From Eubacteriales bacterium (GTDB taxonomy: Bacteria > Bacillota > Clostridia > Lachnospirales > Lachnospiraceae): a stretch of 48,614 nucleotides of DNA. Below, in pieces: positions 1-48,614 of the stretch (position 1 is the first letter of the stretch; every line of letters begins with the position of its first letter). Position numbers and translations under genes: made by a program. The stretch spans positions 1-48,614 of the forward strand of contig JAUNJF010000024.1 of assembly GCA_030533405.1 (NCBI GenBank), given 5' to 3'. The notes below the pieces were generated by a model. It did not search any database. It had not been told where the DNA came from and saw nothing but the letters and a program-made list of their open reading frames with translations.

Positions 1-2
1 CA

Positions 3-47
3 ATTCATATTAAAGCGTTAATTGATTTAGCAGGTATTGAAGAATAA
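3..47 (+). CDS. C-terminal tail of an upstream gene (partial)
   Basis: The frame is open from the left edge and ends in TAA; the visible tail reads IHIKALIDLAGIEE. A class-C boundary repeat follows at once, as after other genes of this array. Too short to assign a family; it could also be a chance open frame. Confidence 0.35.
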   Translation: MHIKALIDLAGIEE

Positions 48-48
48 A

Positions 49-60
49 AAATTCCAATTT
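49..60 (+). repeat. Boundary repeat, class C (copy 1)
   Basis: AAATTCCAATTT directly after a stop codon and before the next gene. The same 12-mer, or its form with G at the ninth base, recurs at 760, 3731 and 10247, always between genes and on the same strand. Confidence 0.6.
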
Positions 61-82
61 AATGGTGTACAGAGGAAATAAA

Positions 83-730
83 ATGAATTATAAAGTGATA
101 GATAAAGATACATATTACAGAAAAGGAGTTTTTAAACATTTTACACAGGATTGTAAATGTTCAACTTCGATGACTGCAAGAATAGATGTTACGGTATTAG
201 TTAAATATTCAAAAATGACGAATACAAAGTTATATGTTAATTTTTTATACATTCTAACCAAAGTGCTTAATTCTCGTGATGACTATAAGATGGGATATCT
301 TTGGCAAAGCGAAGAATTAATCTGTTACGATGTCATAAATCCGACGCAGTATGTATTCCATGAAGATACAGAAACTTGTACGCCAGTGTACACTAAATAT
401 TATGACAATTATGAAAAATTCTATAAAGAAGCTGTTAAAGATATAGAGGATGCTAAAACGACAAGAGAATATGGTCTTGATGCGGGAAATCATCCGAATT
501 GGTTTGATGCATCTTATATATCTTGGTTATCGTATGATTCCCTTAATGTAGAACTTCCAGATGGATATCTTTACTTTTTGCCAATTATAAATTGGGGAAA
601 GTATAGAGAAGAAAATGGGAAATTAATGATGCCTGTTAGTGTAAGGTTGAATCATGCAATAGCAGACTGATATTTAGTTGCAAATGTGTTTAGGTTACTG
701 GAAAACGAAATATTAGATTTCGTGAAGTGA
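83..730 (+). pseudogene. Chloramphenicol acetyltransferase-like gene with in-frame stop
   Basis: The translation follows the type A CAT family throughout: an N-terminal IDKDTYYRK block, CKCSTSMTARIDVT, the WFDASYISW segment, INWGKY, and a C-terminal NHAIAD that matches the catalytic HHAVCDG motif (catalytic His is residue 191 here). The codon expected to be the conserved Gly is TGA at 668-670. The same frame then continues with 19 more CAT-like codons, YLVANVFRLLENEILDFVK, to TGA at 728-730. Total length, about 215 codons, equals an intact CAT. The start at 83 is chosen because AGAGGA lies 6 bases before it. TGA ends other genes here (for example 4880-5167), so it is a real stop. Without the C-terminal helix and HxxxDG glycine the protein is probably inactive. 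Substrate cannot be told: many family members are xenobiotic acetyltransferases. Confidence 0.85.
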
Positions 731-759
731 AGAGAATTGTAAAATCAGCTATTGTTGAT

Positions 760-771
760 AAATTCCAATTT
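760..771 (+). repeat. Boundary repeat, class C (copy 2)
   Basis: AAATTCCAATTT, identical to the copy at 49-60, 30 bases after the final stop of the CAT pseudogene. It lies inside the upstream-extended frame of the next gene, which argues for starting that gene later. Confidence 0.6.
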
Positions 772-838
772 TGTTAATTACTGGAGTTATAATGTCGATA
801 ATAAATATATAAAAATACAAGAGGGATGGTTAAATAAA

Positions 839-2689
839 ATGGCAGCATATGATACTTATACAGTGGATTCAATAGATAGTAATGTAGGACAGTTTAAGGT
901 TGAAAAAGGACAGGTAATAGGTAAGGCTTTTGAACTTTTGAACTATGAAGATTTTCCAAACGAATCAAAAGAGTTTATTGATGAAATAAATAGTCGTGGT
1001 CTGATTGCCAATGAGATGTATAAATTATCACGTCATAGAGAGCAGATGTTTGCCAGTGGATTTAAGGCAGGTATGTATATTTGCAAGTTCGATGAAAATG
1101 AGCAAATGATAAGCTTTGAGTTCACAGATGGTACAAGAGAAATGCTTGGTTATGATGGTCTAGAAGACTTGCCCAACGAATTTGACAGCTGGGTTAAAAC
1201 TCTGATTCCAGAAGAAAGAGACTTACTTGTAAAGCTGTTTTGGGACACAGTAAAAATTCACAGAGAATTGCCAGATATATCTCACGCAGAATATAGAATG
1301 ATGAAGAAAGACGGCAGTATTATCTGGGTGACTGGTGCTGGTGAATTTATCCGTAGAGAAGATGGTTCGTTAGAAATATATATGGGCTGTTACAGAGAAG
1401 TTACTGCTGAACATGAAAAGGCAGAGCATATTCGTATTATTGAGGGTATTGGAAAGATATTCAATTTCAGTATTTATATTGATGTTAAAACTCAAGAGTA
1501 CCGTTTTATAAGTTCAAATGAATATGTAGATAAGATTGAGCGATGCGCAAATGCCTTTGAGTTCCTTAGAGCAAATGTAGATGACTCAGTTGCGATAGAA
1601 TTTAGAGATGGGCTTAAAGAATGGTTTAATTGTGACACAATACTTGATGAACTTAAGCATAATATAACTATAGACAGAGACTTCTATAGCGATGCTGCTG
1701 ATGCTTGGTTTAAAGGTGTATTTATCGTAAGTGATTACGATGATAATGGAGACATTGCTCATATTATTTATGGTTGTCAGAATATAGATGACTCTAAGAG
1801 AAATGAGGAAATATTAATTAAAAAATCTCATACCGATGAACTGACAGGAGCAAATAACCGTAGAGCATATGAAGACAAAATAGATGAGCTTGAACAGACA
1901 TCAATTGCTGAAGATTTTGTGTACATTTCGGTGGATGTTAATGGGCTTAAAGTGGTTAATGATACTTTGGGACATGCTGCAGGTGACGAACTAATAATAG
2001 GGGCATGTGACTGTTTAAATAGAACTCTTGGAAAGTATGGTAATGTGTACAGAACCGGTGGCGATGAATTTGTTGTCCTAGTTAATGCTAATGAAGAACA
2101 ACTGAAAACTGCATTGGATCTTTTAGAAATGACAACGGAAAAATGGTCAGGCAGTCTTGTTGATAGTTTATCGTTATCATATGGCTATGTTACAAGTCAT
2201 GATAACCAGGGTATGGCGATTCATGATATTTCCGTTCTGGCTGATAAGGAGATGTATAAGGCTAAGTCTGCTCATTACGCTAAAAAGGGCGTGGATCGAA
2301 GAGGCCAGGCGGCTGCTCATACTGCTCTTTGTAACCTCTATACAAAGATATTGAAAATTAATATTACAGATGATACATACGCAATTGTAAATATGGATAC
2401 TTCAGAGCAGACAACAGAAAAGGGATTTGCTGACACAATATCGGGATGGCTTTCAGGATTTGGTAAGTCGGGTCAGGTACATGAAGATGATTTGGAAGAA
2501 TACCTAACTAAGACTGATTTAGAATACTTAAGAAGATATTTTAATGAAGGTAAAACATCTATTAGTATTCAATACAGAAGAAAATATTCGGATGGTTTTA
2601 AGCAAGTGGCGATGGATATGATACCTGCTGATGATTATTCCGCTGAAAATCAAACACTGTTCTTATATGTCAAAAACATTGAAATGTAG
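839..2689 (+). CDS. PAS-GGDEF diguanylate cyclase
   Basis: A 616-residue soluble protein expected to make cyclic di-GMP from two GTP. A PAS_3-type fold starts near residue 70 (EMLGYDGLEDLP, then MKKDGSIIWVTG), a second less typical sensor segment covers about 190-320, and the GGDEF domain begins at DELTGANNRRAYE. The active-site loop RTGGDEF is intact at about 405-411. The RxxD inhibitory site expected five residues upstream is absent (GKYG instead), so product feedback is unlikely. About 120 residues after the cyclase look like another small sensor domain. No transmembrane segment is seen. A TTG 29 codons upstream also opens the frame, but that stretch contains a boundary repeat; ATG at 839 with GAGGG 13 bases upstream is preferred. 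No EAL domain is nearby. Confidence 0.85.
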   Translation: MAAYDTYTVDSIDSNVGQFKVEKGQVIGKAFELLNYEDFPNESKEFIDEINSRGLIANEMYKLSRHREQMFASGFKAGMYICKFDENEQMISFEFTDGTREMLGYDGLEDLPNEFDSWVKTLIPEERDLLVKLFWDTVKIHRELPDISHAEYRMMKKDGSIIWVTGAGEFIRREDGSLEIYMGCYREVTAEHEKAEHIRIIEGIGKIFNFSIYIDVKTQEYRFISSNEYVDKIERCANAFEFLRANVDDSVAIEFRDGLKEWFNCDTILDELKHNITIDRDFYSDAADAWFKGVFIVSDYDDNGDIAHIIYGCQNIDDSKRNEEILIKKSHTDELTGANNRRAYEDKIDELEQTSIAEDFVYISVDVNGLKVVNDTLGHAAGDELIIGACDCLNRTLGKYGNVYRTGGDEFVVLVNANEEQLKTALDLLEMTTEKWSGSLVDSLSLSYGYVTSHDNQGMAIHDISVLADKEMYKAKSAHYAKKGVDRRGQAAAHTALCNLYTKILKINITDDTYAIVNMDTSEQTTEKGFADTISGWLSGFGKSGQVHEDDLEEYLTKTDLEYLRRYFNEGKTSISIQYRRKYSDGFKQVAMDMIPADDYSAENQTLFLYVKNIEM

Positions 2690-2707
2690 GAAACCAGGGC
2701 GAACACA

Positions 2708-2733
2708 AAATTCTTATTTATAGGGCTAAGGAG
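2708..2733 (+). repeat. Boundary repeat, class B (copy 1)
   Basis: AAATTCTTATTT followed by ATAGGGCTAAGGAG, whose end is the ribosome binding site of the next gene. The core recurs at 8475, 9476 and 9757; the GGGCTAAGGAG tail recurs at 8012 behind a class-A core. Confidence 0.6.
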
Positions 2734-2741
2734 AAAAATCA

Positions 2742-3179
2742 ATGAAAAAGATATATTGCTGGGAGCCTTGGTTCTTTATGTTCTTTGGGTTGTTCCATTT
2801 GCATCGAATATGGGGATTATTTGATAGAGAATCTTATGCTTCATTTTGGATGGGTATATTAGAGAATAAAGGAGTACCATACTATGCTACAATGGGCGTT
2901 CTTGCGCTATTGTGTGTTGCAGGTATTGTGGTGTTTATAAGAGAAAGAAAACATAATTATTGGTGGAGATGGATTTACATCGGTGGTGGAAGTTATGTAT
3001 TGTTTGACCTTTTTGCCATTGCAATAGGATTGACGTTTTGGAAGACTCTGCTTGATAGTATGTTTGATACGAGTTCATCATATTGGAATATATGTTGGTC
3101 GTTATTTATTATTTTGGGTGGCTTTGTATTTTGCTTAGGTATTAGTTTGCTTATTAAATTGATGAAAGATAAAAAGTAA
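2742..3179 (+). CDS. Small integral membrane protein, function unknown
   Basis: A 145-residue protein with about four hydrophobic segments: residues 8-22 (WFFMFFGLFHLH), 48-68, 78-98 and 117-140, ending in a basic tail (KLMKDKK). No motif identifies it. The ribosome site is the AAGGAG at the end of the class-B boundary repeat, 8 bases upstream. It is a single gene of the left-hand array; neighbours are unrelated, so context does not give a role. Confidence 0.7.
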   Translation: MKKIYCWEPWFFMFFGLFHLHRIWGLFDRESYASFWMGILENKGVPYYATMGVLALLCVAGIVVFIRERKHNYWWRWIYIGGGSYVLFDLFAIAIGLTFWKTLLDSMFDTSSSYWNICWSLFIILGGFVFCLGISLLIKLMKDKK

Positions 3180-3292
3180 AATTGTAAGTTAGGAAATATA
3201 GACGTGTGTCCACATTGTGGAAAACATACGGATATTTAATCTGTAGATTCTAATTTTTAAAGAAAACAATTTTTATAAGGAGGTATTAATTA

Positions 3293-3697
3293 ATGGGAAT
3301 TAGTAAAGAGTTAGAGGCAAAGTTAAAAGGTAAAGAGGCTTGGGTAACATCATATAATGGACATGAAATAAAGGTTGTAAACAAAATACACGTTACTATG
3401 TATATAGATGGAAAAGAGGTTGCTAAACAGAAGGGTCTTCTTTCGTCTAAGGTTCTTCTTCAGGCTACGATACCTGATACTGATAAAGTTATAATTGCGC
3501 ATGTATATCAGAAAACATCCGCAGACTTGATTGCAACTTGTGATTTTATAATTGGAGATATTGTTCCTACTGAATATGGATTTCAGCATAAGGATGGAAC
3601 ATTAGCATTGTTGACAGACGAAGAGATGAAGCAATATTTACAGTATAGAAAAGAGGAAGATGAGTCGGCTGTTTTTATTAGCACTATTTTGAATTAA
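3293..3697 (+). CDS. Hypothetical soluble protein, beta-rich
   Basis: A 134-residue protein with a strong site (AAGGAGG, 8 bases before ATG). The middle alternates hydrophobic and polar residues (HVTMYIDGKEVAKQKG), suggesting a beta sandwich, and loosely recalls the FAIM-type fold; that resemblance is an impression only. The tail is acidic and helical (DEEMKQYLQYRKEEDES). It has no signal peptide or membrane segment. A roughly 110-base gap precedes it, longer than most gaps in the array. Confidence 0.65.
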   Translation: MGISKELEAKLKGKEAWVTSYNGHEIKVVNKIHVTMYIDGKEVAKQKGLLSSKVLLQATIPDTDKVIIAHVYQKTSADLIATCDFIIGDIVPTEYGFQHKDGTLALLTDEEMKQYLQYRKEEDESAVFISTILN

Positions 3698-3730
3698 TAC
3701 TTGAATAGTTTGTATTATAGGTTAAGATGC

Positions 3731-3742
3731 AAATTCCAGTTT
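3731..3742 (+). repeat. Boundary repeat, class C (copy 3)
   Basis: AAATTCCAGTTT, identical to the copy at 10247, in the gap between two small genes and ending 13 bases before the ribosome site at about 3752. Confidence 0.6.
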
Positions 3743-3766
3743 TGCAATCAAAAGGAGAAGTATATA

Positions 3767-4078
3767 ATGGGATTTTTTAGAAAGAAGCAACCGAAAGAAA
3801 AGAATGAAATTGAGAATAAAGTATTAAAGGAAAATATTGCAAATGCAGCATTGGCTCAATTATGTCAAGGGGAAGACTATGAATCATTGGCATATACAAA
3901 AGTGGAGTTTGGTTATCTGTTTGATATTGAGAATCATGGAATAGAAGCATTATTTAAAATTATAACAGATAAAGAGATATTCTATTTTGCTGTTCAAGGT
4001 CCTAAACTGTTACGACTTACATTAACAGAGGAATTATTTTCAGCTTATGTAGATGGTTTCTTCGCTGCGAGACAATGA
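3767..4078 (+). CDS. Hypothetical small protein
   Basis: A 103-residue protein, MGFFRKKQPKEKNE at the start, with a basic N-terminus and a mixed alpha/beta body (FGYLFDIENHGIEALFKI). An upstream extension of the frame to 3701 runs through a class-C boundary repeat; ATG at 3767 with AAAGGAG 8 bases upstream is the better start. No family recognised. The size and charge suit an immunity-type or toxin-associated protein, but nothing proves it. Confidence 0.65.
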   Translation: MGFFRKKQPKEKNEIENKVLKENIANAALAQLCQGEDYESLAYTKVEFGYLFDIENHGIEALFKIITDKEIFYFAVQGPKLLRLTLTEELFSAYVDGFFAARQ

Positions 4079-4086
4079 TTATTTCT

Positions 4087-4107
4087 AAATTCTGATTATA
4101 TAGTCCA
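4087..4107 (+). repeat. Boundary repeat, hybrid form
   Basis: AAATTCTGATTATATAG, then TCCACGCGGG. It begins like class B (AAATTCT), contains GATTAT like class A, and ends in CGGG. Weaker than the other copies. Confidence 0.4.
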
Positions 4108-4136
4108 CGCGGGATTTCAAATATGGGGGAATACAG

Positions 4137-4835
4137 ATGGCATATTTTAATATGATAGAACTTCGAGAAGATGAGCAAAGGAAGGATGATAAAGAATATT
4201 CAATAAGCTTTCAAGCACACAATATTATACAGATGTTCATGTTTTTTCTTCCTAAAGTACAAATAGATGGTTCTAGCAAAATATCAATATTATTTGAGGA
4301 AAAACCGGAGGACAAACCACAGTATTTTCGAAGCGATTATTTTCATATTTCAACGTATTATGTAGATGAATCAACTTTAATTATTGCCAATAAAATATCA
4401 CTGGAGGAAAAGGATGAGTTCTTTCTGTCTGTTATAGAGAATGTTTTATCAGATATTGCTAGTAAAGTTGGGAATAATGAAGTGGTTGATGCAATACACG
4501 GGGCGGCTGACAGAGTTAGAGAACACAATTACGAAATGATCCTTAAAATGGAAAAATTAGCAAAAGGATCTAAAGATAGAAGATATAAGGCAATCACATA
4601 CATAAAAATTAATTCATTGGGTGAGAGTGCTTATGTAGAAATAATAGATGATAAAAAACAGGTTCAAAAGGTGGACATTACTGAACCAATTACATTTGTA
4701 TCATTAAATCAAATAATAAAAAAATGTGAATGGAGAGATCACAGCTTTGTTATGATGAATAACTTGGGCAAAGAATTAGTATCCATAGATTTATCTGATG
4801 GAAATATAAAAGTGAAGTCAGTATATAAGCGTTAA
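4137..4835 (+). CDS. Hypothetical protein, array gene
   Basis: A 232-residue soluble acidic protein without recognisable catalytic motif. The N-terminal half is beta-rich (KISILFEEKPEDKPQYF, HISTYYVDESTLII), the middle is a long helix (residues about 95-150) and the C-terminal part again looks like short strands. GGGGG 8 bases before ATG serves as the ribosome site. Flanked by boundary repeats on both sides, so it behaves as one cassette. Possibly an immunity protein by context; not identified. Confidence 0.65.
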   Translation: MAYFNMIELREDEQRKDDKEYSISFQAHNIIQMFMFFLPKVQIDGSSKISILFEEKPEDKPQYFRSDYFHISTYYVDESTLIIANKISLEEKDEFFLSVIENVLSDIASKVGNNEVVDAIHGAADRVREHNYEMILKMEKLAKGSKDRRYKAITYIKINSLGESAYVEIIDDKKQVQKVDITEPITFVSLNQIIKKCEWRDHSFVMMNNLGKELVSIDLSDGNIKVKSVYKR

Positions 4836-4836
4836 G

Positions 4837-4853
4837 ATTTTGATCATACGGGC
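4837..4853 (+). repeat. Boundary repeat, class A (copy 1)
   Basis: ATTTTGATCATACGGGC starting one base after the TAA of the previous gene. It differs by one or two bases from copies at 5167 and 7999 and by two from 8452 among 17 positions. Confidence 0.7.
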
Positions 4854-4879
4854 GAAGCGATAATAAGAGAGAGTCAAAA

Positions 4880-5167
4880 ATGGGCAATAAATTAAATGAA
4901 AGAACTATTTTAGCAGCAGAGAAGAATTTGATTCGTTACAATAGATTAACTAATGATAATGTTGAAGCTTTGATAGATGCATACATATATGATGCATCAG
5001 CACCAATAAGAGCGTTGATAGCATTTCTAAAGAAGATGAAAGATATTATAAATGGTGGCAAATCAGTGAAATACGAGCTTAGAGGTGAAACATTTACTAT
5101 TAATAACGAGAAGGAATTTTATGAATTTGTTGATAAACATTTTGAAGATGTAAGCAAGTTTATATGA
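4880..5167 (+). CDS. Hypothetical small helical protein
   Basis: A 95-residue mostly helical protein (NERTILAAEKNLIRYN, DASAPIRALIAFLKKMKD) with a possible beta hairpin (VKYELRGETFTI). The start is supported by position after a class-A repeat, though the ribosome site (AGAGAG, 7 bases upstream) is weak. No family recognised. The following repeat begins on the last base of its TGA stop. Confidence 0.6.
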   Translation: MGNKLNERTILAAEKNLIRYNRLTNDNVEALIDAYIYDASAPIRALIAFLKKMKDIINGGKSVKYELRGETFTINNEKEFYEFVDKHFEDVSKFI

Positions 5168-5183
5168 TTTTGATAATACGGGC
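5167..5183 (+). repeat. Boundary repeat, class A (copy 2)
   Basis: ATTTTGATAATACGGGC, starting on the final A of the preceding stop codon. This immediate post-stop position is typical of the class. Confidence 0.7.
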
Positions 5184-5265
5184 CAATAAATTTGATTAGA
5201 TTGACTGATTACACTCGTTGTGTATGAAAATGGATTGGTAAGATTTTTGAAATGAGGTAGTTTTT

Positions 5266-5622
5266 ATGAATCCAATAGTAGAAAAATTCAATAAAACGAA
5301 TCCTAATTATAATCTAGTAGTTTCTGAGTATGAGCCGGAAGGTCATTATAGGCTTCGTAATAAGCAAGGTGAATTATGCCCTGAATTAGATTTAGGAAGT
5401 TATGGATATAATATTTCAAAAGTAATGCCATTCGTGTGGAAGCTTTTTAATGAATGTTTTGGTGAAGGTATTAAAGGAAGAGTCATAGGAGCACATCGTG
5501 ATTGGGATACGTATGTTCTATGGGAATATGAAGACTATTTGCTAGAACTTAGAGAAGAGAACGAACATCCTCGTACAGGAGGGGTTTACATGAGAATTAG
5601 AATTTATCCTCCGGATAAATAA
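5266..5622 (+). CDS. Hypothetical protein, array gene
   Basis: A 118-residue soluble protein, MNPIVEKFNKTNPNYN at the start, rich in aromatic residues (DWDTYVLWEYEDYLLEL). ATG has a weak site, ATGAGGTAG, about 10 bases upstream. No known family recognised. It is the last small gene before a long AT-rich gap. Confidence 0.6.
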   Translation: MNPIVEKFNKTNPNYNLVVSEYEPEGHYRLRNKQGELCPELDLGSYGYNISKVMPFVWKLFNECFGEGIKGRVIGAHRDWDTYVLWEYEDYLLELREENEHPRTGGVYMRIRIYPPDK

Positions 5623-5795
5623 ATGTGATATCAGTAGGTATATGTAGTAATGATATTATGATTTTGATTATAATTTAACAAAAATGATATATCTTGATAT
5701 ATGGTTATAAAAGTCGATAAATGTAGATATATAAAGGTCTACAAGACATTTGAAATAACATATAAACCTATATATCTCGATACAATTTATAAAAA

Positions 5796-5814
5796 AATGG
5801 TACAAAAATGGTAC
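5796..5814 (+). repeat. Paired ATGGTAC repeat, left copy
   Basis: Two ATGGTAC units separated by five A residues. A second pair, separated by six A residues, lies at 6744-6763, so the pairs bracket the Ig-like gene. Could be remnants of recombination sites; no recombinase gene is present. Confidence 0.5.
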
Positions 5815-5846
5815 ACTAAAAATAGAGTCTAATTTAATGATTCATG

Positions 5847-5877
5847 AAAGAGATTGATTAAGTTTGATCTCTTTTTT
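5847..5877 (+). terminator. Rho-independent terminator
   Basis: AAAGAGAT (5847-5854) pairs with ATCTCTTT (5867-5874), 12-base loop, followed by a T run. Confidence 0.6.
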
Positions 5878-6026
5878 ATGTTAATAAATGATGTATATGA
5901 GAATCTATTTGTTGTATTTTTCTACGACGCCGAAGGCAGTCGGGGGAAAATTTTATAAGTACGTATATTTGTATATCAATATTATTTACAGTAAAAATAC
6001 CATAATATATAATAAATAATAACACG

Positions 6027-6064
6027 TACATTTGACTATAATCATTCCTTAAAAGTCAAATGTA
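6027..6064. promoter_or_regulatory. Perfect 11-bp inverted repeat upstream of the Ig-like gene
   Basis: TACATTTGACT (6027-6037) and AGTCAAATGTA (6054-6064) are exact reverse complements separated by 16 bases, 49 bases before the ATG at 6113. Either an operator or a hairpin in the leader. The centre spacing of about 2.5 helical turns suits a dimeric regulator. Confidence 0.5.
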
Positions 6065-6112
6065 TATTGTATACTATACATACATTAATTAATAATAAGG
6101 ACGGATAAAAAT

Positions 6113-6658
6113 ATGAAAAAAGTATCAAAAATTTTAGTATTATTTGTATTTGCATTAACTATATTAATAAACACAGATGTCGAAGCTGCATCTAAAGTAC
6201 AACTGAATAAAAAAACAGTGACATTACATGAAGGACGAAAAGTAACCTTAAAAATGAAAGGTGTAAAATCAAAGGCTATTAAATGGTCAACAAGCAATAA
6301 GAGAATTGTAAAAGTATCATCATCAGGAAAAGTAACCGCAATGAAAACTGGTAAAGCAACTATTACGGCAAAGTACAAAGGTAAAAAAAGAAAGTGTAAG
6401 GTTACTGTTGGTACACATTCATGGAAAAACAAAACCTATAAAGAAATCGTGATGCATCCAGGTGAAACTCATCCAGTAGTTATTTGTGTATGTGGAGCAA
6501 AATTTGATTCAATCGATGCTTTATGGGCACATCAGGATATCAATCCAGATACTTGTTTTGATTTCACATCTCGTGAGGAAACTTCCGATGGATGGGAAGA
6601 AACAATTTATCATCATAAGAGAGTTTGTTCTTGCGGTGCTGAGGAAGCCATTGACTAA
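6113..6658 (+). CDS. Secreted Ig-like (BIG_2) protein with Cys/His tail
   Basis: A 181-residue exported protein. Residues 1-25 form a signal peptide (KKVSKILVLFVFALTILI, then VEAAS). Residues about 27-103 are one bacterial Ig-like group 2 domain: VQLNKKTVTLHEG, IKWSTSNKRIVKVSSSGKV, GKATITAKY. The C-terminal 80 residues carry CVCGAKF, then HQ, DTC, HH and CSCGAEE, a pattern that could hold a metal ion or disulphides. BIG_2 domains usually occur as repeats in large surface proteins; a single copy on a small protein is unusual. GGACGG is a weak ribosome site 9 bases upstream. It sits between two ATGGTAC pairs and has its own inverted-repeat leader, unlike other array genes. Confidence 0.8.
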   Translation: MKKVSKILVLFVFALTILINTDVEAASKVQLNKKTVTLHEGRKVTLKMKGVKSKAIKWSTSNKRIVKVSSSGKVTAMKTGKATITAKYKGKKRKCKVTVGTHSWKNKTYKEIVMHPGETHPVVICVCGAKFDSIDALWAHQDINPDTCFDFTSREETSDGWEETIYHHKRVCSCGAEEAID

Positions 6659-6743
6659 TCTAGTTAACTAGAAGATTTCAGAATATATTTTTTGACACTT
6701 CTTTAATCCTTGTATACCTATTTGAAACGGAGAGATTATTATG

Positions 6744-6763
6744 AATGGTACAAAAAATGGTAC
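6744..6763 (+). repeat. Paired ATGGTAC repeat, right copy
   Basis: ATGGTAC, six A residues, ATGGTAC, matching the left pair at 5796-5814. A 12-codon frame starting at 6741 (MNGTKNGTKSEI) with GGAGAG upstream overlaps it and could be a chance reading. Confidence 0.5.
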
Positions 6764-6790
6764 AAAATCTGAGATTTAAGTGATTAGATG

Positions 6791-6824
6791 TGCTGGAAGT
6801 TAAGAAAAATAAAGGCTTCCAGCA
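6791..6824 (+). terminator. Hairpin, probable terminator
   Basis: TGCTGGAAG (6791-6799) pairs exactly with CTTCCAGCA (6816-6824) around a 16-base AT-rich loop. The T run after it is short. Confidence 0.45.
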
Positions 6825-6847
6825 TTTGGTATAATTTGATTTAGATA

Positions 6848-6865
6848 ATTTTGATAATATGGTGC
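6848..6865 (+). repeat. Boundary repeat, class A (degenerate)
   Basis: ATTTTGATAATATGGTGC: the first 13 bases match class A, the CGGGC end is degraded to TGGTGC. It again precedes a small array gene. Confidence 0.4.
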
Positions 6866-6916
6866 AAGGTGGGGTAGTGGATTTTACAATCATGTAGTGT
6901 ATTGAGGAGGCAAAAT

Positions 6917-7462
6917 ATGAGTATTATTGTTCCTAATGTATATTTGAAATTTTTGAGTGATAATCAACAGCGCATTTTTGATGACGGAGTTTTATATGAT
7001 TATGAGGAAATATTGGAACGATATGAAACTCTTGAATTTGCTGAATATGCAAAAGAACTCATACCGATAGGAAATGATAATGGTGATTATGAATTAGTTA
7101 TGAAAGCAAGTGAAGAGGAAACACGCTTTGCTGTAATTGATCAAGGTGCTTTGGGAACAGTAAAACCGAAATCGTGGAAAGATTTTTCTAAATGGTATTC
7201 TAAAGGACCTAAGTTTGATTTTTTTTCTAGTGTGAGCATAGATAATCCAATCGTTAGTATATACATCAAAGCTTTACCTGAAGATAATCGAGTTAAAGTA
7301 TTATTACAAATTAAAAAGGCATTTGTACTTGAAATGAGTACTTCTGAGTTATTGAAGTTGGCAAGTAATCTTCCCTGCATAATAAGCAATAAGTATTATA
7401 GGGCACAGGCAGAAGGAAGAATAAAAGACAATAATTTGCAGGATTGGGTAGCATATAAGTAG
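6917..7462 (+). CDS. SUKH/SMI1-KNR4-like protein, probable immunity protein
   Basis: A 181-residue soluble acidic protein. The N-terminal 75 residues (YLKFLSDNQQRIF, ELIPIGNDNGDYELVMKA) have the plan of SMI1/KNR4 (SUKH) proteins: an initial helix, then IPIGNDNGD before a strand. SUKH proteins commonly neutralise polymorphic toxins. The rest contains VSIYIKALPEDNRVKVLLQI and a helical end. ATG at 6917 follows GAGGAGG by 6 bases and is preferred to a TTG at 6902. No toxin gene is in view, which fits an orphan immunity gene in an array. Family assignment is tentative. Confidence 0.6.
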   Translation: MSIIVPNVYLKFLSDNQQRIFDDGVLYDYEEILERYETLEFAEYAKELIPIGNDNGDYELVMKASEEETRFAVIDQGALGTVKPKSWKDFSKWYSKGPKFDFFSSVSIDNPIVSIYIKALPEDNRVKVLLQIKKAFVLEMSTSELLKLASNLPCIISNKYYRAQAEGRIKDNNLQDWVAYK

Positions 7463-7510
7463 ATAAAACGCAGTGTGTAAGAAAAACAGATTATTTTGAT
7501 TAGATGGTCT

Positions 7511-7530
7511 AGACAAACTTGAATTTGTCT
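7511..7530 (+). terminator. Short perfect hairpin between array genes
   Basis: AGACAAA (7511-7517) and TTTGTCT (7524-7530) with a 6-base loop. No clear T run, so it may be a leader hairpin or weak terminator. Confidence 0.35.
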
Positions 7531-7583
7531 TGCTGATTATAATTTGCTTTTATAATAATTACAACCAGGTTTGGGGATATAAA

Positions 7584-7961
7584 ATGGAAAATTTCAGACA
7601 TGTTGAATACACAGAGAATGATCGAGAAATCGTAAGAAAAGGTATAACAGAGATTGCAAGAGTGTTGCTGGGAACAGATACTGAGAAAAAGCTAAGTATG
7701 TTATTATGTTTGGACTGGTTTATGGATCCGTACTACGGACAAGATATCAGTACTTTTCATGATGAGTTGGTAGATCTGCTGCAAACTGTGATTATTTCAC
7801 CCAATGATGATAATGTGATTGAAGATGCTATCAGCCTACTCATGGATTACGAATGGCCGCCTTTTTCGATTATCGAACAAAATAAAGATTTGATTCCTAA
7901 TAAATTTCAGGACGATATTGCATATCTTTTAAATATGGATTCCGATATTGAAGTTGACTGA
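7584..7961 (+). CDS. Hypothetical acidic helical protein, immunity-like
   Basis: A 125-residue helical acidic protein (LLGTDTEKKLSMLLCLDWFMD, EDAISLLMDYEWPPFSIIEQN). The composition suits HEAT-like immunity proteins found with polymorphic toxins, but no named family is recognised. ATG at 7584 with GGGGAT upstream is preferred; a TTG 18 codons earlier reads through AT-rich leader. Followed by a CAACTC/GAGTTG hairpin at 7963-7984 and then a class-A repeat. Confidence 0.6.
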   Translation: MENFRHVEYTENDREIVRKGITEIARVLLGTDTEKKLSMLLCLDWFMDPYYGQDISTFHDELVDLLQTVIISPNDDNVIEDAISLLMDYEWPPFSIIEQNKDLIPNKFQDDIAYLLNMDSDIEVD

Positions 7962-7998
7962 CAACTCCCAGCTTGTCGAGTTGGAGAGAGAAAGTTGA

Positions 7999-8015
7999 AT
8001 TTTGATCATTCGGGC
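7999..8015 (+). repeat. Boundary repeat, class A (copy 3)
   Basis: ATTTTGATCATTCGGGC followed by TAAGGAGG, the ribosome site of the next gene. The GGGCTAAGGAG tail is shared with the class-B copy at 2708. Confidence 0.7.
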
Positions 8016-8028
8016 TAAGGAGGTAGCG

Positions 8029-8439
8029 ATGAGCGTATTAAGTGATGAATTGAAGAATGCTATATTAGATGAAGATTTCTATTTGACGAATGACATATTG
8101 GAAAGATTAAAAGCAGAAGAAAACGGCGAGTCATATATTCATGATTTGATGGAGTTTATGAGTGAAAATCCAGCATTAGACTATGGTATGCCAGGACCAA
8201 TAATTCATTTTATAGAATCATATGGAATAGATAAATACATAGATACACTATTAGAGCTAGAAAACAGTAAACCTAATGTGTATTTTAATTGGATGCTTAA
8301 TCGAATAATAAATGTAACCGAGGGTGAACTTAAAGAAAAATATATTAAGATTCTTCAGAATGTTGCTAATAGAACTGATATTGAGCAATATATATGTGAT
8401 GTTGCAAAAGGATTTGTAGAATATCAATTAGAAAACTGA
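8029..8439 (+). CDS. HEAT-like immunity protein (Imm30-like)
   Basis: A 136-residue helical protein. The stretch LDYGMPGPIIHFIESYG, then NWMLNRIIN, is typical of small HEAT-like immunity proteins of the Imm30 type, known from polymorphic toxin loci. ATG at 8029 is 5 bases after AAGGAGG; a TTG at 8002 lies inside the class-A repeat and is not used. Bracketed by class-A repeats on both sides. No partner toxin is visible; the family name is from memory of motif appearance and should be treated as probable only. Confidence 0.6.
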   Translation: MSVLSDELKNAILDEDFYLTNDILERLKAEENGESYIHDLMEFMSENPALDYGMPGPIIHFIESYGIDKYIDTLLELENSKPNVYFNWMLNRIINVTEGELKEKYIKILQNVANRTDIEQYICDVAKGFVEYQLEN

Positions 8440-8451
8440 GATGACAAGCAA

Positions 8452-8468
8452 ATTTTGAGAATACGGGC
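8452..8468 (+). repeat. Boundary repeat, class A (copy 4)
   Basis: ATTTTGAGAATACGGGC, only 6 bases before the class-B copy at 8475, so two boundary sequences sit in tandem with no gene between. Confidence 0.65.
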
Positions 8469-8474
8469 TACCGT

Positions 8475-8501
8475 AAATTCTTATTTTTCAGGGTTGAGGA
8501 G
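8475..8501 (+). repeat. Boundary repeat, class B (copy 2)
   Basis: AAATTCTTATTT, then TTCAGGGTTGAGGAG, which supplies the ribosome site of the hydrolase gene. Confidence 0.65.
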
Positions 8502-8507
8502 ATTTTG

Positions 8508-9473
8508 ATGAAAAGAAAAAATATAAGTACAAATAATGAAATATCAGACTTATTAAGTCTTTCGTTAAATGGATATGAACAAAAAATACTAATAGAAGGG
8601 AAAAGTAGGACACTGCCAGTGGTTATTACTTTGCACGGAGGACCAGGAACACCTATTCCTTTTTCGGTTGGTTGTAGAGGGATATTTCCAGAGTTTACTG
8701 ACAATTTTATTATGGTGTATTGGGACCAATTAGGATGTGGAATTAATAATTGTATTATCGATGATGCTTTTTCAATAGATGATTTTGTAAAAATGACAGA
8801 AGATTTAATTAAGGAAATTAAAAAGAGATTTGCTAATAACAAGATACTGATTTTTTCAACCTCATGGGGGTCAATATTAAGCGCAAAGTTATTGGAAAGA
8901 AATCCGAATGCTGTTGATGGAGTGATTGCTTCGGGACAAATTATAAAAAATGTTTTCTTGTGCGAAGAAGTAATGAATGAATTAGATAAGTCAAAGATTT
9001 CTCGAAAGAAAATGGATAAGATTAGAACTGTCACTGTTGACAATTATTCTGGAAAAGATTTGCAACTAATATCAACATCGTTGCGAAAATATACAAATGC
9101 ATATCAAAATAAGATTGGTTCAAAAGCTCCAATGGGTTCAATTATTAAAGGGTTACTTACAAGCCCTGATTGTAAGTTTAAGGATTTCAAAGCAATTATG
9201 GTAAATGGATATATGAAAAATAATTCGCTCTGGAAAGAAATACTAAGAATTGATTTGTCTGAGATATTGGGAGGTGTAGAAATACCATATCTTTTGTTGC
9301 AGGGCGATACGGATATAGTTGCTTCTACTCAGACAGCAAAAAGTCTTGTAAGTAACTGTAATAATCCTAATTTAAGAATACAAGTGATAAGCAATACTGG
9401 TCATATGCCAGGAGTTGAAATGATGGAAGCATTGATGCGTGTATTAAAAGAAACTGCGGATGTGTTACGATAA
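8508..9473 (+). CDS. Alpha/beta hydrolase, prolyl aminopeptidase-like
   Basis: A 321-residue alpha/beta hydrolase. The oxyanion region HGGPGTP (near residue 46) and the YWDQLGCG segment are typical of the prolyl iminopeptidase group. The nucleophile elbow reads FSTSWGS, that is S-x-S-x-G instead of G-x-S-x-G; acid GDTD and His in NTGHMPG complete the triad. Cytoplasmic: no signal peptide. A lid domain of about 110 residues lies between. GAGGAG 7 bases before ATG. A peptide or ester substrate is likely; the exact one cannot be inferred. Bracketed by class-B repeats. Confidence 0.8.
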   Translation: MKRKNISTNNEISDLLSLSLNGYEQKILIEGKSRTLPVVITLHGGPGTPIPFSVGCRGIFPEFTDNFIMVYWDQLGCGINNCIIDDAFSIDDFVKMTEDLIKEIKKRFANNKILIFSTSWGSILSAKLLERNPNAVDGVIASGQIIKNVFLCEEVMNELDKSKISRKKMDKIRTVTVDNYSGKDLQLISTSLRKYTNAYQNKIGSKAPMGSIIKGLLTSPDCKFKDFKAIMVNGYMKNNSLWKEILRIDLSEILGGVEIPYLLLQGDTDIVASTQTAKSLVSNCNNPNLRIQVISNTGHMPGVEMMEALMRVLKETADVLR

Positions 9474-9475
9474 TG

Positions 9476-9487
9476 AAATTCTTATTT
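9476..9487 (+). repeat. Boundary repeat, class B (copy 3)
   Basis: AAATTCTTATTT starting 3 bases after the hydrolase stop. An ATG at 9473 reads through it in frame with the next gene, but the repeat shows this stretch is intergenic. Confidence 0.65.
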
Positions 9488-9508
9488 TTCGGTGGAAGAG
9501 GGGAAATA

Positions 9509-9754
9509 ATGAAAGAATATGAAATTGTATACCATATAGCAGACATATGTGCGGATAATAATGGATGGAAAAAAGAAATTAATGTTGTAAAAGTTAATAA
9601 TCGTGAACCAGTGTATGAAATAAGAACTTGGAACCAAGATCATACACAAATGGGAGATGGCGTTACTCTAACGCCCAACGAAATGAGATTGTTAAAGAAA
9701 ATATGCGAAACAATGGATTTTAGAAGCATTGATGGAAGTGTATATAAAGAATAA
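9509..9754 (+). CDS. YdbC/PC4-family ssDNA-binding protein
   Basis: An 81-residue protein with the YdbC-type PC4 fold: YEIVYHIADICADNNGWKKE, EIRTWNQDHTQMGDGVTLT, NEMRLLKKI. Family members bind single-stranded DNA or RNA as dimers and are linked to transcription or replication. Length equals the family norm when started at 9509. The site is GAGGGG 6 bases upstream. An earlier in-frame ATG at 9473 overlaps the previous stop and crosses a boundary repeat, so it is not used. Confidence 0.85.
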   Translation: MKEYEIVYHIADICADNNGWKKEINVVKVNNREPVYEIRTWNQDHTQMGDGVTLTPNEMRLLKKICETMDFRSIDGSVYKE

Positions 9755-9756
9755 TT

Positions 9757-9768
9757 AAATTCTTATTT
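9757..9768 (+). repeat. Boundary repeat, class B (copy 4)
   Basis: AAATTCTTATTT beginning 2 bases after a TAA, followed by TGCTGTGGAAGGAG with the ribosome site of trmO. Confidence 0.65.
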
Positions 9769-9791
9769 TGCTGTGGAAGGAGAAAGTGATT

Positions 9792-10247
9792 ATGAATAAA
9801 ATAATAATGCAGCCGATAGGCTATGTTCATAATAATGTGGAGAGTAAAAAAGATGTTTCTTGGGGAGAAGATGTTTCAATAATTGAATTGAATGAAGAAT
9901 ACTACACAGGTATATCTGGCTTAAAAGACTTTTCTCATGCAACAATTATTTATTACCTTGATAAGGCTGTTTATGATAGGGAGAAACACTTACAGAGAAG
10001 ACCACAGAATAGAGATGACATGCCTTTGGTAGGTATATTTGCTCAAAGAGGAAAGGATAGACCAAATCAAATTGGTATGACTTCTGTTAAGATTGTAGAG
10101 GTTACTGAAAAAACATTAACAGTTAAAGGATTAGATGCAATAGATGGAACAGCGGTTTTAGATATAAAACCATACTATCCAGTATATGATAAAAAAGAAG
10201 CGACTGTGCCAGAATGGGTAGATAGATTAATGGAACATTATTTTTAA
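9792..10247 (+). CDS. trmO: TsaA/TrmO-like tRNA t6A37 N6-methyltransferase
   Basis: A 151-residue protein of the TsaA/VirR (TrmO) family, which uses SAM to methylate N6 of threonylcarbamoyladenosine at tRNA position 37. Recognised by IGYVHNN at the start, LQRRPQNRDD, the core GIFAQRGKDRPNQIGMTSVK, and LDAIDGTAVLDIKPYYP. Length is that of the short form without the C-terminal extension of the E. coli enzyme. ATG at 9792 has AAGGAG 8 bases upstream. A usually solitary housekeeping-type gene, carried here between boundary repeats, so it may be an extra copy. Confidence 0.85.
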   Translation: MNKIIMQPIGYVHNNVESKKDVSWGEDVSIIELNEEYYTGISGLKDFSHATIIYYLDKAVYDREKHLQRRPQNRDDMPLVGIFAQRGKDRPNQIGMTSVKIVEVTEKTLTVKGLDAIDGTAVLDIKPYYPVYDKKEATVPEWVDRLMEHYF

Positions 10248-10258
10248 AATTCCAGTTT
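10247..10258 (+). repeat. Boundary repeat, class C (copy 4)
   Basis: AAATTCCAGTTT starting on the last base of the trmO stop. It is the rightmost copy seen, so it marks the probable end of the array. Confidence 0.6.
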
Positions 10259-10288
10259 AACTAACGATAACCAAACTGATTTTATGTA

Positions 10289-10350
10289 ACATATTCTCCT
10301 ATATGTGTAAAGTATACCATATTACTTGAAAATAGATTTGTACATGGTAT
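10289..10350. promoter_or_regulatory. Two inverted repeats upstream of the LytTR gene
   Basis: ACATAT and ATATGT (10289-10306, 6-base gap), and ATACCAT (10314-10320) with ATGGTAT (10344-10350). They fill the leader 22-83 bases before the LytTR start and may be autoregulatory operators. Confidence 0.4.
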
Positions 10351-10371
10351 GTTCGTTACAGGAGGTGCAAA

Positions 10372-10818
10372 ATGAAGCTTAAGCTAAGATTAAGTAGAGA
10401 AAGAAAAGACCAAATAGTTGATGAATTGAATGACTTAGGAATTGTAGTAAGTGAAGAGTCGGAATTGATTTTGACAGAAGAGAATTACAATGCTGGAGAA
10501 ATATATTGTAAGGATGACACAGATAGAGTTGTCGTTTCTCTTTCAGAAATAGTATTCATTGAATCAATGGGAAAGAAAGTTTATGTTCATACAAAGGAAA
10601 ATGTTTATACAACATCGAATCGTTTGTATGAAATGGAAAAGAAATTACCACAAGAGCAGTTCATTAGAATCAGCAATTCAGTCATCATTGGCAGACATTC
10701 TATTAAGAGGATTATTCCCGCGCTAAGTCAGAAGTATTATTTGACGTTAAAAAGTGGGGATAAAGTAGACGTAACGAGAACATATTATTACAAATTTAAG
10801 GAGTTTTATGGAATTTAG
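10372..10818 (+). CDS. LytTR-domain transcriptional regulator
   Basis: A 148-residue DNA-binding protein. The C-terminal 95 residues form a LytTR domain: VVVSLSEIVFIESMGKKVYV, TSNRLYEMEKKLPQEQFIRI, NSVIIGRHSIKRI, and a beta-rich end. There is no receiver domain; the N-terminal 50 residues are a short regulatory part, as in stand-alone LytTR regulators of Firmicutes that pair with a membrane protein. AGGAGG 6 bases before ATG. The next gene, a membrane protein, starts 9 bases later, so the two form an operon and the partner may control the regulator. Confidence 0.85.
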   Translation: MKLKLRLSRERKDQIVDELNDLGIVVSEESELILTEENYNAGEIYCKDDTDRVVVSLSEIVFIESMGKKVYVHTKENVYTTSNRLYEMEKKLPQEQFIRISNSVIIGRHSIKRIIPALSQKYYLTLKSGDKVDVTRTYYYKFKEFYGI

Positions 10819-10827
10819 GAGGAACGT

Positions 10828-11766
10828 ATGAGCTTATATATTATTTTACTTATATTGACAACTATAATTGCTGCAATAACGCTAATCGGTGGATATTTAT
10901 TGATTACTAGAATTACAAATAAAAGAGTATTATTAGGAAAAGGTGACGGAAGGAAGATCATTAGTGTAACAAACTTAGTGGCTATTATTTTGATTGCACT
11001 TTTTGCATCATATAGCATAATTTTAAGTGTAGAGAATGCAAAACTTAGAACTGAAATTTCAGGTGATAATCATTTCGAAAGCCTTAGTGGCACTTTTTTT
11101 CAGAAGACATACGGCTCTATTGGTATGATTAATAGTAACACAGAAAAAATATATCTTGAAGTATATTGCTTTAATGAAGAATTAAAGGATGATTATGTTT
11201 ATGAGGTTGATAATGCAAATGTAAAAGTTACAGGTTCTTCTTTTGAAGAAATATATAAAGAAAACGAGCTTATAGTATATTCATTGGCTTTGAATGTTAA
11301 AATTAAACCGGTTGATGGTCAGAATCAATATGATATAAAAACCGTCAAGATTTCAACTGCAGATAAAATCGAAGATTATGAAATCGGTAATGTTTCATTT
11401 GTTATGTGCAAAGGTGAAGAAATAGGTTTAATGGGTTCTTGTGATAGTAGCTTTACAAATGGTGTGTGGAAATATGAAATTGCTGAATCGAACGAAGAAG
11501 AATTTGAGATTGCTGATTGCATTTGTGCAGTGAATGAACATGTAAGATGTTCCTATGATAAAAATGTTTGTTATACGTTAGGTAAAAAGGTTGATTATAA
11601 ATTAATGGTGGATGACAAAGATGATGGAGACGGTATTATGATGAAGCCCGTATTTAAAATTGTAGATTCAAAAACGCAGAAAGTATTTTATTATACCCCT
11701 AACATATTAGTTACAAATGGTAAAGGATGTTCTTATAAATCAATTAGAGAGTATGTGGAACGGTAA
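10828..11766 (+). CDS. Membrane protein, probable LytTR partner
   Basis: A 312-residue protein with two N-terminal membrane helices (about residues 4-26, LYIILLILTTIIAAITLI, and 50-70, LVAIILIALFASYSIIL). The remaining 240 residues are acidic, beta-rich and probably extracytoplasmic. No enzyme motif is seen. It begins 9 bases after the LytTR stop behind TAGGAGG. LytTR regulators are often paired with membrane proteins that restrain them; here that is inferred from the operon only. Confidence 0.7.
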   Translation: MSLYIILLILTTIIAAITLIGGYLLITRITNKRVLLGKGDGRKIISVTNLVAIILIALFASYSIILSVENAKLRTEISGDNHFESLSGTFFQKTYGSIGMINSNTEKIYLEVYCFNEELKDDYVYEVDNANVKVTGSSFEEIYKENELIVYSLALNVKIKPVDGQNQYDIKTVKISTADKIEDYEIGNVSFVMCKGEEIGLMGSCDSSFTNGVWKYEIAESNEEEFEIADCICAVNEHVRCSYDKNVCYTLGKKVDYKLMVDDKDDGDGIMMKPVFKIVDSKTQKVFYYTPNILVTNGKGCSYKSIREYVER

Positions 11767-11815
11767 ATTGAAACTTAATCGAACAACGCTACAAGCCTAA
11801 TCTCGTAAGCAAATG

Positions 11816-11861
11816 AAGTCTTATGTATATTTTTTTCATGAATATGCATAGGACTTTTTTT
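11816..11861 (+). terminator. Strong rho-independent terminator
   Basis: A 16-base stem: AAGTCTTATGTATATT (11816-11831) pairs with AATATGCATAGGACTT (11841-11856), with G-T wobbles, followed by five T. It ends the LytTR operon. Confidence 0.8.
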
Positions 11862-11976
11862 ACTTAGTATGTCTACAGGGCTGACATGCATTTCACGGCA
11901 GGAAAGCTAGGTGTTTAATTAGTAACATTATGAATGCGAGAAAAGCATTTTGATGGTTGGAAAAAGTGAAATGTGA

Positions 11977-12002
11977 TATAATAAACATGACATACAGATG
12001 TC
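11977..12002 (+). promoter_or_regulatory. Minus-10 box and inverted repeat before the WYL regulator
   Basis: TATAAT at 11977-11982, then GACAT (11989-11993) and ATGTC (11998-12002) around the expected start site. The -35 is not convincing. The inverted repeat suits autoregulation. Confidence 0.45.
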
Positions 12003-12059
12003 GTGTTTAGAGTGATATTATATTCAAGGTGGATGTATCATACCCGGGAGTGATAATAG

Positions 12060-12965
12060 ATGAAGATTGATAGACTAATTGGAATTCTTTCTGTTTTGTT
12101 GCAGGAAGAACAGGTCACCGCACCTGAATTAGCGGAGAGATTTGAAGTGTCAAGACGAACCATTAATAGAGATATTGAACATCTTTGTAAGGCTGGAATT
12201 CCTATTGTGACAACACAGGGAGTTGGTGGTGGAATCAGTATTATGGATGGCTATAGAATGGATCGAACCATATTGACCTCTAAGGATATGCAAATGATTA
12301 TGGCTGGTCTGAGAAGTCTTGATAGTGTAAGTGGAAGTCATTATTATGCACAGCTTATGGATAAGATTAAGGTTGGCTCAGCAGACTTTGTAAGTGGTAA
12401 GGAATCCATATTGATTGATCTTTCCTCTTGGTACAAGGATTCTCTTTCACCTAAGATAGAGTTGATACAGAATGCAATCGAAGATAGAAATGTTATCCGA
12501 TTTCAGTACTATGGTCCAAGTGGTGATAGTGTCAGAGAGATGGAACCTTATTATTTGATTTTTAAATGGAGTAGCTGGTATGTATGGGGATTTTGTAAAC
12601 TGCGTAAGGATTTTCGAATGTTTAAGCTGAATCGTATGGATCAGTTATTGCAGACTTCGAAGTCTATTTCGAAGAGAGAAGTTCCGTTGCCAGATCTTTC
12701 TATGGATACCATTTTTCCAGGAAGAGTATATGCAAAAGCGATTTTTGATGCGTCTATGAAGTGGCATTTAATTGAAGAATTTGGGTTGGAATCATTTCAA
12801 ACCTTGCCAGATGGTCGAATATCATTTGAACATGAATTTACGGATAAGGAATATTTGATTACTTGGCTGTTGCAGTTCAGAGACAATGTGGAACTACTTG
12901 AACCAAAGGAACTTCGGGATGAGATGCGGGATTGTATTGAGGCAATGAGAAACAAATACAACTGA
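12060..12965 (+). CDS. WYL-domain transcriptional regulator
   Basis: A 301-residue regulator. Residues 1-60 are a DeoR/HTH_11-type winged helix (LLQEEQVTAPELAERFEVSR, RTINRDIEHLCKAGIPI). From about residue 140 the WYL domain follows: RNVIRFQYYGPSGD, EPYYLIFKWSSWYVWGFC, with a C-terminal WCX-like part. WYL domains sense a small ligand or nucleic acid. GGGAG is a weak site 9 bases upstream. It is the first gene of a same-strand run with DUF3781, a GyrI-like protein and a radical SAM enzyme, so it probably controls them and itself. Confidence 0.9.
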   Translation: MKIDRLIGILSVLLQEEQVTAPELAERFEVSRRTINRDIEHLCKAGIPIVTTQGVGGGISIMDGYRMDRTILTSKDMQMIMAGLRSLDSVSGSHYYAQLMDKIKVGSADFVSGKESILIDLSSWYKDSLSPKIELIQNAIEDRNVIRFQYYGPSGDSVREMEPYYLIFKWSSWYVWGFCKLRKDFRMFKLNRMDQLLQTSKSISKREVPLPDLSMDTIFPGRVYAKAIFDASMKWHLIEEFGLESFQTLPDGRISFEHEFTDKEYLITWLLQFRDNVELLEPKELRDEMRDCIEAMRNKYN

Positions 12966-12977
12966 AAGGTGAAGTTA

Positions 12978-13229
12978 ATGAATTTACAAAATGAATTATT
13001 GGATAATCTAGATAAGGTGCATACAACAGAATTGGGAATTGTCCGAATAAAGCGAAATCTGGAACTGGACACGGAGGATGTTGTTAAATGGTGCAGAGAT
13101 AGAATTCGTTCGGACAAGGCTGTTATATTGAGAAAGGGAAAGAATTGGTATATCCATATTGATACTTGTGTGATAACGGTTAATGCCTATAGTTATACAA
13201 TTATAACAGCGCATAAGGAGAAAGGATGA
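12978..13229 (+). CDS. DUF3781 family protein
   Basis: An 83-residue protein of DUF3781: LLDNLDKVHTTELGIVRIKR, DTEDVVKWCRDRI, RKGKNWYIHIDTCVITVN, SYTIITAHK. Function unknown; members commonly lie beside GyrI-like proteins, as here (next gene 21 bases on). ATG at 12978 is preferred over the GTG at 12969 because GAAAGGTGAAG precedes it. Starts 12 bases after the WYL gene. Confidence 0.85.
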   Translation: MNLQNELLDNLDKVHTTELGIVRIKRNLELDTEDVVKWCRDRIRSDKAVILRKGKNWYIHIDTCVITVNAYSYTIITAHKEKG

Positions 13230-13250
13230 TTTAGAGAGGAATTAAGAAGT

Positions 13251-13883
13251 ATGGCGTTTGATTTTAAGAAAGAATACAAGGAATTATATATGCCGAAATG
13301 CAAGCCGGAAGTGGTTACTGTTCCGAAGGCGAATTACATTGCTGTGAGAGGAAAAGGTGATCCGAATCAAGAAGGCGGAGCATATCAGCAGGCAATTAGT
13401 GTGCTTTATGCAATCGCATATACACTAAAGATGAGTTATAAGACAGACTATAAGATAGAAGGCTTTTATGAGTATGTTGTGCCACCGCTTGAAGGATTTT
13501 GGTGGCAGGATGATGTTCATGGAGTCGATTATTCTAACAAAGATACCTTTAACTGGATTTCTGTAATCCGACTTCCGGAATTTGTAAAACAAGAAGATTT
13601 TCAGTGGGCTGTTAAGACTGCAAGTAATAAGAAAAAGATAGATTGTTCAGTGGCAGAGTTCATGACAATAGAAGAAGGATTGTGTGTTCAAATGATGCAT
13701 TTGGGGGAATTTGATAATGAACCTGTTACGGTTGCAGCAATGGATGCATATCTTGTGGATAATGGTTATGAGAATGACTTTAGTGATGAACGACTTCATC
13801 ATGAAATATATTTATCAGATGCAAGAAAGGTAGCCCCTGAAAAATGGAAAACGGTTATCCGACACCCAATAAGAAAACTTTGA
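13251..13883 (+). CDS. GyrI-like small-molecule-binding protein
   Basis: A 210-residue stand-alone GyrI-like (SOUL/BRE) domain protein: FDFKKEYKELYMPK, VVTVPKANYIAVRGKGDPN, FYEYVVPPLEGFWW, and a second half with LCVQMMHLGEFDNEP. The Lachnospiraceae form has the conserved EGFWW loop. Members bind hydrophobic ligands and some degrade drugs. GAGAGGA 8 bases upstream. Co-directional with DUF3781 and a WYL regulator, suggesting a ligand-responsive detoxification unit. Confidence 0.85.
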   Translation: MAFDFKKEYKELYMPKCKPEVVTVPKANYIAVRGKGDPNQEGGAYQQAISVLYAIAYTLKMSYKTDYKIEGFYEYVVPPLEGFWWQDDVHGVDYSNKDTFNWISVIRLPEFVKQEDFQWAVKTASNKKKIDCSVAEFMTIEEGLCVQMMHLGEFDNEPVTVAAMDAYLVDNGYENDFSDERLHHEIYLSDARKVAPEKWKTVIRHPIRKL

Positions 13884-13927
13884 AAAGCAACTACTTTACT
13901 TATACATTTACAAGGAGTGATTAGAAT

Positions 13928-15034
13928 ATGGCAAAGAATGATAACCCACATGCAACTCGATTAATGGATAGCTTGAACAAGCACGGAAAAGAACGAGACG
14001 CACAGGAATTAGCAGAACGTAATCCGTTATCAAAAAGTGCAACCTTTGAAAAGAAGTTTGCATGGGCAAGCAAAAAGGCAACTGAGAAAAGAAAGAAAGC
14101 AGAGAAGAATGGTGAGCATATTCCGGCATTTCTCATTTCAAGCATAACTTCAGGCTGTAATTTGCATTGTGCGGGATGCTACTCAAGACAGAATCATGCA
14201 TGCTCCGATGAAGCACCAGTAAATCAGCTTAGTGGTGAAGACTGGAATGCTATTTTTGATGAAGTAGAGGAATTAGGAATTAGTTTCATTTTGCTTGCTG
14301 GAGGGGAACCTCTTTTGCGCCCGGATGTCATTGATGAGGCAGCAAAGCATAAGAATATTTTGTTCCCTATATTTACCAATGGATTTTTTGTAGCGGATAA
14401 ATATATCGATATGTTCGACAAGCATAGAAATCTTGTTCCTATTATTAGTATTGAGGGAGACAAACAAGCAACTGATTCAAGACGTGGTGAGGGTGTCTAT
14501 GACAAGGTAGTGAATTCCATGCAGAAGATTAACGAAAAGGATTTGATCTTTGGTGTGTCAGTAACGGTTACCACAGAGAATATGGATGAGGTTTATAGCA
14601 GAGAATTTATTGACCATTTGTTAGGGCTTGGCTGTAAAGCGATTATATATGTTGAGTTTGTTCCAGTTACTGAGGAAGCGAAGCATCTTGCACCGGGAGA
14701 GGAAGAGCGAGAGAGAATGAAAGCACAGCTTGATGCATTACGAAAAGATGTTGAGGAAATGGTATTCATTTCATTCCCAGGTGATGAAAAGAGTTCTGGA
14801 GGATGCGTGGCAGCGGGAAGAGGATTTTTCCATATCAACTCTCATGGAGGAGCAGAGCCTTGCCCATTCTCACCATACTCAGATATCAACGTGAAGGAGA
14901 CATCGCTAAGAGAAGCACTTAAATCAAAACTTTTCTACAACCTTCAAGCAGAAGGATTGCTAAATGAAGATCATGCAGGTGGATGTATTTTGTTTGAAAA
15001 GAGAGAACAGGTTGAGAAGCTACTTGCAAAATAA
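13928..15034 (+). CDS. Radical SAM enzyme with extra cysteine motif
   Basis: A 368-residue radical SAM protein. The cluster motif CNLHCAGC uses Cys 77, 81 and 84; AGGEPLLR is the SAM-binding GGE motif. An N-terminal basic helical stretch of about 60 residues precedes the barrel. The C-terminal region has GGCVAAGRGFFHI, GGAEPCPFSPYSD and GGCILFE, resembling a short SPASM-like segment that may hold a second cluster. SPASM-type enzymes often modify peptides or activate enzymes, but no precursor peptide is recognised nearby. AAGGAG 9 bases upstream. Confidence 0.85.
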   Translation: MAKNDNPHATRLMDSLNKHGKERDAQELAERNPLSKSATFEKKFAWASKKATEKRKKAEKNGEHIPAFLISSITSGCNLHCAGCYSRQNHACSDEAPVNQLSGEDWNAIFDEVEELGISFILLAGGEPLLRPDVIDEAAKHKNILFPIFTNGFFVADKYIDMFDKHRNLVPIISIEGDKQATDSRRGEGVYDKVVNSMQKINEKDLIFGVSVTVTTENMDEVYSREFIDHLLGLGCKAIIYVEFVPVTEEAKHLAPGEEERERMKAQLDALRKDVEEMVFISFPGDEKSSGGCVAAGRGFFHINSHGGAEPCPFSPYSDINVKETSLREALKSKLFYNLQAEGLLNEDHAGGCILFEKREQVEKLLAK

Positions 15035-15064
15035 GTGTTCCAAAGAATAGAGAGATAGATTAAT

Positions 15065-15802
15065 ATGGATAAGATTAGAGTTTTAAACAGAAATACCTTA
15101 AAAACAACAGCGTTGGTATTTATGGCAATTGGTCATTTCGTTGCATACACAATGTCTTTGTTCGATTTTTTTGGATTGCCAGTTTTTTGGAGAAATTTTT
15201 TCGTTTATATGGAATTTTTGGCACCACCAGTTTTTATGTATTTTATTTCAGAAGGATATCAGTATACGCGATCAAAGAAGAAGTATGTCACTCGACTATT
15301 GATACTGGCACTCGTGACGCAGGTTGCATACGTTTTGTGTCATGCTATGCGGTTTGACATAAAAATGTTCCTGACAGATTGGAATGTTATTATGACATTG
15401 TTCATAGGATTAATCGCGTTATGCATTCTAGACTGCGATAAAGAAAAACCAGTGAAAGCAATAGGTCTGTTTGCGTGTTTGGTTGCTGGTTCATTTACAG
15501 AGTGGAGCTATGTAGGTGTAGCAATTATTCTATTGTTCTATGTGTTTAGAAATTATAGGATACTTCAATTTATAGCTTGTGAAGCTTTGATGTTTATCGA
15601 TAAGTTTATAGCATCTGGCTATGTGCTTGGACAAACAACTATACGATTTATGATAGTAGTAACAATTTCGATGTTAGTGATTACGCTATTTTATAATAGC
15701 GAGGATAGTGGGAATAATAATGCTTTTTCAAAATATTTCTTTTATGTATTTTATCCAGCACATTTATTGTTAATCTACTTTGTTAAAGTAATATTTTCGT
15801 AA
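15065..15802 (+). CDS. TraX-family membrane protein
   Basis: A 245-residue protein with about eight membrane helices and the TraX-type opening LKTTALVFMAIGHFVAYT, then FLAPPVFMYFISEGYQYTRS. F-plasmid TraX acetylates pilin, and the family is related to acyltransferase_3; chromosomal copies in Clostridia probably acylate surface polymers. No conjugation genes accompany it. AGAGAGA is a weak ribosome site. Ends just before a leader-peptide region. Confidence 0.85.
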   Translation: MDKIRVLNRNTLKTTALVFMAIGHFVAYTMSLFDFFGLPVFWRNFFVYMEFLAPPVFMYFISEGYQYTRSKKKYVTRLLILALVTQVAYVLCHAMRFDIKMFLTDWNVIMTLFIGLIALCILDCDKEKPVKAIGLFACLVAGSFTEWSYVGVAIILLFYVFRNYRILQFIACEALMFIDKFIASGYVLGQTTIRFMIVVTISMLVITLFYNSEDSGNNNAFSKYFFYVFYPAHLLLIYFVKVIFS

Positions 15803-15877
15803 GGAGGAGGAACCTGTATGAACGAAGTTCATACTTGGGAATGGTTCCGACGACCTGCCGTCGAACGCCGTGCGTGA
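15801..15877 (+). CDS. Leader peptide (ribosome site and 19 codons)
   Basis: AAGGAGGAGG at 15801-15810 lies 7 bases before ATG at 15818, an ideal site. The frame reads MNEVHTWEWFRRPAVERRA and stops with TGA at 15875-15877. Its start overlaps the hairpin TATGAAC-GAA-GTTCATA, and GGAACC/GGTTCC form an outer stem. The last ten codons, stop included, are repeated in frame 45 bases later. The next gene starts at 15958. This arrangement resembles translational or transcriptional attenuators of antibiotic-resistance genes, in which ribosome stalling remodels the leader RNA. The peptide is not one I recognise. Confidence 0.6.
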
Positions 15878-15933
15878 GAGGGCCATACCACACGACGACC
15901 TGCCGTCGAACGCTGTGCGTGAGAGGGCCATAC
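15848..15933 (+). repeat. Two 41-base direct repeats in the leader
   Basis: Copies at 15848-15888 and 15893-15933 differ at one base (C to T at the third position of unit codon 7 region). Period 45 bases, a multiple of three. Each starts CGACGACCTGCCGTCG, with a CGACG/CGTCG stem, and ends GAGAGGGCCATAC. GC content is far above the surroundings. Confidence 0.85.
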
Positions 15934-15957
15934 ATATTATACAAGGAGATTTAATTC

Positions 15958-16815
15958 ATGAAATCAGGAAATGAAGTGATTGATAGTGTCTTAGATTTTG
16001 CTAAGAAAAATGACAATGTGCGAGCTGTGATTCGCACCGATTTGGTACCAGTAAGAGAGTATTTGTGGAATTACAATTTCTATTTTATCGTAAATGATGT
16101 AGAGCAATTTGATGGAGATGATTGTTTTGAACAATGCTTTGGAGAACGAATTTTGTTGTACCGAGGTGATAAGAATTATCCAGAAATGTTTCCGGATACT
16201 AAGGCACATTTAATGGTATTTGAAGATGGTATAACACTTGTAATCAATGCGATAGACAAAAAGGCATTTATGGACCGATATGACGGAACAGTAACCTATG
16301 AAAATGTGTGGATTGGGGATACGTTTCAAAAGCTATTGGATAAGGACGAGCTTCTTCCGCAGATTGACCGATTGGAAGAGAAGAAGATTTATTGTGAGGA
16401 CAAACCAAGTCAGTCCGAATTTGAAAATATATGTGCAGAATATTTTTGGGTGTTGAAAACATTTGCAGAATACACTTTGCGAAAAGAGCTTTTGGCAGCA
16501 ATGTTCTATCTCAATATATCAATTCGAGAATTGCTTAACAGATTGATTAATTGGTATTTGGTGTTGGAGAATAAGGCGCCAGTTGAGATTGGCATTTTAG
16601 AAAGTAATGTTGGCAAATTGTTAGAGCCAGAACTCTTCCGTATATACCAAAAGACATATCCTACAGCAGAGGATGAAAGTATTTGGGAAGCTTATCAGGC
16701 AGTGGTGACATTGTGGAATGTGGTAGGAAACAGGATTGCGAAGCAATGTGGATTCGATTATCCAAAGAAGACGGAAGAGAATATGCTTCGATTTATAGAA
16801 AACTTAAGAAAATAG
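15958..16815 (+). CDS. ANT(6)/AAD6-like nucleotidyltransferase, catalytic residues lost
   Basis: A 285-residue protein with the aminoglycoside 6-adenylyltransferase plan: EVIDSVLDFAKKNDNVRAV at the start, FGERILLYRGDKNYPEMFP, HLMVFEDGITLVINAIDK, a middle LLDKDELLPQ and a helical C-terminal half with YFWVLKTFAEYTLRKELLAAM. In active relatives a GSR turn is followed by DYD, which binds the metal. Here the positions read IRTD and NYNFYF: the turn is gone and both Asp are Asn. Adenylylation is therefore unlikely; it may bind drug or nucleotide, or do something else. The site is AAGGAG 9 bases upstream. The tandem-repeat leader before it suggests induction by attenuation. Confidence 0.8.
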   Translation: MKSGNEVIDSVLDFAKKNDNVRAVIRTDLVPVREYLWNYNFYFIVNDVEQFDGDDCFEQCFGERILLYRGDKNYPEMFPDTKAHLMVFEDGITLVINAIDKKAFMDRYDGTVTYENVWIGDTFQKLLDKDELLPQIDRLEEKKIYCEDKPSQSEFENICAEYFWVLKTFAEYTLRKELLAAMFYLNISIRELLNRLINWYLVLENKAPVEIGILESNVGKLLEPELFRIYQKTYPTAEDESIWEAYQAVVTLWNVVGNRIAKQCGFDYPKKTEENMLRFIENLRK

Positions 16816-16818
16816 AGG

Positions 16819-17382
16819 TTAAAAATGGGTATGCATTATTGTAAATGTATGTGCTGATGGGACGGAATACGACAATCGTTTTGGATGATTGACCGGATTA
16901 TAGAAAATTCCGATATTTGGATGACGATAGGTAAACATTATAAATAAAATTGCAATAAACACAAGAATACAGATGGCAGAAAAGGAGTCGATGATTCCTC
17001 TTTTGCCATTTTGTTTATTCTCAACCCATAAAGCACAAAGAACACCAAGAAAATAAATGGTGATGTTAATATAATCCACAAGCATCCCGCTTACACCCCA
17101 AACAACATAGAACACGCAAACAATAAATATCATACCAGAGAGAATGCCAAGTGTTCGGGCACGAAGGAATTCGATTGGTTTTTTTCTTATAAACAAACAC
17201 TCTCCGATTGTGAGAAATACAAATGGAAAGAATAGCAATTTTAAATGTTCCCATGTGGATTCATTTACATTGCCGATGAATCCAACAATCCGGTTATTGC
17301 CAGACCACGCATAAGCAAAATGAAGTAACACGCCAAGAGCGCCTACCAATAAAAAACGAAATACATTTTTTCGAAATGACAT
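16819..17382 (-). CDS. DUF6512-like integral membrane protein
   Basis: A 187-residue protein with about five membrane helices, resembling the DUF6512 group of Clostridia: LLVGALGVLLHFAYAWSGNN, NVNESTWEHLKLLFFPFVF, LGILSGMIFIVCVFYVVWG. Function unknown. After the usual HPNIGIFYNP segment the protein runs on with about 23 residues rich in His, Ser and Thr that do not look like the family end; a late frameshift is possible. Convergent with the ANT(6)-like gene, 3 bases between stops, with no terminator visible. AAAGAGGT precedes the start. Confidence 0.7.
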   Translation of the reverse strand: MSFRKNVFRFLLVGALGVLLHFAYAWSGNNRIVGFIGNVNESTWEHLKLLFFPFVFLTIGECLFIRKKPIEFLRARTLGILSGMIFIVCVFYVVWGVSGMLVDYINITIYFLGVLCALWVENKQNGKRGIIDSFSAICILVFIAILFIMFTYRHPNIGIFYNPVNHPKRLSYSVPSAHTFTIMHTHF

Positions 17383-17565
17383 GTTAAATACCTCTTTTTG
17401 GATGGATAATATTTTAAGTAAGCCGTGTTTCGTGCTTACGTTTTTTCTGTTTGAGTATATGTGGGATAAAAATAAAATATACGTAATATGTAAAAAATGT
17501 AAAATAACTTAAAGTAATACAAAAATGATGGAAAACAGAACAGAAAATGATAAAACAGTCATAGC

Positions 17566-17594
17566 TTGATTATATGTAGTGATTCCTATATAAT
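17566..17594 (+). promoter_or_regulatory. Sigma-A promoter of the Lon-like ATPase gene
   Basis: TTGATT (17566-17571), 17-base spacer, TATAAT (17589-17594), about 75 bases before the start codon. The rest of the 287-base gap shows no gene. Confidence 0.75.
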
Positions 17595-17669
17595 AAACCA
17601 CGGAAATGATGATAAGCGGCTTTTGGTAACAAGGGCACGAGGTACATAGAAGGAATGAGAGGTCAGGAT

Positions 17670-19157
17670 ATGGCTGTTTTTGATTTTAATCAACAAAAGA
17701 AAGAAACTGTGAAAGCAGAGAAGACATATGAGTTAGTATATTCGAGTGAGCGTTTTTCAGATTCGGAGCATCCAATTATGTTGTTAGAGGATGTAGCGGG
17801 AATTATGGTACATCATTCATCAGGAATGTTTACATCGCCTGCAAAGGGAACTGCATTTTTATATGATAACGATGGAACAGAAACATCGCACAACATTTTG
17901 CAGATTGATGCACGTTTTGAGAATCTGGTGAAATGGCTTGGTGAGAATCATATCATGGTTCGTTTGTCGGGTGCCAGTACAGAAAAAGGTTATGCTGTTT
18001 ATAAGATTTTGGAAACTGGTGTGGCTGTAAGAGGTTCTAAGTTATCTGGTGAAAATGGTTTCTTGCAGTTCATGATTGAGCGTTTATTGCAAAGCGATGC
18101 ACCATCTAAAGAGGTGGTCGATTTAGATGAAATTGAAGATTCTGATGATATGAAGCTTACAAGTATCCAGAGTATTACGGATTATTTGATGTGTGCAGGT
18201 AGCACGCTTCCAGATAATATTCGCCTTTGGGCAAGACGTAATTTAGCGGTTGCCAAGTCTACTGAGGTTACACCAGAAGAACGTCGTCATGCGCAGCGTG
18301 CACTTTCCATTATGTTAAACATTCAGTGGAAGAATACAGAGTTTCAGCCAATCGATCCTGTGGAAGCGAGAAGAATTTTGGATGAAGAGCTTTACGGCCT
18401 GGATCATGTAAAACAGCGTATTATAGAGACCATTATTCAGATTAATCGTACGCATACATTGCCAGCATATGGTATTTTGTTGATTGGACCAGCAGGAACA
18501 GGTAAGTCACAGATTGCCTATGCGGTTGCTAAGATTTTGAAGATGGCATGGACAACATTGGAGATGAGTTCCATCAATGATCCAGAGCAGTTGACAGGTA
18601 GTTCCAGAATCTATGCCAACGCAAAGCCAGGTTTGATTATGGAGGCATTTGCCAATGCAGAAAGCTCCAATCTGTTATTCATCATCAATGAGTTGGATAA
18701 GGCGTCTTCTGGAAAAGGAAATGGTAATCCGGCAGATGTTCTTTTAACATTGCTTGACAACCTTGGATTTACAGATAACTATGTGGAATGTAATATTCCA
18801 ACAACAGGTGTGTATCCGATTGCGACAGCCAATGATAAGGATGCAATTAGTGCGCCTTTGATGTCGCGTTTTGCAGTGATTGAATTACCAGATTATACAC
18901 TGGAAGAAAAACGTGTCATTTTTACAAAGTTTGCAATGCCTAAGGTATTAAAGAGAATTGGACTTCGCAGGGAAGAAATTGTAATTACCGATGAAGCATT
19001 AGATGCAGTTATGGAGATTTTTAAGGAGACATCTGGAATTCGTGATATTGAGCAGGCAGCAGAGCACATTGCTGCACATGCGCTTTATTTGATCGAAGTA
19101 GAAAAAATGTCTTGCGTAACATATACGGCAGAGATGATACAATCATTATTGGTTTAA
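17670..19157 (+). CDS. Lon-like AAA+ ATPase without protease domain
   Basis: A 495-residue protein. From about residue 235 it matches the Lon ATPase module: LDEELYGLDHVKQRIIE, Walker A GPAGTGKS near 273, the pore-side TGSSRIYANAKPGLI, sensor ATANDKD, and the lid region SGIRDIEQAAEHIA. The Walker B reads FIINELDK, with Asn for the usual Asp, while the following Glu remains. The S16 Ser-Lys protease domain is absent: the chain stops after the lid. The N-terminal 230 residues are not a standard LON domain. It may unfold or remodel proteins, or assist a separate protease. ATG at 17670 is chosen because GAGGTCAGG precedes it; an ATG at 17655 is too close to AAGGA. Confidence 0.8.
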   Translation: MAVFDFNQQKKETVKAEKTYELVYSSERFSDSEHPIMLLEDVAGIMVHHSSGMFTSPAKGTAFLYDNDGTETSHNILQIDARFENLVKWLGENHIMVRLSGASTEKGYAVYKILETGVAVRGSKLSGENGFLQFMIERLLQSDAPSKEVVDLDEIEDSDDMKLTSIQSITDYLMCAGSTLPDNIRLWARRNLAVAKSTEVTPEERRHAQRALSIMLNIQWKNTEFQPIDPVEARRILDEELYGLDHVKQRIIETIIQINRTHTLPAYGILLIGPAGTGKSQIAYAVAKILKMAWTTLEMSSINDPEQLTGSSRIYANAKPGLIMEAFANAESSNLLFIINELDKASSGKGNGNPADVLLTLLDNLGFTDNYVECNIPTTGVYPIATANDKDAISAPLMSRFAVIELPDYTLEEKRVIFTKFAMPKVLKRIGLRREEIVITDEALDAVMEIFKETSGIRDIEQAAEHIAAHALYLIEVEKMSCVTYTAEMIQSLLV

Positions 19158-19178
19158 TATATAGGAAAATGTGTAGAG

Positions 19179-19643
19179 ATGAAAGAGAATGGGATATTAA
19201 AAGCATTTGTAATTTTCATTGTATTAAGTGTGGTGTTCTTTTTTTTCATAGGCGGTAAAAATGACTTTTGGAATGTATATGTTAAAAGAAACTATACAGG
19301 ATTGGTAGAAGGAACCGTTGTCGAACTGGAAGAACATGAAGAGAAAGAATGGAGAGGACGAGGGACGGTAACGCGGTATGAGTATCGCATTTATTATGAT
19401 TATGTGGTGGATGGTGTCACGTATCATGATTATAATGATTGTTTCTTTTATTCGAAGATAAGAAACTATCAAAAAGGAGATTCCTTGAACATCATGTATT
19501 TAGATGAGGATGATTCGATGTCTTTTCCACAATTTGTATATGAGGAAGATGTGAGAAAATTAAAAGAGTCGATTTTCTCATCTGTATTTGCAAGTTTATG
19601 TCTGGGATTATTTAGTTTGATTAAGAAAAATCGGAATAGATAA
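19179..19643 (+). CDS. DUF3592-like membrane protein
   Basis: A 154-residue protein: one N-terminal membrane helix (AFVIFIVLSVVFFFFIG), an extracytoplasmic beta domain with TGLVEGTVVELEEHEE, YEYRIYYDYVVDGVTYHDY and YQKGDSLNIMYLDED, and a C-terminal helix (FSSVFASLCLGLFSLI) before a basic end. This is the DUF3592 pattern; function unknown. Lies 21 bases after the ATPase, probably the same transcript. Confidence 0.7.
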   Translation: MKENGILKAFVIFIVLSVVFFFFIGGKNDFWNVYVKRNYTGLVEGTVVELEEHEEKEWRGRGTVTRYEYRIYYDYVVDGVTYHDYNDCFFYSKIRNYQKGDSLNIMYLDEDDSMSFPQFVYEEDVRKLKESIFSSVFASLCLGLFSLIKKNRNR

Positions 19644-19650
19644 TATGAGA

Positions 19651-19690
19651 AAAATGGCTATGTATCAAAGGCTGATACATAGCCATTTTT
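19651..19690. terminator. Bidirectional terminator
   Basis: A perfect 17-base stem, AAAATGGCTATGTATCA (19651-19667) and TGATACATAGCCATTTT (19673-19689), with A and T runs outside. Serves the DUF3592 gene and argG, which converge. Confidence 0.9.
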
Positions 19691-19711
19691 GTATATAATC
19701 AGTTGGAAAGA

Positions 19712-20935
19712 TTATTTTGTCTTATCTTTCTTTAATTCGTTCATTCTCATTGCGCGAACCTTAAGTGGAAGTCCCCATAATGTGATGAAGCCTTCTGCAT
19801 CATGATGATCGTACATATCACCTGTTGTGAATGAAGCAAGTGACTCGCTGTAAAGTGAATATGGAGAAGTTGTGCCGTTTTTGATGATGTTACCCTTGTA
19901 AAGACGTAACTTCACTTCACCTGTTACATACTGCTGTGTTACATCAGTAAATGCTGTAATCGCTTCACGAACTGGTGTAAACCATTTTCCTTCGTAAACA
20001 ATGCTTGCAAGCTTGCTACCAAGGTCTTTCTTAAGTGCGATTGTATCACGATCAAGTACAAGCTCCTCTAACTGCTGATGCGCTTCCATAAGGATTGTTC
20101 CACCTGGAGTCTCATATACACCACGGCTCTTCATACCAACTACACGGTTTTCTACGATATCTACGATTCCAACACCATGCTTTCCACCGATCTTGTTAAG
20201 TTCACGGATGATATCAGCAACCTTCATTTTCTCACCATTTAATGAAACAGGCATACCCTTTTCAAATGCGATGGTAAGTTCTTCGCCTTCTTCTGGTGCC
20301 TTTTCTGGAGTTACACCAAGAACAAGCATATGATCATAGTTAGGTGCCAAAGCTGGGTTCTCTAACTCAAGACCTTCATGGCTGATGTGCCAAATGTTAC
20401 GATCACGGCTGTATGACTGATCTGTACCAAATGGAAGATCAATACCGTGTGCTTTACAATACTCAATCTCTGCTTCGCGGGAATCCATCTGCCATCTATC
20501 ATCTCTCCAAGGAGCGATTACCTTAATATCTGGAGCTAAAGCCTTAATACCAAGCTCGAAACGGATCTGGTCATTTCCCTTACCAGTTGCACCGTGACAG
20601 ATTGCTACGGCATTTTCCTTACGAGCAATCTCTACTAACTTAGCAGCGATTGTTGGTCTTGCCATAGCTGTACCCATAAGGTATTTGTGCTCGTAAACGG
20701 CACCAGCCTGTACACATGGCATAATGTAATTCTCACAAAGATCATCTACAACGTCTTCGATGTAAAGTTTTGCAGCACCAGAAAGCTGTGCACGTTCCTC
20801 AAGTCCATCAAGCTCTTCGCCCTGTCCACAGTCGATACAACAACATACTACTTCATAGCCATAAGTTTCTTTTAACCACGGAATAACCGCAGTTGTGTCA
20901 AGTCCGCCTGAATAAGCTAAAATAACTTTTTCCAT
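19712..20935 (-). CDS. argG: Argininosuccinate synthase
   Basis: A 407-residue enzyme of normal length that joins citrulline and aspartate with ATP in arginine synthesis. The PP-loop AYSGGLDTTAVIPW is at residues 8-21; ATGKGNDQIRFELG, HISHEGLELENP and the C-terminal SLYSESLASF are all typical. AGAGGA lies 9 bases before ATG. It stands alone with its own promoter; argH is not in the window. Confidence 0.97.
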   Translation of the reverse strand: MEKVILAYSGGLDTTAVIPWLKETYGYEVVCCCIDCGQGEELDGLEERAQLSGAAKLYIEDVVDDLCENYIMPCVQAGAVYEHKYLMGTAMARPTIAAKLVEIARKENAVAICHGATGKGNDQIRFELGIKALAPDIKVIAPWRDDRWQMDSREAEIEYCKAHGIDLPFGTDQSYSRDRNIWHISHEGLELENPALAPNYDHMLVLGVTPEKAPEEGEELTIAFEKGMPVSLNGEKMKVADIIRELNKIGGKHGVGIVDIVENRVVGMKSRGVYETPGGTILMEAHQQLEELVLDRDTIALKKDLGSKLASIVYEGKWFTPVREAITAFTDVTQQYVTGEVKLRLYKGNIIKNGTTSPYSLYSESLASFTTGDMYDHHDAEGFITLWGLPLKVRAMRMNELKKDKTK

Positions 20936-20997
20936 GTTTTATCCTCTTTTCTTTTTATTCTGCATAGTGAAATAATCATTATGTTTTAATCTTATCT

Positions 20998-21026
20998 ATA
21001 ATAACTTAAATGCAAGGAAATGACAA
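20998..21026 (-). promoter_or_regulatory. Sigma-A promoter of argG
   Basis: On the minus strand TTGTCA, 17-base spacer, TATTAT, about 62 bases before the start codon. Confidence 0.7.
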
Positions 21027-21112
21027 GATTGGATTCAAAGAAAAACCATACATTTTCATTAGATCGAAAGCTAGATTATATGTGGAGATTGCAAAAAAGA
21101 AAAAACATGCAC

Positions 21113-21141
21113 TTGAAAAAGCAAATTCTCCGTGCTAATAT
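21113..21141 (+). promoter_or_regulatory. Sigma-A promoter of the cobalamin riboswitch transcript
   Basis: TTGAAA (21113-21118), 17-base spacer, TAATAT (21136-21141), just upstream of the aptamer. Confidence 0.75.
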
Positions 21142-21164
21142 AGAGGCAATTTCATAAAATAGTA

Positions 21165-21375
21165 ATTGGTGCCGGAGCAAATAGGATTATTTGCAATGGT
21201 TAAAAGGGAAGCAGGTGCGAATCCTGCACGAACTCGTCACTGTGATTAGGGAGCACATATACAGTTTTGCCACTGATGCAAATGCATTGGGAAGGTAGTA
21301 TGTGTGTGATGATCTATCAGCCAGGAAACCTGCCAGTTATATTGGTACAGGGAGAGATTCCAGATCACGAGTAAT
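21165..21375 (+). ncRNA. Cobalamin (AdoCbl-type) riboswitch
   Basis: The consensus is read in order: AATGGTTAAAAGGGAAGCAG, GGTGCGAATCCTGCACGAAC, TCGTCACTGTGATTAGGGAG, GCCACTG, GGGAAGG, and the B12 box region ATCAGCCAGGAAACCTGCC at 21316-21334. The long peripheral arms suit class I. A terminator lies downstream, so bound cobalamin should switch transcription off. Ends are approximate. Confidence 0.95.
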
Positions 21376-21429
21376 TGGTCGTACTTATACATGCTGTCTT
21401 TTAGATGGCTGTTTTCTTTGCGTCTTTTT

Positions 21430-21460
21430 ACTCCGTTCATGTATATGAGGGGAGTTTTTT
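21430..21460 (+). terminator. Riboswitch expression-platform terminator
   Basis: ACTCCGTTCAT pairs with ATGAGGGGAGT around a short loop, followed by six T, 53 bases before the start codon of the chelatase gene. Confidence 0.75.
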
Positions 21461-21512
21461 CTTGTGCTGTCTATTTATATGATACAATTACCAATTTTTA
21501 TGGAGGAACATT

Positions 21513-23141
21513 ATGAGAAAGAAATCACTTGCATTATTATTTGCATGCGCATTGACAGTTGGTTCTTTGACCGCATGTGGTGATAAGGTAAACACAGAAA
21601 CAGATCCTGTTGTAACAGAGGAAGCACCTGCATCTACAGAAGAGGTTGTTGACGATCAGGCGGCAGCAGATGAGGTTGCGGCATTAATCGATGCAATCTA
21701 TGTGCAGGAAAGAACAGATGAGACAGACGCACAGTGTGAGGCAGCGAAAAAGGCATGGGATGCTTTGACAGATGCACAGAAGGAATTAGTTGAGGGTGAA
21801 AATGCAGATCCAGATTATTTTGGAAGAGATACTGGTGATGCTTCTTTAGATGATGCATTAAATGCAGATGAGATTGGTGAAAACGAGCTTTTGGTTGTAA
21901 GCTTTGGTACATCATTTAATGGTAGTCGTGCAGAGGATATCGGTGGAATCGAAAAGGCTCTTCAGGCTGAAAACCCAGATTGGGCAGTTCGTAGAGCATT
22001 TACAGCACAGATCATTATTAACCATGTACAGGCAAGAGATGGTGAGAAGATTGATAATATGGATCAGGCATTAGAGAGAGCTGTAAACAATGGCGTTAAG
22101 AATCTTGTGATTCAGCCTACACATTTAATGCATGGTGCAGAGTATGATGAGTTATCTGCAGCAGTTGACAATTATAAGGACAAATTTGATTCTGTTGTAA
22201 TTGCTGAGCCATTACTTGGTCAGGTTGGCGAGGATGCATCGGTAATTAATGAAGATAAGAAGAATGTAGCTGTAGCAATCACAGCAAAGGCTGTTGAGAC
22301 AGCGAACTTTGATTCTTTAGATGCAGCAAAGGAAGATGGAACTGCATTTGTATTTATGGGACATGGTACTTCTCATTCTGCAAAGGTTAGTTACAGCCAG
22401 ATGGCTACACAGATGAAAGAGCTTGGTTATGAAAACGTATTCATCGGTACTGTTGAGGGTGAGCCAGAAGAGACAGCTTGTGAAGAGGTAATCAAGAGCG
22501 TACAGGAAGCTGGATATAAGAAAGTAATTCTTCGTCCACTTATGGTTGTTGCAGGTGATCATGCAAACAATGATATGGCTGGTGAAGACGAAGATTCTTG
22601 GAAGAGCATGTTTGAAGCATCTGGAGCATTTGATAGCGTGGATGCACAGATTGCGGGATTAGGTAGCATTGAAGATGTGCAGAAGATTTATGTTGAGCAC
22701 ACAAAGACTGCAATTGAATCATTGGGTGATGTAAGTGCTGCTACAACTGGTGAAAGCGTTTCTTCTGCTTCTGTGGAAGATGGAACATATAATGCATTAT
22801 TCACAACAGATAGTGGTATGTTTCATGTAAATGAAGCAATGGAAGGACGTGGTACATTAACAGTTGCAGGTGGACAGATGACAATTCATATTGCTTTGAC
22901 ATCTAAAAACATTGTAAACTTGTTTTTAGGAACTGCTGAGGATGCTCAAAAAGATGGTGCACAGTTACTTGAGCCAACTGTAGATGAAATAATATATGCT
23001 GATGGAACAAAAGAGGAAGTATACGGTTTTGATGTTCCAGTTGCTGCTTTAAATCAGGATTTTGATCTTGCATTACTTGGCACAAAGGGAAAATGGTATG
23101 ACCATAAGGTTAGCGTATCAGATCCTCAGAAAGCTGAATAA
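21513..23141 (+). CDS. CbiK-type cobaltochelatase lipoprotein with C-terminal metal/tetrapyrrole-related domain
   Basis: A 542-residue exported protein. The N-terminal signal ends in a lipobox, LTAC with Cys 22, so it should be anchored outside the membrane. After an acidic linker and a small helical stretch, residues about 125-405 are a CbiK sirohydrochlorin cobaltochelatase domain: LLVVSFGTSF, THLMHGAEYDEL (His 204 and 207), FMGHGTSHSA, and RPLMVVAGDHANNDM with the second catalytic His 350. Residues about 425-540 form an extra beta domain (GMFHVNEAMEGRGTLTV, then GKWYDHKV). CbiK is normally cytoplasmic, inserting cobalt in anaerobic B12 synthesis. Placed outside and repressed by cobalamin, this form more likely binds cobalt, or a corrin precursor, for uptake. 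AGGAGG-type site GGAGGAAC upstream. A single-gene transcript. Confidence 0.85.
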   Translation: MRKKSLALLFACALTVGSLTACGDKVNTETDPVVTEEAPASTEEVVDDQAAADEVAALIDAIYVQERTDETDAQCEAAKKAWDALTDAQKELVEGENADPDYFGRDTGDASLDDALNADEIGENELLVVSFGTSFNGSRAEDIGGIEKALQAENPDWAVRRAFTAQIIINHVQARDGEKIDNMDQALERAVNNGVKNLVIQPTHLMHGAEYDELSAAVDNYKDKFDSVVIAEPLLGQVGEDASVINEDKKNVAVAITAKAVETANFDSLDAAKEDGTAFVFMGHGTSHSAKVSYSQMATQMKELGYENVFIGTVEGEPEETACEEVIKSVQEAGYKKVILRPLMVVAGDHANNDMAGEDEDSWKSMFEASGAFDSVDAQIAGLGSIEDVQKIYVEHTKTAIESLGDVSAATTGESVSSASVEDGTYNALFTTDSGMFHVNEAMEGRGTLTVAGGQMTIHIALTSKNIVNLFLGTAEDAQKDGAQLLEPTVDEIIYADGTKEEVYGFDVPVAALNQDFDLALLGTKGKWYDHKVSVSDPQKAE

Positions 23142-23174
23142 TATTTTACCCGAAGTATCCTCGGTTACTTCACA

Positions 23175-23241
23175 AAAGCGAAGCGGAATGTGAAGCATTC
23201 GCTTTAGCATAAAAAATGGGCTTGTGTATAGCCCATTTTTT
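23175..23241. terminator. Terminator region with two hairpins
   Basis: AAAGCGAA (from 23175) pairs with TTCGCTTT (to 23204); then AAAAATGGGCT (23212-23222) pairs with AGCCCATTTTT (23230-23240) followed by T. It separates the convergent chelatase and LysR genes and works both ways. Confidence 0.85.
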
Positions 23242-24173
23242 TACTTTATAGAAAATTCCTTGAATTTTCTATAGGTCTCGTCCACAAGGCACGAGACAAG
23301 ATCCGAACATACGCTGTTTTGTTCTGCTAAAAAGATAGTTTGCCATAATTCTTTTTTTGCTGAATTCCCAATGATGTAGCTGTTAATCATTGGTGTTTGT
23401 AAGTCTAGGAGTGGGATAATCTGCAATTTATGATTTGCCACAAATGGTGCTGCCATATCTGCAGGTAAAAATGTGTAAGTGTCACAACCAAGCAAAAAGG
23501 GAATGACCTTGGAACAGTCATCAATTTCCAGAGCGAATTGGTGGTATTTTGGGAAGAGGTGTCGAATGAATTGTCCAACATCCTGTAGTGCAAAGTTACA
23601 CATGACATAGTTAACGGATAGCAATGCGTCATGGGTGATTCCGTTTTTATATGTAGTGTTTTGGATATCTGTCACCAAAACCAGAGAATCCTGATGGTAC
23701 AACTGACAATGGTAATGTGCTTTTTTTAGTGGAAGATATGTGAATACGACATCCAAGATATCATTTTGTAACTGTTCCAATAGGTGTGATGACAATCCGA
23801 TGGTGATTTTTAATGAATCATCCGGGTTGTTTTTTTGATGCTTTAATATAATAGGTGCCAAATGTCCTTCATAAATGGAGTCGGAAGCACCGATTCGAAG
23901 CTGATTTTTGTATTTGTGAAGTGAGGATAATTCAGACAGTGATGAGTTTGTCAGGTCGACAACTTTATCTGCATAAATACGGAAATGTTCCCCTTCTGGT
24001 GTGAGTTCAACACTGCGGTTTGTACGAGAAAACAGACTGACACCAATCTCTTTTTCTAATTCGTTAATGCGATTGGTAATCGTAGATTGTGCCACAAAAA
24101 GTTGGTTTGCGGTTCTTGTAAAATTCTTTGTATTTGCCAATACCAAAAAGGTTTTTATATTCTCAATATCCAT
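23241..24173 (-). CDS. LysR-family transcriptional regulator
   Basis: A 310-residue LysR regulator: winged helix MDIENIKTFLVLANTKNFTR, TANQLFVAQSTITNRINELE, then the LysR_substrate domain from about residue 90. The start at 24173 has GGAG 7 bases upstream; an upstream extension of 14 codons lacks a site. It is divergent from the citrate-synthase-like gene, the usual arrangement for a LysR target, so it probably regulates that gene in response to a metabolite. Confidence 0.92.
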   Translation of the reverse strand: MDIENIKTFLVLANTKNFTRTANQLFVAQSTITNRINELEKEIGVSLFSRTNRSVELTPEGEHFRIYADKVVDLTNSSLSELSSLHKYKNQLRIGASDSIYEGHLAPIILKHQKNNPDDSLKITIGLSSHLLEQLQNDILDVVFTYLPLKKAHYHCQLYHQDSLVLVTDIQNTTYKNGITHDALLSVNYVMCNFALQDVGQFIRHLFPKYHQFALEIDDCSKVIPFLLGCDTYTFLPADMAAPFVANHKLQIIPLLDLQTPMINSYIIGNSAKKELWQTIFLAEQNSVCSDLVSCLVDETYRKFKEFSIK

Positions 24174-24226
24174 ATGTAGTCTCCTATTATTCGTAAAGTC
24201 GATTATTGTAATCATAATTATTTATT

Positions 24227-24255
24227 TTACAAATAATATATCAAGTGATTATAAT
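24227..24255 (+). promoter_or_regulatory. Promoter of the Re-citrate-synthase-like gene
   Basis: TTACAA (24227-24232), 17-base spacer, TATAAT (24250-24255). The AT-rich stretch just upstream, with GATTATTGTAATC at 24201-24213, is a candidate LysR site. Confidence 0.6.
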
Positions 24256-24327
24256 ACTGTCAAATAGGAGGACCCCTTAGCACTTAGATATTAAATAAGA
24301 GGAACACATTTTAGGAGGAGAATTATT

Positions 24328-25704
24328 ATGCAGGAAATCACACTTAGTAGTAAGACAAATAAATTAGAGCAGGACCCATATCAGTATCAGCTACAATCGG
24401 TAGAGAATCCAGAGTTGTTCCGAGAGATGTTTCCATATACAGAGACACCAAAGATTGCATTTAACTATCGACGTGTACCAGAAAATATGCCAGACGATAT
24501 TTTTATTACGGACACGACATTTAGAGATGGTCAGCAGTCAAGGTCGCCATATACAACGGAGCAGATGGTTCATATTTATAAACTGCTTCACAAATTGGGT
24601 GGACCAAATGGTATGATTCGTCAGACTGAATTTTTTGTCTATTCAGAAAAAGATAGAAAAGCATTGGAAGAATGTCTTGCATTGGGATATGAGTTTCCAG
24701 AATTGACGACATGGATTCGTGCTTCTAAAAAGGATTTTGAGCTGGTGAAATCCATTGGTATTAAAGAGACTGGTATTTTGGTAAGTTGTTCAGATTATCA
24801 TATTTTCCATAAAATGGGACTGACCAGACAGCAGGCCTTGGATAAATACTTGGGAATTGTGGAAATGTGCATTGAGGAAGGTTTGCGACCAAGATGTCAT
24901 TTTGAAGATATTACAAGAGCGGATTTTTATGGATTTGTTGTTCCATTTGCGAATCGTTTGATGGAAATGTCAGAGAAAAGTGGTGTGCCAATTAAGATTC
25001 GTGCTTGTGATACGATGGGATTTGGTGTGCCATATCCAGGAGTTGCGTTGCCTAGAAGTGTTTCTGGTATCATTTATGGATTACAGCATTATTCAGGTGT
25101 TCCTTCTGAAATGTTAGAGTGGCATGGACATAATGATTTTTATAAGGGTGTTGTCAATGCAACAACTGCATGGATGTATGGAGCAAGTGCAGTAAACTGT
25201 TCGTTGTTAGGAATTGGCGAGCGTACTGGTAATGTGCCTGTCGAGGCGATGGTCTTCGAATATGCTTCTCTAAGAGGTCATACGAACGGAATGGATACAA
25301 GAGTGATTACAGAAATTGCGGAATATATTAATAAGGAAACAGGATATGATATTCCGCCAATGACACCATTTGTTGGTGAGAATTTCAATGTAACCAGAGC
25401 TGGTATTCATGCGGATGGTATGATGAAAAATCAGGAGATTTATAACATTTTTGATACGGAACATATATTAAATCGTTCTGCAAAAGTGGGCATAACAAAT
25501 ACATCAGGAGTAGCAGGTATTGGATATTGGGTAAATGAATATTTGCGTAAAAAGGATATGCAGCCTGTGGAAAAAACACATCCATTGGTACAAAAGCTGT
25601 ATGCATGGGTGCAGGAAGAATATGATGGTGGTCGTGTGACGATGATTAGTGACGGTGAGTTGGAAAAAATGATGTTTGCCAACTGGGATTTGTTGGAGAA
25701 ATAG
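24328..25704 (+). CDS. Re-type citrate synthase-like enzyme (DRE-TIM metallolyase)
   Basis: A 458-residue enzyme of the isopropylmalate/homocitrate synthase superfamily: TDTTFRDGQQSRSPYTTEQ (catalytic Arg and metal Asp), IRACDTMGFGVPYPGVALP, and WHGHNDFY (metal His pair). The closest resemblance is to the Clostridium kluyveri type of Re-citrate synthase, which shares the leading PKIAFNYRRVPENMP segment and lacks the leucine regulatory domain of LeuA. It would condense acetyl-CoA and oxaloacetate to citrate for glutamate synthesis in anaerobes without the Si enzyme. GGAGGAG 8 bases before ATG. Aconitase and isocitrate dehydrogenase are not in the window, so the assignment rests on sequence alone. 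Confidence 0.85.
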   Translation: MQEITLSSKTNKLEQDPYQYQLQSVENPELFREMFPYTETPKIAFNYRRVPENMPDDIFITDTTFRDGQQSRSPYTTEQMVHIYKLLHKLGGPNGMIRQTEFFVYSEKDRKALEECLALGYEFPELTTWIRASKKDFELVKSIGIKETGILVSCSDYHIFHKMGLTRQQALDKYLGIVEMCIEEGLRPRCHFEDITRADFYGFVVPFANRLMEMSEKSGVPIKIRACDTMGFGVPYPGVALPRSVSGIIYGLQHYSGVPSEMLEWHGHNDFYKGVVNATTAWMYGASAVNCSLLGIGERTGNVPVEAMVFEYASLRGHTNGMDTRVITEIAEYINKETGYDIPPMTPFVGENFNVTRAGIHADGMMKNQEIYNIFDTEHILNRSAKVGITNTSGVAGIGYWVNEYLRKKDMQPVEKTHPLVQKLYAWVQEEYDGGRVTMISDGELEKMMFANWDLLEK

Positions 25705-25763
25705 TATTTTTGATTCCTATAAAGTATGATATGATAAATATATCAAAATTTTAGGAGGCTGTT

Positions 25764-27374
25764 ATGGGATTAATGGAGAGACCAGCTGTCAGCACATTAG
25801 CTGACGGAGGAAAATATTGGGAGCATACATACGAAAAATTTTATTTGAAAACATATGTGCCAGCAAATGAGATTGATGGACAAATCAATAATTATACATT
25901 TCGAGCACCTTTGTTGTTGGTGTTTGAAGAGCATAAACAGAGTATGGAAGATGCTATTGCATTTGCGAAGGAAAGTGGACTGAGTAATATTGCAGCAGCG
26001 GTAGATGCGAGTGTGCTATTTATTTATCCAACAAATGAAGGCGGATGGAGCAAGGCAACAGAGGAGCTATTTGCATCTGTAATTGCTGAGGTAAAGATGG
26101 ATCCACGTTTCGAGGATGGAATCTGTAAAATCGATGATTTCTTTACACATGAATTCCAAGGTTATTTTATTAAAGGTGCAAAGTTTAGAACGGATATTTA
26201 CAGCTATGGTGCGTCTGCAGATTATGTGGCTAAGCATTTGCTGAAGACTTTGCAGGGAGAATATTTATGGGGGCCGGGCGAAATTACACCAGCAATGTGT
26301 TCTATGGAGAATTTAAGCATTGTGCCAGAAGTGGAACGCAAGGATATTGCAATTTTAAGTGTTGGTAATTCAGCCGAAATAAATGCAGCATTTCAGGGAT
26401 GTGAGAACCTTTTGGTAAAGGAACAGGCAGATTATGAAGAGGATTTCAAGTCTTTTGTTCGTAAGTTTAAAATGTGGTGTGGGAATATTCAAATTGAGCC
26501 AGATTTTGATGAAATGTATATGACAGAAGAAGCAGGAAGTATTGTTGTGAAAACATCTGCCGATAATCGTAGTGATGTGAAGGATTTAGAGTCACATAAG
26601 GTTGGATATTTTGCGTACTATAATCATGATGCATTTGAAAATGGACCGGTTCCATTGCTTGTAGGTTTCCATGGTGGTGGTGATTCATCTATGTTTTTAA
26701 CATTTGTTTCAGGATGGTATGAGATTGCACACAAGTATGGATTTTTATATGTTGCATTGGAGAATCATCAATTTGTGACTGCTACAGAGGCAGCACAGTT
26801 TGTTGAGGAGTTGAAGAAACGATATAACATTGACGAAAGTCGAATTTATGCAACGGGATTTTCTATGGGAAGCGGAAAAACATGGGATATGTTCCAGGAA
26901 TATCCAGAAATGTTTGCGGGTATTGCACCAGCAAGTGCGTTGTTCCCAGTAAAGGATAACCCGTTAGGACAATCACATGGTGAAAGAATGAACATGGATG
27001 TACCAGTTCCGATTTTTTATTCAGGTGGTGAGGATTCACCATTGCCAGAATTGCCATTTCAGCATGCGTCCACAATTGAAAGAATTCAGTATGCTGCGAA
27101 GGTGAATCAGTGTAAAGCACAGTTTGATATCACATTTGAGGATAAAGAAAACTGGGCACATCCAATTTGGGGAATAGCTGGTGATCGTGTTGAAAAAATA
27201 TATGATGAGACTAGAGACAGCTATTTGACGATTCATTATTATGATAGCGAAGATGGTGTTTGCAGAACAGCATTTGCGAGTGTTAGCGGACAGGGGCATG
27301 AGTGTAGACAGCATACCTGTGAACAAGCATGGAAATTTATTTCTCAATTTACAAGGGAACATAATAAACAATAG
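25764..27374 (+). CDS. Alpha/beta hydrolase, PHB-depolymerase-like esterase
   Basis: A 536-residue protein without a signal peptide. The N-terminal 250 residues are a poorly defined domain; the C-terminal half is an alpha/beta hydrolase of the PHB depolymerase/feruloyl esterase group: [12 protein letters not shown] (oxyanion), [18 protein letters not shown] with nucleophile Ser 367, [10 protein letters not shown], and His near the end (SGQGHECR). Substrate unknown; an acyl ester is likely. TTAGGAGG 8 bases before ATG. Follows the citrate-synthase gene by 59 bases, perhaps with its own promoter. Confidence 0.8.
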
Positions 27375-27515
27375 GTATATGATGGATTGTATCAAAGAAA
27401 ATAATTTGGTTTTTGAACGGTTTTTCTTTATATAATTAGGTTTTTACTTTAGAAAATAATGTTATTTCAAAAATTGTTGCTAATCGAGATAGATTATGAT
27501 ATAAGGTACATGAGC

Positions 27516-27551
27516 AAAGGAGTTCACTTCATAGAGGTGGACTCTTTTTTT
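27516..27551 (+). terminator. Terminator after the esterase gene
   Basis: AAAGGAGTTCAC pairs, with one bulge and one wobble, with GTGGACTCTTT, then a T run. Confidence 0.7.
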
Positions 27552-27558
27552 AGAAAAC

Positions 27559-27592
27559 AAAGGCGTTTTGCAGGGTGCAGAGCGCCTTTTTT
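27559..27592 (+). terminator. Second terminator in tandem
   Basis: AAAGGCG (27559-27565) pairs with CGCCTTT (27583-27589), followed by T. It isolates the next operon from upstream transcription. Confidence 0.65.
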
Positions 27593-27640
27593 CTATAGAA
27601 AATAATGGATATGACATTTTGAGAAAGGAGTTGTGTTATT

Positions 27641-28960
27641 GTGAAACATTTAGAATTGCTAGAACATACAGATACGGTGAATGAATTGTTGGCGAGATAT
27701 GGTGTAAAGTTTGGAATTTATAAAAATAATGTGTTTAATGAACAATTATTTCCTTTTGATGCAATTCCAAGAATAATTGAAAAAGATGAATTTTCTTATC
27801 TGGAAAAAGGGTTAAAGCAGCGTGTGCTTGCATTAAATATATTTTTGAAGGATATCTATTCGAAAAAACAAATTGTCAGAGATGGCGTTGTACCAGAGGA
27901 TTTTATTTTTGCGTCGAGCGGATACATGGTGGAGTGCGAGGGCGTGTCACCTGTAAAGGATGTTTATTCACATATTTCAGGAATTGATCTTGTTAAGGGA
28001 AAAGATGAAAATTGGTATATTTTGGAAGATAATTTGCGAGTGCCATCAGGAGCATCTTATCCGATGATTGCCAGAGATCTTTGTAGACGTTCTTCACCGG
28101 GAACGTTTACAGATTTGAAGATAGAGGACAATCGTAATTATGCACAGTTACTTCGACGAACGTTTGACAATGTAAATGTAGGTGGACACACGGTTATTTT
28201 GACTCCCGGTCGTTATAATGCCGCTTACTTTGAGCATAGTTACCTTGCTGAACAGACAGGTGCACATTTGGTAAATGGCTCTGAGCTGATTGTGAAGGAT
28301 GATAAATTGTATTTTATTACGGCGGACGGTAAGTATGAACGTGTAGGTGCAGTTTATCGACGTATTTCCGATGAGTATTTGGACCCGATGAATTTCAATC
28401 CGGAGTCGCTTATTGGAATTCCACATATCTATGATGTATTCCGAAAAGGAAATGTTGCCTTGTTGAATGCACCTGGAAATGGTGTGGCAGATGATAAAGG
28501 AATCTATTATTTTGTGCCGAAAATGATCAAGTATTATTTGAACGAAGAACCGATTCTTTCAAATGCGCCAACCTATTTACCATTTTATGAAGATGATTAT
28601 AAATATGTGATAGATCATTTTGATGATTTAGTATTAAAGGATGTTGCAGAGGCTGGCGGTTATGGTGTTGTATTTGGTAACAGTATGACCAAGGAGCAAA
28701 AGAAAAATTTCTTAGCTTTGTTAGAGAAAGAACCAAGAAGGTTTATCGCACAGGAAGTGATTGATTTTCAGGATATTGATATTTTAGAAGGTGGAGAAAT
28801 GCTACCAAGAAAAGCGGATTTGCGTGCTTTTGTATTGATGGCGGATGAGCCGTTAGTATGGAAGAGTGGTTTGACAAGATTTTCGAGAAACCCGGATTCA
28901 TTTATTGTGAATTCATCACAGGGAGGAGGATTTAAAGATACATGGGTATTATATCAGTAG
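27641..28960 (+). CDS. Circularly permuted ATP-grasp protein
   Basis: A 439-residue protein of the circularly permuted ATP-grasp type (former DUF404/DUF407). Marks include LKQRVLALNIFLKDIYS, WYILEDNLRVPSGASYPM, LTPGRYNAAYFEHSYLA, DLVLKDVAEAGGYGVVFG and RKADLRAFVLM. This family is predicted to form amide bonds between amino acids or peptides with ATP. The start is GTG at 27641 with AAAGGAG 10 bases upstream. It leads an operon with an alpha-E protein (19-base overlap) and a transglutaminase-fold protein, the classic trio. Confidence 0.92.
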   Translation: MKHLELLEHTDTVNELLARYGVKFGIYKNNVFNEQLFPFDAIPRIIEKDEFSYLEKGLKQRVLALNIFLKDIYSKKQIVRDGVVPEDFIFASSGYMVECEGVSPVKDVYSHISGIDLVKGKDENWYILEDNLRVPSGASYPMIARDLCRRSSPGTFTDLKIEDNRNYAQLLRRTFDNVNVGGHTVILTPGRYNAAYFEHSYLAEQTGAHLVNGSELIVKDDKLYFITADGKYERVGAVYRRISDEYLDPMNFNPESLIGIPHIYDVFRKGNVALLNAPGNGVADDKGIYYFVPKMIKYYLNEEPILSNAPTYLPFYEDDYKYVIDHFDDLVLKDVAEAGGYGVVFGNSMTKEQKKNFLALLEKEPRRFIAQEVIDFQDIDILEGGEMLPRKADLRAFVLMADEPLVWKSGLTRFSRNPDSFIVNSSQGGGFKDTWVLYQ

Positions 28961-29604
28961 AACAGGCAGATCGCCTATATTGGCTTGGTCGATATACGGA
29001 ACGAGTTTATACAACATTAAATATTTTTTCAAAAAGCTTTGACCATTTGATTGATGGAATGGTAGATAGCTATGTTGGTTTTTGTGAGAGTATTGATATT
29101 CCTAATATATATGCGGATAAGGAGGATTTTGTAAACAGTTATCCGTTTGATGTGAATAATACAGATTCTATCATCAGCAATTTGAATCGAGCATATGATA
29201 ATGCAATTATGTTGCGAGAGAGTATCGGATCGGAGACATTGGCATTTATTCAGTTGGCTATCTATGACATGAATAAAGCTGCAAAGAGTAAAGCACCGAT
29301 GATTGAGTTACAAAAGGTAAATGATAACTTGCTTGCATTTTATGGAACAGTGGATGATCAAATTGACAGTGAAAATGTAAGAAATATTATCAAGGCTGGA
29401 AAGCGGATTGAAAGAATTGATATGTATGCAAGACTTGGTGTTTCGAAAGAGGAATTAACGAGAGAAGTATTTCGTATGATTCCAAGAGTAGAGAGAAGTG
29501 GATTAGATTACGATGAGAGAAAATTGGTAAATTTAAAGGAACTTGTTGAACAAGATGTGCTTGATTACTATGAAATCGTAAAAGAAGTCGAATCCATTTT
29601 GTAA
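28942..29604 (+). CDS. Alpha-E domain protein
   Basis: A 220-residue all-helical protein of the alpha-E family (DUF403): ADRLYWLGRYTERVYTTLNIF at the start, IMLRESIGSETLAFIQLAIYD in the middle. It partners circularly permuted ATP-grasp proteins; its exact role is unknown. The gene overlaps the upstream stop by 19 bases behind GGAGGAGG, indicating translational coupling. Confidence 0.9.
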   Translation: MGIISVEQADRLYWLGRYTERVYTTLNIFSKSFDHLIDGMVDSYVGFCESIDIPNIYADKEDFVNSYPFDVNNTDSIISNLNRAYDNAIMLRESIGSETLAFIQLAIYDMNKAAKSKAPMIELQKVNDNLLAFYGTVDDQIDSENVRNIIKAGKRIERIDMYARLGVSKEELTREVFRMIPRVERSGLDYDERKLVNLKELVEQDVLDYYEIVKEVESIL

Positions 29605-29621
29605 AAAAGGAGGCGAGTGAT

Positions 29622-30410
29622 ATGCGTAAGCTTCACTTTACCTACGAGATGCAAATTGAATATTCTATCGATGTTGCAAGATGTAATTTTACGATTAAAT
29701 GTTGTCCCCAAAACACAGCTCGTCAAAGGCTAGAGGATGTTAATGTGCAGTTGTTTCCTGCGACGACATACTGCACAGGTGTGGATGGACTACAGAATAA
29801 GCAAATATATGGTGTCAATGAATTGCCGCATAAAATCTTTCGCTTTCAAACGGATGGAACGGCGTATACAGGACTATGTGACTATGAAGAAATCGTAAAT
29901 GAGGATTATGCAATGATTTTTCGACATCCGCATGGTTTAAACCAGGCGGGTGTTGGAATTATGGATTTTTATGAGAAGCATAAGCCAGATTCGGGATTGT
30001 CTGTATATGAGAAGGCACAGTATTTTATGCATCTTTTGCACGCAAAGTTTTCGTACCAGCCATGTACAACGGATGTAGATACAACCGCAGAGGATGCTTT
30101 TGTGCAGGGACATGGTGTGTGTCAGGACTATGCACATATTTTTATTTCATTGATGCATTTATCCAATATTCCTGCAAGGTATGTTACAGGTTTGATTGTG
30201 GGAGAGGGAGCCAGTCATGCCTGGGTAGAAGTATTGTGTGATGATAAATGGTATGGATTTGATCCAACAAACGAAAAAATGGTGGTAGATGAGCATATAA
30301 AGATTGGTGTTGGAAGAGACGCTAAGGATTGCATGATTAATCGAGGGATTATGCATGGAGGGGGCCTTCATACGCAAATCATAAAAGTAAATGTAAAAGA
30401 CTGTCTATAA
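29622..30410 (+). CDS. Transglutaminase-like cysteine peptidase/amidase
   Basis: A 262-residue protein: an N-terminal beta domain (FTYEMQIEYSIDVARCNF) and a transglutaminase core with intact triad Cys 167 (HGVCQDYAH), His 199 (ASHAWVEV) and Asp 214 (GFDPTN). Bacterial members next to ATP-grasp and alpha-E proteins are thought to cleave or transfer the peptide product. No signal peptide, so it acts in the cytoplasm. AAAAGGAGG 10 bases upstream; 17 bases after the alpha-E stop. Confidence 0.9.
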   Translation: MRKLHFTYEMQIEYSIDVARCNFTIKCCPQNTARQRLEDVNVQLFPATTYCTGVDGLQNKQIYGVNELPHKIFRFQTDGTAYTGLCDYEEIVNEDYAMIFRHPHGLNQAGVGIMDFYEKHKPDSGLSVYEKAQYFMHLLHAKFSYQPCTTDVDTTAEDAFVQGHGVCQDYAHIFISLMHLSNIPARYVTGLIVGEGASHAWVEVLCDDKWYGFDPTNEKMVVDEHIKIGVGRDAKDCMINRGIMHGGGLHTQIIKVNVKDCL

Positions 30411-30430
30411 TAGTAGGAGGACAAAAAACG

Positions 30431-31378
30431 ATGATAAAAACAGTAGCATCTGTCGGACTTCCAGTGGACGAAGTGCTAGCGATAAAGAAAAGAAGAATAC
30501 AGCCAGAAAACAAGAAAAAGGGCATGAAGAGAATCAGTGTTGTTACTGGCATTCATGGAGATGAACTAGAGGGGCAATATGTATGTTTTGAAGTTGCCAG
30601 AAAAATTGAAGAAGAAAAAGAGAAATTGGCTGGTATTGTAGATATATATCCAGCAATGAATCCACTTGGTATTGATTCTATTACGAGAGGAATTCCAGCA
30701 TTTGATTTGGACATGAATCGTTTATTTCCAGGAAATATAGATGGAAACATGACTGAATATTTGGCTGCAGAGATTATGAAGGATGTTTCTGGGTCAGACC
30801 TTGTAATCGATATACATGCGAGTAATATCTATTTGACGGAAATTCCGCAGATACGAATTAATGAATTACATGAGGATACATTGGTACCATTTGCAGAAAA
30901 AGCGAATGTAGATTTTGTTTGGGTACATGGGGCAAGCACGGTATTAGAGTCAACCTTTGCATATAGCTTAAATAGTACGGGAACACCTTGTCTGGTTGTG
31001 GAGATGGGTGTTGGTATGAGAATTACAAAAGAGTATGGTGATCAGTTAGTAGATGGTATTTTTCACCTTATGGAGGAGTTGGGAATTTGGAATGGAAAAA
31101 CGAGTGAGCCACGCAAACCAATTATTTCAAAGAATCCAGATGATGTCAGTTATTTGAATGCAAGTGTTGGCGGATTATTTATTCCCAAAGTACGGCATTG
31201 GGAAACCTTGAAAAAGGGAGAATTAATCGGACAGATTATTGATCCATTGAGTGGAAAAGTGTTGGATGATGTGCTGTCGCCAGTTGATGGTATTTTATTC
31301 ACGATTCGAGAGTATCCAATTGTAGATGAGGGATCGCTTGTTGGAAGACTTCTTCGCAAGGAGGCATATGAGAAATGA
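30431..31378 (+). CDS. AstE/aspartoacylase-like M14 deacylase, intact
   Basis: A 315-residue zinc carboxypeptidase-fold protein of the succinylglutamate desuccinylase/aspartoacylase group. Zinc ligands His 42 and Glu 45 (TGIHGDELEG) and His 129 (VIDIHAS) are present, as are the substrate-binding FDLDMNRLFPG and catalytic Glu 191 (VVEMGVG). The C-terminal 90 residues form the usual beta domain (VGGLFIPKVRHWE). It should remove an acyl or aminoacyl group from an amino acid or peptide. It lies 20 bases after the transglutaminase gene with AGGAGG, and overlaps the next gene by 4 bases. Confidence 0.9.
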   Translation: MIKTVASVGLPVDEVLAIKKRRIQPENKKKGMKRISVVTGIHGDELEGQYVCFEVARKIEEEKEKLAGIVDIYPAMNPLGIDSITRGIPAFDLDMNRLFPGNIDGNMTEYLAAEIMKDVSGSDLVIDIHASNIYLTEIPQIRINELHEDTLVPFAEKANVDFVWVHGASTVLESTFAYSLNSTGTPCLVVEMGVGMRITKEYGDQLVDGIFHLMEELGIWNGKTSEPRKPIISKNPDDVSYLNASVGGLFIPKVRHWETLKKGELIGQIIDPLSGKVLDDVLSPVDGILFTIREYPIVDEGSLVGRLLRKEAYEK

Positions 31379-32307
31379 AAAAAAGAACAATATATGAAAT
31401 AAAAGGTTTATATAGAGATAATTTTCGTGTGACGGGATATGAATTTGGTAAGGGCAAGAAGAGTGTGTGTATTGTGGGTACGATGCGTGGAAATGAAGTG
31501 CAACAGTTGTATTGTTGTTCGCAGCTGGTGAAAAAAATGAAGCAGTTAGAAGCAGAGGGAAGAATTTCTCCAGGGCATAAGATTTTAATTATTCCAAGCT
31601 GTAATCCATATTCACTAAATATTCAAAAGCGTTTTTGGCCAATTGATAATACAGATATCAATCGAATGTTTCCAGGTTATGATTTGGGAGAAACAACACA
31701 GCGAATTGCGGATGGAGTATTTAAAGAAATAATGGATTATGCGTATGGTATTCAGTTTACATCATTTTATATGCCGGGTGAATTTATGCCACATGTACGA
31801 ATGATGGATGAGGGATATAGTAAGGTGGAGACCGCGTTAAAATTTGAAATGCCATATGTTGTTGTGCGTAAGGTGCGACCATATGATACAGCAACATTAA
31901 ATTACAATTGGCAGGTTTGGGATACGCAGGCATTTAGTTTTTACACGACTACCACGACAACCATTGATCGCAAATCTGCTGGGCAATCTGTGTTGAGTGT
32001 TATGAAATTTTTATCCGCACTTGGAATTGTGAAATATCAGTCAGGAAGTAGTAAGAAGGAATCGGTTGTGGTATCGGATACCGAAATGGTGAGCGTGCGA
32101 ACAGCGAAATCCGGTATTTTCGAACCACTTGTTCATGTTGGGGATGATATTGGTGAGGGAACCCCACTTGCTAATATTGTGCATCCTTATGATGGTGAGA
32201 TTATGGAAACGTTGTATGCACCAGTTGATGCCAAAGTATTTTTTATGCATACAGATCCACTGACCTATGCCAATACAGCGGTATTTAAATTGGTGGAAAA
32301 GGAATAA
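31375..32307 (+). CDS. AstE-like M14 paralogue lacking zinc ligands
   Basis: A 310-residue paralogue of the preceding protein with the same architecture, including DINRMFPG and the C-terminal beta domain (KSGIFEPLVHVGDDIGEG). The ligand motif HGDE has become MRGNE, with Arg 38 for His; the second ligand motif VIDIHAS has become GIQFTSF, with Thr 129 for His; and the catalytic Glu segment reads SFYTTTTTTID. All three active elements are lost, so hydrolysis is improbable. It starts at ATG overlapping the upstream TGA by 4 bases. A pseudoenzyme partner that binds the intact paralogue or the substrate is the likeliest role. Confidence 0.85.
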   Translation: MKKRTIYEIKGLYRDNFRVTGYEFGKGKKSVCIVGTMRGNEVQQLYCCSQLVKKMKQLEAEGRISPGHKILIIPSCNPYSLNIQKRFWPIDNTDINRMFPGYDLGETTQRIADGVFKEIMDYAYGIQFTSFYMPGEFMPHVRMMDEGYSKVETALKFEMPYVVVRKVRPYDTATLNYNWQVWDTQAFSFYTTTTTTIDRKSAGQSVLSVMKFLSALGIVKYQSGSSKKESVVVSDTEMVSVRTAKSGIFEPLVHVGDDIGEGTPLANIVHPYDGEIMETLYAPVDAKVFFMHTDPLTYANTAVFKLVEKE

Positions 32308-32311
32308 CCAA

Positions 32312-33616
32312 ATGAATTATCAAAAGAAAAGAAAAATACAAATTCCGGGTATTGGAATGCGTATCATAAAATCTGCAGTTGCAATCCTGATTTGTTATAT
32401 GGTGAACATTTTACGAGGCGGCCATGGGATGGTGTTCTATTCCCAACTGGCAGCCTTGTGGTGTGTTCAGATGTATCGAAGCAATACAAAAAAGAACGCA
32501 ATACAACGTACGATAGGAACCGTTATTGGTGCATGTTACGGATTACTATATTTATTGATTTATCCCAAGCTGATTTATCCGTGTCAAAATGTTGAAGTGG
32601 CGGAGGCATTTGTTATTTCCGTGGCAATTGTGTTGGTTTTATATACAACGGTTATACTAAAAAAGCAGCAATCGTCTTATTTTTCTTGTGTTGTTTTTTT
32701 AAGCATTGTGGTAAATCATGTCAGTGATGGAAATCCATATTTGTTTGTGTGGAATCGTTTTTTAGATACCATGATCGGAATCGTAGTAGGCATTACGGTA
32801 AATGATGTTCGTCTATGTTTGCATCCTGACAGGAACACATTGTTTATCTCTGGATTGGATGACACATTGTTAAATAAAGAAGAGGTGCTAAGTGCGTTTA
32901 GTAAAGTTGAGTTAAATCGAATGATAGATAATGGTATGCGGTTTACAGTATCTACGATGCGAACGCCAGCTGCATTACTAGAACCGATGCGAGATATTCG
33001 ATTGAAATGGCCGGTCATTGCAATGGATGGTGCAGTGTTGTACGATACGCAAAAACATTCGTATTTACGTGTTTATGTGATATCGTCAAAAACATCGCAA
33101 AGACTTATGCAAAGAATGATAGAAGAAAATATATGCTGGTATGCAAATGTGATTATTGATGATTTGCTGGTCATTTACTACGGAGAAATGGTTGACCGTA
33201 CCAATTTAAATATGATAGAAGAACTTCGGACATCACCTTTTCGAAATTATGTAAGGCGTCCTTTACCACAAAATGAGGATGTTACATATTTTATGCTGCT
33301 AGATCAGGTGGATAAAATTGCATTTTTCTATGAAATCTTAAAGCAGGAGGGATATACCAATGAGTTGAAGATTATTACATATCCATCCCAGGATTATCCT
33401 GGATATGCATATATTAAAATTTATAACAAAAATGCAACCAAAGAAAATATGATTCGGTATTTAAAAGAAATGACCAATAGTGAAAATGTTGTGACATTTG
33501 GAACAATACCAGGTCAGTATGACGTGCTGATTCATGAAGATAATGCAAATGAAGTGGTTCGGAAGGTGCGAAAAATGTATGAACCAATGATTGTGAAAAC
33601 AAAGAGTGTAAAATGA
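32312..33616 (+). CDS. FUSC-type membrane domain fused to degenerate HAD domain
   Basis: A 434-residue protein. Residues 14-165 hold about four to five membrane helices like an aromatic acid exporter/FUSC half (IIKSAVAILICYMVN, IQRTIGTVIGACYGLLYLLI). From residue 176 a Cof-type HAD domain follows: LFISGLDDTLLNKEEVLS, FTVSTMRTPAALLEPM, VIAMDGAVLYD. In active HADs this reads DxDGT; here it is G-L-D-D-T, so the nucleophile Asp is Gly 181. The C-terminal third contains the usual cap and EVVRKVRKMYEPM. ATG at 32312 follows AAAAGGA by 8 bases. It may export or sense the operon's product. Confidence 0.8.
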   Translation: MNYQKKRKIQIPGIGMRIIKSAVAILICYMVNILRGGHGMVFYSQLAALWCVQMYRSNTKKNAIQRTIGTVIGACYGLLYLLIYPKLIYPCQNVEVAEAFVISVAIVLVLYTTVILKKQQSSYFSCVVFLSIVVNHVSDGNPYLFVWNRFLDTMIGIVVGITVNDVRLCLHPDRNTLFISGLDDTLLNKEEVLSAFSKVELNRMIDNGMRFTVSTMRTPAALLEPMRDIRLKWPVIAMDGAVLYDTQKHSYLRVYVISSKTSQRLMQRMIEENICWYANVIIDDLLVIYYGEMVDRTNLNMIEELRTSPFRNYVRRPLPQNEDVTYFMLLDQVDKIAFFYEILKQEGYTNELKIITYPSQDYPGYAYIKIYNKNATKENMIRYLKEMTNSENVVTFGTIPGQYDVLIHEDNANEVVRKVRKMYEPMIVKTKSVK

Positions 33617-33620
33617 AAAT

Positions 33621-33651
33621 AAGAGAATATGTGATTTTCACATATTCTCTT
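33621..33651. terminator. Perfect hairpin between convergent genes
   Basis: AAGAGAATATGTGA (33621-33634) and TCACATATTCTCTT (33638-33651), 14 base pairs with a 3-base loop. The right arm is also the end of the fructokinase coding sequence. No clean T run. Confidence 0.6.
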
Positions 33652-34582
33652 GAATATCTTGTATGGTTGGCATTACTTTTAATGCTCCTTTTTTGGTTGT
33701 AATCAGTGCTGAGGCGACGCTTGCAAAATGAAGCATCTCTTCTAGTAATGCTCTGTTCAAACACGCAAGACCATGTTCTAGTACATAATAAAGTACACAT
33801 GCCATATAAGTATCTCCAGCCCCTGTTGTTTCAATGGTATCTGGTCTGGCAATGCCTTTGCCAGTAATTTTGATGTCCTTATATAATACAATACTTCCTT
33901 CTTTTCCGAGTGTGACACATATCAAGGTTGGTTGATATTGTTTGCGGAATGCAATAATGGCTTCTTCGATGGTGTCTTTTTCGGTAAAGAAAAGGATTTC
34001 ATCATCAGCGATTTTTAATATATCACATTGTGCAAATCCATATGCCATCATTTTCTTTGCGGTATCCGGATTATCCCATAAAAGGGGTCTGTAGTTGGGG
34101 TCGAACGAAAGCAAAAGTCCTTGCTCTTTCGCATAAGAAATTGCCTTTTTTGTTGCTTGTCGTACACCGTCATGTGTCATTGATAAGGTCCCAAAATGAA
34201 AAATACTGGCATTCGCAATCTGTTTAAAATCAATCTCATCTTCTCGTAGCAACATATCAGCACCTGGATCACGATAAAAAGAAAAACTTCGATCACCATC
34301 TTTGGCTGTATGTACAAATGCTAACGTTGTGTGTGCACTTTCATCTTTGATTAAATTCGATGTATCAATACCACAATCTTTAATAGTCTGTTCTAGATAA
34401 TCGCCGAAAGAATCTTTCCCTACCTTACCAATAAAGGCAGTCTTTTTTCCCAAGTTTTGAAGCATGGCTAAAACATTACATGGTGCTCCGCCTGGATTTG
34501 CTTCTAATATGGGGTTTCCGTTTTCGCTGATTCCATTTTCCGTGAAGTCAATTAATAATTCTCCGAGTGCAATTACATCCAT
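33638..34582 (-). CDS. PfkB-family fructokinase
   Basis: A 314-residue ribokinase-fold sugar kinase: ALGELLIDFTENG, NPGGAPCNVLAML, FYRDPGADMLL, FDPNYRPLLW and the catalytic ETTGAGDTYMACVLYYV. This pattern is that of fructokinases, giving fructose 6-phosphate with ATP. GGAGG 8 bases before ATG. The AGE-family isomerase gene lies upstream on the same strand, so the pair could convert mannose to fructose and then to fructose 6-phosphate. A 93-base structured repeat lies between them. Confidence 0.9.
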   Translation of the reverse strand: MDVIALGELLIDFTENGISENGNPILEANPGGAPCNVLAMLQNLGKKTAFIGKVGKDSFGDYLEQTIKDCGIDTSNLIKDESAHTTLAFVHTAKDGDRSFSFYRDPGADMLLREDEIDFKQIANASIFHFGTLSMTHDGVRQATKKAISYAKEQGLLLSFDPNYRPLLWDNPDTAKKMMAYGFAQCDILKIADDEILFFTEKDTIEEAIIAFRKQYQPTLICVTLGKEGSIVLYKDIKITGKGIARPDTIETTGAGDTYMACVLYYVLEHGLACLNRALLEEMLHFASVASALITTKKGALKVMPTIQDIQENM

Positions 34583-34612
34583 TTAAGTATCCTCCATTAA
34601 TATGTATTTAGG

Positions 34613-34705
34613 TTAGGTAATTGTGAAACTCTTAATTATACAGATTATGGTTGTTTATATTGTACAACCTTCAACCATCTAAAATTAAGTTTCGCAATTA
34701 CCTAA
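34613..34705 (-). repeat. Structured repeat, copy 1 (leader of fructokinase)
   Basis: Read on the minus strand, outer arms TTAGGTAATTGCGAAACTT and AGTTTCACAATTACCTAA pair, and an inner stem GGTTGT/ACAACC encloses a 9-base loop (34655-34663). About 78 percent identical, by hand alignment, to copy 2 at 38529-38620. It ends 30 bases before the fructokinase start and supplies the last codon and stop of the AGE gene. Confidence 0.8.
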
Positions 34706-35936
34706 TATGATTATGTTCTTTATGTAGTGCAGTTGCGATGGATAAGGACACGTCATGATAAGGAATCAGTGTTGCCTGCAACGCATGATAAAGATCTGAT
34801 TTTCCTGGCCAAACAGTTGTCATGACTTCATTTTTTTCATCCAGCTGATGGTACCAGGATCCGTGTTTGTGGTCGAGCACAGTTTCATCTAAATACTGCA
34901 TAAATATTTGATAATCATTAGCATAGGTATCATTTTTGGTGATTCGATACAAAACAGCAGATGTATTGATTGCCTCGGCTAAGGTCCAGTGCATACGATC
35001 GTGAACGATTGCATTGCCCTTCCAGTCGGTTGTGTAGACAATTCCGGGTGCACCATCTGTATTCCACGCATCTTTGATTGCACGATTGTAAAGTCGCTTG
35101 GCGATATCTATATAATAGGATTGTTCGCCTTCAGTTTTGTAAGAGCATGCCCACTGGCAAATTAGTCTTGCCCATTCAATACCATGTCCTGGTGTTGCTC
35201 CGTAAGGTTTAAATGGATCATCTGGTTTATCAATATTGCAATCTAAATCTGGTTCCCAATCTTTTGTGAAGTGTTCTGGAATACGATCATCATTTGCAGT
35301 TGCCCAATCGATAATATGTGCAATAATTCTTCCTGCACGTTCTCGGTAAGTATCATTTCCAGTTGCATCGGCTACAGCAAGAAAGGCTTCTACGGTATGC
35401 ATATTTGCGTTGATACCACGATATGTATCTAGGTTTGTAAAGGTTGTGTCCCATGTATCGACGGCAAGCCCTAGCGTATCATCCCAGAAAAATTGATCAT
35501 ATGTAGAAAGTGCTTCGTCTAGTAACGCTTTTGCCCCAGTTCTTCCTGCAAGCATAGCCGAACTTGCTGCCAGAATTACGAATGCATGTGCGTAGCATTG
35601 TTTGGTTGGTAAATAGCTTCCTTCTGCTGTGATACCTGCATACCATCCGCTATTTTCATCATCATGTAAAACACCTGTCAGACCTTTTAACGCTTGGTCC
35701 ACCAGCATTTCGCTACCTTCGTGGTTTAGCATGCATCCTAAACTGTATACATGTGCCATGCGACTGGTAATCCATGTTTCGCGATTGCGTTCTTTCCATG
35801 GTGTCCCATCATCTCCCAAATAATAAGACGAACCATCTGGTGCTGGAAATGCATGTCCAAACTGTAATAGGTTTTCTCTGATGTTTTCCAGAAATGCTCT
35901 GTTTTCTAATGTATCAATTTTATATTTTTGCTCCAT
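34698..35936 (-). CDS. AGE-family sugar isomerase (mannose isomerase-like)
   Basis: A 412-residue (alpha/alpha)6-barrel protein of the N-acylglucosamine 2-epimerase family. TWITSRMAHVYSLGCML, NANMHTVEAFLAVADATG, TPGHGIEWARLICQW, and RMHWTLAEAI contain the residues used for ring opening and proton transfer. Length and motifs are nearer to the YihS/mannose isomerase branch than to epimerases. Next to fructokinase, it probably converts mannose (or a similar aldose) to fructose. GGGGAGG 9 bases before ATG at 35936; a TTG one codon earlier is ignored. Confidence 0.8.
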   Translation of the reverse strand: MEQKYKIDTLENRAFLENIRENLLQFGHAFPAPDGSSYYLGDDGTPWKERNRETWITSRMAHVYSLGCMLNHEGSEMLVDQALKGLTGVLHDDENSGWYAGITAEGSYLPTKQCYAHAFVILAASSAMLAGRTGAKALLDEALSTYDQFFWDDTLGLAVDTWDTTFTNLDTYRGINANMHTVEAFLAVADATGNDTYRERAGRIIAHIIDWATANDDRIPEHFTKDWEPDLDCNIDKPDDPFKPYGATPGHGIEWARLICQWACSYKTEGEQSYYIDIAKRLYNRAIKDAWNTDGAPGIVYTTDWKGNAIVHDRMHWTLAEAINTSAVLYRITKNDTYANDYQIFMQYLDETVLDHKHGSWYHQLDEKNEVMTTVWPGKSDLYHALQATLIPYHDVSLSIATALHKEHNHIR

Positions 35937-35983
35937 CAAATAACCTCCCCCGTATCTTTCCTGTTATTTTATCATATATATAG

Positions 35984-36006
35984 GGAATTGCGATACTCCC
36001 AATTCC
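35984..36006. promoter_or_regulatory. Inverted repeat in the AGE promoter region
   Basis: GGAATTG (35984-35990) and CAATTCC (36000-36006), 48 bases before the AGE start; the nearby TATATATA could be its -10 on the minus strand. A candidate operator. Confidence 0.4.
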
Positions 36007-36039
36007 TTATATCATTTATGGATTATTTTGTGTGGAGTG

Positions 36040-36083
36040 ATAAGTAATACTTATATTGAGTAATAAAATTTATGAATTATACA
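36040..36083 (+). promoter_or_regulatory. Promoter and palindrome upstream of the cysteine-synthase-like gene
   Basis: Palindrome ATAAGT-AAT-ACTTAT (36040-36054), then TTGAGT (36056-36061), 16-base spacer and TATACA (36078-36083). The palindrome abuts the -35 and is a candidate operator. Confidence 0.5.
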
Positions 36084-36159
36084 GATGGTAATAAATGTTG
36101 TATGATTCGTTCATAACACTAAAACATACTAAAACGATAGGAAAAGGAGAAAAATAGAT

Positions 36160-37143
36160 ATGGGAAAGTTATATAAGAGTATTACAGAGCTTGTAGGACA
36201 TACACCACTTGTGGAGTTAACAAATTATGAAAAGAAACATGAATTAAAAGCAACACTTCTTGGTAAGTTGGAGTATTTCAATCCATCAGGAAGTATTAAA
36301 GACAGAGCAGCGCTTAACATGATTGAGGAAGCTGAAAAGAGTGGAGCGTTAAAGCCGGGACAAACAATTGTAGATAACACAAGTGGAAATACAGGAATTG
36401 CACTTGCTGCATTTGGACACGCGAAGGGACATGAGTTTGTTACATTTTTAGAGCCAGGTGTTTCCAAAGAAAGAGAAGACATTTTTAAAGCGTATGGTGT
36501 AGATCAGTATTGGTTCACTGATATCAGTCCACGTGTAAAGGAAATGTTAGAGCAAGGCGCACTTAACATTTCTGTGTTAGAGGAAGATGTTCAAAAATAT
36601 GCAGATGAAAGAGATTACTATTACACAGACCAGTGCAGTAACTTTAACAATGCAGAGGCACATTACAAAACAACAGGACCAGAAATCTGGGATGATACAG
36701 ACGGAAAAGTGGATATCGTAGTAATGCTTGGTGGAACAGGAGGAACCATTTCAGGACTTAGTAAGTATTTCAAAGAAAAAGATGAAAATATTCAGATTGT
36801 TGGTGTTCAGCCAGGTGTGAAATCCAGATTGGATGCAAACAATGAGACTGGTAACACGATTGATGGCGTATTTCCATTAGAGGTTGGTGGAAATGTTATC
36901 ATTCCATTGATTAACAAATACAATGCGAAAATTGATGAGATTATCGATGTTGTAGCAGAGGATGCTTATGCAACAGCCAGAGAGCTTATAAGAACAGACG
37001 GTATTTTCCTTGGACAGTCTGCATCAGCAGCATTATGGGCTGCAACTGAGGTTGCAAAGCGTCCTGAAAATGAAGGAAAGAACATTGTAATTATTATGGC
37101 GGATGATGGAACGAAATATCTTTCAACCAATACATATCGATAG
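36160..37143 (+). CDS. Cysteine synthase-like PLP enzyme
   Basis: A 327-residue fold-type II PLP enzyme: SITELVGHTPLVELTNYEK, PLP lysine in NPSGSIKDRAALNMI (Lys 47 region), DNTSGNTGIALAAFG, GGTGGTISGLSKYF, and a C-terminal GQSASAALWAA where CysK has SSGAA. Divergent in the middle (FLEPGVSKEREDIFKAYG). The family replaces the beta group of O-acetylserine or a similar donor with a thiol; some members make lanthionine or cystathionine. Co-transcribed with a LanC-like gene 42 bases downstream, which is unusual and suggests chemistry other than plain cysteine synthesis. AAAGGAG 10 bases upstream. Confidence 0.88.
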   Translation: MGKLYKSITELVGHTPLVELTNYEKKHELKATLLGKLEYFNPSGSIKDRAALNMIEEAEKSGALKPGQTIVDNTSGNTGIALAAFGHAKGHEFVTFLEPGVSKEREDIFKAYGVDQYWFTDISPRVKEMLEQGALNISVLEEDVQKYADERDYYYTDQCSNFNNAEAHYKTTGPEIWDDTDGKVDIVVMLGGTGGTISGLSKYFKEKDENIQIVGVQPGVKSRLDANNETGNTIDGVFPLEVGGNVIIPLINKYNAKIDEIIDVVAEDAYATARELIRTDGIFLGQSASAALWAATEVAKRPENEGKNIVIIMADDGTKYLSTNTYR

Positions 37144-37185
37144 GAAATGATGGTATAGACAGCGAGATAAAAGGAGTGAATGTGG

Positions 37186-38523
37186 ATGAGTTTCAAAAAA
37201 ATAGATTTGTTTCAGCCCGTTGATAATAAAGCATACTTGAATGCGGCAATCAAAACGGCAGAGTATATTAAAAAAAATGAAATTGTAACAGAACAAGGTA
37301 CATATTGGAAAATAGGAACAATAGAGGGAAAAGAGGCAGACGAAGTAGAGAACTCATTCCTAAATCAGAGATCTATTTATGCAGGTGCAGCAGGAATTGG
37401 TTATTTTTTGGTACAGTTATATGAAACAACAGGAGATGATACATATTTAAAGGACGCTATTTCAGCGGGAAATTATTTGGTGGCAACGTATAAAGAAGAA
37501 ATTAGTAAGTCGCCTGGTATTCATGCCGGTGCTGCGGGAGAAGGTATTTTTCTTGACCTGTTATATACAAAAACAAAAGATGAAAAATATAAAGCGCAGG
37601 TGCTTCGTATAGCGGAGGATATTTATCAATCGGCAACAAAGGATGAATCGGGAATTCATTGGGATGGATTTTTTGATTATATGGGAGATGCAGGCGCAGT
37701 CGTTTACTGGTTGCAGGTCGCAGAAAAGTATGGTCAGGATAAATATATTCAATACGCAAAGGAAGTGCTGGATTCGATATTGCAGTTAGGCGAGGCATAT
37801 GATGATGAGGCAACTTATTGGAGATTGTTTGATCCAAGTGTGTATTTTGGAACATTGCCAAAGGGTGGTGTTGTACCGAACTTTGCACATGGTACAGCAG
37901 GTATTGTTTATTTGCTTACAAAATACTATGAGGTTACAAAGGATGATAAGTATTTAGAAGAAGCAAAGAAAGGGTATCAGTTCCTTACAAAAATTGCGAT
38001 TCGTGATGAAGATGCAGCGATTGTGCCATATCTTTATTTTGAAGAAGAAAGCAGAGCGTTTGACGTATATTATTTGGGTTACTGCCATGGCCCATCTGGT
38101 GATGGTATTGCAATTTACGAATTATACAAAGCGACAGGAGATGCACAGTATTTGGAATTCTTCCGTCAGTTGAGCAATGCATTAATCAAAGCTGGTGTTC
38201 CAGAAAAACGTTCAAGCGGATATTGGAATGATTGCCTATGCTGTGGTTCAGCAGGTGTACTCTATCATTTCTTGACAGCGTCAAAGATAGATGAAAGTTA
38301 TTTGACATATGCAAAGAAAACAGCAAGCAAGACGATAACCGATGCGTATAAGGATCAGGACGGCTATAGATGGTACAACGCATGGACAAGAATTAAACCT
38401 TGGGATGTGGATGCACATTTGGGATTATATGTTGGTGCAGCGGGAAGTGCAAGTGCGCTTTTGGCAACCTATGCACAGCTTGAAAATGTGGAGATTACAC
38501 CATTATTCGAATATGCGAATTAA
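37186..38523 (+). CDS. LanC-like protein 1 (CCG zinc motif)
   Basis: A 445-residue toroid with repeated GxxG helices (YAGAAGIGYFLVQLYETTGD, GIHAGAAGEGIFL). It carries the LanC metal-site elements: His 235 (FAHGTAG), Cys 300 (GYCHGPSG) and CLCCG with Cys 352-353. Most LanC proteins have CHG at the last site; CCG is known from ProcM-like lanthipeptide synthetases and alters zinc reactivity. LanC enzymes add thiols to dehydroamino acids. There is no LanB, LanM dehydratase or recognisable precursor. ATG at 37186 follows AAGGAG by 9 bases. The genes before and after are a cysteine synthase-like enzyme and a paralogue. Confidence 0.88.
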   Translation: MSFKKIDLFQPVDNKAYLNAAIKTAEYIKKNEIVTEQGTYWKIGTIEGKEADEVENSFLNQRSIYAGAAGIGYFLVQLYETTGDDTYLKDAISAGNYLVATYKEEISKSPGIHAGAAGEGIFLDLLYTKTKDEKYKAQVLRIAEDIYQSATKDESGIHWDGFFDYMGDAGAVVYWLQVAEKYGQDKYIQYAKEVLDSILQLGEAYDDEATYWRLFDPSVYFGTLPKGGVVPNFAHGTAGIVYLLTKYYEVTKDDKYLEEAKKGYQFLTKIAIRDEDAAIVPYLYFEEESRAFDVYYLGYCHGPSGDGIAIYELYKATGDAQYLEFFRQLSNALIKAGVPEKRSSGYWNDCLCCGSAGVLYHFLTASKIDESYLTYAKKTASKTITDAYKDQDGYRWYNAWTRIKPWDVDAHLGLYVGAAGSASALLATYAQLENVEITPLFEYAN

Positions 38524-38528
38524 ATCTC

Positions 38529-38620
38529 ATAGGTAATTACATAACTTAATTTAGGTTGTTGAAAGTTGTAAAATATAAACAACTATAATCTACGTAATTG
38601 AAAGTTATGTAATTATCTAA
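38529..38620 (+). repeat. Structured repeat, copy 2 (leader of LanC-like 2)
   Basis: Outer arms ATAGGTAATTACATAACTT and AAGTTATGTAATTATCTAA pair almost perfectly; inner stem AGTTGT (38564-38569) and ACAACT (38579-38584) with a 9-base loop. Compared with copy 1, the first and last bases of the inner stem changed together (G-C to A-T). It ends 28 bases before the start codon. Confidence 0.8.
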
Positions 38621-38648
38621 ATTGATAACGGAAAGAAAGGAGATTGCG

Positions 38649-40037
38649 ATGGCAAGAGTGATACCATATTTATTTGAGAAGAATACAAAAGAGGATTACT
38701 TGAATGCTGCAATTGAGACTGCAGAGTGGATTTCGAAATATGAGGTCGCAGAAGATGTGGGAAAAACATGGGCAGCATATCCAGAGGACCAAAATGGTGT
38801 GGGTGGTACCTTTGTTTTAAATAAAAGAAACTTCTATGCAGGTTCTAGTGGAATTGGTTTTTATTTTTTACGATTGTATCAGGTAACCGGAGAACAAAAA
38901 TGGTTGCAAAATGCAGAAGAAGCAGCGGCTTATTTATTGCAGCATGAAACGGATATTTCGTACTATAAAAATGTGCAGGAAAAAATAAAAAATGATCCGA
39001 ATCATGTGTATGGTTGGGCATTTAGTTATAAGGTTGGTCCGATTTGTGAGGGACAATTTGCATATGCATTGTACGAAGAAACAGGGAAAGAGGAGTATAA
39101 ACAGTTTGCAATTCGACAGGCAGATGTGTTTGTAGAAGCTGCAATTCGAGATGAAAATGGTCTGCATTGGAGTGATGCAAGAGATATCGTAGGAGATGCT
39201 GGTGGTATCGTATATCTTTTGCAGGTATATCAGCAAACAGGTGATGATAAATATTTACAGGCAGCGGTTGATGGCGCAAATTATATTGAACAGTTTGGAC
39301 ACCCAGCGAAAAATGGTGGAACATACTATGATTTATATGATGTATATGCTGCGGGAGAGGGAGAGAAGGGCGCGGTACATGTGAACTTTTCTCATGGATC
39401 TGCAGGAACTGGATATTTGTGGGCAACACTATATGAAGCAACAAAGGACGCTAAGTATTTGAACCTTGCGAAAGATGTGGTTACATATTTAGATGGTATT
39501 GCACTTGGAGATGAAGATGCAGTTGTTTTGCCTTATCAGGATCATCCAGAGAAAGGTCCGGATAACAGTAAAATTTATCTTGGAATGTGTGGTGGTCCAA
39601 TTGGAACAACGTTTTTCTTTAAAAAATTATACGAAGTAACTGGTGAGGAGTCTTATTTGCAATGGACGCATCGTTTGGCACACGGTTTGATTAAGGCAGG
39701 TGTTCCTGAAAAGAAATCATGGGGATACTGGGGAAGTAAGTGTATTTGCTGTGGTGGCCCAGGTGCATTGGAATATTTTGTAATGATGTATGAATTTACA
39801 AAAGATGATTATTACAAAACATATGCTGAAAAAACTGCGGATATCTTAATATCTGAATCGACAACGGAGTTATCAGGTAGAACCTGGTTTGGCGCATGGG
39901 ATCGAACAAGACCAGATCAGGTTGTTAGTTATCTTGGATTTTATATTGGCGCAGCGGGTGCAGCAGGTGCGATTCTTCGGTTATATGGTTTATTAACGAA
40001 TCAAAAGACAGCAAATTTCTTTGAATATTATTTATAA
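38649..40037 (+). CDS. LanC-like protein 2 (CCG zinc motif)
   Basis: A 462-residue paralogue of the preceding protein, with the same N-terminal plan (YLNAAIETAEWISKYEV; YAGSSGIGFYFLRLYQVTGE). Metal-site elements are His 249 (FSHGSAGTG), Cys 314 (GMCGGPIG) and CICCGGPG with Cys 367-368. It therefore keeps three cysteines and lacks the CHG histidine. The His after Cys at the middle site (CHG in paralogue 1) is Gly here, so the pair differ. AAAGGAG 8 bases before ATG at 38649; a TTG at 38622 lies just after the repeat and is not used. Confidence 0.88.
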   Translation: MARVIPYLFEKNTKEDYLNAAIETAEWISKYEVAEDVGKTWAAYPEDQNGVGGTFVLNKRNFYAGSSGIGFYFLRLYQVTGEQKWLQNAEEAAAYLLQHETDISYYKNVQEKIKNDPNHVYGWAFSYKVGPICEGQFAYALYEETGKEEYKQFAIRQADVFVEAAIRDENGLHWSDARDIVGDAGGIVYLLQVYQQTGDDKYLQAAVDGANYIEQFGHPAKNGGTYYDLYDVYAAGEGEKGAVHVNFSHGSAGTGYLWATLYEATKDAKYLNLAKDVVTYLDGIALGDEDAVVLPYQDHPEKGPDNSKIYLGMCGGPIGTTFFFKKLYEVTGEESYLQWTHRLAHGLIKAGVPEKKSWGYWGSKCICCGGPGALEYFVMMYEFTKDDYYKTYAEKTADILISESTTELSGRTWFGAWDRTRPDQVVSYLGFYIGAAGAAGAILRLYGLLTNQKTANFFEYYL

Positions 40038-40043
40038 TGAATG

Positions 40044-40075
40044 AAAGCAGAATTTTCAAAAGTTCTGCTTTTTTG
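40044..40075 (+). terminator. Terminator after the LanC-like genes
   Basis: AAAGCAGAA (40044-40052) pairs with TTCTGCTTT (40063-40071), followed by T. Confidence 0.85.
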
Positions 40076-40212
40076 CGTTAAGGTTTTTTAAATTTTCTTT
40101 AAGGTTACGTTAATGTTCTTCGCTTTTTTTGTTAAGAAACAGGTTGTAATATATCACTTGTAAACAACGAAAACAAAAAATCACATAGAAATGAATTAGG
40201 AGGATGAACATT

Positions 40213-41016
40213 ATGTGGGAAAGAAAAACATTAAAGGAAAAAGCAAAGAGAAGTTTTAAAGCAAATTATTGGTTGGTTGTTTTGGTAGCATTGATATTGG
40301 CAATGCTCAGTGGAGGCGGAAGTGCTGGCGGAAGTTCTTATACTGGAAATGAAGAAGCTACAAAGATTGAATCTGTCTTAGACCAGAAGTTTGGAGCATC
40401 GCAAATAAGCGAAGCAAAGCAGAATGCAGAGGATAACGTATCTGCAATTGAGGAAGAATATAATAAAATGTCTGAAGAAGACAAAGAATCATTCGGTGTA
40501 GCTATGGGTGTAGCTGCTGTTGCAATTGGAATTATTGTCATTATTATTGCATTAATTAGTATGGCGTTTGGTGTATTCGTATTCAATCCATTATTGGTTG
40601 GATGTAGAAAATTTTTTACAAAGAATCTTAATGAAAAGGCAAAATTAAAAGAAGTTGTATCAGCATTTGACAAGAATTATAAAAACGGCGTAAAGATTAT
40701 GTTTTTAAAGGATTTATATACATTCTTATGGACATTATTGTTTGTAATTCCAGGTGTTATTAAGACGTATGAGTATCGTATGGTTCCTTATTTGGTAGCA
40801 ATGAATCCGGAAATCAGTGCAGAAGAAGCATTTGCACGTAGTAAGGAAATGATGAATGGCAATAAATGGAGAGCATTTATCCTTGATCTTTCATTTATTG
40901 GATGGGATATTTTGAATCTCTGCACACTTGGTATTTTGGGAATCTTTTTTGTTAATCCTTACCGTTATCAGACAGAGGCTGCTTTATTTGAAGCATTGTA
41001 TGTAGCACAAAATTAA
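40213..41016 (+). CDS. DUF975 family membrane protein
   Basis: A 267-residue protein: an N-terminal basic helix (TLKEKAKRSFKANYWLVVLV), an acidic extracytoplasmic loop, then membrane helices around VAAVAIGIIVIIIALISMAF and LWTLLFVIPGVIKTYEYRMV, and the DUF975 hallmark AFARSKEMMNGNKWRAFILDLSF near the end. Function unknown; common in Firmicutes. ATG at 40213 is 9 bases after AGGAGG; an ATG at 40204 touches the site and is unlikely. Confidence 0.85.
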   Translation: MWERKTLKEKAKRSFKANYWLVVLVALILAMLSGGGSAGGSSYTGNEEATKIESVLDQKFGASQISEAKQNAEDNVSAIEEEYNKMSEEDKESFGVAMGVAAVAIGIIVIIIALISMAFGVFVFNPLLVGCRKFFTKNLNEKAKLKEVVSAFDKNYKNGVKIMFLKDLYTFLWTLLFVIPGVIKTYEYRMVPYLVAMNPEISAEEAFARSKEMMNGNKWRAFILDLSFIGWDILNLCTLGILGIFFVNPYRYQTEAALFEALYVAQN

Positions 41017-41040
41017 TGATATACATATGAAAGGTTGCGA

Positions 41041-41082
41041 AATCCGCAGAATCTATGTACAATAGATTTTGCGGATTTTTTG
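41041..41082 (+). terminator. Strong terminator after the DUF975 gene
   Basis: AATCCGCAGAATCTAT (41041-41056) pairs with ATAGATTTTGCGGATT (41062-41077), then six T. Confidence 0.9.
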
Positions 41083-41140
41083 TTGGTTTGTATGATGTGA
41101 TAAATATGACTTGAATAAAATAAATGGAAGAGGATTTTGT

Positions 41141-42478
41141 ATGAAAAAGAGACTATTTACGACAACCAGAATTCTTATGCTGGGTTTTCTTTTGGGTGCA
41201 CTGATTGGTGCGTGTTTGCTATATTTACCCATAAGTGTAAAGTCGGAGGTGGATTTGAAATTTGTTGATGCACTGTTTGTATCGACATCAGGGATTTGTG
41301 TAACGGGATTATCTACGGTTAATATTGGTCAGACGTTTTCTGTGTTTGGGCAGGTAATTCTTTTACTTTTGATTCAGTTAGGTGGACTTGGTTTTGTGAC
41401 ATTTTCTACATTATTGTTAATTGCATTTCATAAGCGGGTAACGCTAGAAGATCGGTTACTGATTCAGAGTGCATATAATTTAGATACGCTATCTGGCTTG
41501 CTTGGAATTACAATTCGAGTGGTGAAAGCAACATTAGTTGTGGAGTTGATTGGCGCTCTTGGTTATGCCTTGGTTTTTATTCCGGAATTTGGCCCGATTG
41601 GAATTTGGTATGCGATTTTTCATTCTGTATCGGCATTTTGTAATGCAGGAATTGATTTACTCGGAGGGAACAGTTTATGTGTATACCGGGATAATGTAGT
41701 GATTAATGTAGTGACAATGTTTTTGATTATTGCGGGTGGATTGGGATTTCCTGTATATTGGGAAATTGTTCGTGTGATTTGTAAGAAAAAGGTAGATAAA
41801 AGAAAGTTGAATTTTCATGCGAAGTTGGTAATTTATGTTACGATTGCATTAATTTTAGGTGGTGCAATGTTTACATTACTGGTTGAGTACAATAATCCAG
41901 AAACGTTGGGACCATTGAGTTTGCCGAATAAGATTATGGCCTCGGTCTTCCAGTCAGTTACACTGCGAACGGCTGGATTTGTAACAATTGATCAGGCTGG
42001 ATTTAAGAGTGCAAGCTGCTTACTTTATCTGATTTTTATGTTTATTGGTGGTTCTCCAGCAGGAACAGCTGGTGGTGTTAAGACGATTACTGTTTTGATG
42101 GTAGTTGTTTCTGTCATTGCCAACATAAAAGGAAAAAAAGATGTAGCGATTATGAATCGTAAAATTACAGATACAATTATTAGACGATGTGTAGCAATTG
42201 TAAGTTTTAGTTTTATGATATTAGTAGGGTTGTCAATCGCATTATTATTGGTTTGTCCTGCTGATTTTTTAGATGTGTTATATGAAATGACGTCAGCGAT
42301 TGCAACGGTTGGTTTGACCAGAGGTTTGACAAGTGAGTTAAATACTGCGGGAAAGCTTGTTGTTTCATTAGCGATGTATTTGGGAAGAATTGGACCGATT
42401 TCGTTAGCGCTGGCATTTAATTCGAAAAAGGTAGCGAATGCAGTTTCGTATGCAGAAGGAAAAGTAATTATAGGATAG
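41141..42478 (+). CDS. ktrB: KtrB/TrkH-type potassium transporter subunit
   Basis: A 445-residue membrane protein made of four M-P-M repeats. The four selectivity-loop glycines lie in STSGICVTGLSTV, SVSAFCNAGIDLL, SVTLRTAGFVTID and TSAIATVGLTRGL. GGSPAGTAGGVKTITVLM marks the intramembrane gate loop of the third repeat. It moves K+ (or Na+-coupled K+) inward and is gated by the KtrA protein encoded 13 bases downstream. ATG at 41141 follows GAGGA; a TTG ten codons earlier lacks a site. Confidence 0.92.
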   Translation: MKKRLFTTTRILMLGFLLGALIGACLLYLPISVKSEVDLKFVDALFVSTSGICVTGLSTVNIGQTFSVFGQVILLLLIQLGGLGFVTFSTLLLIAFHKRVTLEDRLLIQSAYNLDTLSGLLGITIRVVKATLVVELIGALGYALVFIPEFGPIGIWYAIFHSVSAFCNAGIDLLGGNSLCVYRDNVVINVVTMFLIIAGGLGFPVYWEIVRVICKKKVDKRKLNFHAKLVIYVTIALILGGAMFTLLVEYNNPETLGPLSLPNKIMASVFQSVTLRTAGFVTIDQAGFKSASCLLYLIFMFIGGSPAGTAGGVKTITVLMVVVSVIANIKGKKDVAIMNRKITDTIIRRCVAIVSFSFMILVGLSIALLLVCPADFLDVLYEMTSAIATVGLTRGLTSELNTAGKLVVSLAMYLGRIGPISLALAFNSKKVANAVSYAEGKVIIG

Positions 42479-42491
42479 AAAGGTTGGAAAA

Positions 42492-43169
42492 ATGAAAAAG
42501 AGAGCGCAAAAAAAACCCAAAAAACAGTTTGTTGTAATTGGACTTGGTAGATTTGGAAGAAGTGTTGCAAAGCATTTAGAGAAAAATGGTTGTAATGTTA
42601 TGGCAATAGATGAGGATGAGAAAAAAGTAAATATGATATCAGAATATGTGACTTCAGCAATGTGCCTGGATATTTCAGATGAGGAAGTTGTAAAGGAGCT
42701 TGGTTTAAGTAATTTTGATGGTGCGGTGATTTCGATTGTACACAGTTTGGAAAAGGCAGTATTGGCAACTATTTGTGTGAAAGAGAATGGAATTGGACAG
42801 GTGGTTGTAGAAGCATATGATGAAACACAGGGTAAGGTGCTTAAAAAATTGGGAGCCGATGTGGTTGTATATCCAGAGAGAGAGATGGGAGTACATTTAG
42901 CAAATAATCTTGCATTTGATAATTTCTTAGATGCTATTGAATTGACATCCGATTATTCGATTGCAGATATTCAGACCCCGAAGGATTGGGTAGGGAAGAA
43001 TTTAATTGAACTGAATTTAAGAGCAAAATATGATGTGAATATTATTGCGATTAAGAGAGGTACAAAAGTGGATATGACTCCACCAGCAGATATTCGTTTG
43101 GCTGAGGAGGATGTTTTAATGGTTTTGGGTGAAAATAATATATTAAAGAAGTTATCACACACCATTTGA
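42492..43169 (+). CDS. ktrA: KtrA/TrkA regulatory subunit
   Basis: A 225-residue cytoplasmic protein: RCK_N Rossmann domain with VVIGLGRFGRSVAKHL and the acidic end MAIDEDEKKV, then a TrkA_C domain (DWVGKNLIELNLRAKYDVNI, ADIRLAEEDVLMVLGE). It forms the ATP/NAD-gated ring on KtrB. A basic N-terminal KKRAQKKPKK precedes the domain. Confidence 0.93.
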   Translation: MKKRAQKKPKKQFVVIGLGRFGRSVAKHLEKNGCNVMAIDEDEKKVNMISEYVTSAMCLDISDEEVVKELGLSNFDGAVISIVHSLEKAVLATICVKENGIGQVVVEAYDETQGKVLKKLGADVVVYPEREMGVHLANNLAFDNFLDAIELTSDYSIADIQTPKDWVGKNLIELNLRAKYDVNIIAIKRGTKVDMTPPADIRLAEEDVLMVLGENNILKKLSHTI

Positions 43170-43198
43170 AACTCTTTTTCAATTAACGAAAAATGATG

Positions 43199-43226
43199 CG
43201 GGGACAGAGAAATCTGGCCCCGTTTT
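43199..43226 (+). terminator. Terminator after ktrA
   Basis: CGGGG-CAGA pairs with TCTG-CCCCG (43199-43222), then four T. Confidence 0.75.
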
Positions 43227-43249
43227 GGTATTGGAGGAAGATTTGGAAT

Positions 43250-43571
43250 ATGGTAAAAGCAGTTATTTTTGATATGTATGAGACATATTTTATATCCTTA
43301 TTTTGATGTGGCATGTCTTTCCTTTGATGAAGGTGTGCAGAAGCCAGACAATGAGATTTTTTATCGCTGTATGAGAAGATTGAATGTATCTGCGGAGGAG
43401 TGTATATATGTTGGTGACGGCGGAAGTTACGAGTTAGAAACGGCAAGAGCACTTGGTATGCATGCAGTACAAGCTGCGTGGTATTTGAAAGAAAATACAA
43501 AGCAACCGACAACATTTATGCCGGAATTTGAACCAAAGAAAAGACCGCTTGAAATTTTGAAAATGGTTTGA
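43250..43571 (+). pseudogene. HAD hydrolase remnant with internal deletion and frameshift
   Basis: The ATG at 43250, behind TTGGAGGAAG, begins MVKAVIFDMYETYF, a HAD motif I start, but stops after 18 codons. A second frame from about 43269 gives the HAD C-terminal part: FDVACLSFDEGVQKPDNEIF, RRLNVSAEECIYVGDGGSYE and ARALGMHAVQAAWYL. About 110-140 residues between (cap domain and motif II) are missing, and the parts are in different frames. It is a decayed gene. Confidence 0.75.
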
Positions 43572-43591
43572 TGTGAGGATGGTAGAAAAAA

Positions 43592-44341
43592 ATGAAGTTA
43601 AGTAAAAGACAGCATGCCATATATGATATATTAATAAGTGCACTTGCAGTTGTGACAGTGATTTTGCTTGTTGTTGATTTCTATAGTGGTGTGCACGGGT
43701 GGCAGTTGATTGCATATCGTTTTGTTTTGGCTATTTTTTTGATTGATTATATTTTACGTTTGAAGAAGGCACCCGATAAGAAAAAATTTATACGAAATAA
43801 TATATGCGATTTAATTGTTTTATTACCGTTACAGACGATGCTTGGTTGGTTGCCAATCTTACAGTATCATAATTTGTATCGATTGTTATGTATTCCGAGA
43901 TTGGTTGCATTTTTATATCGACCAATTCGTAAAATGAAACGTTTTTTTGATACCAATGGATTTAAATATATGGTGTTTATTACCTGTATTATGGTTTTAG
44001 TTGGTGGTGTATTGATTCATTTTGCGGAAGGGATGAGTATCTCGGATGGTATTTGGTGGGCGTTTGTTACGGCATCTACGGTTGGCTATGGTGACATTTC
44101 GCCGCAAACATTTTATGGACGAGTCATTGCGATGTTTTTGATGTTGGTTGGAATTGGCTTGATTGGTAGTTTGACCAGTACATTGACATCGTATTTTATG
44201 AGGACCTCTAAGATTGAAAAAAAGAATCAAACCATTCGGATGATACAGGAACAGTTGGATCGATTTGATGAGTTATCAGAAGAAGAGGTTGAGGATTTAT
44301 GCGTTATTTTACGAGCACTGAAAAACAAGCAGAATCCTTGA
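43592..44341 (+). CDS. Voltage-gated-type potassium channel
   Basis: A 249-residue membrane protein with the selectivity filter TVGYGD at about residues 161-166. Four helices precede the pore (VTVILLVVDFYSGVHG; YRFVLAIFLIDYILRLKK; LIVLLPLQTMLGWLP; then the arginine-bearing RLLCIPRLVAFLYRPIRKM), a voltage-sensor-like order. The pore domain (VFITCIMVLVGGVLI to VGIGLIGSLTSTLTS) is followed by a coiled C-terminus. GAGGAT is a weak ribosome site. Lies beside ktrBA, so the region handles potassium in both directions. Confidence 0.9.
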   Translation: MKLSKRQHAIYDILISALAVVTVILLVVDFYSGVHGWQLIAYRFVLAIFLIDYILRLKKAPDKKKFIRNNICDLIVLLPLQTMLGWLPILQYHNLYRLLCIPRLVAFLYRPIRKMKRFFDTNGFKYMVFITCIMVLVGGVLIHFAEGMSISDGIWWAFVTASTVGYGDISPQTFYGRVIAMFLMLVGIGLIGSLTSTLTSYFMRTSKIEKKNQTIRMIQEQLDRFDELSEEEVEDLCVILRALKNKQNP

Positions 44342-44352
44342 AAATAGAGGCA

Positions 44353-44370
44353 TTAGACATGGTTGTCTAA
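44353..44370. promoter_or_regulatory. Inverted repeat upstream of the XRE regulator
   Basis: TTAGACA (44353-44359) and TGTCTAA (44364-44370); TTAGACA occurs again near 44411. Possible operator of the XRE protein. Confidence 0.45.
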
Positions 44371-44453
44371 ATGAAAAAATGGCATTTTCTTGCTTTGTGT
44401 CGTGTAATCATTAGACAAATAATTATACTCTGCAAATGAAGGGAGGTTCTATT

Positions 44454-45104
44454 ATGGATCAAAAAAAGGTTGGAAGTTTTTTAAAGGAACTTCGTAAAGA
44501 AAAAGGAATCACACAGGAAAAATTTGCAGAGGAACTTGCTGTATCTGGAAGAACCGTATCTCGTTGGGAGACAGGTAGTAATTTGCCTGATATTTCGCTT
44601 CTTGTTCATATTGCAGATTTAGATTCTGGATTTATGATATTTCCTGATGATACCGATGAGATGTTGGAGGTGGAATATACATCTAATCTGAAAACGGGAA
44701 TGTTTGATACCGATGGATGTATTATATTAAAATCGAAATATTCCAAAGAAAATTATGATAAAGAAATAAAGCGTTTAAGTGAGATTACTTGCGAAATAAA
44801 ATATCAGAATGAATCGGTAAAAAATGAGGTGCGCTATGATGAAAATATGTATCATTATCCTGCGTATATTACCAGTGATGGCTTTGATTATGTGTATGAA
44901 TATGCATTGCTTGATGAGGCAAACGATACGATTATTTATGTGTTGTTGAGTTATCCCAATGCTACAGATTTGGTGAAATATAAAGAGTATTTAAAGAAAA
45001 ATGTTGGTGCATATATATTGGATCATAAGAATGTCCTAGAAGAGTTTACAATATATGTACATAAATTTGGTGATATTTATTATGAGTATACGGATATGCA
45101 GTAG
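44454..45104 (+). CDS. XRE-family regulator with C-terminal extension
   Basis: A 216-residue protein. Residues 4-60 are a helix-turn-helix of the Cro/CI type: VGSFLKELRKEKGITQEKFAEELAVS, RTVSRWETGSNLPDISLL. The remaining 150 residues are beta-rich (EVEYTSNLKTGMFDTDG, VYEYALLDEANDTIIYVLLS) and probably sense something. ATG at 44454 has GGGAGG 7 bases upstream; an ATG at 44436 lies before the site. Part of a short run with the SUKH-membrane gene. Confidence 0.85.
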   Translation: MDQKKVGSFLKELRKEKGITQEKFAEELAVSGRTVSRWETGSNLPDISLLVHIADLDSGFMIFPDDTDEMLEVEYTSNLKTGMFDTDGCIILKSKYSKENYDKEIKRLSEITCEIKYQNESVKNEVRYDENMYHYPAYITSDGFDYVYEYALLDEANDTIIYVLLSYPNATDLVKYKEYLKKNVGAYILDHKNVLEEFTIYVHKFGDIYYEYTDMQ

Positions 45105-45166
45105 AGAAACGCAGGCTAAAGCAAATATGGTTGTATCCCTTATTAAGGCTAGGATGAAAAAAGGTC

Positions 45167-46204
45167 ATGATTTATAAACAAAATTGTAGAGAACAGAGAA
45201 CAACTGAAGAATTAATAAACACAATGAAAGAGATCAGGGAGGCAAAACAATCCGATGTACAGCTTGCGATAAATGAACCGGAAACAATGGACCATATTCA
45301 AGTTTGGATGGAGCGTTATGAAGTTGTGTTGCCGCAGGAATATATTGATTTTTTATTGCTTTGCGATGGATTTTCTTTGGGGGATAACGGAATGTATCCC
45401 CTTCTTGAAGTTGAAAAGTATCCCGTTGAAGCGATGGACAACGCGGTGATGTTTGTATTAGGTGTGTGTAGTGATGGCAGATTATTATGTACAAAGGATG
45501 GGAAGTTGTATTATGAAAAATTAGGGAAATATGTGTATGAATGTTACTTGCGTGATTTTTTGAGTGATTATATTACTTATATAGAAGAGGACTGGAGTTA
45601 TTCTGATGAAATGTATATAGAGATGAAACATGCACAAAGGTATCTTTTGAGGAAAAAAGAGAAAACAGCAATAAGTGAAAGCTTAAGTTCGTTTTGGCCT
45701 TTAACTGTATTTCTCGCACTTATATTAGGAATATGGCATATAATGACGAGTAATTATGAAGGTGAACAGGGATTAATGCACTACTATTTGTATGCAATTT
45801 CCACAGTGTGTTGGTGTTTTTCCTTTTTGCTTGGAATACTAAGTATTCGTATGACGAGAAAGAGTAAATTTTTTGTAGGTGCATTACTTGTAATGATTTC
45901 GTTTATGCTACTGTACATTTTGATTGATTCAATCTATATTGATGTAAAAAATCCACCAGTGGAAATATGTGTGAGTGAACCGCGTTTGTATGAAAGAGAA
46001 TTTCATTTTCGTGGGCGTTCTCAGCATCAGGATCATTCGAAATATGCGTTGTCGGTCGGTGGAGAATCCTTCGATATTAATAAATCGACTTATTTTGAGT
46101 TGGTAAATAAGGATATAAAAGAGATGAAAATAATGGTATATCCAGAGTCACGTGTGTTACAATCTTATTCTATTTTGGAGGAAGGAAATACGTCAGGGGA
46201 GTAG
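45167..46204 (+). CDS. SUKH/SMI1-KNR4 domain fused to membrane domain
   Basis: A 345-residue protein. Residues about 30-150 are SUKH-like: HIQVWMERYEVVLPQEYIDFLLLCDGFS, then FVLGVCSDGRLLCT. Three hydrophobic segments follow (WPLTVFLALILGIW; YYLYAISTVCWCFSFLLG; VGALLVMISFMLLYILI), then about 80 residues outside with ICVSEPRLYEREFHFRG. SUKH proteins usually bind toxins in the cytoplasm; a membrane-anchored form is rare. The site AAAAAAGG is only 3 bases before ATG, so the start is uncertain. Confidence 0.7.
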   Translation: MIYKQNCREQRTTEELINTMKEIREAKQSDVQLAINEPETMDHIQVWMERYEVVLPQEYIDFLLLCDGFSLGDNGMYPLLEVEKYPVEAMDNAVMFVLGVCSDGRLLCTKDGKLYYEKLGKYVYECYLRDFLSDYITYIEEDWSYSDEMYIEMKHAQRYLLRKKEKTAISESLSSFWPLTVFLALILGIWHIMTSNYEGEQGLMHYYLYAISTVCWCFSFLLGILSIRMTRKSKFFVGALLVMISFMLLYILIDSIYIDVKNPPVEICVSEPRLYEREFHFRGRSQHQDHSKYALSVGGESFDINKSTYFELVNKDIKEMKIMVYPESRVLQSYSILEEGNTSGE

Positions 46205-46221
46205 TAAAGTAAGGAGAGAAA

Positions 46222-48189
46222 ATGAGATATCAGATTAGAAATGCAATCGTACAATTTGGGGCGGACACGATTTTGGAATGTGTGAATTTTGAGATTCATG
46301 ATAATGAGAAAATTGCGATTGTTGGAAGAAATGGTTGTGGTAAGACAACACTATTAAAGTTAATAAATGGCGATATTGAGATGAGTAATATCGATAGTGA
46401 CGAGGAATGTGGCATTACGATGAGCGGAAAGCAACGCATAGGTTATCTTCGTCAGGTCAGTTTTGAAGATGGTGAGATTACTGTTGAGGAAGAGATTAAG
46501 AAAGCGTTTGCACCTGTATTTGCCTGCGAACAGCGGATGAAAGAGATTGAGGATGCGCTAAAAGTAAATGATAACAAGGCGCTTTTGGCTGAATATGATC
46601 GATTGCAAAAGAAGATGGAAGCGCTACGTGGATATTACTGGAAGAAGGATATGGAGACCATGTTCCAAAAGTTTGGATTTGCGTTAGAGGATTTACAGCG
46701 ACCAATCGGAACCTTTTCTGGTGGACAACAGACTAAGGTTGCATTTATTCAAATGTTGTTGACCAGACCAGACATTTTGTTGCTTGATGAACCGACGAAC
46801 CATTTGGACATCAGTACGATTGAGTGGTTAGAAGGATTTCTAAAGAGTTATGAAAACGCAGTTGTAATTGTATCCCATGATCGTATGTTTTTGGATCGTG
46901 TGATTGATGTGACATATGAGATAGAGTATAAGCAAATCAAGCGATATGTGGGAAACTATTCTGCGTTTATGAAGCGAAAGGAAGAGGATTTAATCAAGCA
47001 AGAAAAGGACTATGAGGAGCAGCAAAAGGAGATTGCAAGACTAACTGCCTGGATTGAAAAATGGAAGAATACGCCGACAAAGGTGGCGGCAACGAGATCG
47101 AAACGTATGGCGATTGAACATATGGTTAAGATTGAAAAGCCGAGACGATTTGATACGAAAGCGTTTAAGGCAATGTTTACGCCAGCATGCGAAAGCTATA
47201 ATGATGTGATTGTGGTGCAAAAGCTTCAGATTGGTTATGATCAGATGCTCAGTGAGGTCACATTTACGTTAAAGAAACGTGAGCGTTTGGCGGTGCTTGG
47301 AGAAAATGGTAAGGGTAAATCTACCTTGTTAAAAACCATTGTTGGATTGATTCCAGAACTTGGTGGAAGTTGTACACTTGGAACGAATGTAGAGTATGCA
47401 TATTTTGATCAGCAAAAGGCTGTAAATAATGACGCAGATCCTGAACAGACAGTGATTGATAACTTTTGGGCTATGTATCCGGATTTACTTCGAAATGATG
47501 TGCGTAGTGCACTTGGTGCGTTCCTTTTTTCTGGCGAAGATGTGGAGAAGAAAATGGGACAATTATCGGGTGGCGAGAAGGTGCGTCTGGAACTGTGTAA
47601 GATTTTTTATACAAAGCCAAATCTTTTGATTTTGGATGAGCCGACGAATCATATGGATTTGATTGGTAAGGAAGCGTTAGAACACATGTTGAAGGAATAT
47701 GAGGGAACAGTTTTGTTTGTTTCGCATGACCGATATTTTATCAATCAGGTTGCAACGGGTGTGTTAGAGTTTGGTAAGGATGAAGTGCGTCAGTACTATG
47801 GCAACTATCAGGAGTATCTTGAGGAAAAAGAAAAAATCGAAGCTGGAATCATAAAGACTTCGAGTAATCAAAAGGAAAATGCTTCTACAGCAAAGCAGCA
47901 AAATACACCAACCCTTGAAGATGTATTTATTAAGAAGAATTACTATAACCCGGGTAAAATCATTTCAAGATTGCGCAATCAGTTAGAAAAGTATGAAAGA
48001 CAGCTTGCTGAGAGTGAGGAGAAAACCTCAGAACTTCAGATTCAGATGATGGATCCTGAACTTGCCTCCGACTTTGAGAAACTGATGGAACTACAGACTG
48101 CGCTAGATGAGGAGAATCATCAGCAGGAAACATTGCTAGAACGTATGCTCGAGACAGAGTTGGAGTTGCAGGAAATGCTGAATGAGTAG
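46222..48189 (+). CDS. ABC-F ATPase
   Basis: A 655-residue protein with two ABC domains and no membrane part. Walker A GRNGCGKTT (about 36-44) and GENGKGKST; signatures SGGQQTK and SGGEKVRLEL; Walker B LLLDEPTNHLD and LILDEPTNHMD. A linker with helices (RLTAWIEKWKNTPTKVAATR) joins the domains, and the C-terminal 110 residues form a coiled coil (QLEKYERQLAESEEKTSELQ). ABC-F proteins act on the ribosome; resistance and housekeeping forms cannot be separated by eye. AAGGAGAG 7 bases before ATG. Confidence 0.92.
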   Translation: MRYQIRNAIVQFGADTILECVNFEIHDNEKIAIVGRNGCGKTTLLKLINGDIEMSNIDSDEECGITMSGKQRIGYLRQVSFEDGEITVEEEIKKAFAPVFACEQRMKEIEDALKVNDNKALLAEYDRLQKKMEALRGYYWKKDMETMFQKFGFALEDLQRPIGTFSGGQQTKVAFIQMLLTRPDILLLDEPTNHLDISTIEWLEGFLKSYENAVVIVSHDRMFLDRVIDVTYEIEYKQIKRYVGNYSAFMKRKEEDLIKQEKDYEEQQKEIARLTAWIEKWKNTPTKVAATRSKRMAIEHMVKIEKPRRFDTKAFKAMFTPACESYNDVIVVQKLQIGYDQMLSEVTFTLKKRERLAVLGENGKGKSTLLKTIVGLIPELGGSCTLGTNVEYAYFDQQKAVNNDADPEQTVIDNFWAMYPDLLRNDVRSALGAFLFSGEDVEKKMGQLSGGEKVRLELCKIFYTKPNLLILDEPTNHMDLIGKEALEHMLKEYEGTVLFVSHDRYFINQVATGVLEFGKDEVRQYYGNYQEYLEEKEKIEAGIIKTSSNQKENASTAKQQNTPTLEDVFIKKNYYNPGKIISRLRNQLEKYERQLAESEEKTSELQIQMMDPELASDFEKLMELQTALDEENHQQETLLERMLETELELQEMLNE

Positions 48190-48207
48190 AATAGAGGATG
48201 AAAAAAT

Positions 48208-48243
48208 ACCCCCATGCACTCAATTTATATGAGTGCATGGGGA
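48208..48243. terminator. Terminator between convergent genes
   Basis: CCCCATGCACTCA (48210-48222) pairs perfectly with TGAGTGCATGGGG (48230-48242), 7-base loop. On the minus strand it is followed by a T run, so it serves mainly the transporter gene. Confidence 0.9.
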
Positions 48244-48266
48244 TTGCTGTTTGCTGAAATTACATA

Positions 48267-48614
48267 TTATGCAATAGATTTCTCTTTGTTCCAACGATAT
48301 AAAGTAAGAATTAAAAGTGCAAATACAGAAGTGATTGCTGTTAACAAATAAATGTCTGAAAAACCTTTGTTCAATGTGCTCTGGAAACATTCTTCTATTG
48401 CATCGCTGTTATGATCAATTTCTGCAATATAGTCATTGAGTGCAGTATCAAAGGCGCCAGGAATGGCATCACGCATTTCTCCCATATGGCTGGATAAGGT
48501 TTCCATTTCCTTAATGGAAGCATCCATGCCATCTACGGCTGCTTTCATTTCGTCTAATTTCTGTGTCATAGCAGACATATCCGTAGGCATCTCAGACATA
48601 TCGCTCATACCAGC
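48267..48614 (-). CDS. C-terminal part of a membrane transporter (partial)
   Basis: The visible 115 or so residues run off the window. They hold a long methionine-rich coiled coil (MSAMTQKLDEMKAAVDGMDAS, then METLSSHMGEM), a last membrane helix (IYLLTAITSVFALLILTLY) and a basic end. This coil-plus-helix ending is common in clostridial MFS or MMPL exporters. No start can be given. Confidence 0.7.
   Translation of the reverse strand, partial: AGMSDMSEMPTDMSAMTQKLDEMKAAVDGMDASIKEMETLSSHMGEMRDAIPGAFDTALNDYIAEIDHNSDAIEECFQSTLNKGFSDIYLLTAITSVFALLILTLYRWNKEKSIA

Follow-up and report, generated by a model that had tools for sequence, protein, structure and literature searches.

The analysed stretch of 48,614 nucleotides (the window) carries a cassette of five genes in fixed order, encoding an ATP-grasp protein, an alpha-E protein, a transglutaminase-like protein, an intact AstE-type M14 hydrolase (M14a) and an inactive M14 paralogue (M14i). 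As judged from gene content and order across genomes, these five genes form one old unit in Clostridia. The cassette is preceded by a leader hairpin that it has in common with nitrogen genes, and this nitrogen link is the strongest functional clue found. We propose, with a probability of roughly 55%, that the cassette is a nitrogen-regulated unit for the ligation and trimming of amino acids; the chemistry and product that we assign to it are putative, as is the originally suggested pathway for making, trimming and moving a small amide or peptide.

Organization of the operon

Six co-directional open reading frames occupy positions 27641-33616 of the window, and both their positions and their Pfam families confirmed the six genes of the original prediction. 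The tight packing that it described also holds, with an overlap of 19, gaps of 17 and 20, and an overlap of 4 nucleotides, followed by a gap of 4 before gene 6 if this starts at ATG 32312, which is preceded by AAAAGGA, or an overlap of 41 if it starts at ATG 32267. The first gene (27641..28960, plus strand, as are all six) encodes a putative amide-forming, circularly permuted ATP-grasp ligase (CP_ATPgrasp_2, PF14403, 445 bits; PF04174, 412 bits; PDB 3n6x, 371 bits) that is strongly conserved among relatives and contains the only ligase-type domain detected by Pfam in the unit. The alpha-E protein (28942..29604) is a short form of 220 amino acids (PF04168, 77 bits, profile positions 6-167 of 294), for which no PDB relative was found by sequence at E<=1. 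The transglutaminase-like protein (29622..30410; PF01841, 69 bits) has the intact triad of its superfamily, Cys167-His199-Asp214, each residue being conserved in 89/89 sequences. M14a (30431..31378) and M14i (31375..32307) follow, and then gene 6 (32312..33616), which combines a FUSC/ArAE_1 membrane domain with a HAD domain lacking the nucleophile Asp (FUSC_2, 49 bits; Hydrolase_3, 66 bits). A bidirectional terminator-like hairpin, detected by the terminator scan at 33620..33652, closes the unit. At the threshold applied, hydrophobic segments were absent from the five core proteins, which look cytosolic.

The HMGL-like gene at 24328-25704 and the esterase-like gene at 25764-27374 were rejected as members of the system, since neither has a counterpart adjoining the cassette in the best 80 of 587 loci, with the exception of one weak partial HMGL-like match (28%) near the cassette of L126.

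Conservation of the five-gene unit

The five genes stay together wherever the contig leaves room for them: among the best 80 of 587 loci, a set that includes near relatives, M14a was present in 74/74 and M14i in 70/70 such loci. A survey of 98 relatives found the M14 pair in all 16 genomes with alpha-E, and a sample of the class found alpha-E in 12/391 genomes, 11 of which have the complete cassette while the remaining one ends with its contig inside M14a. The samples overlap in part (L067 and L068 come from one isolate, L144 is a contig of G007 and L118 a contig of G048). According to the survey, the gene order is far beyond chance. In what appears to be the family Heliobacteriaceae, 6/6 genomes with alpha-E have a sister form in which this protein is longer. 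Elsewhere in the phylum, in L193, L194 and L197, trio genes were found without a detected M14 gene in the 16-17.5 kb fetched around them. We recognised no description of an M14-bearing form of the trio in the literature searched; Iyer et al. 2009, outside that search, may mention M14 neighbours, and PMC13207237 goes no further than to list a CP_ATPgrasp gene with a predicted RpoN site. Nothing was obtained for the PDB codes 8ein/8eip.

The original prediction named a lack of linkage between the last three genes and the trio in other genomes as grounds for its refutation. Genes 4 and 5 are linked to the trio and inherited with it as one unit, while only a minority of loci have gene 6 near the cassette. 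FUSC-HAD lies in the fetched stretch of 24 of the best 80 of 587 loci (5 directly downstream, 13 directly upstream, 1 one gene off and 5 at a distance of 4-5 kb), and four of the 13 directly upstream genes consist of the FUSC half only. It is absent from 35 of these 80 loci where 4 kb or more was available on each side and from 21 on shorter contigs; elsewhere it accompanies an acidic amino-acid-type ABC operon or citrate synthase-IDH, or stands alone. These counts rule out gene 6 as a fixed sixth member. Co-occurrence with the cassette is nevertheless strong: among the 98 relatives, 9 have both, 8 FUSC-HAD only, 7 the cassette only and 74 neither (Fisher p 1e-4; within the genus p 0.003; kinship ignored), where the 17 carriers are genomes whose match covers both domains with 170 bits or more and the partial matches of G005, G014 and G015 are scored as non-carriers. 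By its distribution, gene 6 is a satellite of the cassette. Its hydropathy segments are confined to the N-terminal part, and Gly occupies the nucleophile position of HAD motif I, which sets it apart from Cof-type HAD phosphatases; among 32 relatives, cassette-linked or not, this position is Gly in 26, Asp in 4 and Asn in 2.

The M14 pair

M14a belongs to the AstE/AspA family by its profile match (PF24827, 88 bits; cut-off 25 bits) and by its HxxE, H, E and DxNR motifs. The residues H42, E45, D94, N96, R97, H129 and E191 are each kept in 89/89 sequences, and the alignment to PDB 2qj8 spans residues 35-298 of 315. The NCBIfam equivalogs for succinylglutamate desuccinylase, aspartoacylase and DoeB do not recognise M14a (best score 55.5 bits, cut-off 402.7), and it lies under the cut-off of each NCBIfam model that it matched.

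M14i passes the same PF24827 profile (37 bits), but without the zinc ligands and the catalytic Glu, and in the window its active site reads REDNRTY in place of HEDNRHE. The first His is replaced by Arg in 85/86 sequences and the first Glu is retained in 85/86 (one X in each case), the second His is T, A, S or P in 86/86, and the catalytic Glu aligns to Tyr in 17/17 clostridial rows. Clostridial M14i has thus lost both His metal ligands and the catalytic Glu while keeping the DxNR substrate clamp. The alignments, in which these losses are conserved across loci, show gene 5 to be a conserved pseudoenzyme, and a true inactive paralogue as originally predicted. A decaying pseudogene is ruled out by this conservation and by a dN that is as low as that of its active partner (0.092 for M14i and 0.100 for M14a, relative to L066; dS is saturated in this comparison, so that ratios are rough). 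Active-site strings were the intact HEDNRHE, HEDNRHM and REDNR[TAV]Y; in the pseudoenzyme, two groups differ in how far the site is degraded. These strings speak for an old M14 pair.

No PF24827 genes other than the two M14 genes were found in G000, G009, G013 and G723. The profile of clostridial M14i prefers the second heliobacterial copy (M14b), and a tree groups the two with weak support (81/34). In the reverse test, the M14b profile did not favour M14i (134 bits, compared with 145 for M14a and 141 for heliobacterial M14a). Among the matches listed, the three top plasmid relatives of heliobacterial M14b lie directly behind rimK, a glutamate ligase gene.

The leader hairpin

The operon opens with tandem terminator-type hairpins. 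Upstream of these we read by eye a promoter-like site at 27477..27505 on the plus strand (TTGCTA, 17 nt, TATAAG), from which transcription would be expected to start near 27512; the automated scan, which does not accept a G at the end of the second hexamer, passed over it. Hairpin 1 (AAAGGAGTTC...GGACTC followed by a T-run; 27516..27548, plus strand) was found by pattern search and folds, and hairpin 2 (AAAGGCGTTT...GAGCGCCTTT followed by a T-run; 27559..27589, plus strand) was found by the terminator scan and the pattern search. Both are rows of covariance model R1 itself, so their R1 scores (40.5 bits, E 2.7e-6 and 48.7 bits, E 2.5e-8, respectively) are not independent. The hairpins look like the operon's own leader. 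The original prediction contained neither this leader and its nitrogen link nor the loss of the HAD nucleophile. No Rfam family exceeded its gathering score in 23000-34500 of the window, and in 10 regulon loci Rfam detected just a 6S RNA, elsewhere in L262; the best sub-threshold match of the leader reached 23.2 bits (gathering score 115). Our literature search found nothing on this leader hairpin. Targets of ANTAR two-hairpin antitermination have hexanucleotide loops with A1 and G4. The leader loops vary in length and sequence (alignment A3), and by eye we recognised no ANTAR gene beside the inspected glutamine synthetase genes.

In 48 of the best 80 of 587 loci, the pattern search placed the hairpin at most 350 nt upstream of the ATP-grasp gene, and in 8 further loci ahead of an upstream co-directional ABC or FUSC gene. 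The covariance model added 13 loci at either of these two positions, giving 69/80 in total; in 11/80, neither pattern nor model found the hairpin at the expected places. For the whole-genome tally the covariance model replaced the pattern alone. Its training set consisted of cassette leaders, the E-values that it gives are approximate, and in each genome it was applied to only 150 of about 870-3400 candidates. Matches precede glutamine synthetase, GltB, AmtB/PII, an ABC transporter and citrate synthase. At E<=0.001, 37/48 units were the cassette or nitrogen/glutamine genes, and 11/48 were non-nitrogen genes or had no gene; with cassettes left out, nitrogen/glutamine genes made up 25/36 units. 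Three of the five ABC units counted (G459, G936 and G937) are not independent of the cassette, since they appear to run on into it. In eight genomes without a cassette, nitrogen genes accounted for 8/14 units. Matches in the source genome of the window were the cassette, citrate synthase (E 1.1e-4), glutamine synthetase III (E 0.0023) and one Mem_trans permease (E 0.0088). A leader hairpin common to the cassette and nitrogen genes is well supported by these sequence comparisons; absent from Rfam, it has the look of a Lachnospiraceae nitrogen switch.

It is improbable that the hairpins are mere terminators of the preceding gene, their likeness to glutamine synthetase leaders reflecting a general Lachnospiraceae terminator style. 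Their shape is that of terminators, and the pattern loosely fits many bidirectional terminators: of 58 minus-strand pattern matches, 44 face an opposite gene and 7 stand before some other gene, and of 35 plus-strand matches outside ATP-grasp leaders, 16 lack a gene on their own strand within 350 nt. The other 19 plus-strand matches, however, in the stretches around cassettes, all precede ABC-transporter (8, in 5 loci), citrate synthase (6, in 4 loci) or FUSC-HAD genes (5, in 3 loci). Many hairpins also follow just after promoter-like sites, as read by eye, and their density in front of the ATP-grasp gene is about 60-fold that in the rest of the loci. The strict pattern occurs only 0-6 times per genome in six genomes, and nitrogen genes dominate the genome search.

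Proposed function

The nitrogen link extends to related systems and to the surroundings of the cassette. The Burkholderia cenocepacia trio is listed as NtrC-dependent, by 6- to 9-fold (PMC5491218). A second-copy IDH gene adjoins the cassette in G013 and G004, and the binding protein of the neighbouring ABC operon best matches an aspartate/glutamate-binding model, below the cut-off (174 vs 373 bits). Such neighbours, together with the protein families, suggest glutamate as a substrate. When nitrogen is limiting, transcription would pass the leader terminators. The ATP-grasp enzyme, partnered by alpha-E, would then spend ATP on joining an amino acid, most probably glutamate or a related one, to a carboxyl group, whose carrier could be a small molecule, a peptide or a protein, and the transglutaminase-like Cys enzyme may act on the amide formed. 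M14a would remove a terminal acidic residue, and M14i may bind the same end uncut, either reading it or regulating M14a as its partner. FUSC-HAD would be an optional partner in the membrane that probably exports or senses an organic anion.

An appreciable but lesser chance belongs to protein tagging as proposed for the Anbu operon, in which ligase and transglutaminase would attach a peptide or amino acid to proteins and the M14 pair would remove or read the tag. The trio and its order are the same as in the Anbu operon (PMC6376114, PMC5666114; Klebsiella L183). No proteasome-family gene (PF00227) exceeds the cut-off in 26/27 cassette genomes, several of them incomplete, the exception having it on another contig and one further genome having a sub-cut-off match; M14 enzymes are moreover plausible erasers of C-terminal residues. 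Studied AstE-type M14 enzymes, however, act on small N-acyl amino acids, and the neighbours suggest small-molecule nitrogen metabolism. We consider it rather unlikely that the operon builds a nitrogen-holding small peptide or polymer that M14a mobilises: ligase and hydrolase do share one unit, and glutamine synthetase and glutamate synthase genes do have the same leader, but the unit has a single ligase-type domain, and the induction under nitrogen limitation that is reported for the Burkholderia trio (PMC5491218) is the wrong direction for building a store. Remodelling of the cell envelope, through products that modify peptidoglycan peptides or another envelope peptide, has little probability. 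A distantly similar set in Pseudomonas aeruginosa, RloC (ATP-grasp), RloB (an inactive transglutaminase membrane protein) and RloA (protease), influences both cell shape and osmotic tolerance (PMC12239564), and Mur ligase genes lie in the stretch of 7/93 loci, on either side and either strand, two of them Pfam-confirmed. These Mur ligases are nevertheless about 2 kb or more from the cassette, and the cytosolic appearance of the core proteins also speaks against an envelope role.

Comparison with known systems

The Anbu operon consists of ATP-grasp, alpha-E, transglutaminase and Anbu genes (Iyer et al. 2009, cited in PMC5666114 and PMC6376114), and is nitrogen-responsive in Pseudomonas putida (cited in the same papers). 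Its first three families and their order are identical to those of the clostridial cassette; in the Klebsiella locus L183, the table gives the ATP-grasp protein, the transglutaminase and the proteasome-type protease, with no row for the alpha-E slot. The clostridial cassette differs in its short alpha-E, in having the active/inactive M14 pair and no Anbu in the Anbu slot, and in its leader hairpin, whereas the Burkholderia trio is reported to be under NtrC/sigma54 (PMC5491218). The available parts of the structural papers report no confirmed function for an Anbu-type operon (PMC6376114, PMC5666114).

Polyglutamylation of ribosomal protein S6 by RimK-RimB likewise pairs an ATP-grasp writer with a linked hydrolase eraser (PMC11957791, PMC12239564), and the likeness extends to the three plasmids in which an AstE-type M14 gene directly follows rimK. 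The cassette ligase is circularly permuted, unlike RimK, and RimB is a retropepsin-like protease, not an M14 enzyme (PMC11957791, PMC12239564). The rlo operon of P. aeruginosa also combines an ATP-grasp protein, a transglutaminase-fold protein and a protease, but its ATP-grasp protein is described as resembling RimK (24% identity), its transglutaminase is an inactive membrane protein and its protease is a secreted aspartic protease; as described in the accessible text, it has three genes, none of them alpha-E or M14 (PMC12239564). With the AstE/AspA/DoeB deacylases (PF24827; PDB 6twm, 3cdx and 2qj8), M14a has the family and all catalytic residues in common; M14i departs from them in the two missing His ligands and the missing catalytic Glu.

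More speculatively, and as a tentative extension of the ligation-and-trimming proposal, the cassette could be a nitrogen-starvation module of Clostridia in which the ATP-grasp protein writes a tail of glutamate-like residues onto a target, one M14 protein erases it by trimming and the dead one reads it. The switch would be a hitherto undescribed leader RNA of the terminator type, common to the family's glutamine regulon, and the module would be the Firmicute counterpart of the Anbu operon. Tubulin polyglutamylation, in which TTLL ligases add and M14 carboxypeptidases remove, is comparable to this writer/eraser/reader scheme. The M14 pair would fill the slot held by Anbu in Proteobacteria, as a second hydrolase solution replacing it, and the clostridial version appears to tie the trio to the nitrogen/glutamine regulon through its leader. 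The function of the Anbu-type operon may thereby become testable, with one operon, nitrogen-limited cultures and few candidate substrates.

The operon and its surroundings

Six open reading frames are present at 27641-33616 on the plus strand, with the junctions claimed in the original prediction, and Pfam returned the same family names: a circularly permuted ATP-grasp protein, an alpha-E protein and a transglutaminase (the trio), an intact AstE-type M14 protein (M14a), its inactive paralogue (M14i) and a FUSC-HAD fusion. The observation is right. The window's alpha-E is a short form covering profile positions 6-167 of 294 (Pfam), and the most probable start of gene 6 is 32312. Terminator-type hairpins lie at 27516-27548, 27559-27589 and 33620-33652. 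Upstream, 24328-25704 encodes an HMGL-like enzyme whose best NCBIfam match is homocitrate synthase (155 bits, cut-off 463), and which is possibly a citrate-type synthase, as would fit the citrate synthase theme. The 536-aa esterase-like protein of 25764-27374 has very weak alpha/beta-hydrolase matches in Pfam, none at 1e-3.

A conserved five-gene unit

The strongest part of the observation is the unit of the trio and two M14 genes (the cassette), no description of which was found in the literature searched. Alpha-E occurs in 16 of 98 relatives, the window's genome included, and M14a and M14i follow it in the same order in all 16; the ATP-grasp gene lies off the contig in genome G021 and is truncated by the contig end in G004 and G009, and M14i is broken into two pieces in G006. 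A class sample gave alpha-E in 12 of 391 genomes, and without the window's genome the five genes are complete in 10 of 11, the last contig ending inside M14a. From an ATP-grasp protein scan of named genomes, the best 80 of 587 loci were compared, counting only where the contig has room: alpha-E comes next in 77/77, transglutaminase in 75/76 (absent in locus L119), M14a in 74/74 and M14i in 70/70.

The phylum sample had nine carriers of alpha-E among 398 genomes, namely the window, two of the clostridial cassettes above, a cassette in G723 (L198), two members of family f156, which we infer to be Heliobacteriaceae, and three loci with the trio (L193, L194, L197), where an M14 gene was undetected within the fetched stretch. 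When the search was centred on f156, 7 of 82 genomes proved to have alpha-E; the trio and two M14 genes are present in 6/6 alpha-E genomes of this family, and the contig of the seventh genome, G897, stops at the transglutaminase. Horse-gut genomes titled Saccharofermentans or Clostridia (L070, L071, L072, L075, L078, L080) carry a cassette ATP-grasp protein 88-89% identical to that of the window. As L070 and L080 match genomes of another family (G295 and G421; f66), horizontal transfer is suggested.

Gene 6 is a satellite outside the five-gene unit. FUSC-HAD genes lie within the stretch in 24 of the best 80 of 587 loci (the FUSC half alone in four), in varied positions on either side. In L240 (G476) and L049 (G056) they close an operon that encodes an ABC transporter and a cytidylate-kinase-like protein, and both operons bear the leader hairpin described below according to its covariance model. 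In L054 the neighbours of FUSC-HAD include citrate lyase alpha and an aconitase-type hydratase; five loci of horse-gut genomes run from citrate synthase through isocitrate dehydrogenase (IDH) and FUSC-HAD to the cassette, and an IDH gene separates M14i from FUSC-HAD in L051, L055 and L145. The IDH gene adjoining M14i at G013:C66:17004-18209 and G004:C155:1326-2516 is a second copy, the other being elsewhere in the genome. The HAD nucleophile is gone in most members, its position holding Gly in 26, Asp in 4 and Asn in 2 of 32. In G004 and G209 (L266, L270) the leader hairpin accompanies the gene of a large protein with a PPDK_N-type ATP-binding domain, and one of the same type is encoded downstream of FUSC-HAD in a third genome (L240 932-3511).

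The M14 pair

M14a keeps H42, E45, D94, N96, R97, H129 and E191 in 89/89 sequences. Among 86 M14i sequences, Arg replaces the first His in 85 (one X), and Thr, Ala, Ser or Pro the second in all; the first Glu is retained in 85 (one X), and D94, N96 and R97 in all. By joint alignment, clostridial M14i has Tyr opposite the catalytic Glu in 17/17 rows, and the six heliobacterial second copies (M14b) have an intact metal site with Met for that Glu. These residue states yield the strings HEDNRHE, HEDNRHM and REDNR[TAV]Y. Judged from its residues, M14i is a conserved pseudoenzyme; its non-synonymous divergence from L066 is similar to that of M14a (0.092 and 0.100). A substrate clamp without catalysis suggests a role in binding or regulation. 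The PF24827 genes found in G000, G009, G013 and G723 are M14a and M14i only.

A single lineage for M14i and M14b is favoured by mean scores of the M14i profile (M14b 157 bits, M14a 87, heliobacterial M14a 81) and a shared stretch, TDINRMFPGY..GETTQRIAD. It is opposed, however, by the M14b profile, under which M14i (134) ranks no higher than M14a (145) or heliobacterial M14a (141), by the M14a profile (M14b 159, M14i 89), and by a tree in which the M14a lineage has 100/99 support and M14i with M14b just 81/34, on a long stem.

Leader hairpin

Many cassettes have conserved hairpin arms, AAAGGCGTTC and GRRCGCCTTT, placed by eye tens of bases after a promoter-like site. With at most two mismatches per arm allowed, 48 of the best 80 of 587 loci contain this pattern in the 350 nt next to the ATP-grasp gene, at a density of about 2 per kb (56 hits in 27,478 bases) versus 0.03 per kb elsewhere (35 plus-strand and 58 minus-strand hits in 1,384,728 bases; 10 and 9 for the reversed pattern). 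The 35 plus-strand hits elsewhere precede the ABC operon (8), citrate synthase (6), FUSC-HAD (5) or no such gene (16). All 32 pattern-negative loci were run through the covariance model, and 21 have a hairpin before the ATP-grasp gene or a preceding ABC or FUSC gene (eight resolved by the pattern; L112 at E 0.04 only). Neither pattern nor model gave a hairpin in 11 of the 80 (L067, L070, L095, L100, L103, L104, L106, L117, L138, L140, L143), of which L138 has just ~160 nt upstream and L103 a match 1.5 kb upstream.

In a 43-row alignment, whose rows were chosen by the pattern, favouring the outer pairs, and which also supplied the structure, 98.7% of cells are paired, and two-sided changes number 58 against 11.6 in shuffles. 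Three inner pairs outside the row-collecting pattern have 16, 12 and 15; together these changes indicate that the predicted pairing is real. The window's leader folds with z = -6.6, and no tested leader belongs to an Rfam family. Inspection by eye of five heliobacterial operons showed, at the same location, a terminator-type hairpin containing GCAAAGAAG or GAAAGAAG; on six, the covariance model gave three weak matches (L195 25.0, L204 23.9, L205 19.8 bits).

A probable nitrogen regulon

The most useful finding, and a new one, is a nitrogen-regulon leader that the cassette shares with other units; the cassette's chemistry we infer. A strict pattern gave 12 hits in six genomes, against 1 for the reversed control. 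Apart from three other places in G000, the hits precede the cassette, the ABC operon, glutamine synthetase III and PII-AmtB. With 150 candidates scored per genome, the covariance model yielded 89 rows at E<=0.01 in 28 genomes. The 51 rows at E<=0.001 represent 48 transcription units: cassette 12 (several rows being the model's own training loci), glutamine synthetase 9, ABC operon 5 (in G459, G936 and G937 the counted unit appears continuous with the cassette), Amt or PII 4, GltB 3, and PurF, CarA, CTP synthase and citrate synthase one each. Nitrogen or cassette units thus total 37 of 48, and others 11. In the eight cassette-free genomes nitrogen genes make up 8 of 14 units, which argues that the leader is a wider element common to the cassette and others. 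The 38 rows at E 0.001-0.01, identified in part and left out of these counts, include six further glutamine synthetase III genes, the window genome's own among them, an MFS transporter, genes without a clear nitrogen link and gene-free stretches. L238 holds tandem 703-aa glutamine synthetase III-like genes (4348-6459, 6670-8781) with near-identical starts and a leader hairpin between them, and L262 has a 6S RNA gene (2224-2408) near an ABC transporter gene bearing the hairpin.

Mur ligase genes occur in the stretch around the cassette in 7 of 93 loci (L090, L105, L111, L125, L129, L135, L142), in varied places and on either strand. They speak for a cell-envelope role of the cassette, a reading of low probability.

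Comparison with known systems

In Phaeobacter, Salinivibrio and Acaryochloris, which are unrelated to one another, a plasmid-borne AstE-type M14 gene comes directly after rimK (L222, L223, L224). Among the matches listed, these three are the highest-ranking plasmid relatives of heliobacterial M14b; in three other AstE-type records fetched, rimK is not directly ahead. They provide a second instance of an ATP-grasp glutamate ligase paired with an AstE-type M14 protein. Excerpts of the Anbu literature describe the same trio plus Anbu and the hypotheses of tagging and of peptide synthesis; they also cover phosphate release by the operon's ATP-grasp protein and a hint of nitrogen starvation for the Pseudomonas putida operon (PMC6376114, PMC5666114). 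In the excerpted text of an NtrC study, the Burkholderia cenocepacia cluster I35_5080-83 changes by -6.0 to -9.4 fold (PMC5491218). As far as these excerpts go, the clostridial leader and Burkholderia NtrC, unlike controls in two phyla, both point to nitrogen.
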